Assembly: GCA_017510065.1 (NCBI GenBank)
Contig: JAFWOB010000119.1
Location: forward strand, 1 to 39,842
DNA length: 39,842 bases
Direction of reading: 5' to 3'
Source: Parasporobacterium sp.
GTDB lineage: Bacteria; Bacillota; Clostridia; Lachnospirales; Lachnospiraceae
Shown here: positions 1 through 39,842 of the stretch, piece after piece
Numbering within the stretch: position 1 is the first letter of the stretch
How the letters are laid out: each line of letters opens with the position of its first letter
Notes under the pieces: generated by a model
Told to the model about the DNA's origin: nothing
Database searches by the model: none
Seen by the model: only the letters and a program-made list of their open reading frames with translations
Translations under genes and position numbers: made by a program

Positions 1-561
1 CAGTGCTTCGATGGTATCTTCAGGTTCGGTACTTTCCGGAGTTTCCTCTGCAGTCTCTTCCTCTTCAGTCAGAGTAACGTTTTCTTCTGTAGAAAGATCC
101 TGCTCTTCCGGTATACTGGTTTCCTCCTGTGCCGGCTCAGTCAGAACCTCTTCTTCAGAAGCCGTGGTTTCCTCTTCGACTTCTGCTGCCGGTTCTGTCA
201 CTTCCGGTTCCGTCACTTCAGGTTCTGTCACTTCGGGTTCTGTGACTTCCGGTTCTGTCACTTCGGGTTCTGTGACTTCCGGTTCCGTCACTTCCGGTTC
301 CGTGACTTCCGATTCCGTGACTTCCGGTTCCGTGACTTCCGGTTCCGTCACTTCAGAAGCCTCTTCTTCTGTTTCTTCCTCTGCTGTCAGAACTGCTGCT
401 TCTGCAGACTCTTCTTCTGCTTCCACAGCCGGCTCTGCAACATCGGTTTCCTCTGCAAAACTCTCAACAGCCACTTCTGTGGCTACCGGTTCTTCTGCAG
501 AAACAGAGAGAATTCCGAAAGACATGACACAGATCAATAATAATGCAATAAAACGTTTCAT
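1..561 (-). CDS. Secreted GW-repeat surface protein, N-terminal part (cut by left edge)
   Basis: An open frame reads from an ATG at 561-559 leftward through the edge without a stop, so only the first 187 codons are present. It opens with a signal peptide nearly identical to that of the gene at 950-4990 (MKRFIALLL..., cleavage likely after VSA), followed by a long Glu/Thr/Pro/Val-rich linker built from VTEPE units. The last visible residues ([10 protein letters not shown]) match the point in the paralogue just before its wall-binding repeats begin, so those repeats probably lie to the left of the window. The ribosome site GGAGAG lies just before the ATG. The gene is a tandem duplicate of its right-hand neighbour, including the upstream region. 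Function is not known beyond secretion and probable wall or polysaccharide binding. Confidence 0.85.
196..360 (-). repeat. 15-bp tandem repeats encoding VTEPE units
   Basis: Around eleven 15-base units of the type GGTTCCGTCACTTCC on the plus strand follow one another inside the linker of the truncated surface gene. Each encodes five residues, so gain or loss of a unit keeps the frame. Units differ mainly at third codon positions. A shorter, more diverged version lies in the paralogue at about 4625-4795. Confidence 0.85.
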
Positions 562-613
562 AATCTCTCCTTTGCTGTTACTAAAGAATTACTATGTACT
601 ACTATTAAATAAA

Positions 614-659
614 ACCGATAATATCTACAGTATTATGGTATATTTAAACGCTTGAACAA
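614..659 (-). promoter_or_regulatory. Promoter with overlapping palindrome, upstream of the truncated surface gene
   Basis: On the minus strand a TTGTTC (654-659), 16-base spacer and CATAAT (632-637) resemble a sigma-A promoter about 70 bases before the start codon. An imperfect inverted repeat centred on CTACA (614-642) covers the -10 box. The same arrangement, with a longer and perfect palindrome, precedes the paralogue at 5030-5080. This suggests a shared operator, although a simple duplicated upstream region would look the same. Confidence 0.5.
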
Positions 660-691
660 AAGGAACATTCGGTTTTCGTTCTTTATCTCAT

Positions 692-740
692 AAAAAAACC
701 TGGTGTTCTTGAGTATTTTCACTTGCAAGCAACACCAGGT
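692..740 (-). terminator. Rho-independent terminator
   Basis: The minus strand has a hairpin with arms ACCTGGTGTT and AACACCAGGT, extended by CTTG/CAAG after one bulged base, followed at once by a run of seven T (plus-strand A tract 692-698). It ends the short transcript from the promoter at 804-832. Confidence 0.8.
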
Positions 741-797
741 AGTAGAACAAATATTAAATTGATGCTTTTCCCATTCATCTGTCTTTTTTATTCAAAC
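692..797 (-). ncRNA. Candidate small RNA or short leader transcript
   Basis: A sigma-A-like promoter at 804-832 and a strong intrinsic terminator at 698-740 delimit a transcript of roughly 105 nt between two surface-protein genes. The promoter of the downstream gene lies beyond the terminator, so this may be an independent RNA. It contains a possible 19-codon frame (ATG at 778-776, stop at 721-719, starting MNGKSINLIF) whose stop falls within the terminator hairpin, but no good ribosome site precedes it. I recognise no known RNA family. Support is only the promoter/terminator pairing. Confidence 0.35.
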
Positions 798-803
798 TTG
801 AGA

Positions 804-832
804 ATATTACCATGCAGTTCGTGGATTATCAA
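804..832 (-). promoter_or_regulatory. Sigma-A-type promoter
   Basis: The minus strand reads TTGATA (827-832), a 17-base spacer, then TAATAT (804-809), a good match to the consensus. No gene starts immediately downstream; the first landmark is the terminator at 698-740. It could drive a small RNA. Confidence 0.55.
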
Positions 833-886
833 GAAATGTAAAATTTTATTAATCTTTTGTTCATTTTTATACAGACAACTAACGGA

Positions 887-922
887 TAAAACAGCTGCCA
901 TCCCCGAAGGAATGACAGCTGT
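887..922 (-). terminator. Rho-independent terminator of the GW-repeat gene 950-4990
   Basis: A 14-base-pair stem (arms 909-922 and 891-904, with two G-U pairs in the RNA) closes on a UUCG tetraloop and is followed by TTTTATCC on the minus strand. It lies 28 bases after the stop codon of the 1346-residue surface protein. Confidence 0.9.
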
Positions 923-949
923 GTCGGTCAACTTATCTCAGTCTTATGA

Positions 950-3900
950 TCAACCTACACCATAGTAGTAATATGGATAGCGAAGATGATAAGTCTTGCC
1001 GTCAATGATCCAGGTGCCTGTCAGCATATAGCCGGTTCCGTTGAAATAGCACCAGACATCATTGATCTTCTTCCAGCTGTTCTTGACAAAAGTCCCGTCG
1101 GCATTCAGATACAGATTACCATAGCTGTTGGAGACCAGTCTTCCCTCTGTAGCCATTTCACCATCCTGGAAGTAATAATATCTGCTTCCGATCTTTCTTA
1201 AGCCATTGACCAGCCAACCGTTCTCCACATAGTACTTCTTCCCGTTGTACGTATTCCATCCATCGGACCAATTCAGTTTCGTTCTTCCGCCTGCAGATCC
1301 TGCATAGTCATACAGTGCTCCATCAGCATATTCAATGTCCTGGACTGCATATGGTTCGAAATAATACCATTTCCCGTCGATAAAGTGGCTGCCATACAAC
1401 GTGTTATATGAGCCTCCGGTAAAATAGTACCATACATCACCGGCTTTGATCCATTTCTTCTCTTTCTGGAGTTTTCCGTCAGATCCGAAATATCCATAAC
1501 TCGGGTTATAGTAATCTGACAGCATCGCTCCGTTGGAGAAATAATAGTAATCACTACCGATCTGCTGATATCCGCTTACAAACTGTCCTTTTTCACAGTA
1601 CAGCCAGACTCCTTCATTGGTCTTTTTCCAGCCGGTTCCGCTGGCGGTATAAGTATTGACAATAACACCATCATTGGTTATTGCGTAATAGGTCTTTCTG
1701 TCGGAAGTGAGCATATTATAAATAGCCATCATATAACTGGTTCCGTCATATTCAGTACCGAAGTAATACTTCTTTCCTCCTATGGTCTGCAGTCCGCTGA
1801 CAGCCTTTCCATTGGAATCTGCATAATACCAGCTGTTTCCGCCGACATTGAGCCATGAGTTCTTCAGCATCGCTCCGTTATCACCGAACACATAGGCAGT
1901 TCCGTGAATCGTGCGGATGCTGTTTGACGCCATTGCTCCATTGGAATTAAAGAAATACTTGTTCCCCTGGATCGTCTGGAGCCCTTTGTAAAGGCCGTTG
2001 GTGCTGTCATAGTAGTAATACTCGCCATTGATCAGGTTCCAGCCATTCTTATAGCTGACCCCACCTTTTCCGTCCCAGACGCCGCTGTCACTGAAATGAT
2101 ACAGCTTGCCGTTGATCATCAGATCGCCTGTAGCCATTGTAAAACCATTAAAGTAGTACCATTTACCGCCGATCTTCTTCCATTCATTGTATACAGCATC
2201 ACCGTTCTCATCATAGTATCTGTAAATGCCGGGCTGATATTCATACCACGCGGATTTCATCTTGATGCCGTCGGATGTATATCCCTGCTGATTCGTATAG
2301 AGCGCACCATTATAATTAAAGCCATAGACCGTCCCGCCAATCGTGTAATCTCCACCATGTACATAATTGCCGTAGTTGTCGATATAATACCAGTCCTTAT
2401 CATTTTTGAGCCATTTTTCAGTTTCCGTGACCTGTTTTTTCAGGCTTCCGTCAGTATTAAACAGATATAGCTTACTATAGCCTGAATCTTCTGTTATCCA
2501 TCTTATCCCGGTAGCTGCATAAGAGCTGCTGTCGAAATAATACTTTTTCGTTCCGATCTTTTTCCAGGAATCTGTGATCAGCGCACCGCTCGCATCGGCG
2601 TAGCTCCAGCTTGTGCTGTTGTATGCGCCACGGATCCATCCTGTATCCAGAGCCTTGGAAGTATTAAAATGATACATCTTTCCGTCAATGGTAACAGTTG
2701 TATCACGTTTCGCTTCTCCTTTTTCGAAATAATACCAGGACCCGTCGATCTTCTTCCAGCCTTCCTTGACCAGCTTTCCATTCGCGACATAATAACGGTC
2801 ATTCACCCAGCCGTCAGCGCCGCTGTACACCGTTACATATCCTGCCTTGTCCGCAACATAAAGATTTCCATTCTCCGTCCATTTCGAAGAGACTGCCATG
2901 GAGGGATTGAAATAATACTTCTTTGAGCCGATGGTCTTCAGCCCGGTATAAGCTTTTCCGTCGGAGCCGAAATAATAATAGTATCCATTGCTGTTCTCAT
3001 ACCAGCCGGTTACCATATAGCCGCTGCCGTCAAATCCGTAGAGATTGTCGCTTATGTAAACTGTTGTATTGCTGTACATGACACCGGTACTGTTGAACCC
3101 GTACCATTTGCTTCCGATCTTCTTCAGCTGGCCTACGACAAACGTGCCGTCTTCTGAATAATAGTAATAATCTCCGTCTTTATACCATCCGTTGACATCC
3201 GATGCCTTTTTGCTGGAGACAACTTTGCCGTTTCCGTCGATCCTATACAGGACATTGTTCACCACGACCGTCGTATTGTACCGAAGTTCCCCACTGGGTG
3301 AAAAGTAATAGCTTGAGGTACCGACCTTGGCAATGCCGTTGGCTGCTTTGCCGCTGCTCAGATAATAAAACCAGGTTGTCCCGTCATCGTACCACCCTGT
3401 GACCATATGACCTTCTTCGTCCACACGATAGTAACTATTTTCGTCGTATACTGTCGTATTACTGTACATTCTGCCATCATATGCGGCAAAATAATACCAG
3501 TAGCCGCTGATCTTCTCCCAGCCGGAAGAAAGTATGCCGTTTGTTTTTGCGTGATACCAGTAGGACTCGCCGTCCTTTTGGAACCATCCGGTCTGCATAT
3601 GACCGGATTTGTCAAAATAATAATTATTGTAGGTATCTGTGGAACTGTCATAAATAGGATGAGTGCCTTCCCCGATCATACGACCTGACCAATCAAAGTA
3701 ATAAGTATAGCTGCCGATCTTCTCAAATTCATAGGAAAGCGCGCCGTCTGCGCCGGCATGATACCAGCTTGTAGTATCTCCGTACTTTCGGAACCAGCCT
3801 GTCTGCAAATGGCCGTCATTATCAAAGTAGTAGTAATTATAAGTACCTGTAGAACTGTCCTCGATCCACTGTGTTGTATTACGGCTCATTCGGCCATTAT

Positions 3901-4990
3901 ATTCAAAATAATACCTGTAGCCGCCGATGGTCCTCCAGCCATACGCCGGCTCGCCGTCTTCATAGTAAAACCAGTCTTCGCCGACTTTCGTCCAGCCGTT
4001 TTCCTTGATCTTGACCTGGTCTGTAATAACGCCGTTATCGTCAGTCCGGATAAGATATTTGATTCCATCTGTATCCGTATAAGCAAAGGTAACACCTGTA
4101 AGCAGCCTTCCAATTGAGTCAAAACAATATCTGATTCCATCTACTGTGAACGGTCCATTAGCTGCTGCACCACTGGGTCTATAGTAATACTTATCCCATT
4201 CGTTCGGTTCATACCACCCGGTCACCATATGTCCGGATTTGTCAAAACGGTAGGAATAACCATTTTCCCAGAGAAGCTGGTCGCAATACATACGGCCATT
4301 ATAGTCAAAGTAATAATAGTACCCGCTGATCTTCTTCCATCCGGTTACCCGGCTGCCGTTTTCATAGTAATACCAGTCATCGCCGTCTTTCTCCCACCCA
4401 TTTTCCTTGGTATTCAGTACTTCGATGGTTTCTTCAGGTTCGGTACTTTCCGGTGTTTCCTCTGCAGTTTCATCCGTTTCCGGAGTACCTTCTGTTTCTT
4501 CTGTAGAAAGATCCTGCTCTTCAGGTGTTATAATTTCCTCCTGTACAGGTTCAGCCGGAATCTCTTCTTCAGGAGCTGTGGTTTCTTCTTCCTGCTCCTG
4601 AGGCTGCGCGGTTTCCTCTTCGGTTTCTGCTGCCGATTCCGTCACTTCAGATTCTGTGACTTCTGGTTCTGTCTCCTCAGGTTCTGTAACTTCCGGTTCT
4701 GTCACTCCAGGTTCTGTGACTTCAGGCTCCGTCACCTCAGGTTCTGTGACTTCCGGTTCTGTCTCTTCCGGTTCCGTCACTTCAGATACCTCTTCTTCTG
4801 TCTCTTCTTCTGCTGTCAGAACTGCTGCTTCTGCAGACTCTTCTTCTGATTCCACAGCCGGCTCAGCAAATTCCGTTTCTTCTGCATAAACCTCAACTGC
4901 TTCTTCTGTGTTGACCGGTTCTTCTGCAGAAACAGAGAGAATTCCGAAAGACATGACACAGACCAATAATAAAGCAATAAAACGTTTCAT
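950..4990 (-). CDS. Secreted cell-wall/polysaccharide-binding GW-repeat protein (1346 aa)
   Basis: Residues 1-23 form a signal peptide (MKRFIALLL...SVSA, then EEP). Residues 24-190 are a Glu/Thr/Pro/Val-rich linker with TEPEV units. From about residue 197 to the end the protein is an array of roughly 20-24-residue aromatic repeats of the type GW-x-WYYY-x-G-x-MVTGW, the choline/glucan-binding (CW_binding) repeat family. Many units are diverged, with insertions such as [16 protein letters not shown]. No catalytic domain or LPXTG anchor is visible, so it may be purely an adhesive or structural binding protein held by its repeats. The AAAGGA ribosome site precedes the ATG at 4990. It follows the polysaccharide operon and precedes a truncated tandem paralogue. 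The ligand (choline, glucan or the locally made polysaccharide) cannot be told from sequence. Confidence 0.9.
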
Positions 4991-5029
4991 AATTTTTCCT
5001 TTGCTGCTACAAAAATACGTACTACTATA

Positions 5030-5080
5030 AAAATACCATAATATCTACAATATTATGGTATTTTTATCCAATTAATACAA
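5030..5080 (-). promoter_or_regulatory. Promoter overlapped by a perfect 15-bp inverted repeat
   Basis: Arms AAAATACCATAATAT (5030-5044) and its exact complement (5050-5064) flank a five-base loop. On the minus strand TTGTAT (5075-5080), a 17-base spacer and CATAAT (5052-5057) form a sigma-A-like promoter whose -10 box sits in one arm. The element may be an operator for the 1346-residue surface gene, or an A/T-rich terminator for the polysaccharide operon ending at 5093; T runs flank the stem on either strand. Conservation of its core upstream of the paralogue at 614-659 favours a regulatory role. Confidence 0.5.
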
Positions 5081-5092
5081 TCAGCTGCCCGT

Positions 5093-5959
5093 TCATGAGT
5101 GCGGCAGATCCACTGACGCGATCCTCGGCTCAAAACAGCAGGTCGGTCTTACGCATACGATCCTCACGCCGGACGCGCGCTGCGGCCCCACTTTCAGGAA
5201 GGTCGCCAGGACGGAAGTCCTGCCGCCCAGTCCCAGAGGACCAATGTGCTCCTGATTGACTCTGTCCGTGATCAGCTGCTCCATCTCCGACTGAACATCA
5301 TATCTTCCATCCACCTGCGCCTGCAGCATCATGGACGCTGCTTCGTAGTGAGATCTTCCGATTCCGATCGCCAGCGTGCACGGAGAGCAGCCCAGCTGGG
5401 AGACTCCTTCTTTCGCCCAGTTTACGATCTCATCCAGAACAACATCTGTATTATGTTTATGAAAGACACGATATGTCTTTGCCCTGATGGCAGGACCTCC
5501 GCCGAACATCATAATATGCAGCCGGACGGCATTGTCGGAACACTTCCTGATCAGGATCGGGGCAGGCTGCACGGCTGCGCTGTCAGGATCCAGACCGCCG
5601 CTCTGATCCAGCCTCTGGCTGTCGTTTCCTATGATTGCCATGGGTCTTCCCGGCAGCAGGCGGAGTCCCTCCTCCACGCCTTCCCTGATGGCGTCCAGAA
5701 GACTTCCGGATATGCTGCAGCTATCTCCCACTTCCAGAAGAAGATGGGGAATTCCCGTATCGTCGCATAAGGGACTGTGGTTTTGTTCGGCAACTTCTGC
5801 GTTTTCCAGGATCTTTTCCAACACCCATTTTGCATTCGGATCAGTTTCCTTCCCGATTGCTCTTTGATAGGCTTCTTTTTTATCCTGCCGGAACGTGCTT
5901 CCGGCTTTTACCAGGGTATCTCGTACCAGGGAAACAATCTCATCATAATGATCGTTCAT
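5093..5959 (-). CDS. Class I fumarase/tartrate dehydratase alpha-type subunit
   Basis: This 288-residue protein matches the N-terminal (alpha) part of class I [4Fe-4S] fumarase-type hydratases, which add or remove water on dicarboxylic hydroxy-acids such as malate, tartrate or methylmalate. Family landmarks are PLCDDTG (Cys65), LGCSPC followed by IGIG (Cys191/Cys194), GPLGLGGRTS and a C-terminal cysteine pair (Cys274/275) where the third cluster ligand is expected. I chose the ATG at 5959 because AAGGAG lies just upstream; an ATG 15 bases earlier has a poorer site. The start overlaps the end of the beta-subunit gene by 17 bases, suggesting coupled translation. It is the last gene of the operon. 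The natural substrate is unknown; placement in a polysaccharide operon argues against a housekeeping fumarase. Confidence 0.85.
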   Translation of the reverse strand: MNDHYDEIVSLVRDTLVKAGSTFRQDKKEAYQRAIGKETDPNAKWVLEKILENAEVAEQNHSPLCDDTGIPHLLLEVGDSCSISGSLLDAIREGVEEGLRLLPGRPMAIIGNDSQRLDQSGGLDPDSAAVQPAPILIRKCSDNAVRLHIMMFGGGPAIRAKTYRVFHKHNTDVVLDEIVNWAKEGVSQLGCSPCTLAIGIGRSHYEAASMMLQAQVDGRYDVQSEMEQLITDRVNQEHIGPLGLGGRTSVLATFLKVGPQRASGVRIVCVRPTCCFEPRIASVDLPHS

Positions 5960-6458
5960 AAATACTCCTTCCATGGGCTGCCCCGATGATCGCCGGATAT
6001 CTGTCCACTTTGATCAGATACAAAGCCTCCATTCCCAGTTCCGGGAAAGCAAGCAGTTTCTTTTCGGTCATTTTATCCCCCAACAATGCCGTAACAGGCG
6101 GGATCACAGCATATACCGCATGATATCTGTCAAGTGCGCGGATCGTTTCCGCATGCAGTTCTCCTTTGCCCAGATGCATCCTGATCCCGGCTTTGCTTAA
6201 AGGTTCAATGCTTGCTTCGATCTCCAGTTTGTTGGAGCTGGTGGGACCGACGCCGGCAGGACTGACGGCTGTATGAAAGACCACCTGCCCCTCCAGGGAA
6301 ATACCCAGTTCGGATTCTTTTCCCTCTTCGATCATTTTCAGCACTTTCGGAAGGACTGCATCACGGCCGCATAGAATATATCCGCTGATCTCCACCATAT
6401 CGCCTGCTTTCAGATCCCTGATATCCTCTTCCGAAAGCGGTGTACGCAATTGTTTCAT
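5943..6458 (-). CDS. Class I fumarase/tartrate dehydratase beta-type subunit
   Basis: This 171-residue protein corresponds to the C-terminal (beta) half of class I fumarases, which supplies substrate-binding residues and pairs with the alpha subunit encoded next. Visible family motifs are LKAGDMVEISGYI, GRD at 31-33, GPTSSNKLE at 71-79 (usual GPTTSxRM) and LGKG at 96-99. The usual RDAAH segment reads RDAVLPK here, so the histidine normally in this position appears to be missing. That may mean altered substrate use. GAGGTGATTTT precedes the ATG. Here beta precedes alpha; alpha first is the more familiar order. The 12-base gap from the upstream lyase gene supports a shared message. Confidence 0.85.
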   Translation of the reverse strand: MKQLRTPLSEEDIRDLKAGDMVEISGYILCGRDAVLPKVLKMIEEGKESELGISLEGQVVFHTAVSPAGVGPTSSNKLEIEASIEPLSKAGIRMHLGKGELHAETIRALDRYHAVYAVIPPVTALLGDKMTEKKLLAFPELGMEALYLIKVDRYPAIIGAAHGRSIYERSL

Positions 6459-6470
6459 AAAATCACCTCA

Positions 6471-7616
6471 TTATTCATTTACGGCAAACAGTTTGATGTA
6501 AGCGCCTTCATTCTCGATCACGCCGAATGCTCTTGCCCGGTTATAGATTTTCTTGGCCCAGTTTGTATGCGGTTTGATCTCATTCATCTTATTGCCGCCG
6601 GATCCCTTGATCACGCCCCCGGAAGTGCCCAGGATCTGGCAGGCGTCATCATACTCTTCCTTTGTTACCGCCATCAGTGCATTTACAAATTTGACATGTG
6701 TAGGATGTATGACTGTACGACCCACAAATCCGTTGGCCTTATCCAGGATCACCTCCCGGAGAAGTCCGTCGATCTCATTGTTGACCAGTGGTTTTCGGCG
6801 GATCAGATAGTCTTCCAGGCCGTGATCCGGCAGTTTTTCAAACATCATTTCCTTCGGAGCACGGAAATACTCCCAGACAGGACCTGATATCACGTAATCA
6901 TTATTCCGGCCGCACACATTGATGATGTCGGACAGACACTCACGTACTGTCATGATATCATAGAGGCTGTAATCCACACCGCGGCGCACGCCGAACACGC
7001 TGGAAAAATCGGTACCTCCGACACGTACCTGCAGCACAAGGTGATGATATTTATCCAGTATCTTCTTGATCCCGGTCAGTTCACTCATTCTGGTTTCTTT
7101 ATATGCCACCTCCGGATCTTCGATGATCGGCATACCGTAGATGATCTCGCCGAACCGGTCATTCAGATCCTGCAGATAAGCATAGTATTCGTATCCGTTT
7201 TCAGCATTGAACTTCGGGAAGTTCACGCCGCATAAAGACCTGACTTCCTGTTTGGTCAGCTTATCACCAAATGCCTTGAACTGAAGCAGATTACGGATAC
7301 GGACAAAGATCAGCGGAACCTTGTCCGGATCAAGTTTTCCGGTATCCACTGCATCTGTCACGGTTGCCAGAAGATGATGGACATTTTCCATGGCTTCCGG
7401 GACCTTTTCTTCCGGGCAGGCATCTTCAAAACAAAGTACCATGGAAGTAAGCCCCGGCATGGAGGAATCCAGGATCTTAGGCGTAAAATCCTTATATCCC
7501 GGCATATACATGGTCGCTCCCGGACAGTACTGAAGCAGTTCCCTGTCTGTGTATTTATTAAAGCTCTCCGGTTCCACGACAAACGGAAAATCCGGATTAT
7601 ATAAATGATGTCTCAT
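6471..7616 (-). CDS. CitE/HpcH-HpaI family lyase or aldolase (381 aa)
   Basis: This is a TIM-barrel enzyme of the citrate lyase beta/malyl-CoA lyase superfamily, whose members cleave or form C-C bonds next to a hydroxy-acid using Mg2+. Landmarks are MYMPGYKD at 37-44, LCFEDACPEEK at 61-71 (the acidic ED pair), VRIRN, the GTDFSSVFGVRR segment and a C-terminal stretch GFVGRTVIHPTHVKFVN, typical of CitE. It is longer than classical CitE (about 290-300 residues), with extra sequence around the middle and C-terminus. No acyl-carrier (CitD) or CitF partner is present, so it is not a citrate lyase complex. It sits between the orphan TIM-barrel gene (27-base gap) and the hydratase subunits. The likely role is condensation or cleavage of a 2-oxo or hydroxy acid in the same pathway; the substrate is unknown. 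Confidence 0.8.
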   Translation of the reverse strand: MRHHLYNPDFPFVVEPESFNKYTDRELLQYCPGATMYMPGYKDFTPKILDSSMPGLTSMVLCFEDACPEEKVPEAMENVHHLLATVTDAVDTGKLDPDKVPLIFVRIRNLLQFKAFGDKLTKQEVRSLCGVNFPKFNAENGYEYYAYLQDLNDRFGEIIYGMPIIEDPEVAYKETRMSELTGIKKILDKYHHLVLQVRVGGTDFSSVFGVRRGVDYSLYDIMTVRECLSDIINVCGRNNDYVISGPVWEYFRAPKEMMFEKLPDHGLEDYLIRRKPLVNNEIDGLLREVILDKANGFVGRTVIHPTHVKFVNALMAVTKEEYDDACQILGTSGGVIKGSGGNKMNEIKPHTNWAKKIYNRARAFGVIENEGAYIKLFAVNE

Positions 7617-7643
7617 GATCAGTGATCCCCTCTCTATTTTCTT

Positions 7644-8564
7644 TTATAATTCAATCGTATTCTGCACAAGGCTTCCTTTCGGACTCCAGACAGCCTCAGG
7701 GTAGTACTCGTCGATCATCCGTTTGACAAGACTGCACTGCTTTGCGCGCTTTCTGGCGTCATCTTCGGTGCTGTCCCAGGAATGGGTTGCCGCCACCGAA
7801 CCGCCGGTCTTCAGATAGATCGGAGCTGCGATCCGGATCATTTCCGGAACCTCATAATGGCGGATAAATCCTCCGGTTGATTTTGGGTTTTCCGTATGGA
7901 TATCGATCGGACAGCTGACTGCCTGCCGCATGGCCGCAAGCATCTGCAGCTGGATATCACGAACCGGATTGATGGAGTCTGCGCCTGCCATTTCCAACAG
8001 TTTCGCGGAGCAGGGATTGCCATGTCCGGCATGGGCGGAAACCTTGAAATGGCAGTCTTCCGGAATCTCGCCGGCCTTGCGCATTTCATTCAGTACCCAC
8101 AGACAGCCTTCATCATAAACCAGAAAGCCTCTGCATCCCAGGCGTGCCGCACGTTTTACGTCCTCGATCGCCCGGACGATCTGTTCCTGCCCTCTGAGGC
8201 GGTAACCCATTCTGACGCCTTCTTCCGTATGCACGGATGCTGATGTATCCGTGGTGGCACGGGGACCGATCGCCAGGATCAGATCCGTCTCATACTGATG
8301 TGCCAGATCCACCATTTTGCCGATCTCCTCATCGGTAAGACGCATGATACCCTGGGTCTGGGTTACCCGGTGCAGATACAGTCCATAGCCTTCCATTGCC
8401 TCTAAAAGTGCCTTCATGACCTTCGGTCCCTGGATCCCGGGAACCTCGAAACGATACTGTCCTCCGTCTGCAAATCTTTTATTGGAATCCGGAAGGTCAT
8501 AGGCATCCCCGCCCGGAAGACCGATCGATCTTAAAAACGCTCTTGTTTTTTCCATACTGTTCAT
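7644..8564 (-). CDS. Orphan TIM-barrel protein, possibly U32-peptidase-like (306 aa)
   Basis: I do not recognise a characterised enzyme. The alternating strand/helix pattern suggests a TIM barrel: segments such as DLILAIGPRATTDTSAS, GCRGFLVYDEGCLWVLNEM, FKVSAHAGHGNPCSAK, ADSINPVRD, CPIDIHTENPKSTGG and APIYLKTGGSVAATHSW read as successive beta-strand ends carrying His, Asp, Glu and Cys residues. Some of this recalls U32-type peptidase proteins, which are often not true proteases, but the match is weak. GAGGAG precedes the ATG. It lies between the TPP decarboxylase and the CitE-like gene with gaps of 23 and 27 bases, so it is probably a pathway enzyme rather than a protease. Confidence 0.6.
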   Translation of the reverse strand: MNSMEKTRAFLRSIGLPGGDAYDLPDSNKRFADGGQYRFEVPGIQGPKVMKALLEAMEGYGLYLHRVTQTQGIMRLTDEEIGKMVDLAHQYETDLILAIGPRATTDTSASVHTEEGVRMGYRLRGQEQIVRAIEDVKRAARLGCRGFLVYDEGCLWVLNEMRKAGEIPEDCHFKVSAHAGHGNPCSAKLLEMAGADSINPVRDIQLQMLAAMRQAVSCPIDIHTENPKSTGGFIRHYEVPEMIRIAAPIYLKTGGSVAATHSWDSTEDDARKRAKQCSLVKRMIDEYYPEAVWSPKGSLVQNTIEL

Positions 8565-8587
8565 ATATCACTCCTCATCTTTCTGTA

Positions 8588-9733
8588 TTATTTCGTACTG
8601 TCTGTACGGGATAACTCTTTCATAAACCCATCGATCATCTGCCTGTGGTCAAAGACGATGGGAGGCAGCTTCCTGGTCAGCCCTTTATGGATACGGCAGT
8701 CGATAAAAGCTGCTTTTTTACAGTCTTTCAGCTGATTGACCGCATCTTCCAGTTCTTCTTTCGTCGTAACCGGATGCCCGACTGTCTCATATCCGCAGGC
8801 TTTCGCCACGGCTGTGAAATCCACCAGATGACCGGCGGAAGGCTGACCGCCTACCGATTCATGCGCTCCGTTGTTCAGGATCACATGCAAATATCCCGGT
8901 GCACAAACCTTTGCGGCCATGGTCATTGCCCCAAGGTGCATGATCGCGGCTGAGTCTCCGTCCAGCACCACCACATGCCGGTCAGGCTGTTCCAATGCAA
9001 TCCCCAGCGCCACTGAACTGGCATGTCCCATTGACCCTACGTTGAGAAAATCATGGGTCTTTTCTTCCCCTCTTTTCTCCCGCAGGAAAAACAGTTCCCT
9101 GGTAGCCCTGCCTGTAGTCGCCGCATAGATGGTATCAGCCGGCATCAGATCCAGAATGATCTCGATCGCTTCCTCCCGGCTCATGGGATAGGTGTCGTCT
9201 ACATTATTAGCCTTTTCAGAAGCTGCCATAACTCCTTTCGGAGCGATCAGTCCGTAAGGAGTCCGGTTTTCGCGGCAGTATGCGGCTGCTTTTTGAATGG
9301 TTTCGGAAAAATGTCTGTCATCATCTTCCAGGATGGTATAGGGAATCTGAAGATCCTGCAGCAAAGCAGGCGTAATCTCCCCTTGCCGTTTGTGCTGGGG
9401 ATGGTTCGGCTCCGTATCTCCCTGTCCCCGCCAGCCGATCAGAAGCAGCATCGGCACGGCATATACATCTTTGTCAACAAGCGAAGCCAGCGGATTCAGT
9501 GCATTTCCCATTCCGCTGTTCTGCATATATACTAAAGGGATCTCACCCGAAGCGAAATAATGTCCAGAGGCGATCCCCACTGCATTTCCTTCATTGGCTG
9601 CGATTACCATCCGGTCCCCGCAGTTTGCCAGCGCATAGTTGCAGAACCCGTTCAGATAAGAGTCCGGTACTCCGACATAATAGGTGATCTTATTCTGTTT
9701 CAGTGTTTCAAACACCCGTTTTTGATCCAGCAT
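8588..9733 (-). CDS. Phosphonopyruvate/sulfopyruvate decarboxylase-type TPP enzyme (381 aa)
   Basis: It decarboxylates a 3-substituted pyruvate to an aldehyde using thiamine diphosphate. Strong family landmarks are GVPDSYLNGFC at 21-31, AANEGNAVGIASG with the catalytic-type Glu48, LVYMQNSGMGNALNPL at 67-82, LLLIGWRG at 97-103, and the TPP-binding stretch from LDGDSAAIMHLGAM (from 257) to NNGAHESVGGQPS (287-299). Length and both domains match phosphonopyruvate decarboxylases. The start follows the stop of the aldo/keto reductase gene with no gap, and the GGAGGTGAG site lies inside that gene. No PEP mutase is in the window, so phosphonopyruvate may not be the substrate. The next enzyme upstream could reduce the aldehyde product. 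Substrate identity is inference. Confidence 0.85.
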   Translation of the reverse strand: MLDQKRVFETLKQNKITYYVGVPDSYLNGFCNYALANCGDRMVIAANEGNAVGIASGHYFASGEIPLVYMQNSGMGNALNPLASLVDKDVYAVPMLLLIGWRGQGDTEPNHPQHKRQGEITPALLQDLQIPYTILEDDDRHFSETIQKAAAYCRENRTPYGLIAPKGVMAASEKANNVDDTYPMSREEAIEIILDLMPADTIYAATTGRATRELFFLREKRGEEKTHDFLNVGSMGHASSVALGIALEQPDRHVVVLDGDSAAIMHLGAMTMAAKVCAPGYLHVILNNGAHESVGGQPSAGHLVDFTAVAKACGYETVGHPVTTKEELEDAVNQLKDCKKAAFIDCRIHKGLTRKLPPIVFDHRQMIDGFMKELSRTDSTK

Positions 9734-10714
9734 CTACTTCTTCTCACCTCCTACAGAGCCTTTTCCTTTATACAAAGTAAAATACTCCGGCGAATCCGCT
9801 TTTGTCAGCTGCCAGGCCTGTTCAAACGCGGCAACGACCTCTTCCGGAAGCGGTCCCTTGTGGACGGCATCCATATTCTGCCTCAGATGATCCGGTTTTG
9901 AAGCGCCGATTAAGATCGCATCGCCTCTGTCTCCCTTCAGCATGGAGTGGTAAGCCAGCCACCGATAGGTCGCCTCAATCGTAGTGATGCCACACGCCTC
10001 CGATGCTTCCCGGATCAGATCCACTGCTTTGAAATAGTTTTCTTTCCAGTAACGGTTCTGATAATTGGGCCGATGGGTAAATCGTCCGTCCGCAGGCTCT
10101 TCTTCAAAGGATCTGTAACGTCCTGTCAATAAGCCCCCTGCCATAGGATTGTAGGCATAAAACCGCATACCGAAATGATCCAGGCAGTCATTGAGCTCGA
10201 TCTCCGCTTTCCGTGTCAGCGGATTATAGATTCCTTCGTATACAGAAGGCTTTATCCAGCCATGACGGTCACAGATATGATACACATCCGTTGTCATCCA
10301 TGCAGGGAAATTGGAAAGTCCCAGTTCCGTAAAACACCCCTGACAGTGCAGATCGTTCATAGCCTGAAGGACCCCTTCCACCGGGGTGGCAGGATCCGGG
10401 AAATGCAGGTATACCACATCCACATGATCGAGTTTCATGCGTTCCAGGCTTTCATGAACCTGTTTGTAAGCTGCATCGCCGTCCAGTTTTCCGCTGATCC
10501 GGGGATTCACCTTGGTAGCGATCTTAAACGGACGATCAAGACCGGGAAGAACTTCTCCCAGCAGCCGCTCACACATTCCTTCATTGTATACATAAGCGGT
10601 ATCAAGTTCCTGATAGCCCGCATCCAGAAACATTCCGATAAACCGGCTGACATCCGGGGCAAATACAGATTCCCCGAAGGTCATGGTTCCTAAAACAAGA
10701 TTCACTTCTTTCAT
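9734..10714 (-). CDS. Aldo/keto reductase
   Basis: This 326-residue NAD(P)H-dependent reductase carries the expected catalytic tetrad: Asp38 (ELDTA), Tyr43 (YVYNEG), Lys68 (IATKVN) and His104 (VVYLHFPDP). The segment LVLGTMTFGESV and the later RFYAYNPMAGGLLTGRY resemble the AKR7 branch (aflatoxin-aldehyde/succinic semialdehyde reductases). AGGAGAATGATAG precedes the ATG. Genes on either side are 14 and 0 bases away. Position directly before the TPP decarboxylase gene suggests it reduces the aldehyde made by that enzyme to an alcohol, or a related oxo intermediate. The substrate is not determinable here. Confidence 0.85.
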   Translation of the reverse strand: MKEVNLVLGTMTFGESVFAPDVSRFIGMFLDAGYQELDTAYVYNEGMCERLLGEVLPGLDRPFKIATKVNPRISGKLDGDAAYKQVHESLERMKLDHVDVVYLHFPDPATPVEGVLQAMNDLHCQGCFTELGLSNFPAWMTTDVYHICDRHGWIKPSVYEGIYNPLTRKAEIELNDCLDHFGMRFYAYNPMAGGLLTGRYRSFEEEPADGRFTHRPNYQNRYWKENYFKAVDLIREASEACGITTIEATYRWLAYHSMLKGDRGDAILIGASKPDHLRQNMDAVHKGPLPEEVVAAFEQAWQLTKADSPEYFTLYKGKGSVGGEKK

Positions 10715-10728
10715 CTATCATTCTCCTG

Positions 10729-12063
10729 TTATAACCGGCTGATCAGTTCTTCTGCCAATACCTTTTCCCCGGACACACTCCGGTATACTTCATCTGCGAT
10801 CCCGGGAAGTATATGTGCATAAGCCATGAGGCCGTCATAACGTTCCTTAAATTCCTGTTCGCTTAATGGATTTTCCGGTTCTCCCTTGGGATAATCCACT
10901 GTATCCTGATACTCTGCATTTCCGGCTTTGACGGTTACAACAGCTCCCTGCACCTGTGGGAAGAGGGCGCTTAGTTTTTCATCCGCTTCCACCCGGACCT
11001 TTCTGGTCAGATCCAGGATCTCTTCTTTCTTAACCGCTTCTTCACTGAATTCCTGCAGACCTGCCCTGCCATATAAGAATCCTGCTGCCGTTGCATAGGG
11101 AATGCTCATTTTGGCATTGTAGCTGCCGGCAATCTCTGTATGGTCATGACCGGAAACCGCCAGATCATAGGTTCTTATAACGATCTGGTCCACATCCTCC
11201 GGCCGTACCTGACTTCTCAGATGAAGCGCCGCTTCCACCGCAGGATGTGTATACCTGCAAGAAGCATATGGTTTGGTGTAGGATTTCTGGATCGCATAGG
11301 TGCCGTTCAGCAGAACCGGCTTCAGCTCCACGCTCTCTTCTCCGGTCATCATCTTCAGGAAGCCCCGTCCGCCCAGAGGATCACTATGCCCTTTAAACCC
11401 GCTCATCGCCATCTGAAGGCTTGTCAGGGCCAGAAGGCTTGTCTTGGCCACATTGTAGGGCTTCAGTTCACTTCCGTCATCCAGCACTTTCAGCATACCG
11501 GAAGCGGCTACACAAGCTGCCGCAAAAGTCTGAAACCTCTCCTCCTCACCAAGTCCCAGCAGATAGGCGGCAGACAAGGCCGCACCTAAGGTACCGCAGG
11601 TCCCGGTGGCGTGATATCCCATTGCCTTATGTCCCGGCTGAATGGAAACAGCCATGGTATAGGAGGCTTCATACCCGACAACCGCTGCTTTCAGCATCTC
11701 TTCCACAGAAAAATGATATCGCTGTGATAAGGGAAGCAGCAGGGAAAAGATCGGGGAACCCAGATGAATGATCCCGGAATTGGTCCCGTCGTCGAAATCC
11801 AGTGCGTGACCATTCAACCCGTTCAGGAAGACCGCCTCTTTCAGTACCACATCTTTTCCCGTTCCGATCACCCGGAACTCACCTGTTTCCGGCTGCGCGA
11901 ACTGCCAGTATTTTTCCAGCTTTTCCTTTTGAAATTCTGCCCCGGCGCAGGTTACGGCAAGATAGTCCAGCAGGCTTTTTCTTGCCCGTTCCATCACCAG
12001 TGCCGGTATTTCACGGTTCCATACCGAATCGATTGTATGCAGGAACTCGATTGATTGATTCAT
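10729..12063 (-). CDS. MmgE/PrpD family dehydratase-like enzyme (444 aa)
   Basis: Full-length member of the family that includes 2-methylcitrate dehydratase and cis-aconitate decarboxylase. Motifs are NGLNGHALDFDDG at 81-93, GYHATGTCGTLGAALSAAY from 149, KPYASCRYTHPAVEA at 264-278 and YNAKMSIPYATAAGFLYG further on; these contain the conserved active-site Asp, His and Lys positions. Such enzymes dehydrate, decarboxylate or isomerise branched di- or tricarboxylic acids. There is no PrpB, PrpC or aconitase in the window, so a propionate methylcitrate cycle is unlikely. The gene starts the metabolic half of the operon, 15 bases after the flippase gene, with AGGAAGG upstream of the ATG. A role in making a polysaccharide substituent is inferred from context. 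Confidence 0.85.
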   Translation of the reverse strand: MNQSIEFLHTIDSVWNREIPALVMERARKSLLDYLAVTCAGAEFQKEKLEKYWQFAQPETGEFRVIGTGKDVVLKEAVFLNGLNGHALDFDDGTNSGIIHLGSPIFSLLLPLSQRYHFSVEEMLKAAVVGYEASYTMAVSIQPGHKAMGYHATGTCGTLGAALSAAYLLGLGEEERFQTFAAACVAASGMLKVLDDGSELKPYNVAKTSLLALTSLQMAMSGFKGHSDPLGGRGFLKMMTGEESVELKPVLLNGTYAIQKSYTKPYASCRYTHPAVEAALHLRSQVRPEDVDQIVIRTYDLAVSGHDHTEIAGSYNAKMSIPYATAAGFLYGRAGLQEFSEEAVKKEEILDLTRKVRVEADEKLSALFPQVQGAVVTVKAGNAEYQDTVDYPKGEPENPLSEQEFKERYDGLMAYAHILPGIADEVYRSVSGEKVLAEELISRL

Positions 12064-12078
12064 CTTTACTTTTCCTTC

Positions 12079-13506
12079 CTATGCTTTCGCTTCTGACCGC
12101 TTTACGACCATCCGGAATAAACGTTTCACCAGGTCACGCTTTATCCACATCACCAGACAGAACACGATGACATATATACCAATGATGATATAACGGATCA
12201 GGGCATAATCATAAATGAAATTGACGCCGAGTGTAAGTACCATCATAACTCCCACAATTAACAGAACAAACTTGTTGTCATAAACATCTCCCAGCTTCAG
12301 TTTTCTGACAAGCAGCATATGCGCGATCAGAAGGAACAGATAACCGGCCAGTGTTGTGTAGGCTGCGGCATTATATCCATACATGGGAATAAAGATCGCA
12401 TTCAGTCCGTAATTCATACCTGCCGCAAGTACGCTGACGATCGCCATTCCGGTTGTTTTTTTCTTGTACTGCTCCACATTGACATATAACGTATACAGGA
12501 ACTGACATACACATCCCATAGCTACCGGCGGCATGACATATCTGGCTTCCAGGTAACTTCTTCCGCCCATGATCAGCAGAAGTTCCGGCGTAAGCAGCAT
12601 AATGCCGAAAGCTAAAAACGCGAACGCCGCAATGTAATATCTGACAACCTTCCGGATCTCTTCATTTTTTCCTTCATGAAGCTTATCGCCCAGCCATGGA
12701 GAGAACGCCATATTCATGGCGGTCATCAGCAGCGTGACCACATGGCCGCAGGTATATGCGATGGTATAAAGCGCATTATCCGCAGCTCCGCAGATCTTTT
12801 TGATCATGATCTTATCTATGGAATTAAGGACCTGCAAAGACAGAAGATGCGGAACATACGGAATGCAGATCTTTAAGGCATATGGCCAGATCGATGTATC
12901 GACCGACCGTTCCCGTTTGAAAAACCAGAACACAAGGACCAGGCCGATCGCTACAATGGGAAGGATGCCGCCGAGGATCCTTCCTGCCAGACGGTCCTCC
13001 ATCAGAAGAACCAGCAGGATTGAAACGACCGCAGTGCTGATCGTTGTAACCAGGGATACCAGAACAGATTTTTTATACCGGTACTGAAACCGCTCATAAA
13101 TCTGAAAAATACTGATCACGGCATTAAAGAAACAATACACGAGCAGCAGATTTATGTAGAATCGGCTGAACCCGAGAAGATTCGTGAAGAAGGGGGAAAA
13201 AATATTAACAACCAGTGCCCAGCAGCAGGTAACCAGGGCTGTCAGCGCGATCACAGAACGGTTGTATAAACCGGATCTGTCCTTGAAATCGAATTTTGCG
13301 CTGATAAAACTGGCTTCCGCCCTGAGGGAGACCACGATAAAGGCGATGGTCATCCAGGATTGGAAATTGCTGTATTCACCAACCTGCTCTTTGGTCAGCA
13401 GCCTGGAAAAGATCGGTGTTATGATAAGGGTTACTGCCCGCACCAGCAGATTTGAGAAAATATACCAAAAGCCTGATTTCAATGCTTTTGAATTATAATT
13501 GTCCAT
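12079..13506 (-). CDS. Wzx-type polysaccharide repeat-unit flippase
   Basis: A 475-residue integral membrane protein of the MATE/oligosaccharide flippase superfamily with about 12-14 hydrophobic segments. The N-terminus (ALKSGFWYIFSNLLVRAVTL, then TPIFSRLLTKEQVGEYS) is the typical opening of Wzx/PST exporters, and the short basic stretch ends the protein (IKRDLVKRLFRMVVKRSEAKA region). It would move the undecaprenyl-linked repeat unit across the membrane for polymerisation by the Wzy-like protein encoded two genes upstream. GAGGAACAC precedes the ATG. The gaps to its neighbours are both 15 bases. High confidence in the family; no substrate can be inferred. Confidence 0.9.
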   Translation of the reverse strand: MDNYNSKALKSGFWYIFSNLLVRAVTLIITPIFSRLLTKEQVGEYSNFQSWMTIAFIVVSLRAEASFISAKFDFKDRSGLYNRSVIALTALVTCCWALVVNIFSPFFTNLLGFSRFYINLLLVYCFFNAVISIFQIYERFQYRYKKSVLVSLVTTISTAVVSILLVLLMEDRLAGRILGGILPIVAIGLVLVFWFFKRERSVDTSIWPYALKICIPYVPHLLSLQVLNSIDKIMIKKICGAADNALYTIAYTCGHVVTLLMTAMNMAFSPWLGDKLHEGKNEEIRKVVRYYIAAFAFLAFGIMLLTPELLLIMGGRSYLEARYVMPPVAMGCVCQFLYTLYVNVEQYKKKTTGMAIVSVLAAGMNYGLNAIFIPMYGYNAAAYTTLAGYLFLLIAHMLLVRKLKLGDVYDNKFVLLIVGVMMVLTLGVNFIYDYALIRYIIIGIYVIVFCLVMWIKRDLVKRLFRMVVKRSEAKA

Positions 13507-13521
13507 GTGTTCCTCTTTCTT

Positions 13522-14649
13522 TTACCGCTTTGTATCCCCGCTGACAATATGAGACAGCACATCTTCCAGTTCTTCCATGGAGGAAGGGGCTATGACTCGT
13601 TCCGGCTGCCTGTAGGTGCCCCGGAACTTTTCATAGATTTCGGTAAAGTTTCTACTGATCCTGCTGTCTTTCAGGATCTTATGCAGGCAAATGACCACCG
13701 GTTCGCAGTCCAGAAAGATCTTGGGGGTAAATACCGCAGAGGATACATGCGAGATCAGCACTCTGTTTTCAAGATCCGGCATATCCATGTACAAAACTTC
13801 CATCGGGACGCCCTGATGAGCATAAGACTTCATCTGACATCCCGGCTGTTCCGTACTTTTCGGATGCGGTTTGCAGATCACGTCTTCTCCTGCGTAACGC
13901 GTGACCAGCGTATAGCAGCTGTCCAGGAGGTCCTTCTCTTCCTTCGTCAGGACATCCAGTTCTGCCCCGCGTCTCTTGGTATCAAAAATAATATATTTTT
14001 CGAAGATACTCTGTTCTCTTCCAACAGAGAAGATATCAAAAAACAGGTCCCGGGTCGTCGGATCGATCTGCAGCCGGGGCATCTGTTCCACCTTGTGTCC
14101 CTGAAGGAAATCCGGCATTTTGACAAGCTCAGGCAAATAAGCCATCAGCCTGATCTTCTTCGGATCATCCAGATCCCAGTGCAGTATCTTTTCGATCTTT
14201 CTTCTAAGACCGGATACCCGGAACAGACTGCCATTATTGGAATAGGTCCCCAGCCCGTCTTCATAGACCACCCTGGTGATATTGGGATTTCTTTTCCGAA
14301 GGACTCCCAGCTGGGAAGATTTCAAGGTAGAACGGCTGGTAACAAAATACTGGTCATAGGAAATATCCTTCGGCATATAGGTGGATACTGCCTTTTCCGC
14401 GAAAAAGGTCATTTTAATGGACGCCAGTTTGCCTGTTCCGGAAACGATCTTACTGTCAGCAACGTATACATTGGCGAAACAGTTGTATTTCTTCAGCTTT
14501 TCCGCAAGTGTTCTGTAACCGGGAAACTCTCCGGCAATGTAAAGATCTGCATCCAGTTTCAGGCCGTTTACAATGCCAACCGCGCCCATAACCTGATAAG
14601 GTGAGGAACAGAAAAAACAGGCTTCTCTTCTCTTAAACTCTTTTTTCAC
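13522..14649 (-). CDS. Sialyltransferase-fold glycosyltransferase (GT52-like)
   Basis: The 375-residue protein starts ACFFCSSPYQVMGAVG at residue 10, the usual opening of GT52-type enzymes, and carries the three short motifs of bacterial sialyltransferases: YEDG (129-132), HP in KPHPKS (262-263) and SS in SHVSSAVF (303-304). These transfer CMP-activated nonulosonic acids. No sialic, legionaminic or CMP-sugar synthesis genes are in the window, so the donor may be made elsewhere or be a different sugar. The start codon is GTG at 14649-14647, with GAGGT upstream; no nearer ATG fits. It is the only obvious glycosyltransferase in the operon besides the initiating enzyme, 4 bases after the polymerase gene. 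Confidence 0.75.
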   Translation of the reverse strand: MKKEFKRREACFFCSSPYQVMGAVGIVNGLKLDADLYIAGEFPGYRTLAEKLKKYNCFANVYVADSKIVSGTGKLASIKMTFFAEKAVSTYMPKDISYDQYFVTSRSTLKSSQLGVLRKRNPNITRVVYEDGLGTYSNNGSLFRVSGLRRKIEKILHWDLDDPKKIRLMAYLPELVKMPDFLQGHKVEQMPRLQIDPTTRDLFFDIFSVGREQSIFEKYIIFDTKRRGAELDVLTKEEKDLLDSCYTLVTRYAGEDVICKPHPKSTEQPGCQMKSYAHQGVPMEVLYMDMPDLENRVLISHVSSAVFTPKIFLDCEPVVICLHKILKDSRISRNFTEIYEKFRGTYRQPERVIAPSSMEELEDVLSHIVSGDTKR

Positions 14650-14653
14650 ACGA

Positions 14654-15796
14654 CTACCTCAATATTCTTTCTATCTCATCCTGTTCTGCCAGAGGATATA
14701 AGATCAAAAACATCAGAACCGGCATGCCGTACTGTCCGAATATAAACTTATCCGTCATTCCCCGGATGATCAGAACTACGAGCAATGACAGAATAAAAAA
14801 CTGCCGGTTCCTTATATAAAGCACTACCGCCCGAATCAGATAGACCAGGAACAGAAGCACCACAAAAATGCCTCCCATGGCATGCAGCTGAAGGAAGCTG
14901 TTATGTACATTTCCTCCAAATGGCTGAATGATCTTAATGCTTTTCAGCGGTGCTCCAAAGATCAGGTTCTTCGGATTGGCCAGGACAGTATGGATATACT
15001 CCCCCCAGATCGAATACCTGATGGAACTGCTGGTACCCTTGGACTGAAAATTGCCAAGGTTCAGAAATCCCTGCAGCAGAATATCCGCATCAAACACCAG
15101 GACCGCCCCTACCACTGCGATCACACAGATGATTGCGATCAGACGTTTTAATGGGCTTTCTGTTTTTTTCAGGATGTATTTGATAAAGACAAATACCATT
15201 AAGATCCCGCTGGACAGTATCCCGCCGCGGCCTGCAGCCAGAACAGACAGGAAAAAGCCAAACACTGCCGGCAGAAGATCTATCAGCCGGAGATTCCGCC
15301 CGTTCCAGTCAAACGGACAGTAATACAGGATCGCCATCAAAATGATCAGGACGGAAACATAATTGTTGCTGCTGTGAGACAGGACCGTTGCTGAATGACC
15401 TAGCAGGAACTGCAGAGTCAGTACGATAAAGGTGATATAAAACATGAAAGCGCCTTGCAGAACACTCCATCGTACGATCAGCATGGTCCCGATCACTCCC
15501 ACCAGAAACAGGTTGGAGACAATATCGATCAGCGAAACATTCCCGACCAGCAGCTTGTTTGCCACGATCATGACCATGAACAAAACGGAAAACAGATAAT
15601 AATTCCGGAGATCATAGGATATATGGAACAGAACAACTATCAGGCCGAGCACTCCCACAGCTGCCATGATCAGATAATTCAGATAGATCTGATTTTTGTA
15701 CATCTTAAGGAAATTCCCCAGATAAAACAGTATGGGAAAGAACGAGATCACTGATGCGATTCGGATTCTGGCAGTTTCCTGATTTGTGTTCAACAA
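14654..15796 (-). CDS. Wzy-like O-antigen/capsule polymerase
   Basis: A 380-residue protein with about ten hydrophobic segments and one larger exposed loop near residues 240-300 (LNLGNFQSKGTSSSIRYSIW, then HTVLANPKNLIFGAP), the architecture of Wzy polymerases that join repeat units outside the membrane. Sequence conservation in this family is low, so the call rests on topology, the WGEYIHTVL-type loop and the operon context (flippase, PCP proteins, initiating transferase). The start appears to be TTG at 15796-15794, placed by AAAGGAG a few bases upstream; a second TTG follows directly. Gaps to neighbours are 9 and 4 bases. Confidence 0.75.
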   Translation of the reverse strand: MLNTNQETARIRIASVISFFPILFYLGNFLKMYKNQIYLNYLIMAAVGVLGLIVVLFHISYDLRNYYLFSVLFMVMIVANKLLVGNVSLIDIVSNLFLVGVIGTMLIVRWSVLQGAFMFYITFIVLTLQFLLGHSATVLSHSSNNYVSVLIILMAILYYCPFDWNGRNLRLIDLLPAVFGFFLSVLAAGRGGILSSGILMVFVFIKYILKKTESPLKRLIAIICVIAVVGAVLVFDADILLQGFLNLGNFQSKGTSSSIRYSIWGEYIHTVLANPKNLIFGAPLKSIKIIQPFGGNVHNSFLQLHAMGGIFVVLLFLVYLIRAVVLYIRNRQFFILSLLVVLIIRGMTDKFIFGQYGMPVLMFLILYPLAEQDEIERILR

Positions 15797-15805
15797 TAAG
15801 CTCCT

Positions 15806-16711
15806 TTAGCTCTTCTTCCGTTTCAGATACTCCTGATACGGTGTATTCAGATCATAGTAATCCGGCACATCCACCGGAACTCTCTGCTCTACAGACGGCA
15901 GTTTCATATAATCCCCGTATGCCCTGCTCAGATAATCATCTGTTTTGGCGGGTACTTTAAACTGTTTTCCGTGGAACGGCAGATAGACAGACTCTGTAAA
16001 ATCCGTAATCGGCTGCGCATAACCCAGTCCGTTGATCGCCACTTTTTTACAGCCTGTACCGTTATATTTCTTGACCTGCTTACCGGCAAACTCCATGATC
16101 GCATTGCGCAGCTTCCGGCCGCGGATCAGTCCGAGAAGGATCGTGGTGCCGACTTTTCTCCATTTTTTCTCTTTCAGAGCCTTTCTTCTGGTCAAAAACA
16201 GCACATACAGATAGGCGTAGATCAGCTGGATCCTTCGTTTGAGAGGCTGAGCAGGGATCTCATCCATGGGCTCAATATCGATCTTAACGCCGAGGTTGCG
16301 ATCGGTCAGTCCTTTTTCAAATCCCCTGATAAAAGTAGTACTGTTATTTCGTAATATCCCGATCGGTACATAAGCACAGAAATCACTTGTTGTTCTGTAT
16401 AGAGAAAACTTCTCTTTATCGCCATGCTCTTCCCATAACCGGAACAGCTTGTCAAAATCGGCTCTGAGTACCGCTACATCCAGATCATCATCCCAGGGGA
16501 TAAAATCCTTATGACGGACAGCCCCCAGGCAGGTTCCGCCGACCATACAGTACTGTATCCCGTTCTCTTCGCAGAAATCCGCGAAATAAGCCAATGTATC
16601 AAACAGTTTTTCCTGAAGAAGCGCGATATCCTCCGGCTTTACTTTGCCGTATCCCTTTCCATCGCCTCCCGTCCGTGTTACTTCGTACGGACTCTCTGTA
16701 TTTTGGGCCAC
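15806..16711 (-). CDS. LicD family phosphotransferase (phosphocholine-type)
   Basis: LicD proteins transfer phosphocholine or a similar phospho-group to sugars of polysaccharides and teichoic acids. The diagnostic nucleotidyltransferase-fold motif is at residues 57-81: VGGTCLGAVRHKD followed by FIPWDDDLDVAV, with the acidic DDDLD. The 301-residue length is normal. The start is GTG at 16711 with GGAGGATATAGCAAC before it. No choline kinase, uptake or cytidylyltransferase gene (LicA, LicB, LicC) is in the window. Its co-occurrence with five secreted proteins bearing choline-binding-type repeats suggests that the polysaccharide could be their ligand; that link is inference, and the transferred group may be different. 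Confidence 0.85.
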   Translation of the reverse strand: MAQNTESPYEVTRTGGDGKGYGKVKPEDIALLQEKLFDTLAYFADFCEENGIQYCMVGGTCLGAVRHKDFIPWDDDLDVAVLRADFDKLFRLWEEHGDKEKFSLYRTTSDFCAYVPIGILRNNSTTFIRGFEKGLTDRNLGVKIDIEPMDEIPAQPLKRRIQLIYAYLYVLFLTRRKALKEKKWRKVGTTILLGLIRGRKLRNAIMEFAGKQVKKYNGTGCKKVAINGLGYAQPITDFTESVYLPFHGKQFKVPAKTDDYLSRAYGDYMKLPSVEQRVPVDVPDYYDLNTPYQEYLKRKKS

Positions 16712-16730
16712 GTTGCTATATCCTCCTTTA

Positions 16731-17966
16731 TCAGTCTTTCAGATCAGGAAGCAGGTCATGACGCATGATATCATTGCCGTCGACATCTAAGATCCTGACT
16801 GTTTCGACAAATTCTCGATGTTTCCTGTTGAACTCCTCAAGAGTATCCGCCTGAAATGTTACGCCGCAGATACGATCGGAACTGCTTGTGATACTCCCGG
16901 AGAAATTCCAGCCTGTGGGACGCAGACACCGATAGTCTGTAATATTCCCTTTCTGCAGTTGTTCATCAAACCCTTCCAGATGGTCGAATACGCCCGGACG
17001 GCAATAAATGAAGTCATTGACAATGTATTTATTTTCCGGCTCCCGTATCTTGATTTCAGGTTTGATTCCCATGGTCAGATCGATCACACCCCGGATCACA
17101 TCAACACCGCTGGCATGCTGTATCAGCAGCCATTTCATGGCCCCTCCGGTCCTGGCGCAGAATTCCAGGACACTGACTTTCTTTCCGTCTGTCAGCATCT
17201 GGACCAGCATCGGAGCATTATAGATTCCAAAGGCATCTGCGATCTTCTGGGAAACCCGGGCAATCTCTGTTTTCAGTTCTTCCGAAGCATGCACCGGACA
17301 TCTCCCTCTGAAAATGGCAAAATGTTCCGAGTCCTTTACCTTGTCGCTGTTGGAGATACACAGAATGTGTGCAGTCCCGTCTTCGATAAAAAGATCGACA
17401 CTGATCTCTTCCCCCTCAAAGAACTCTTCCACAATGGCATTTCCGGACCGGCTGATCGTCCTGGCTTCTTCAAAGGCGGACCGAAGTTCCGCTTCATTGA
17501 GTACTTTCCGCACTCCTTTGGAACTGTAAGCATCGACAGGTTTTACGATCAGCGGATACTGAAGATGACGGATCTTTTCCATCTGCAGTTCCTGCATGAC
17601 GACATAGCGGGAGGTAGGAATCTGGTTTTGGACAAAGATATCCTTCATCAGTTCCTTATCCGAAACTCTTTTTGCGGTCTCATAATCAATATACCAGGGA
17701 AGCCCCAGTTCTTCCGATACCTGGGCTACCACAAGAAGGACCTGGTCAGCACACACGGTGATCACGAAATCAACATCTTCCTCCCGTGCGATCTTTTTCA
17801 CGCCCTCGATATCAAAAATATTGATCTGATAGAACTGATCCGCATACGGTCTGGCAATGGGATGAGCACTTCCATCCACAAGAACTGTCCCGACGCCGCG
17901 TTCCTTCAATTCCTGTATCAGAGTAATCTGCGGAAGTCCGCCTGCAACTACTAATGCCTTTTTCAT
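16731..17966 (-). CDS. ATP-grasp domain ligase (411 aa)
   Basis: The protein has the ATP-grasp order: a pre-grasp Rossmann-like start (KALVVAGGLPQITLIQEL), a middle segment with TSRYVVM and PLIVKPVDAYSSKGV (ATP loop, residues about 135-160), EEFFEGEEISVDLF, and the metal-binding VLEFCARTGGAM. Such enzymes form amide or similar bonds between a carboxylate activated as acyl-phosphate and an amine. Relatives occur in polysaccharide clusters and in peptide or amino-acid ligation. It overlaps the initiating transferase gene by four bases (ATGA) and precedes licD. In this operon it is a good candidate to attach a carboxylic acid to an amino sugar or amine; substrates are unknown. Confidence 0.8.
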   Translation of the reverse strand: MKKALVVAGGLPQITLIQELKERGVGTVLVDGSAHPIARPYADQFYQINIFDIEGVKKIAREEDVDFVITVCADQVLLVVAQVSEELGLPWYIDYETAKRVSDKELMKDIFVQNQIPTSRYVVMQELQMEKIRHLQYPLIVKPVDAYSSKGVRKVLNEAELRSAFEEARTISRSGNAIVEEFFEGEEISVDLFIEDGTAHILCISNSDKVKDSEHFAIFRGRCPVHASEELKTEIARVSQKIADAFGIYNAPMLVQMLTDGKKVSVLEFCARTGGAMKWLLIQHASGVDVIRGVIDLTMGIKPEIKIREPENKYIVNDFIYCRPGVFDHLEGFDEQLQKGNITDYRCLRPTGWNFSGSITSSSDRICGVTFQADTLEEFNRKHREFVETVRILDVDGNDIMRHDLLPDLKD

Positions 17967-18619
17967 TGTCTGCTCTCCTGATCCTTTTCATGCTCCTGAA
18001 AATAATCCATGATCGGCTGATGACCTTCCTTGAATTCAATTCCTTCCCGGATAAAGATCTTTTTAAATGTCAGAAGAATGATCTTGAGATCCATTTTAAA
18101 TGTCAGATGATCCACGTATTCGATATCTTTTTCGAATTTTCCTTTCCAGGTCAGCGCATTTCTCCCGCTGACCTGAGCAAGCCCTGTAAGACCGGGTCTT
18201 ACTTCATGCCGCCTCATTTCAAAGCTGTTATAATACGGAAGGTATTTGACAAGCAGCGGCCTTGGGCCGACAAGACTCATATCCCCCTTGAAGATATTAA
18301 ACAATTCCGGCAGTTCATCCAGACTTGTGGACCGCAGGATCCTTCCAAACCGGGTAAGCCTTTTTTTATCCGGAAGCAGTTCCCCGTTTTCATCCCTGGC
18401 ATCCGTCATGGAACGGAACTTGTACAGCCGGAAGACCTTTCCGTTTTTTCCGGGGCGATCCTGGGTAAAGATAACCGGTGAGCCCAGATGGACCCTGACA
18501 ATCACTGCCAGGATCAGATACAGCCAGCAAAATATGATCATCACCAGTAAAGAAACTACAATATCAATAAATCTTTTGAAAAAGGCTTCATAAGGCCCTT
18601 TCACAGTATGCTTCTGCAT
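17963..18619 (-). CDS. Initiating phosphoglycosyl transferase (Bac_transf family)
   Basis: A 218-residue monotopic phosphoglycosyl transferase like PglC or the catalytic domain of WcaJ/CpsE. It has one hydrophobic reentrant segment near residues 17-42 (FIDIVVSLLVMIIFCWLYLI), VIFTQDRPGKNG, FRLYKFRSM (63-71), the catalytic Asp-Glu pair at 101-102 in STSLDELPELFNIFKGDMSL, VGPRPLL (117-123) and RPGLTGLAQVSGRN. It places the first sugar-phosphate on undecaprenyl phosphate. The short form without an N-terminal four-helix domain suggests a UDP-diNAc-bacillosamine or UDP-HexNAc type donor, which fits the sugar aminotransferase at 38278-39585, although that gene is far away. The stop overlaps the ATP-grasp start. 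Confidence 0.9.
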   Translation of the reverse strand: MQKHTVKGPYEAFFKRFIDIVVSLLVMIIFCWLYLILAVIVRVHLGSPVIFTQDRPGKNGKVFRLYKFRSMTDARDENGELLPDKKRLTRFGRILRSTSLDELPELFNIFKGDMSLVGPRPLLVKYLPYYNSFEMRRHEVRPGLTGLAQVSGRNALTWKGKFEKDIEYVDHLTFKMDLKIILLTFKKIFIREGIEFKEGHQPIMDYFQEHEKDQESRQ

Positions 18620-18672
18620 ATCGTATATCCAATCCTTCTGTTTTATTTTACATATTGAAATCCCGATTGCCG

Positions 18673-19620
18673 TTATTCAGGTAAACCGGGACAAAATCTA
18701 ACCTTCCATATCCAGCCATCCTCTGATGTCCAATTTCCCGTATCGATCGTGGTAACCGGGTACTTCACAGGCAGCTCCCACACCGCTGCCTTGTATTGTC
18801 CTGTATCGATCTTGCCGGTGACCTCATGGTTTCGGAAGGAAGCCCCCAATGCTTCAAAGCTTTTTTTCTGCCGCTCTTCCGGCAGACACTCCGGATGATT
18901 GGTATGGACATTCAGTCCGATACTCCAGGACTTATCGAAAGGATACTTCTCATCGGCAATATAATAAAGCTTCCATCCATACTGATAAACACAGATCCCT
19001 TCTTCGGGTCTGCAGGCGATCAGCTTTCCATTGTTTACGATCTCTTCCAGATCTGTACCGGCTACATCCGGAATAAGATCAGCCGCCGGATCCGCGTACA
19101 GGATCTTCCCTTCAGAAAGATAAAGCCCTGTTCGTACGGTTCCTTTGTTCCGCTCATCCGGCTGAAGATAGATCTCATATACCCCGGCATCCTGTTTGAG
19201 AGAGAAAAGATCAATGGTCGCCTCAAATCCGCAATAAGTATAGTCTTTCTCTCCCAGGAAATAGGCGTTGACATCTTCCCTGGCCAGTCCATATCCGGCA
19301 TTGAAATAAGAGATCCTGTTCTGCTTCCGGTCTGCCAGGAGCACCCGCATCCTGGGAATGCTGCTGCGGCCGGAAAGGTCCTCATCCAGATGAAAACACC
19401 ATCCCTGCAGAACCAGCTCATCCTGTTCTATTGCGGCTTTTTCCACTTCATAAACATAGGAAGATGAGTTGATCTCATACAGCAAGCCGTCATTAATGAT
19501 CGTATGGCAATAATAGTAAACAAACGAAACGCCAAATAAGATCACAATGACAACTGCTGTTACAACTGCAGGTTTTCGCAGTCTCATGATATGATTACTG
19601 CGTTCTTGTCCGGCCATCAT
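18673..19620 (-). CDS. Membrane-anchored protein of unknown function in polysaccharide operon
   Basis: I do not recognise the family. The 315-residue protein has one N-terminal membrane segment (residues about 17-39, VVTAVVIVILFGVSFVYYY), then a soluble exterior part with many aromatic and beta-prone stretches, including LVLQGWCFHLDEDL, VYEIYLQPDERN and GICVYQYGWKLYYIADE. The topology suggests an extracytoplasmic beta-rich domain. The annotated ATG overlaps the preceding PCP gene by 26 bases and has only a weak ribosome site, so an internal ATG at residue 12 is a possible alternative. Location between a PCP protein and the initiating transferase suggests a role in assembly, length control or attachment of the polymer. 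Confidence 0.65.
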   Translation of the reverse strand: MMAGQERSNHIMRLRKPAVVTAVVIVILFGVSFVYYYCHTIINDGLLYEINSSSYVYEVEKAAIEQDELVLQGWCFHLDEDLSGRSSIPRMRVLLADRKQNRISYFNAGYGLAREDVNAYFLGEKDYTYCGFEATIDLFSLKQDAGVYEIYLQPDERNKGTVRTGLYLSEGKILYADPAADLIPDVAGTDLEEIVNNGKLIACRPEEGICVYQYGWKLYYIADEKYPFDKSWSIGLNVHTNHPECLPEERQKKSFEALGASFRNHEVTGKIDTGQYKAAVWELPVKYPVTTIDTGNWTSEDGWIWKVRFCPGLPE

Positions 19621-21076
19621 AATACCTGTTTTCTTTTTTCCGGCTTATTATGATCAGCACCAGGGCCGCCATCAGTCCAAGCGCACAGATAGGTCCTGCC
19701 GTCTTAAGTGCCAGAACAATGAATGTTCCGGAGAAGATGGAAGGAGCTTTGTATTTCACGGAAGACGTAGTAACCGTCAGGTCATTGATCTCCGTGGCAT
19801 TAAATGCTTCTACCATCTCTGCCAGGGAATCGATCACGACGTTGCTCTTTCCAACCAGGCGGCTGATCCCTGCATCCAGGATCTCCTTTTTCTGCCCCAT
19901 AGTGGCTTCGGAAAGCAGTACCTCATATTCTTCCTGATCTGTTTCGTCCGCTTCGGCTACTGTCACAGTTTGTTTTTCTTCGGCAGATGTTTCGTTTTCC
20001 TCTGTCTCCGGCTCAGTTTCTTTTTCTTCGCCCTTATTCAGTTCCTCCAGCTTATTGGTGTAATTGGCAATCTGGGTATTCAGGACTGCAATATCATTGG
20101 AGACCTGATTGCGGATATCCACCAGCATATCGTACACGCCGGAGGATTCCACATCTACTTTGTTGAAACTGTCTGATGTGCTCAGATAGATGACGCCGTT
20201 TTTGCCATAGTTGGAGATCAGGTTGTCCAGATTGTTCATCAGGTTGGTCTTGATCGCCAGCCGGTTTTCCAGTTCTTTGATCTCCTGTTTGTACTGACCC
20301 CGCAGCCTGTCCAGATCCAGGCTCAGCGCATTCATCGTCATAGTGGCATTGAGCCGCGAAAGATCACTGCTGAGAAGATTGTTGAACTGCAGAGAAAGAT
20401 CACTGAACCCTTTGCCGTTCAGAAGGAACGACGGTCCCTTGGCTGCCATTTCATCAGCGTAGCCTGCCGACTGCTGGAGTTTAAACTGAAGGATCTCCAG
20501 CTGCTGGAAATAATCATAATCCCCCAGTTCTTCCACCTGAATTCCCTCGATGGTCTTCATGGCATAGGTCTGCTCAAACCAGTTCTGGTAGGAGACCAGG
20601 ATATTCTGCAGCAGATTGGTCATCTCACTTTTTGAGATCGAAGGATCAAAATCCTTATATAAAACCACCCGGTATACGGTAGGATGATACTCAGACAGGG
20701 AAAGTGTCTGCATGGAAGACATCTCCGTGAGAGAATTATGCCTTGTCATCTGTGCCACCAGGTCATTCGGATAGATTCCCTGCACGGCAAGATCAGGCAC
20801 AATATCCTCCACAGTGTAGCGCCCACTAAGCCCGGCATTTTCCAGTGCTTCCGTCAGGATTTCCTCTGATAAGATTTCATTGGCGTCAAAAGCGTATCCA
20901 TTAGGAGCAACACCATTTTGTGCCCCGTCAAAGGTAAAGGAAAGGGTTGCCGAAACGCTGGTACGATTATGATCACGCATAAACAATACAGCTGACAGGA
21001 TCAATCCGATGATCGCACAGCCGATCAGTATCAGTAAGGTATTACGGAGCCAGTGTGTCTTTTTATTTGTTTTCAT
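19595..21076 (-). CDS. Wzz/PCP-like polysaccharide chain-length protein, second copy
   Basis: A 493-residue protein with two membrane segments framing an external domain: residues about 11-32 (NTLLILIGCAIIGLILSAVL) and about 456-480 (ALKTAGPICALGLMAALVLI). The long interior is helical with heptad-like stretches (QLEILQFKLQQ, YKQEIKELENRL, DIAVLNTQIANYTNKLEEL). These are hallmarks of polysaccharide co-polymerases. An acidic insert of about 40 residues (KETEPETEENETS region) precedes the second membrane segment. It overlaps the first PCP gene by four bases (ATGA), implying coupled translation. No tyrosine-kinase domain is attached and none is encoded nearby. Confidence 0.75.
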   Translation of the reverse strand: MKTNKKTHWLRNTLLILIGCAIIGLILSAVLFMRDHNRTSVSATLSFTFDGAQNGVAPNGYAFDANEILSEEILTEALENAGLSGRYTVEDIVPDLAVQGIYPNDLVAQMTRHNSLTEMSSMQTLSLSEYHPTVYRVVLYKDFDPSISKSEMTNLLQNILVSYQNWFEQTYAMKTIEGIQVEELGDYDYFQQLEILQFKLQQSAGYADEMAAKGPSFLLNGKGFSDLSLQFNNLLSSDLSRLNATMTMNALSLDLDRLRGQYKQEIKELENRLAIKTNLMNNLDNLISNYGKNGVIYLSTSDSFNKVDVESSGVYDMLVDIRNQVSNDIAVLNTQIANYTNKLEELNKGEEKETEPETEENETSAEEKQTVTVAEADETDQEEYEVLLSEATMGQKKEILDAGISRLVGKSNVVIDSLAEMVEAFNATEINDLTVTTSSVKYKAPSIFSGTFIVLALKTAGPICALGLMAALVLIIISRKKENRYYDGRTRTQ

Positions 21077-22653
21077 TCCGCATCCGCCTCCCCTTCTTTT
21101 GTTTCTTCAGCCGGTTCCGGCTCTTCTTTTCTCTGGTGGGAGAATTCCGGCAAAACCGCTCCGAAGAACCAGATCACGCAGCCCACCACAGCACCGGCAA
21201 TCACACCTAGGATGATGTTCTTCGCAGACGCTTCCAGAAAGCTCTTGGATCTGCCTAAAGCCGTCGAATGCTCCGCCAGTGTGTTATAGAAGGAACTGGA
21301 AAATACTTCTTCCATATGAGCGCGGACCTGATCATTGATCTCACTGCAGATCCCGGCCAACCGCTCCAGTTCCTTTTTGGCTTCTTCGGTTTCCTCTTCT
21401 GTCACCGTATTGCGTGCATTGATAAGGGCTGTGATCCTGGTCTGAATATCGGTAATCTCAGCTTTCTTGTCGGCAGCACGTTTCTCATTTTCAGCCTGCT
21501 TAAGAAGAAGGTTGTTGTAATAAGCTGTACTGGTGGTCGCTGTAAGCATATTGTCGGTATCCTGCGATGTCACCAGGATCTCGTCATTTTTATAATTATC
21601 CAGCAGGATATTAACAGCTGAAATATCATCATTGATCCTGTCCAGTTCAACCTGGGCAGTCAGAAGATTGTACCTGTAATTGTCGATTACTTCATCTCTG
21701 TCAACAGCGATTCCGTTGGAGAATACATAGGAAGACAGATATTCCACATCCACTTCCTGGATGAGCTCCAGATTACTGATCAGATCGTTCAGGGAATATC
21801 CGGTTTCCTTAGACCGGTATGACTTGATGATGTCCGGCTTTTCCTCGCAGTAGGTGGTAAGATTCCTAAGAGCAGTATGAAGCTGATCCACGCCTTCCGG
21901 AATATCCAGTTCCTCCAGATCGATCACGGAGACTTCATCCTCCGGCAGTTTCACATCCTGATAAGTACGAACCAGATAATCGTTATAGGAAACCAGGATC
22001 TGATCCAGCAAAAGCCTTAATTCGTCCTCTTTCAGTTCCAGCTTGGTACTAGAATCTTCATCGCCGAAGCCGTTCGCCAGGGATACAATAAAGGTATTGG
22101 TATAATTGGTCTCCATCTTGGCCATCTGGTCATATGCGCCGGAGTTTTTATTCTCCATCATGGAGTTAAGGATTTCCTGCTGGCGCTGGCTGTCTTCCGT
22201 AAGGATACGCTGAATCCCGATATTGCTCCTCAGGTTGGACAGATTGATGGGCTGGGAAAGTTCGAGACTTGTCAGCGCATTCTGGAGCACATAAGAAGAG
22301 GTGATCTGATTCAGATCCAGTTCTGTTCCATCCGGTGCCGTCAGATCCTCCACCATGATCCTGGCAGGAGCATTTTCTTCAAGGGCATTAGGATTGTCTA
22401 TCTCATATTTGAGCGTTACAACGCTGTATACAGTCAGAGGTATCCTGTTGATCTGATAGATCAGCAGCGGAATGCAAAAACCCAAAACCATACACAGGAT
22501 CAAAATCCATGCATATAATCGTCTGCCGACTTTCAGATTATGAAGAACCCTCCCCAGATCAATGGTGTTCTCGCCGAATTTGTTCCGGTTGACCACCAGG
22601 CTGATCTGCGTATTGCCTGTATCACCTGTATTGGAAAGTCTGTTGTTGTCCAA
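21073..22653 (-). CDS. Wzz/PCP-like polysaccharide chain-length protein, first gene of operon
   Basis: The 526-residue protein has a short cytoplasmic start (about 45 residues), a membrane segment at about 47-70 (LYAWILILCMVLGFCIPLLI), a long helical external domain and a second membrane segment near the C-terminus (IILGVIAGAVVGCVIWFF), followed by an acidic tail. The segment IDLGRVLHNLKVGRRL before the first membrane helix is typical of Wzz-domain proteins. The start is TTG at 22653, fixed by a strong GGAGGTG site; no suitable ATG lies nearby. It opens the 16-gene operon, about 50 bases after the promoter at 22705-22733. Confidence 0.75.
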   Translation of the reverse strand: MDNNRLSNTGDTGNTQISLVVNRNKFGENTIDLGRVLHNLKVGRRLYAWILILCMVLGFCIPLLIYQINRIPLTVYSVVTLKYEIDNPNALEENAPARIMVEDLTAPDGTELDLNQITSSYVLQNALTSLELSQPINLSNLRSNIGIQRILTEDSQRQQEILNSMMENKNSGAYDQMAKMETNYTNTFIVSLANGFGDEDSSTKLELKEDELRLLLDQILVSYNDYLVRTYQDVKLPEDEVSVIDLEELDIPEGVDQLHTALRNLTTYCEEKPDIIKSYRSKETGYSLNDLISNLELIQEVDVEYLSSYVFSNGIAVDRDEVIDNYRYNLLTAQVELDRINDDISAVNILLDNYKNDEILVTSQDTDNMLTATTSTAYYNNLLLKQAENEKRAADKKAEITDIQTRITALINARNTVTEEETEEAKKELERLAGICSEINDQVRAHMEEVFSSSFYNTLAEHSTALGRSKSFLEASAKNIILGVIAGAVVGCVIWFFGAVLPEFSHQRKEEPEPAEETKEGEADAE

Positions 22654-22704
22654 ACTTTCACCTCCGTTTCGTTCTTATCGTTGTTGACTCAATGCCAAAA
22701 TAGT

Positions 22705-22733
22705 ATTTTAACATAAGATACCCGGCAAGGCAA
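22705..22733 (-). promoter_or_regulatory. Sigma-A-type promoter of the polysaccharide operon
   Basis: The minus strand shows TTGCCT (22728-22733), a 17-base spacer and TAAAAT (22705-22710). Transcription would start near 22698 and reach the first PCP gene at 22653. No intrinsic terminator is visible between the preceding surface gene (stop at 22756) and this promoter, so some read-through is possible. Confidence 0.6.
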
Positions 22734-22755
22734 ATATCTGCCCTTTTTCAGCAGG

Positions 22756-24735
22756 TTATTTTGTGTATTGATTCAGATAGCTGACTGCCTGGCTGTACGT
22801 GTAGTTGCTGCAGTCAGACCCGCGCCGGCCGTACAGGGACAGTTTCGTTACTGCTCCGGTTGCTGCTTTCCTGATGTTTGCGTTTTTGATGTTCTTATCA
22901 TCCGTCCACTCAATGGTCCCGGTGTCAAACGTCTCGTCCAGACTCTTTGTCTCCATATTATACGTCAGTTCCTGATAACGATGGAAATTGCCGGACAGGT
23001 TATGCATCTCATACCGGTATAGCCGATCGGAGCCAGATAACACAAAATAATCTGCAATACTGACATTATAAATGGCAGAATAATCTGCTTCGTTATAATA
23101 ACAGCAGATCTCACTTGCCAGTTCCACGGCTTTGTTTCCCGTTACGTCGAAGGTGACAATATGGGCAGTCACAACATGCGTGTATGGAAACTGTACCATT
23201 CCCCCGGTGGAACCGCTTTGTTCTGCGACCGTAAAATAGACCAGTTCCGGGTTGCTGTCTCCAAACAGATCGTGCAGTACAATATTGTAATCGCTGCTTA
23301 GTTTACTCTCGAGTGTCCGGTTCACCACTGCCACCGGACTGAGAATCGCAAGATACGATTCCGCCATAAGGGAAGCCCCATTAGAACTCAGTGCCCCGTT
23401 TTTTTTGAATGTATACGTTATTTTATTGATCACCGTTTTGCCGGTCTGCATCACGCCGGAGTTGTTCATATAATACCAGTTCTTCCCTAAAAAAAGCCAA
23501 CCCGTCTGCATGATACCGGAACTGTTCAGATAATACCAATCACTGCCAATCTGCTGCCAGCCTGTCTGCATGGCACCGCCGGAGGTGAAATGGTACCAGT
23601 TGCTGCCGATCTTCTTCCAGCCTGTCGCCATAACCCCGTCCGGTGCGAAATAATACCAGCTGCTGCTGAATTTCTGCCAGCCCGTCTGCATCACGCCGCC
23701 GGAGGTGAAATGATACCAGCTGCCGCTGATCTTCTGCCAGCCTGTCTGCATAGCGCCGCCGGAGGTAAAATGATACCAGCTGCTTCCGATCTTCTTCCAG
23801 CCTGTCGCCATAGCTCCGTCCGGCGCGAAATAATACCATCTGCTGCCGAATTTCTGCCAGCCCGTCTGCATCACACCGCCGGAGGTGAAATGATACCAGT
23901 TGCCGCTGATCTTCTGCCAGCCTGTCTGCATAGCGCCGCCGGAGGTGAAATGATACCAGCTGCTGTCGATCTTCTGCCAGCCCGTCGCCATAACCCCGTC
24001 GGTTCCGAAGTAGTACCAGGTTCCGTCGATCCTGTGCCAGCCTTTAACTTTCACACCATTGGAAGAATAATAATACCATCTGGTGCCAATCTTCTTCCAT
24101 CCTGCCGTAGTCGCAAATGTAATGGTTACTTCTTCTTCGATTTCTTCCGGAAGAAAATCTTCCTCCTGCACTGCGTCCTGCTCTTCTGCAGAAGCAGTTT
24201 CCTGTACTGTTTCGCGCTCTTCAGTCTGCTCCACTTTTTCCGGCTCATCAGCTGTCAAAGGTTCTGTCTCCGGGGCAGTTTCTTCGTCTGGGGCAGTTTC
24301 TTCATCTAGAGCTGTTTCTTCGTCCGAGACAGTTTCTTCGCTTAAGGCTGTTTCTTCGTCCGGGGCATCGACTGCTTCCGGGTCTTCGATTTGTTCCTGT
24401 TCATCGATCGGTGCCTCTTCATCGATTGGTTCCTGTTCATCGATAGGTTCAAAGGCACTGGCCGGTTCAGGGTCCTGGCGCATTTCCTGCTCATCGACGG
24501 CTTCCGGATCATCGATTGCTTCCGGATCGTTGACTGCTTCCGATTCATCAGTCTGATTCGTTTCCGGGACAGCCTCAAAATCATCTTCAATAGCCTGCTC
24601 TTCCAATTCAGCCTGTTCGCAGAAGATCTGCTCTTCTGAAACGCTCTCCGCTTCATCGGCAAAAGCCGGAATGCATCCGAAAATCAGCGCTGCTGCAACT
24701 GCCAGCGCCATTAGTTTTGCAAACTGTTTTTTCAT
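22756..24735 (-). CDS. Secreted GW-repeat protein with C-terminal unknown domain (659 aa)
   Basis: Signal peptide at residues 1-27 (MKKQFAKLMAL...IPAFA, then DEAES). Residues 28-205 are a Glu/Asp/Pro/Ala-rich linker (EDPEAVDAP, DEETALDEET units). Residues about 208-445 hold eleven clear 20-residue cell-wall-binding repeats plus one degenerate copy, among them WYHFTSGGAMQTGW and WYYFAPDGAMATGW. Residues about 450-659 form a separate domain not recognised by me; it contains LHDLFGDSNPELVYF, reminiscent of Asp-rich calcium-binding beta-propeller or VCBS-like loops, and a Cys pair. It has its own promoter (24824-24852), with AAGGAG before the ATG, and lies just before the polysaccharide operon. 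It is probably wall- or polysaccharide-bound. Confidence 0.9.
   Translation of the reverse strand: MKKQFAKLMALAVAAALIFGCIPAFADEAESVSEEQIFCEQAELEEQAIEDDFEAVPETNQTDESEAVNDPEAIDDPEAVDEQEMRQDPEPASAFEPIDEQEPIDEEAPIDEQEQIEDPEAVDAPDEETALSEETVSDEETALDEETAPDEETAPETEPLTADEPEKVEQTEERETVQETASAEEQDAVQEEDFLPEEIEEEVTITFATTAGWKKIGTRWYYYSSNGVKVKGWHRIDGTWYYFGTDGVMATGWQKIDSSWYHFTSGGAMQTGWQKISGNWYHFTSGGVMQTGWQKFGSRWYYFAPDGAMATGWKKIGSSWYHFTSGGAMQTGWQKISGSWYHFTSGGVMQTGWQKFSSSWYYFAPDGVMATGWKKIGSNWYHFTSGGAMQTGWQQIGSDWYYLNSSGIMQTGWLFLGKNWYYMNNSGVMQTGKTVINKITYTFKKNGALSSNGASLMAESYLAILSPVAVVNRTLESKLSSDYNIVLHDLFGDSNPELVYFTVAEQSGSTGGMVQFPYTHVVTAHIVTFDVTGNKAVELASEICCYYNEADYSAIYNVSIADYFVLSGSDRLYRYEMHNLSGNFHRYQELTYNMETKSLDETFDTGTIEWTDDKNIKNANIRKAATGAVTKLSLYGRRGSDCSNYTYSQAVSYLNQYTK
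23520..24090 (-). repeat. 60-bp wall-binding repeats in a 180-bp higher-order pattern
   Basis: Twenty-codon repeats follow without spacers. Every third unit is of the WYYFAPDG type, and the two between are WYHFTSGG. The DNA is nearly identical every 180 bases, which points to recent triplication of a three-repeat block. Confidence 0.8.
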
Positions 24736-24823
24736 ATCAAATATCTCCTTCTGATGATCACGTTAAGGTCTGTCCATAAAGCCGAACAAATTGATCGATC
24801 GTCTGTTATGGTTATCTGTTGTT

Positions 24824-24852
24824 ATTGTAATATAGACGCATTTTACATTCAA
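24824..24852 (-). promoter_or_regulatory. Sigma-A-type promoter of the 659-residue surface gene
   Basis: The minus strand reads TTGAAT (24847-24852), a 17-base spacer and TACAAT (24824-24829). The predicted untranslated leader is about 80 bases and includes the palindromic CGATCGATC stretch. The intergenic region 24736-25084 holds this promoter and the terminator at 24964-25004; I see nothing else in it. Confidence 0.65.
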
Positions 24853-24957
24853 TGAGGTTGAAGTTCTTTTTTGGAACCCGGGAAATAGAATGTCTTTTTC
24901 TCCGGCACTCCTGCTTCTGCATTTGGATGCTGCACAACGCATTGATAAGCTTTTTTA

Positions 24958-25004
24958 TAAAATACGGTCCAAAATTCTCTGGAATCCAGAAAATTTTGGA
25001 CCGT
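24958..25004 (-). terminator. Hairpin terminator after the giant surface gene
   Basis: An inverted repeat with 20-base arms (ACGGTCCAAAATT... and its complement, one mismatch) spans 24964-25004, about 80 bases after the stop codon. On the minus strand it is followed by a modest T tract (ATTTTAT). Confidence 0.65.
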
Positions 25005-25084
25005 AACATTAGTATTTACTGGTGTTTTTTAATTGGAGCCTCCAAACGCTTGATCATGAGTGCAGCGCCCGAAAGTTCTTAAAA

Positions 25085-25835
25085 TTATTTCCCGTCCCAT
25101 ACACCGCTGGAATCGAAGGTATAACTCTTGCCATCGATAGTGTGGGTGCCGGTCAACATCACGCCGCTGGAGTTGAAGTAATACCACTTCGCGGAAATCT
25201 TCTGCCAACCGGTGCGCATGATGCCATCGGTTCCGAAGTAGTACCATTTCTTGGAGATCTTCTGCCAACCGGTCTGCATGATGCCGTCCGTGCCCAGGTA
25301 ATACCACTTCTTGGAGATCTTCTGCCAGCCGGTCTTCATCACGCCGTCAGTTCCCAGATAGTACCATTTGCCGGAGACTTTCTGCCATCCAGTGGTCATC
25401 ACACCATCTGTTCCGAAGTAATACCATTGATCGCTGACCTTTTTCCAGCCCGTCACCATCGCACCGTCGGTGCCCAGATAATACTGCTTATCGCTGATCG
25501 TCTGCCAACCGGTCAGCATCACGCCGGAAGAATTGAAATAATACTGCTTGAAATAATACTGCTTGTCGCCGATCGTCTGCCATCCGGTCTGCATCACACC
25601 GGAGGAATTGAAGAAGTACTGTTTGCTGCTGATCGTCTGCCAGCCAGTGCGCATGACGCCGTTGGTACCGAAGTAATACCACTTCTTGGAGATCTTCTGC
25701 CAGCCTGTCCGCATCACGCCATCCGTTCCGAAATAATACCACTTCTTGGAGATCTTCTGCCATCCGGTCTGCATTACGCCTTCGGTGCTATAGTAATACC
25801 ACTTTCCGTCGATCTTCTGCCATCCGGTAAGCTCC
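25085..25835 (-). repeat. 60-bp cell-wall-binding repeats of the giant protein
   Basis: About twelve 20-residue units (WYYFGTDGVMRTGWQKISKK type), mostly exactly 60 bases each, form the C-terminus. Individual units are close to identical, suggesting recent expansion or gene conversion. Confidence 0.85.
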
Positions 25836-28800
25836 AGTTTCTCAATGATCGTATCTGCCTGAGAGATCTCGTGTGTTCCCGCTTCATCGCTGAAGTACTT
25901 ATGGCACACGGTACAGGTCCAGTATTCAATATTGCCTTCTGCTGACGTAGTCGGCTCCACCCTGGCAACCCTCACCAATGTGTGTGCCTTCATCGGGACC
26001 ACCTGCTGCTCTTCGATCACCACGCCGCAATCCGCACAGTGGCTTCCCTGTGTCAGTCCTGTATGCGTGCAGGTAGCTTCCACTGCAGCATCTGTTACAA
26101 TATTGGTATGATCTGCTTCATCAAGGTACCAGTCTCTGCGGAAGCACTCTTCATAATCTGTGCTCCACCCTTCCTGAGTCATATATGGGGTTTCCGCGAT
26201 CAGCGTGAATCCTGTACCTTCTGTCTGAAGTTTCTTAAAGGTAAACGGCGGCGCTCCATAACAGTCATCCGCAGTCAACACTTTACCTGTACTGTCTGTG
26301 ATCTGAAGTTTATCTTCCTCCCAATCAAAATACCAATGGATGTACTCTGCCCAAAGTGCCTCTACCACCTGTTCGCCATGATTATCCAGATAATAATGAT
26401 ACAGCATCGGATCGATCGTGAATGTCTCACCGGGATGTACATCGTATTTTTCCAGTCCCACCGGATCCAGGTTCAGATAGCTTTCGGATTTTTCCAGACG
26501 GAAGTCTGTACGGGTTACTTCGATCGGCTGGTTCTGCTCATCCAGGAGCATTGTTCCGTTTTCATCTGTCAGGTAAGCGATCGCCCGGATACCGCAGTTG
26601 ATATTTCCATCATAATCCATTTTGGCAGTAACATGCAGCACTGCGGAATCATCCGGATCCTGCTGGTAATCAAATACTTCGTTAAATGGAATGGGTTCCT
26701 CCACCGGCCCCCAGGCCCATACAACATTGGTATCTCCCTGATACCGCTCTCCTGTTTCTGCATCGAAGCAAGGGTGGGATACGGAAGCGATCAGATCCAC
26801 TTCGCCTCCCGGAAGAACCAGTCCGATGCCGGTGCTGGGATCGATCCAGGACCACCAGACTTCACCGGCAACCGTTATGTGAACCAAGCCGGGCTCCTGC
26901 ACTTCCTGCCCGTAAATATCCTTATAATAGATGGATACCATTGTATCGGCTCCCAGGGTTACGGCTTCGATCCGCCATCCCCAGGCTCCGTACTGATCGG
27001 TCCAAGTCAGGGTGAAGTCCTCTCCGTTATCGGGATAAAGTGTGACATCTGTAACCATGAACGGAACATCTTCGCCGTACGGATGATCCGGATCGTCCAC
27101 GTAGCAAACCTGTTCCTGCGGAATGTAAAAGGCCATTCCCGGAATCAAGACATCTTCCTCTAGTCCACCTAAATGATAATCATAAACCGGCTCGCGGACC
27201 TCCATCCAGTAAAGATCGCTTTGGCTGACCATCAGATCATTGATCAGAAGTCCGACTCCGATATCAAATCCTCTTCTGTCCTGATCTGCCAGTTCTTTCA
27301 GCACCGTTCCATTGAAGGATGCTGTCTTGCCATTATCACTGATCGTAAAATCTTCACCCGGAACAAGAAGGGACTCTTCCGCAAAATCGCCGTTATCGAA
27401 CATTCCGATATTCCAGATAATCTCGTAATCGGTCCCGGCTTCCAGATCAAGTGCATCCAAAGATGCGGTATCCAATGTCAGTTCATAGTCTGTTTCGCCT
27501 TCATATACGACGGTTCTGTTCTCCCACGGGGCACGAAGTCCGGATACGGAGATATCCATATTGACTTCTCTGAGATCCCATGCCCATCGGATAGCCTGCT
27601 CGTAGTTTCCTTCCTTGTTCTGAATATCTGCTGTCACGATGATCGTTGTATACCAGTTCTGGATTTTCTCTACAGTAAACGGCGCAACGCCACAGCTGCT
27701 TTCTAAGTCATCACAAGTAAGCTGCTTTCCATTCGCATCCGTGATCACTGCCGCATTTTCATCCCAGCTCCAGGACCATCTGATATCTTCAGCAGGAATG
27801 ATATCCTCCTGTGCCTGTCCCTCATCGTCCAGATACTTCCAGCGAAGCTCTGTATCCAGTTCAACGGCCTGTCCGGGAGCCAGATCAAACTGATCAGTAT
27901 CCTGGACCGTATACACCCAGTAGTAATTGTTCCGTACGCCGATCCAATAGGAGCTGCTTTGTACGGTATCCTCACCGGATCTGACTGCATATACAACCAC
28001 CTGTGAGCCGCCGTCTTCTGTATCCGCTTTTGCTGAAACATGGATCACCGACGGATCTTCCGGATCCTGCTGCCAGGTAAAGAACTCTTCCCAGTTATCA
28101 TTCGTAAACTCCCAGACATAAGTGATGTCACTGGTATCGCCTTCGTATTCCCTTCTGTTCTGATAATCATAACTGTGACGGTAAATATGTGCCTCAAGAT
28201 CCAGGGACGCTCCCGGAAGCATCCGATTATCACCGGTACTGGAAGTGATCCACAGATCATAGACATCTGCGCCGATCCATCCATTGATCTGATACGGCTG
28301 CATCGCAGCCTCACCATTCAATGTATAATACACGGATATCAGGAATTCGCCCCCATCGCCCTCTGCCTGTATATGCCAGTTATTTCCATCCGGGGACTGT
28401 TCAATGGATACTGCATCAGAGTCACCTTCGAAGATCTGTACCTGCACATCGGTTATGTGTACCGGCAAATTCTCTCCTTCCGGATACTGTCCGTTTTCTA
28501 CATAGCAGGAACTGTCTGTGCCAAGATCCAAGCCCCAGCCCGGAAGTGCTTCCCAGTGATCCGGGAAGTCGAAATCAGTAATGCACTCCCATACGGACAT
28601 CCACAGATCGCATCTTGCAATTTCCATCTCATTAACGATCAGCCGTGCCGTGATATTAACGCCGTCTGTACCCGGATTTACGTGATCTTTCAACACGGAA
28701 CCATCAAGGATCAGTCCCTTGCCGTCTTCCGTATAGGTAAATCCTTCGCCCGGCTCCAGTACATAGATATAGCTGCCGTTATCACTGTTTTCATCGATCA

Positions 28801-31800
28801 TTCCGATCTGCCAGTCAACCCGGTACATGCTTTCAGGCTCTATGTGGTGCAGCCGGAAATAGTCATCGATCCCACCTGTCTGTGCCCAGAGATAGAATTC
28901 GTTCTCATCCTCATAGATATGGGCTGCACCCTCTCCATTCCAATGCAGATCATCACCAAAATGGAAGTCCACTCCCGGGTTGCTCAGATGCCAGTCTCTT
29001 CGGTTGAATTCCCGGGGATTGCCGTTTTCGTCTTCCATTTCCGCAATGACCGTAAGGTTCTGCTCCCAGTCATTCAGCTTGGTAATGGTAAACGGCGCCT
29101 GCCCGTAAATATAGGAACCATTCCCCTCTTCATCACCATAGGTCAGTTCATTTCCGTATATATCTGTGATCTGTACGGCTTCCGGATCCCATTCCCAGCG
29201 CCAGAAAACATCCTCCAGGATATCCTCCCGGTTGTCACCGTTTTCATCCAGGTGGAACCAGTGAAGCTCCGGATCGTATTCTACGGACAGTCCCGGAAGA
29301 AGATCCGTAAATTCAAGATCCGCCGGAAGGATCGTCATATAATCATTATTGATCCAGATGTTATAATCAAGCTGCTGCACATCATAATAATTCAGATGAT
29401 CATCATGACACTGCAGTCTGACACGGAAACTTGCGCAGGCACCGTTCGGAGCATCTTCCTTTGCCGTTACATGAAGTACTGCAGGATATTCACTGTCTAC
29501 AGTATAGTCTACCAGTTCCTCCGCTCCGTCCAGAGCTTCCCATATAAAGTAGCCTTTATTGGTGAATGCATCTTCCTCGTAATCAAAATAGTGTTCAAAA
29601 GAAGCCGTCAGATCCATGGTGCCTCCCGGCAGGATCTGATCGGTTCCGGTACTGCTGTTGATCCAGAGATTCCATACGTCCTCACCGACAGAAATATAGA
29701 AATCATGAGATAAGGTAATCAACGGATCATCCGGATAAGTATAGGTCGTATAGAAAATGGTCAGTGTTCCGGAACCATAATCATGAGCCTGAAGGTGCCA
29801 TCCGTTTCCGTCATCCCATCCGTTCAGCGTGATGGCATCCTGCATCGTGCCTTCGTCCGGTGTAAAGACAGCATCTACAATATGCACTTCAATATCATTG
29901 ATGCTGTCCGGTCCTCCCGGATGTTCAGCATCTTCCACATGACAGTTGAAGTCTTTGTCAAAATCCATCCACCAGCCAGGAAGTCCTTCCCAGTTATCCA
30001 GCGGATACTGGTAATCATACACACAGTCCCATACAGACATCCACAGATTCGCCCAGGCGATGGGTTCTTCACCGACCATCAGGCAAGCTGTGATGCTGAC
30101 TCCGTCTGTGCCCGGGTTGACATGTTCTTTCAGCACAGCGCCGTCCAGAAGTATTCCCACACCGTCAAGCGCATAGATGAAACCTTCTCCAGGTTCCAGT
30201 TCATCTATATAGATACCGTCATCGCCGACCTGACCGATCTGCCATTCGATCCTGTAATTTGATTCCGGGCTATGGCTTCTGTAATACTCCTGGATCCAGT
30301 CAAGCTTCGGGCAGAGACAGAAGGTTTCATTGGTATAGATATGAGCTGCATCCTGGTCATCCCAATGCAGGTTATCGAAGCAGAATTCCGGATCGACGGA
30401 ATCCAGATGGAACTCGCGGCTGCATACTTCATGATGGTCGTTTTCATCTTCGGCAATGATCCGGATATTCTGATCCCAGTTTTCCAGTTTGGTAATCGTG
30501 AACGGTACTTCACCATAGACATGTGCGCCAATACCCTCATCATCACCATTCAGCAATTCTTCACCGGTCGCATCTGTAATGCGGACCGCATTGGGATCCC
30601 ATTCCCATCTCCAGACAATATCATCCAGTATTTCATCATGACGTACTCCCTGGTCATCCAGATAGTATCTGTGTACTTCCGGCTCGTATTCGAGGAATCC
30701 GCCCGGAAGGACATCGTGGTACTTCAGATCGATCGGATGGATACTGGTATAATCCTCCTGTACCCAGATTTCATATTCCTGATAAGCAACATCATAGAAA
30801 CCCTCTTCGTCCGTTATACGAAGAGACAATGTCATGATTCCCCGGCTTCCGCTCGGAGCATCTGCTTTCGCTGTCACGTGAAGAATGGATGGATCATTCT
30901 CATCTACTTCGCAGTCGAACAGATCATCCCAATTAACCACTTCTCCCCGTATGGCGCGTCCCTGCCAGACATAGATCACCTCATCGGAATCAGGTTCTTT
31001 GTCATAATCCGCCAGATGATCGAAGTCCGCCAGAAGATCCAGAGAATCACCTGGCAGCAGCTGATTTTCGCCTGTATTGCTGTCGATCCAGAGATTCCAG
31101 ACATCATGGCCCACCCATATCCAAAAGCTTTCAGATTCGGTGATGGTCGCCGTATCAGGCGCATAATAGGTCGTATATTCGATAGTCAGCAGACCGGAGC
31201 AATACTGATTGGCATTGATATGCCATTTCCCCCTGCCGTCTTCGTCCTCATAAGACTCCACGGTAACGGCATCCGGTTCACTTTCATCATTCGGTTCAAA
31301 ATAAACATCCACAATGTGTACCCAGACATCCTCTCCGTAAGGATGGGCGTCATTTTCCGTCCAGCAGGTGAACGACCCGTCGAAATCAAGCCACCAGCCC
31401 GGCAGAGCGGACCAGTCACCCAGCGGATAATGATAATCGGCCACAATGCCCCGGATGCTGATCCATATATCATTCCGTTTCAATTCATAGCCATTGTACT
31501 TTACGACCGCTCTGATATTGAAGCCGCCTTCTCCCAGGTACAGGTTTTCAATTAATGCACTGCCGATCAGATTGATCCCCCGGCTGTCATAGTGTTTCAC
31601 ATATCCCTGGCCAACGTGTTCCATATCCAGGCCTTCTGTCAGGACATAGTGATAGTTTCCGTTCTCATCCGTATTTCCGACGGTCCATTCGATCTCCAGG
31701 TTATCCGGATCCACCCACTCATTATCCAATCCGTAAAACTCCGGACGCAGTTCGCAGATACCGTCTTCATAGAGTATGATGGAGCCCCCTTCATCATAGG

Positions 31801-34800
31801 GCACATCATTCGGCCAGAACACTTCCATATTGCTTTGCTGCAGATTCCATTTTCTGCCGCAGTTCGTTCTCCTATAGCCGGCATCCGGATCATCCGGATC
31901 GATCAGTTCTTCCGCCCAGATGATAATCTCCGTCTGCCAGTTTTCAAGCTTTTCGATGGTAAACGGAGCTTCTCCGTAAGGATCTTCATTGGTAAGTTCT
32001 TTTCCGTTGGAATCATAGATCTTTACCGCATTGGGATCCCATTCCCAGCTCCAGCACATTTCAGGATCTTCTTCTGTTCTCATCGTCCCGTAATCATCAA
32101 TCCAGTGATTGAAATACTTCGGGTCAATCTCGAAAGAATCTCCCGGAAGAACATTCTGCTCTTTTTCCGTAAGGTGCGTGGGGCGGACGATGGCAAAGCC
32201 CCCCTGGATATGAAGATCCTTATCACAGGAGACGACCTCTTCGCAGTTGTCCGGGTCTGTCCAGTGATAGACATGAAGTCTCATCATATAAACTTCAATG
32301 TCCAGTCCCATTGAAACATTTGCTCTGGCATTTATATGAAGCCCCGCATCGAACCCGTTATCATCAACAAAATCACTTATTGTAAAGTAATAATTGTGGG
32401 AATCTTCATCCGGAACCGGATTGCCGTCTTCGTTATACCAGAACCATTCCCATTCATAGCTGATATTGGTGGCATCTTCATCAAAGTTTCCTGTATTCGG
32501 ATCATAAAGATGAAGCGCCTCATCATAGTGATTTTCCCATCCCTGAATATTGTACTCATGGCTCAGATAAGCGAAAATATCAAGCTGATCTCCCGGGATC
32601 ATATAGCCGTGGCTGTTGGTGTCATCCAGATTCAGGTTCCAGATCTCTCCGCAGACATTGACCTGCACAAGATAAGGCTCATCCACCGGTTCCCCGTTAT
32701 AATCATTATAGTAGATCTCCAGTGTCGCACTGCCCATACGGTTTGCCAGAATACGCCAGCCGTAATCGTTATCCCATGGCTCCAGTGTGATCACATCAGT
32801 ACTGTCCAGTTCAACTGTCCGGACCTGAGTTCCTCTGAACTCGTCAACCAGATGTTCATCGTCCCAGATATGGCAGTCAAAGTATCCGCTGAAATTACGA
32901 TCCCATCCAGGCAGCAGATCCACCTGCTCTTCGATTGGGAAATAATACTCCTCATGAAGTTCCGCCGGTTCTTCCTCTCCCAGTACCAGCATGTTTTCTC
33001 CGTACATTTCCCTGGTGTTCAGATCGTATTCATAAGAAATCTCTGATCCGTTGGCGGAAAAGACATATTCGGAATCCCAGGTTCCGCTGACCGGATCTTG
33101 CAGGAACAGTTCTGCCGGATTTCCAATGCTTCCATCGTCACAGTTTGTAACATCCACCATGTAGTTTCGTCTGCCCAGACGGACGATGTTCCACATATGG
33201 GCTCCTGCCCCGGTACCGCCGTCCATATCGCCCGTGACGGTAATACAATATCCATCCAGGTTCGGGCAAAGATCACACAGAAGGCGGAATGCCTTGGAAT
33301 ATCCTTCGCATACCACATTCGTGCTGCTGTTGCCGTCAAAGACATTGATCACCTGCCAGGGACTGTACCCCACTGCTCCCGAACCATAGTTTGCAGCATT
33401 ATAATCATAAGTCACCTGATCGCAGATGTAATCTTTGAAATACTCCAGTATCTCTTCATCGGATCCTGATGCCGATCCTGCGATCTGCTGTGCCGTTGCA
33501 GCGGCAGCGGAAGCGGCAGACGTTTTGGAAGTATCGGTCAGGTAGGAATCCCCGCCCTGGTAATACCCATCGACAGCAAGATAGTATGTAATGGACTCCG
33601 CTGTTAAATAGAAACGGGTTTCCTTTCTAACTATGGTTTCACCTGAATAATAGGTTTGCGTAGTCCAGCCGATCCCATATTCACTGGTACTGATGGCTTC
33701 GTCTACGGACTTCGCATACCAGTAAAGATCATAGGGGCAGTCAGAAAGAAGCGCCCGGTTTACAGCACGCAGATCGGCGATGAGCATCTCATAGATCTTA
33801 TCCTGCGCTTCCTGCAGGATTGACTCGTCTTCCTGCCAGTCACCATTACCATCCTGGTAATTCACCGGGCCGCTTAACCCAAGGGCTTCTTCAGAGATCG
33901 TGCCATCCTGATCAACGCCGAACCCGGCATTCCAGCCAAGATCAGCAAATGAGATTTCAAAAGCGGTAGAAGATCTTTGTCCTGCTGCCACTTGTTCGAT
34001 CCCGGTTCTTAGAAATTCATAAACAGTCCTGTCAACTCCTGACAGTTCATCTCCTGCGGACCAGCTGTCATAGAGCATGCTGTCTCCATACAGGGCACGA
34101 TTAAAATATCCCTGCAGAAGGTCATCGGAAGAACCCAGATCCATGCCGCACATGCCGTCAGTTTGGCGTTCCGTAAACAGCGTTCCTTCTTCAGAAAGGA
34201 CTGTTTCTTCCAGGGGAAGGATTTCTTCCTCTACGGACTCTTCTTCAGATTCCTCTTCCGGTTCGGCAATTTCTTCAGGTTCTGCCGGCTCTTCCGGCGT
34301 CATGATTTCTTCCGGCTCGGATGCTTCCTCTTCCGGTTCCGGAACTTCTTCCGGCTCCTTGATCTCTTCCGGCTCAGTCATTTCCTCAGTCGGTTCCATG
34401 ACAGGAAGTTCCTGTGTATCTTCCGGCTCTGCAACTTCCGGTTCTTCCGGCAGTTCTTCAACCACTTCCGGTTCTTCTTCCCCGTCTGGTACAGGTTCCT
34501 GCTCCGCGATTACTTCCGGTTCAGCATCCGTTACCGCAATCTCGTCGCATTCTTCCTCCAAAGCTGTTTCGTCGTCGGCTTCTAAAGCGGCGGCGTCTTC
34601 AGCAATGTAATTTTCCGGCTGTTCCGGCTCGACAGCCGTCTCTTCAACAGGATCTGCTTCCAGCTGCACCTCTTCCACTACAGCATCTTCCGGAATCATT
34701 TCCTCCGGAGACGCATATGTGGCCATCACCTGAAAAGATGGTGTCAGCAGCATAGGAACTGCGATCCCCAGTGTAATCAGCAGCCGAACAAGTTTCTTAC

Positions 34801-34810
34801 GTACCCACAT
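25085..34810 (-). CDS. Giant secreted transglutaminase-like multi-module GW-repeat protein (3241 aa)
   Basis: Signal peptide at 1-31 (VRLLITLGIAVPML... VMA). Residues about 35-210 are an acidic Glu/Pro-rich linker. A transglutaminase/protease-like domain follows, with Cys501 (NVVCEGYSKAF), His538 (GAHMWN) and Asp553 (MVDVTNCD). From about residue 627 to 2905 there are five tandem modules of about 470-500 residues, the last shorter. Each contains three LPG-type strands about 150 residues apart and shared signatures such as VWNLWI-x-SSTG, LHVTAKAD and WRWEWDPNAV; these look like Ig-like beta domains. Next comes one Cys-rich segment (ATCTHTGLTQGSHCADCG) and about twelve GW repeats (about 2990-3241). 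No LPXTG motif is present. It starts 31 bases after the stop of the related 1091-residue gene, with AAAGGAG before the ATG. The role is unknown; it is likely a wall-bound fibre or enzyme. Confidence 0.9.
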   Translation of the reverse strand: MWVRKKLVRLLITLGIAVPMLLTPSFQVMATYASPEEMIPEDAVVEEVQLEADPVEETAVEPEQPENYIAEDAAALEADDETALEEECDEIAVTDAEPEVIAEQEPVPDGEEEPEVVEELPEEPEVAEPEDTQELPVMEPTEEMTEPEEIKEPEEVPEPEEEASEPEEIMTPEEPAEPEEIAEPEEESEEESVEEEILPLEETVLSEEGTLFTERQTDGMCGMDLGSSDDLLQGYFNRALYGDSMLYDSWSAGDELSGVDRTVYEFLRTGIEQVAAGQRSSTAFEISFADLGWNAGFGVDQDGTISEEALGLSGPVNYQDGNGDWQEDESILQEAQDKIYEMLIADLRAVNRALLSDCPYDLYWYAKSVDEAISTSEYGIGWTTQTYYSGETIVRKETRFYLTAESITYYLAVDGYYQGGDSYLTDTSKTSAASAAAATAQQIAGSASGSDEEILEYFKDYICDQVTYDYNAANYGSGAVGYSPWQVINVFDGNSSTNVVCEGYSKAFRLLCDLCPNLDGYCITVTGDMDGGTGAGAHMWNIVRLGRRNYMVDVTNCDDGSIGNPAELFLQDPVSGTWDSEYVFSANGSEISYEYDLNTREMYGENMLVLGEEEPAELHEEYYFPIEEQVDLLPGWDRNFSGYFDCHIWDDEHLVDEFRGTQVRTVELDSTDVITLEPWDNDYGWRILANRMGSATLEIYYNDYNGEPVDEPYLVQVNVCGEIWNLNLDDTNSHGYMIPGDQLDIFAYLSHEYNIQGWENHYDEALHLYDPNTGNFDEDATNISYEWEWFWYNEDGNPVPDEDSHNYYFTISDFVDDNGFDAGLHINARANVSMGLDIEVYMMRLHVYHWTDPDNCEEVVSCDKDLHIQGGFAIVRPTHLTEKEQNVLPGDSFEIDPKYFNHWIDDYGTMRTEEDPEMCWSWEWDPNAVKIYDSNGKELTNEDPYGEAPFTIEKLENWQTEIIIWAEELIDPDDPDAGYRRTNCGRKWNLQQSNMEVFWPNDVPYDEGGSIILYEDGICELRPEFYGLDNEWVDPDNLEIEWTVGNTDENGNYHYVLTEGLDMEHVGQGYVKHYDSRGINLIGSALIENLYLGEGGFNIRAVVKYNGYELKRNDIWISIRGIVADYHYPLGDWSALPGWWLDFDGSFTCWTENDAHPYGEDVWVHIVDVYFEPNDESEPDAVTVESYEDEDGRGKWHINANQYCSGLLTIEYTTYYAPDTATITESESFWIWVGHDVWNLWIDSNTGENQLLPGDSLDLLADFDHLADYDKEPDSDEVIYVWQGRAIRGEVVNWDDLFDCEVDENDPSILHVTAKADAPSGSRGIMTLSLRITDEEGFYDVAYQEYEIWVQEDYTSIHPIDLKYHDVLPGGFLEYEPEVHRYYLDDQGVRHDEILDDIVWRWEWDPNAVRITDATGEELLNGDDEGIGAHVYGEVPFTITKLENWDQNIRIIAEDENDHHEVCSREFHLDSVDPEFCFDNLHWDDQDAAHIYTNETFCLCPKLDWIQEYYRSHSPESNYRIEWQIGQVGDDGIYIDELEPGEGFIYALDGVGILLDGAVLKEHVNPGTDGVSITACLMVGEEPIAWANLWMSVWDCVYDYQYPLDNWEGLPGWWMDFDKDFNCHVEDAEHPGGPDSINDIEVHIVDAVFTPDEGTMQDAITLNGWDDGNGWHLQAHDYGSGTLTIFYTTYTYPDDPLITLSHDFYISVGEDVWNLWINSSTGTDQILPGGTMDLTASFEHYFDYEEDAFTNKGYFIWEALDGAEELVDYTVDSEYPAVLHVTAKEDAPNGACASFRVRLQCHDDHLNYYDVQQLDYNIWINNDYMTILPADLEFTDLLPGLSVEYDPELHWFHLDENGDNREDILEDVFWRWEWDPEAVQITDIYGNELTYGDEEGNGSYIYGQAPFTITKLNDWEQNLTVIAEMEDENGNPREFNRRDWHLSNPGVDFHFGDDLHWNGEGAAHIYEDENEFYLWAQTGGIDDYFRLHHIEPESMYRVDWQIGMIDENSDNGSYIYVLEPGEGFTYTEDGKGLILDGSVLKDHVNPGTDGVNITARLIVNEMEIARCDLWMSVWECITDFDFPDHWEALPGWGLDLGTDSSCYVENGQYPEGENLPVHITDVQVQIFEGDSDAVSIEQSPDGNNWHIQAEGDGGEFLISVYYTLNGEAAMQPYQINGWIGADVYDLWITSSTGDNRMLPGASLDLEAHIYRHSYDYQNRREYEGDTSDITYVWEFTNDNWEEFFTWQQDPEDPSVIHVSAKADTEDGGSQVVVYAVRSGEDTVQSSSYWIGVRNNYYWVYTVQDTDQFDLAPGQAVELDTELRWKYLDDEGQAQEDIIPAEDIRWSWSWDENAAVITDANGKQLTCDDLESSCGVAPFTVEKIQNWYTTIIVTADIQNKEGNYEQAIRWAWDLREVNMDISVSGLRAPWENRTVVYEGETDYELTLDTASLDALDLEAGTDYEIIWNIGMFDNGDFAEESLLVPGEDFTISDNGKTASFNGTVLKELADQDRRGFDIGVGLLINDLMVSQSDLYWMEVREPVYDYHLGGLEEDVLIPGMAFYIPQEQVCYVDDPDHPYGEDVPFMVTDVTLYPDNGEDFTLTWTDQYGAWGWRIEAVTLGADTMVSIYYKDIYGQEVQEPGLVHITVAGEVWWSWIDPSTGIGLVLPGGEVDLIASVSHPCFDAETGERYQGDTNVVWAWGPVEEPIPFNEVFDYQQDPDDSAVLHVTAKMDYDGNINCGIRAIAYLTDENGTMLLDEQNQPIEVTRTDFRLEKSESYLNLDPVGLEKYDVHPGETFTIDPMLYHYYLDNHGEQVVEALWAEYIHWYFDWEEDKLQITDSTGKVLTADDCYGAPPFTFKKLQTEGTGFTLIAETPYMTQEGWSTDYEECFRRDWYLDEADHTNIVTDAAVEATCTHTGLTQGSHCADCGVVIEEQQVVPMKAHTLVRVARVEPTTSAEGNIEYWTCTVCHKYFSDEAGTHEISQADTIIEKLELTGWQKIDGKWYYYSTEGVMQTGWQKISKKWYYFGTDGVMRTGWQKISKKWYYFGTNGVMRTGWQTISSKQYFFNSSGVMQTGWQTIGDKQYYFKQYYFNSSGVMLTGWQTISDKQYYLGTDGAMVTGWKKVSDQWYYFGTDGVMTTGWQKVSGKWYYLGTDGVMKTGWQKISKKWYYLGTDGIMQTGWQKISKKWYYFGTDGIMRTGWQKISAKWYYFNSSGVMLTGTHTIDGKSYTFDSSGVWDGK
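25533..25562 (-). repeat. Perfect 15-bp tandem duplication inside a GW repeat
   Basis: TTGAAATAATACTGC occurs twice in direct succession (25533-25547 and 25548-25562). It inserts five residues, giving KQYYFKQYYF in one otherwise normal repeat. It looks like replication slippage. Confidence 0.9.
26090..32930 (-). repeat. Five tandem super-modules of 360-500 residues in the giant protein
   Basis: Module starts recur near 32930, 31425, 30000, 28560 and 27165, each marked by a strand ending in LPGW or IPGM and followed by a Cys and an acidic PYGED/PGGPD-like turn. Order inside a module: LPGW strand, VWNLWI plus LLPG, LHVTAKAD, DVLPG plus WRWEWDPNAV plus FTITKLENW, then YRIEWQIG and LEPGEGF. The last module lacks the final segment. 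Confidence 0.8.
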
Positions 34811-34841
34811 GATGTTCTTCTCCTTTACTAAATAAACTATG

Positions 34842-37800
34842 TCAGTTACTATTATCTGTTATTTCTTCTGAGAGGACTCCGTTTGATAGAAAATAATACC
34901 ATTTCCCGTCGATCTGCTGCCGTCCGGTCAGCATCGCGCCGGAGCTGTTCAGGTAATACCGCTTCCCTCCGATTTCCAGCCAGCCGGTCTGCATCATGCC
35001 GGAACTGTTCAGATAGTACCATTTTCCGCTGATCCGCTGCCAGCCGGTCTGCATCACGCCGGCGCTGTTCAGGTAGTACCATTTGCCGCCGCTCTTCAGC
35101 CAGCCGGTCTGCATCACGCCGGAACTGTTCAGGTAGTACCATTTGCCGCCATTCTTCAGCCAGCCGGTCTGCATCACGCCGGAACTGTTCAGGTAGTACC
35201 ATTTGCCGCCGGTCTTCAGCCAGCCGGTCTGCATCACGCCGGAGCTGTTCAGGTAATACCATTTGCCTCCGACTTTCGCCCATCCGGTTACCATCTTCCC
35301 TTCCGCGTCATAATAAAACCAACTGCCATCAATGGACTTCCAGCCGGTAGGAAGCTTGTCGATCCGAAGATCCTCCAGGGTTGTCTCATTCTCCCCGCTT
35401 TCATCCGTAAACAAACTATCGCATCTTACGCACTCATAATGTGCTGCATAACCATATTCCCGGGCAGTCGGAGCGACCTCTTCCACCGATTGCAGGTCAT
35501 GGCCCAATGCCGGGATCTCTTCCTGCACCGCCAGCACTTCATTACATCTGGAGCAGTGTCTACCTTGTGTTAATCCTGTTACAGTACATGTCGGCGTTAC
35601 TGCCGCATCGATCACTTCGATATGGCCTAATGCCGGGATCTCTTCCTGCGCCGTCAGCACTTCATTACATCTGGAACAGTGTCCTCCCTCTGTCAGACCA
35701 CTCTGCGTGCAGGTCGCTTCCACGGCCGCATCAATCACTTCGACATGGCCCAGTGCCGGAATCTCTTCCTGCGCCGTCAACACTTCATTACATCTGGAGC
35801 AATGACTTCCCTCTGTCAGACCACTCTGCGTGCAGGTCGCTTCCACGGCCGCATCGATCACTTCGACATGGCCCAACGCCGGGATCTCTTCCTGCGCTTC
35901 TAATATTTCTCCACATACCGAACAGTGCCAGCCTTGTGTAAGTCCAATCTCCGTACAAGTCGCTTCCACTGCCGCATCGATTATCCCTGTAAATGCATGA
36001 TCAACGGTATGGATTGCCGAAGACAACAGGTCATCATTATCATCTTCGATCAGGATCTCCTGCCACTCTTCCCCGGTTCCATCGTATTCGACAAGGTTCA
36101 GATTACTGCACCCTGAAAAAGCATTGCTTCCAATGGAACTGACCGTATTGGAAAGTGTAAGACTGTCCAGATCGGAACAGCTGCTGAATGCATAATCTCC
36201 TATTCCGGTAATCCCATTCTGAATACAAACGGAGATGATGCTGTCTCTGTAACTGTCCCAGGGCGGTCTGACCGCAGAAGTCTCCTCTTCATAATCCGGC
36301 AGAACTCCGGTTCCTTTGATCGTAATAACTCCCTGCTTATCCAGGATCCATATAATATTATTTCCAATGGTACCCCGGTCCGATACAGAAGGATCCAGCT
36401 CTGAGCAGTAAATGCAGATCCCGTCCACAAAGGAATGTCTCAGATCCATTGTCAGTTCAGGGGTACTGTAGATCATCAAAGTATCTGTCATATATACATA
36501 CTTATATGCCGAGTTGCCCCGCAGGAACACATAACCATCCGAGAAATTGCCCCGGACAGGCTGTTTCATGAGCAGATCATATGTACGCACGGATGTATCA
36601 CAGTTCGTCACATCCACCAGATAATTAGTCCCGTAATAATTGACTATATTCCACAGATGTCCGCCTCCGTTATTTCCTTCCAACCCGAAATAACCGGAAA
36701 CCGAATACACTGCCACATCTCCGATAAAGCTGCTCAGATCGCATAGATACTGAAATCCTTTGGCATATCCTTCACAGACAACATTAGTACTGGGATCATC
36801 ATCAAACACATAAATGATCTGCCAGGGATTTCCGTACTGATCCGGGGAATAGGAGGTTGCCGCATGATTATAGGAAACACGGTCGCAGATCTGATCCATA
36901 TAATAAGTCAGTTTTTCCATGTCTCCCATACCGGATGCCGCCTGCACGATCGTCCCTGCATTGGCAACGGCGCTCTGGATCATCTGCATTTTTGCAAGAT
37001 CTGTATGATAGAAATCCGTCGCGGAAACATAATAATCAATAGATACCCTCAATTTGACCGTACAGGTAAACTTTGTGAACTGCAGGTATTCCACTCCGGT
37101 ATCCGGATCAGGTGCTACAACGGTAGGCCGTGAATAGCTTCTCGTATATTTGTTTCCGAACCAGAACATTTCATAAGGGCAGTCCCGGATCAAGGTTCGG
37201 ACCGCCAGATTGACATCGCACAATGCATCCGTTGCCACTGCGACTGCATCTTTATTGATGGTCCTGTTACCTTCCTCATCAATATCAACCAGAGAAGCTA
37301 CACCCAGCTCCTGTGCAGTCCAGCGGTATGCTTCCAGTTCTTCTGCAGGGAAAGTCATGGACACGATCGTGCTGTTGCTTTCCGCTGCAGCTACCTGTTC
37401 TACCACCGCTTTCACAGAATCATAAAATGCTCTCGTGTAACCGGTCAGTTTGTCACCGTTATAACTGCTGCTGCGAAGCATGGAAACTTCCACTTCACCG
37501 CTTCCGGCGCCGATATAATAACCGAGCAGTGTATCAGGATCGGTATACAGACTGACCTCTTCTGTTATTTCCTCTTCCGGAAGGTCAAAGTAATACACAG
37601 CCGGCTCATCAACATGCTCCGCCTCTTCCGTTTCTGTTTCTTCCGATTCATGGGATGTTTCTTCTTCCGTTTCTTCCGTCGGTTCTTCTGCAGCACCCCT
37701 TTCCTCTTCTGTCTTTGGTTCTGCTTCTGTCTCAGGTTCGGCTGCTGTATCCGGTTCTGCAGCTGTGTCCGTTTCTTCTTCCGGATGAAGCTCTTCTGTC

Positions 37801-38117
37801 GTTTCCGGCTCTTCTTCTGTTCCAGGTTCCTCTGCAGGTACTTCTTCCGGATCAGTCAGATCCTCCTCTGTCAGATCCTGTGTTTCCTCTTCTGCCGGTA
37901 CAATGATCTCTTCTTCTGTTACTACTGGAAGGTCATCCGTCTCCGACTCATCAGACACAGATTCCGATCCGTCTTCTGCAAAAACGACCTCAAAAAGTTC
38001 CTCTGATTCTGCCGACATTTCATCTGTTCCCGGGATCTCCCCGGCATAAACAGCAGGAGTCAACAAAAGAACCGTCGATAGTAAAAGTGTAAGAATGGTT
38101 ACAGTAATTTTATTCAT
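34842..38117 (-). CDS. Secreted transglutaminase-like, Cys-rich and GW-repeat surface protein (1091 aa)
   Basis: Signal peptide at 1-25 (TVTILTLLLSTVLLLTPAVYA). An acidic Glu/Thr/Pro linker spans to about 180. A transglutaminase-like domain carries Cys448 (NVVCEGYAKGF), His487 (GGHLWN) and Asp502 (LVDVTNCD), spaced almost as in the giant neighbour. Residues about 630-680 form a short BspA-like leucine-rich stretch (IGDYAFSSCSDLDSLTL). Residues about 709-876 are four 41-residue repeats (IDAAVEATCTQSGLTEG, HCSRC, ALGH). A related segment and eight GW repeats (about 924-1085) end the protein. It has its own promoter at 38160-38187 and probably shares its message with the giant gene, as no terminator is visible between them. 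The domain could be a cross-linking or cysteine-protease-like enzyme, or an inactive scaffold. Confidence 0.9.
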   Translation of the reverse strand: MNKITVTILTLLLSTVLLLTPAVYAGEIPGTDEMSAESEELFEVVFAEDGSESVSDESETDDLPVVTEEEIIVPAEEETQDLTEEDLTDPEEVPAEEPGTEEEPETTEELHPEEETDTAAEPDTAAEPETEAEPKTEEERGAAEEPTEETEEETSHESEETETEEAEHVDEPAVYYFDLPEEEITEEVSLYTDPDTLLGYYIGAGSGEVEVSMLRSSSYNGDKLTGYTRAFYDSVKAVVEQVAAAESNSTIVSMTFPAEELEAYRWTAQELGVASLVDIDEEGNRTINKDAVAVATDALCDVNLAVRTLIRDCPYEMFWFGNKYTRSYSRPTVVAPDPDTGVEYLQFTKFTCTVKLRVSIDYYVSATDFYHTDLAKMQMIQSAVANAGTIVQAASGMGDMEKLTYYMDQICDRVSYNHAATSYSPDQYGNPWQIIYVFDDDPSTNVVCEGYAKGFQYLCDLSSFIGDVAVYSVSGYFGLEGNNGGGHLWNIVNYYGTNYLVDVTNCDTSVRTYDLLMKQPVRGNFSDGYVFLRGNSAYKYVYMTDTLMIYSTPELTMDLRHSFVDGICIYCSELDPSVSDRGTIGNNIIWILDKQGVITIKGTGVLPDYEEETSAVRPPWDSYRDSIISVCIQNGITGIGDYAFSSCSDLDSLTLSNTVSSIGSNAFSGCSNLNLVEYDGTGEEWQEILIEDDNDDLLSSAIHTVDHAFTGIIDAAVEATCTEIGLTQGWHCSVCGEILEAQEEIPALGHVEVIDAAVEATCTQSGLTEGSHCSRCNEVLTAQEEIPALGHVEVIDAAVEATCTQSGLTEGGHCSRCNEVLTAQEEIPALGHIEVIDAAVTPTCTVTGLTQGRHCSRCNEVLAVQEEIPALGHDLQSVEEVAPTAREYGYAAHYECVRCDSLFTDESGENETTLEDLRIDKLPTGWKSIDGSWFYYDAEGKMVTGWAKVGGKWYYLNSSGVMQTGWLKTGGKWYYLNSSGVMQTGWLKNGGKWYYLNSSGVMQTGWLKSGGKWYYLNSAGVMQTGWQRISGKWYYLNSSGMMQTGWLEIGGKRYYLNSSGAMLTGRQQIDGKWYYFLSNGVLSEEITDNSN
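35035..35340 (-). repeat. Near-identical 60-bp wall-binding repeats
   Basis: Five successive 60-base units (CAGCCGGTCTGCATCACGCC starts each) run almost unchanged from about 35041 to 35280, encoding WYYLNSSGVMQTGWLK; more diverged units flank them. Confidence 0.9.
35490..35990 (-). repeat. Four 123-bp repeats encoding Cys/His-rich 41-residue units
   Basis: Units of 41 codons recur at 123-base spacing, two of them nearly identical in DNA. Each has one Cys, then HCSRC, then ALGH: a possible four-ligand metal site. One related copy occurs in the giant protein near 26000-26090. Confidence 0.9.
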
Positions 38118-38159
38118 AAAAGCTGCCCTTCAGGTCTTTCAATTTGATACAACTAGCCG

Positions 38160-38187
38160 ACTATAATATATCACATATTTGCCCCAA
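38160..38187 (-). promoter_or_regulatory. Sigma-A-type promoter of the 1091-residue surface gene
   Basis: The minus strand reads TTGGGG (38182-38187), a 16-base spacer and TATAGT (38160-38165), about 43 bases before the ATG at 38117. The -35 box is weak. GAAGGG serves as the ribosome site. Confidence 0.45.
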
Positions 38188-38215
38188 TACCATACATCTT
38201 TCTGCCAAATGACAT

Positions 38216-38248
38216 AAAAACCGCCTGTGTCTTTACTGACACAGGCGG
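38216..38248 (-). terminator. Rho-independent terminator after the aminotransferase
   Basis: A perfect 11-base-pair stem (CCGCCTGTGTC with its complement), six-base loop, followed by TTTTT on the minus strand. It lies about 30 bases after the stop of the DegT-family gene and insulates it from the surface-protein genes. Confidence 0.9.
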
Positions 38249-38277
38249 AACGTCTATCAATTATCTTCGACTGGTTT

Positions 38278-39585
38278 TTACCGGAAACATCTGTGAATGA
38301 TCTCGATCACAGTATCCTGCTGCTCGGGCGTCATCTTATTGTCACTGGGAAGGCAAAGTCCGCGGGCGAATATATCCATTCCCACATCCGTAGCAGCTCC
38401 TTCGTCAATGTAGGCATTGCTCTGTCCCCGTCCGTTTCCTTTGACAGTGACAAAAGCATGATTGTAATAAATCGGCTGTGCATGCATCGGTTTCCAGATC
38501 GGCCGGCCTTCTGCATTGAAGGCTGCCATTGCTTCCAGGATCTCAGTCGGACAGGATTTCCCCGGTTCTGTAATGTAAAGGGCTCTTCGATCATCCCTTA
38601 CCGTTTCACACATAGCTTCTTCATCGATCAGCAGGCAGCTGAGCCAGAAATTCGGGCAGGAATTCTCTTCGTCATAGGGATTCATCGTGACCGGAAGATC
38701 CTTCAGCCCTTCTTTGTATCTTTCATAGACTGCTTTTTTCTGGGCAATGTGTTCTTCCAGATAAGGCAGCTGTCCTCTGATCACCCCTGCTACGATATTG
38801 CTCATGCGATAATTGTAACCAATTTCCTCATGCTGATACCAGGGGGCATCCTCCCGGGACTGGGTACTCCATTTTCTGACTTTATCGGCGTCTTCCCTGG
38901 AATCGGTCAAAAACATGCCGCCGGCTGAACCGGTAATGATCTTGTTGCCGTTAAAGGAGATAATCCCGGCATCTCCGAAGGTTCCGGTCTGTATTCCTTT
39001 GTATGTGGCGCCGAAGGACTCCGCCGCATCTTCCACAATCAACGCGCCGTGGCGCCCAGCTATCTCGCGTATTTCATCCACTTTACCCGGCGTGCCATAC
39101 AGATGGGCGATCACGATCAGCTTCACTTCCGGATAAAGTTCAAATGCTTTTTCCAGAGCAGCCGGATCCATGTTCCAGGTATCATATTCTGTGTCGATGA
39201 AAACTGCTTCTCCGCCTTCGTAAGCAATCGGATTGATCGTTGCGTCAAAGGTCATATCGGAAGCAAATACTTTGCGTCCTTCCAATGACCCGCTGCTGAC
39301 TCCATGCTGTCCGTAGATCTTCTCTCCACAGAGGCGGATCGCCATATGCAGCCCCGATGTTCCCGTTGAAAGCCCCACTGCATATCTGCAGCCGGTCTTT
39401 TCCGCACAGAGCCGTTCCACTTCATTAATATTCTGTCCCAGGGTAGAAACCCAGTTTTTCTGGATCGCATCATCTACCCATTTCTGTTCATCCCCATGCA
39501 TCGTCGGGGATGACAGCCAGAGTTTCTGTTCAAAAGGTGTGATACCTGCAAAACGCTCATCTGTCAGATACTTTTCTCGATCCAT
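38278..39585 (-). CDS. DegT/DnrJ/EryC1/StrS sugar aminotransferase (PglE/LegC-like)
   Basis: A 435-residue PLP-dependent aminotransferase acting on nucleotide-linked keto-sugars. Landmarks are WLSSPTMHGDEQKWVDDA (23-40), VGLSTGTSGLHMAI (70-83), VEDAAESFGA with Asp186, and the PLP-binding Lys215 in SFNGNKIITGSAGG, a form typical of PglE/LegC enzymes that make 4-amino sugars of the bacillosamine or legionaminic acid routes. It is somewhat longer than the usual 380-400 residues. AAGGAAG precedes the ATG. A terminator follows it, so it is not in one message with the surface genes. Supply of an amino sugar for the operon 16 kb downstream is plausible but inferred; partner dehydratase and acetyltransferase genes are not in the window. 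Confidence 0.9.
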   Translation of the reverse strand: MDREKYLTDERFAGITPFEQKLWLSSPTMHGDEQKWVDDAIQKNWVSTLGQNINEVERLCAEKTGCRYAVGLSTGTSGLHMAIRLCGEKIYGQHGVSSGSLEGRKVFASDMTFDATINPIAYEGGEAVFIDTEYDTWNMDPAALEKAFELYPEVKLIVIAHLYGTPGKVDEIREIAGRHGALIVEDAAESFGATYKGIQTGTFGDAGIISFNGNKIITGSAGGMFLTDSREDADKVRKWSTQSREDAPWYQHEEIGYNYRMSNIVAGVIRGQLPYLEEHIAQKKAVYERYKEGLKDLPVTMNPYDEENSCPNFWLSCLLIDEEAMCETVRDDRRALYITEPGKSCPTEILEAMAAFNAEGRPIWKPMHAQPIYYNHAFVTVKGNGRGQSNAYIDEGAATDVGMDIFARGLCLPSDNKMTPEQQDTVIEIIHRCFR

Positions 39586-39656
39586 ATATCTACTTCCTTA
39601 TCCATAATCTGATTTTCAATTATGCAACAGGTCAAAAAACAATTACGATACAGGGT

Positions 39657-39685
39657 ATTGTACTATAATCTGTTTTTGAAGTAAA
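39657..39685 (-). promoter_or_regulatory. Probable promoter of the aminotransferase gene
   Basis: The minus strand reads TTTACT (39680-39685), a 17-base spacer and TACAAT (39657-39662), about 72 bases before the ATG at 39585. The -10 box is good and the -35 is fair. Confidence 0.5.
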
Positions 39686-39779
39686 CCAAAGTATACAAAA
39701 CGGATAGTGTAAGTTATTACTCGGGTTGAATGCCGCAGACTCCGGCAAAAAAGATGTGATAAAGAATTCTGTCTGCACT

Positions 39780-39842
39780 TTACCTCAAATCGATTTCCTT
39801 TTCAACCCAACTCCCGGGTAGCACATCCTCGGCCTGCCTGTC
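39780..39842 (-). CDS. Possible C-terminal end of a gene entering from the right edge
   Basis: One minus-strand frame is open from the right edge for 20 codons and ends at a TAA at 39780-39782 (residues AEDVLPGSWVEKEIDLR at its end). The composition is protein-like, but the stretch is too short to identify or to prove coding. No clear terminator follows it. Confidence 0.25.
   Translation of the reverse strand, partial: DRQAEDVLPGSWVEKEIDLR

Follow-up and report, generated by a model that had tools for sequence, protein, structure and literature searches.

Why should a row of polysaccharide genes be followed, at the closest spacing, by seven genes for enzymes of organic-acid metabolism? The question is raised by a contig of Parasporobacterium sp. 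(Lachnospiraceae; assembly GCA_017510065.1, contig JAFWOB010000119.1), of which the whole stretch of 39,842 nucleotides that was analysed is called the window below. A first-pass annotation, made from the letters alone, supposed that the seven enzymes together make an uncommon small acid with which the glycan is decorated.

The gene block

The families, the gene order and the tight spacing that this annotation described are borne out by the open reading frames, by the family matches and by gaps of at most 27 bases. The block consists of seven adjacent enzyme genes (5093-12063, all on the minus strand), each found as an open reading frame at its annotated place. With their surroundings, in gene order, the features are:

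12079..18619, minus strand: upstream polysaccharide genes, recognised by family matches (Wzx flippase, polysialyltransferase-like, O-antigen ligase/Wzy-like, LicD, ATP-grasp, sugar transferase)
16731..17966, minus strand: ATP-grasp ligase in this row of genes (PF13535, PF02655, PF15632, weak LAL_C2)
12079..13506, minus strand: Wzx flippase, adjoining the MmgE/PrpD gene on its upstream side
10729..12063, minus strand: MmgE/PrpD-family enzyme, type 0 among the types in module loci (PF03972 137.4 bits, PF19305 123.4 bits)
9734..10714, minus strand: aldo/keto reductase (AKR), aflatoxin B1 aldehyde reductase-like (PF00248)
8588..9733, minus strand: TPP-dependent 2-oxo acid decarboxylase, AepY-related (PF02775/PF02776, TIGR03297 396.1 bits)
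7644..8564, minus strand: orphan TIM-type protein, without a Pfam or NCBIfam family of its own
6471..7616, minus strand: CitE-like C-C bond lyase (PF15617 373.8 bits)
5943..6458, minus strand: class I (Fe-S) hydratase beta subunit, FumB-like (PF05683)
5093..5974, minus strand: class I (Fe-S) hydratase alpha subunit, FumA-like (PF05681)
about 5029..5065, no strand assigned: probable terminator, an inverted repeat of 16 bases, AT-rich and with T runs, read by eye 3' of the last gene

From the flippase to the FumB-like gene the gaps are 15, 14, 0, 23, 27 and 12 bases, and the FumB-like and FumA-like frames overlap by 32 bases. Because the inverted repeat with its T runs follows the last gene, the block is probably the end of the polysaccharide operon; the repeat is absent from the list of the terminator scan, which requires G-C pairs. 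The ATP-grasp protein of the row matches 4dim, the L-amino acid ligase 3vot and PylC in the PDB, and its relatives frequently stand directly before PrpD in other loci.

Conservation and variants

With the orphan TIM-type protein as query, a scan of genome contigs gave 251 relatives, and the loci of the best 80 were compared. All seven families are present in 47 of these 80, and the whole block occurs also in one more diverged genome. The same gene order recurs across many genomes, hence the arrangement is more than chance, and the search for co-occurrence that the first-pass annotation had called for does find the set conserved as a block. Among the best 80 of the 251, the carriers include many rumen and gut Clostridia, together with contigs labelled Spirochaetales, Kiritimatiellae and Victivallales. 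Cultured carriers are Lachnospiraceae NE2001 (locus L010, of transporter type) and Sarcina sp. DSM 11001 (L031, without a transporter), among others. Being the closest relatives, the 80 loci are non-independent, stem mostly from metagenome assemblies and give identities that err on the high side. For gene calling a custom ORF scoring was used, which misses some genes; clusters were formed by single linkage, and alignment A2 holds 48 rows chosen from the 80 loci.

The idea of one fixed set of seven had to be given up. Thirteen of the 80 loci lack the TPP decarboxylase and the AKR and have a D-2-hydroxyacid dehydrogenase instead (variant 2, the window representing variant 1), the PrpD-type enzyme comes in several types, and five genomes have no CitE. 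A single locus, L016, carries both tails, TPP/AKR and D-2-hydroxyacid dehydrogenase, on one core. Our inference is that the product of the core is a 2-oxo acid, which the two alternative tails consume.

The 33 incomplete loci among the 80 include the 13 of variant 2, and at 11 of the 33 the contig breaks off no more than 250 bases from the block, at the end where genes are missing. L085 is without AKR and TPP enzyme, yet has no dehydrogenase of the variant 2 cluster; L035, L042 and L050 are without CitE; in stretches of about 20 kb, L058 is without PrpD and L056 without PrpD, AKR and TPP enzyme; L069 shows neither CitE nor FumA/B within a stretch of about 20 kb. The remaining incomplete loci (L019, L026, L082) were left unsorted. 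Ten genomes were searched for CitE, seven of them picked for a CitE-less locus, and among these seven are the five in which it was not found.

The core enzymes

What kind of acid could the core handle? The two PrpD scores given above exceed cut-offs of 32.1 bits, which places the protein in the MmgE/PrpD superfamily. The equivalog for 2-methylcitrate dehydratase (TIGR02330) gives 22.5 bits against a cut-off of 458, and the methylcitrate pathway of propionate was rejected since the PrpD model stays below cut-off; itaconate degradation was rejected in the same way, the RipC model being below its cut-off. The nearest solved proteins are the B. subtilis IRG1 homologue and iminodisuccinate (IDS) epimerase. 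The six residues named for the epimerase in PMC12290011 map by alignment to H86, D89, H100, H151, K201 and K264 of the window protein, and all six are kept. Thus, set beside the characterised family members (IDS epimerase, cis-aconitate decarboxylase, methylsuccinate isomerase and 2-methylcitrate dehydratase), the window enzyme shares the six residues of the first; Tyr145 of IDS epimerase, in contrast, is replaced by Lys in PrpD types 0 (window) and 2 and, in most of type 1, by Val. At D88, types 1 and 2 have Glu. According to PMC12290011, the known substrates of the family all share a 1,4-dicarboxylate part.

The hydratase pair belongs to the two-subunit hydro-lyase family of class I fumarase and L-tartrate dehydratase, and in an alignment with FumA and TtdA three cysteines of the alpha subunit coincide with those of E. 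coli FumA. In FumA these cysteines bind the Fe-S cluster. The alpha subunit passes the fumarase/tartrate model TIGR00722 narrowly (103.4 against 100.65 bits), and the beta subunit fails TIGR00723 (87.4 against 145.15 bits). Unlike the known enzymes, alpha reads CDDTG for CQDTG and has PQR at the PxH site, while beta has a seven-residue deletion and GPTSSNKLE in place of the substrate loop GPTTxxRM(D/E). Plain use of fumarate or tartrate was rejected because of the changed loop.

The CitE-like protein exceeds the gathering score of PF15617 (28.4 bits), a C-C bond lyase family of the CitE superfamily, by a wide margin, and it fails the citrate lyase beta equivalog for CitE (26.6 against 443.4 bits). 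Citrate fermentation was rejected on that score; no CitD or CitF match was found among the 20 window ORFs scanned. The proteins first called 'fumarase-like' and 'CitE-like' are diverged members of their families, and neither a recognisable fumarase nor a recognisable citrate lyase is among them. A plasmid protein from Brevibacillus matches the lyase at 48%. In a tree the module lyase falls among Ter-type members, and it keeps the residues that are invariant in 14 compared rows. One of these Ter-operon lyases likewise lies near an ATP-grasp gene, as seen in the neighbourhoods of four plasmid relatives. The partners differ from those in Ter operons: phosphoribosyltransferase, StiP and TerD are missing from the top 25 Pfam families of the module flanks sampled, the Pfam tallies covering 87 of 96 and 128 of 255 proteins.

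The TIM-type protein of the window matches no Pfam or NCBIfam family, PF01136 (Peptidase_U32) included. Of 33 homologues, 20 do match PF01136 (best 2.1e-7), and the protein is a very distant Peptidase_U32 relative that has no conserved cysteine. Its profile gives weak and mixed matches in the PDB, the best (0.018) to a fragment of fructose-bisphosphate aldolase, to which we give no weight, and no confirmed relative was found on viral contigs. Elsewhere, homologues adjoin 2-oxo and 2-hydroxy acid enzymes, namely Ldh_2, Glu/Leu/Val dehydrogenase and D-2-hydroxyacid dehydrogenase.

The decarboxylase and the reductase

The TPP enzyme passes the cut-off (312.5 bits) of the equivalog for phosphonopyruvate decarboxylase (AepY/Ppd), TIGR03297, and groups with these decarboxylases in a tree; its best plasmid relative, at 46%, is AepY of a phosphonate/polysaccharide locus of Segatella copri. 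It is therefore fair to ask whether phosphonopyruvate is still its substrate, in which case variant 1 would yield 2-hydroxyethylphosphonate and variant 2 phosphonolactate, from a source that would be either an unrecognised mutase in the block or a PEP mutase elsewhere. Both tails fit this chemistry; D-2-hydroxyacid dehydrogenases can reduce phosphonopyruvate. Moreover, an AepX-like gene lies about 2.5 kb from the block in two module loci, L018 and L058, and the part of L058 that was read showed no second decarboxylase.

Against this, L018 has a separate AepY and a reductase beside its AepX. PEP mutase (PF13714) was not found in the window genome, which is 90% complete, in agreement with the earlier remark that the phosphonate partner genes are absent from the window. 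Among 30 module genomes chosen from the 80 (completeness not given), 27 have no match above cut-off and three have one, the third being the genome of L073. Further, the motif WRGxPGxxDEPQH is invariant in nine of nine AepX-linked AepY proteins, and the nine module rows depart from it: E111 is changed in all nine, D110 in seven, P105 and G106 in six. The same nine rows all keep 40 of the 56 AepY-invariant positions. The ordinary PEP-mutase route was rejected on the scarcity of the mutase and the changed motif, and we consider phosphonopyruvate, from either source, an improbable substrate.

Among the known systems nearest to the block is the AepX-AepY-phosphonoacetaldehyde reductase cassette of the Segatella copri plasmid. 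In both cases a TPP decarboxylase of a 3-substituted pyruvate is followed by an aldehyde reductase gene, and both stand among flippase, polymerase and glycosyltransferase genes. Our block differs by having no PEP mutase, a changed decarboxylase motif, a reductase of the aflatoxin-aldehyde-reductase kind and five further enzymes.

By the same logic of the tails, a sulfonate could be considered, with sulfopyruvate as the 2-oxo acid and isethionate or sulfolactate on the glycan. The sulfopyruvate decarboxylase subunit models do match the TPP enzyme, at 109 and 84 bits, but these scores are far below the cut-offs of 221.5 and 147.95, whereas that of the phosphonopyruvate model is exceeded; and a scan of 20 window ORFs showed no sulfonate gene. 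This we regard as very improbable indeed. A route from oxaloacetate to 3-hydroxypropionate was put aside on reasoning alone, as PrpD, FumAB and the TIM-type protein would be superfluous there. As a separate observation, phage records gave three matches to the TPP enzyme.

The nearest solved chains to the AKR are 2bp1, 2clp, 2c91 and 1gve (E-values of 4.6e-84 to 3.7e-82), the next chain following at 2e-26. These are aflatoxin aldehyde reductases, which carry the label AKR7. Catalytic Asp, Tyr, Lys and His are kept in all 58 distinct copies (59 rows, the window occurring twice), and by these residues and by closest similarity the enzyme is AKR7-type. To judge by titles in the reference list of PMC10221418, aflatoxin aldehyde reductase is the same as succinic semialdehyde reductase. 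The module enzyme shares catalytic residues and high similarity with these reductases; unlike those compared, it is bacterial and sits within this gene block.

Polysaccharide genes and transporters

Is the block as a rule a companion of polysaccharide genes? Of 57 long loci, 38 are without the LysR/DctM-like transporter set and 19 have it. At least one polysaccharide marker (queries from the window and from S. copri locus L090) occurs in 31 of the 38 and 8 of the 19, compared with 3 of 29 control stretches. For ATP-grasp, with the window protein as the only query, the figures are 25/38, 4/19 and 0/29; DegT is found in 18/38 long non-transporter loci and 1/29 controls. For the controls, 40 stretches at set positions of 20 module genomes were requested; 33 were obtained, and the 29 of at least 10 kb were used. 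A second ATP-grasp HMM, which together with the PF14397-type HMM raises the counts to 32/38 against 5/19, is circular, having been derived from these very loci, so that we rely on the counts from the window protein. PF14397 itself has no match in the window genome.

The glycan link is real, and it is not universal. The supposition that the acid decorates the glycan gains from the enrichment of the block beside polysaccharide genes and ATP-grasp ligases, and does not extend to all loci: the 19 transporter-type loci have fewer markers, 11 of them none at all, and seldom an ATP-grasp gene, and a glycan role for every locus is unsupported.

These same loci suggest a catabolic or fermentative module, in which a C4-C6 acid would be imported (DctM-like, LysR) and rearranged by PrpD, FumAB, the TIM-type protein and CitE, and the 2-oxo acid decarboxylated and reduced as an electron sink; its place beside polysaccharide genes would then be owed to mobile islands. 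Indeed, 22 of the 80 loci carry LysR, DctM-like or small membrane genes of the transporter set, the last directly upstream of 16 PrpD genes. Distant TIM operons, with canonical FumAB motifs and malic enzyme and in some cases PrpR-like sigma-54 regulators and DctM-like genes, look catabolic. On the contrary, the 38 long non-transporter loci are enriched for polysaccharide and ATP-grasp genes, in the window no such transporter belongs to the block, which is preceded by Wzx, Wzy-like and LicD genes, and the variant 2 dehydrogenase occurs in 12 of the 38 long loci without the transporter and in none of the 19 with it. A catabolic role is possible, above all for the transporter-type loci; as an account of the block in general we find it rather unlikely.

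A proposed pathway

The reading that we prefer, to which we would give not quite an even chance, is that the block is a pathway dedicated to making a surface-glycan precursor, a small carboxylic acid. Precursor cassettes inside polysaccharide loci are of a known kind. The PrpD-type enzyme, the diverged FumA/B pair, the TIM-type protein and, as a rule, the PF15617 lyase would convert a substituted 1,4-dicarboxylic acid to a 2-oxo acid that keeps the second carboxylate. In the window variant, to judge by the families and the kept catalytic residues, the TPP enzyme would turn this into a carboxy-aldehyde and the AKR7-like reductase the latter into an omega-hydroxy acid. In variant 2, where the replacement of the tail is observed, the dehydrogenase would yield a 2-hydroxy acid by reducing a 2-oxo acid of the same kind. 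The co-occurring ATP-grasp ligase would couple the acid to an amine, for example of an amino sugar, and export of the decorated unit would fall to the ordinary Wzx/Wzy machinery. At LysR/DctM-like loci the transporter may import the starting acid.

In favour of the precursor pathway, the block is conserved and both tails, united in L016, suit a 2-oxo acid; the TIM homologues adjoin enzymes of such acids elsewhere; PrpD keeps the six epimerase residues and the AKR is nearest to aflatoxin aldehyde (succinic semialdehyde) reductases; and polysaccharide markers, ATP-grasp and DegT are enriched in the non-transporter loci. Against it, a third of the long loci (19/57) are of transporter type, 13 of the 38 others have no match to the window ATP-grasp, and the core is not fixed; the FumA half and the TPP enzyme pass models of known function, and AepX-like genes lie near two loci; the distant operons with malic enzyme point to catabolism; the changes in the FumA/B pocket point to no particular substrate; and the 80 loci are close, non-independent relatives.

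The first-pass annotation knew of no described pathway with this combination of enzymes, and we likewise found no description in the open-access literature. A complete new pathway would go further: a decarboxylase of the phosphonate route recruited for a branched dicarboxylic 2-oxo acid, with swappable tails and PrpD heads that let related bacteria of gut and rumen differ in the acid which ATP-grasp attaches to surface-glycan amino sugars, and with the TIM-type protein as a new enzyme class forming or cleaving 2-oxo acids. In our opinion this is doubtful as a whole. If a glycan acid is made, however, an as yet unexplained surface decoration would be accounted for, an orphan protein family found in many genomes would gain a function, and a decarboxylase of phosphonate type would be seen to have taken up another substrate.

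The block and its neighbourhood

The first-pass annotation placed seven enzyme families, tightly spaced behind a Wzx flippase gene, within a polysaccharide operon, and indeed both statements are borne out. On the minus strand the flippase gene is followed by MmgE/PrpD, an aldo/keto reductase (AKR), a TPP enzyme, an orphan TIM-type protein (7644-8564), a PF15617 lyase (CitE) and two Fe-S hydratase halves (FumA and FumB), with gaps of 15, 14, 0, 23, 27 and 12 bases and then a 32-base overlap. Upstream lie Wzx, polysialyltransferase-like, O-antigen ligase/Wzy-like, LicD, ATP-grasp ligase and sugar transferase genes; 3' of the last block gene, reading by eye shows an inverted repeat that is rich in AT and has runs of T. 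The window forms contig 77 in a draft genome of 3.47 Mb and 90% completeness.

Large choline-binding-repeat proteins with many repeats lie on both sides of the operon (950-4990, 22756-24735 and 34842-38117). Given these proteins and LicD, the operon's glycan may bear phosphocholine. An ORF of 3241 residues (25085-34810) has BLAST similarity to the adjoining choline-binding-repeat protein.

Conservation

The TIM-type protein served as the probe for conservation. Of 392 genomes from the order, three have it, the own genome among them. Scanning genome contigs with it gave 251 relatives, and among the best 80 of these 251, which were retained, 47 loci hold all seven families. The remaining 33 include 13 of a second variant, 11 that break off at most 250 bases beyond the block where the missing genes would lie, and three that lack CitE alone. 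The complete order is kept in L122, a diverged copy in a single-contig genome (TIM-type protein 69%, TPP enzyme 48%, CitE 55%), with an ATP-grasp gene before the block and DegT and two nucleotide-sugar genes after it. In L004, which comes from a different genome in the family, AKR is missing between PrpD and the TPP enzyme. The block is real and conserved. As far as our literature searches reach it is also undescribed, and within that reach we agree with the earlier statement that no described pathway with this combination is known.

Three contigs labelled Spirochaetales, Kiritimatiellae and Victivallales (L042, L056, L061) encode a TIM-type protein that shares 91-92% identity with that of the window, which would reflect either horizontal transfer or assembly contamination.

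What the enzymes suggest about the substrate

Taken together, the features of PrpD, FumA/B, the lyase, the TPP enzyme and AKR suggest a dicarboxylic 2-oxo acid as substrate. PrpD keeps all six residues named for iminodisuccinate epimerase; the second base of that enzyme, Tyr145, is Lys here. According to PMC12290011, the substrates of known MmgE/PrpD members all share a four-carbon dicarboxylate part. Three cysteines of FumA align with their counterparts in E. coli FumA, but the subunit reads CDDTG instead of the canonical CQDTG, and FumB reads GPTSSNKLE instead of GPTTxxRMD and carries a seven-residue deletion. At all these sites, six FumAB pairs adjoining distant TIM homologues have the canonical sequence. 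In its tree the lyase falls with the PF15617 members of Ter operons, and it retains every residue that is invariant across the 14 rows compared. The nearest relatives of AKR are aflatoxin aldehyde reductases, a group to which succinic semialdehyde reductase belongs (titles cited in PMC10221418).

The TPP enzyme scores above the phosphonopyruvate decarboxylase (AepY) cut-off. A midpoint-rooted tree places the module enzymes in a single clade (support 99/96), which joins Segatella AepY and two copies from the L018 genome (100/99). A motif that all nine AepX-linked AepY compared have unchanged is altered in the module enzymes: E111 is changed in 9/9, D110 in 7/9, and P105 and G106 in 6/9. The evidence speaks, if not conclusively, against a phosphonate as the product of the block. 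An AepX-like (PEP mutase) gene does lie about 2.5 kb from it in two module loci, L018 and L058, but PEP mutase was not found in the own genome, which extends the earlier remark that phosphonate partner genes are absent from the window, and 27 of 30 module genomes have none over the cut-off. L018 has its own AepY and reductase beside the AepX-like gene; neither was found there in the stretch of L058 that was read. The positions noted for AepX-like genes near the block are L018:16040-20489, with the reductase and AepY on the opposite strand, and L156:8932-10941. By our inference, the enzymes together would take a 2-oxo acid that bears a second carboxylate, via a carboxy-aldehyde, to a hydroxy acid.

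Two tails and a nearly constant core

The second variant, found in 13 of the best 80 loci, lacks the TPP enzyme and AKR and has a D-2-hydroxyacid dehydrogenase; L016 carries both tail sets alongside a single TIM, CitE and FumAB. A search of 10 genomes, seven of them chosen for a locus without CitE, failed to find this enzyme in 5. Because the tails swap and CitE can be absent, the nearly constant core consists of TIM, PrpD, FumA and FumB, the exceptions being three long stretches (L056, L058, L069), each without one or more of them. The two tails would part at the 2-oxo acid.

Comparison of 80 PrpD rows gave three larger types, 0 (45 rows, including the window's), 1 (16) and 2 (13), and six single rows. 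Type 1 is 24% identical to the window PrpD (one row compared), and type 2 stands behind the D-2-hydroxyacid dehydrogenase in 9 of 13 rows. Of the 43 type 0 rows counted, 11 have an ATP-grasp gene directly upstream and 14 the transporter's small membrane gene; for type 1 the counts are 7/16 and 2/16.

CoA-transferase-like genes, named from a look at the sequence, lie near the lyase in three loci of the second variant (L039, L074, L075). The window's DegT aminotransferase (38278-39585) is 69-73% identical to copies in seven module loci spanning both variants (L010, L022, L036, L047, L049, L055, L078).

The TIM-type protein

Since the window's protein has no Pfam or NCBIfam match, and Peptidase_U32 is matched only through 20 of 33 homologues (best 2.1e-7), its TIM fold is our assumption. 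The 33-row alignment has 19 invariant positions, among them E40, D151, K174, D203, D221, R235 and K252 and no cysteine. Among 398 genomes sampled from the phylum, 32 have a relative, counting the own genome. The neighbours of homologues include three sets: Ldh_2, FumA/FumB and malic enzyme; ketopantoate hydroxymethyltransferase with Glu/Leu/Val dehydrogenase; and D-2-hydroxyacid dehydrogenase. Because enzymes of such acids recur as neighbours, we think that the protein acts on 2-oxo or 2-hydroxy acids.

Groups of the first set, in varying gene order, were seen in L123, L126 (which adds a PrpR-like regulator) and L134, and of the second in L147, L149 and L158. Plasmid homologues in Thermomicrobium and Enterobacter are annotated as U32 peptidase. 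The Enterobacter chuandaensis plasmid (L088) has its homologue with a phosphotransferase, an aminotransferase, two iron-containing redox enzymes, an MFS transporter and a nucleotidyltransferase, and this cluster resembles a natural-product cluster.

Genomic settings and the product

A transporter set (LysR, DctM-like or small membrane gene) accompanies 22 of the best 80 loci. We compared 57 loci of at least 15 kb, 38 without and 19 with this set, with 29 control stretches; since the loci are related, all p values (Fisher for the marker counts) are a guide only. At least one polysaccharide marker occurs in 31/38 loci without the set, 8/19 with it and 3/29 controls. At least two occur in 19/38, 2/19 and 1/29 (p 2.6e-5 without the set against controls; p 0.55 with it). 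ATP-grasp genes number 25/38, 4/19 and 0/29 (29/57 long loci against controls, p 3.3e-7; without against with the set, p 0.002), and DegT 18/38, 1/19 and 1/29. Pfam counts for a sample of the flanking proteins point the same way. Without the transporter the most frequent families are ATP-grasp, DegT, L-amino acid ligase, nucleotide-sugar and glycosyltransferase families, whereas with it the top family reaches at most 4/87.

The transporter-set loci keep alive a catabolic role for the block. For the window itself, a glycan precursor pathway is in our opinion the best reading, with roughly equal chances of proving right or wrong.
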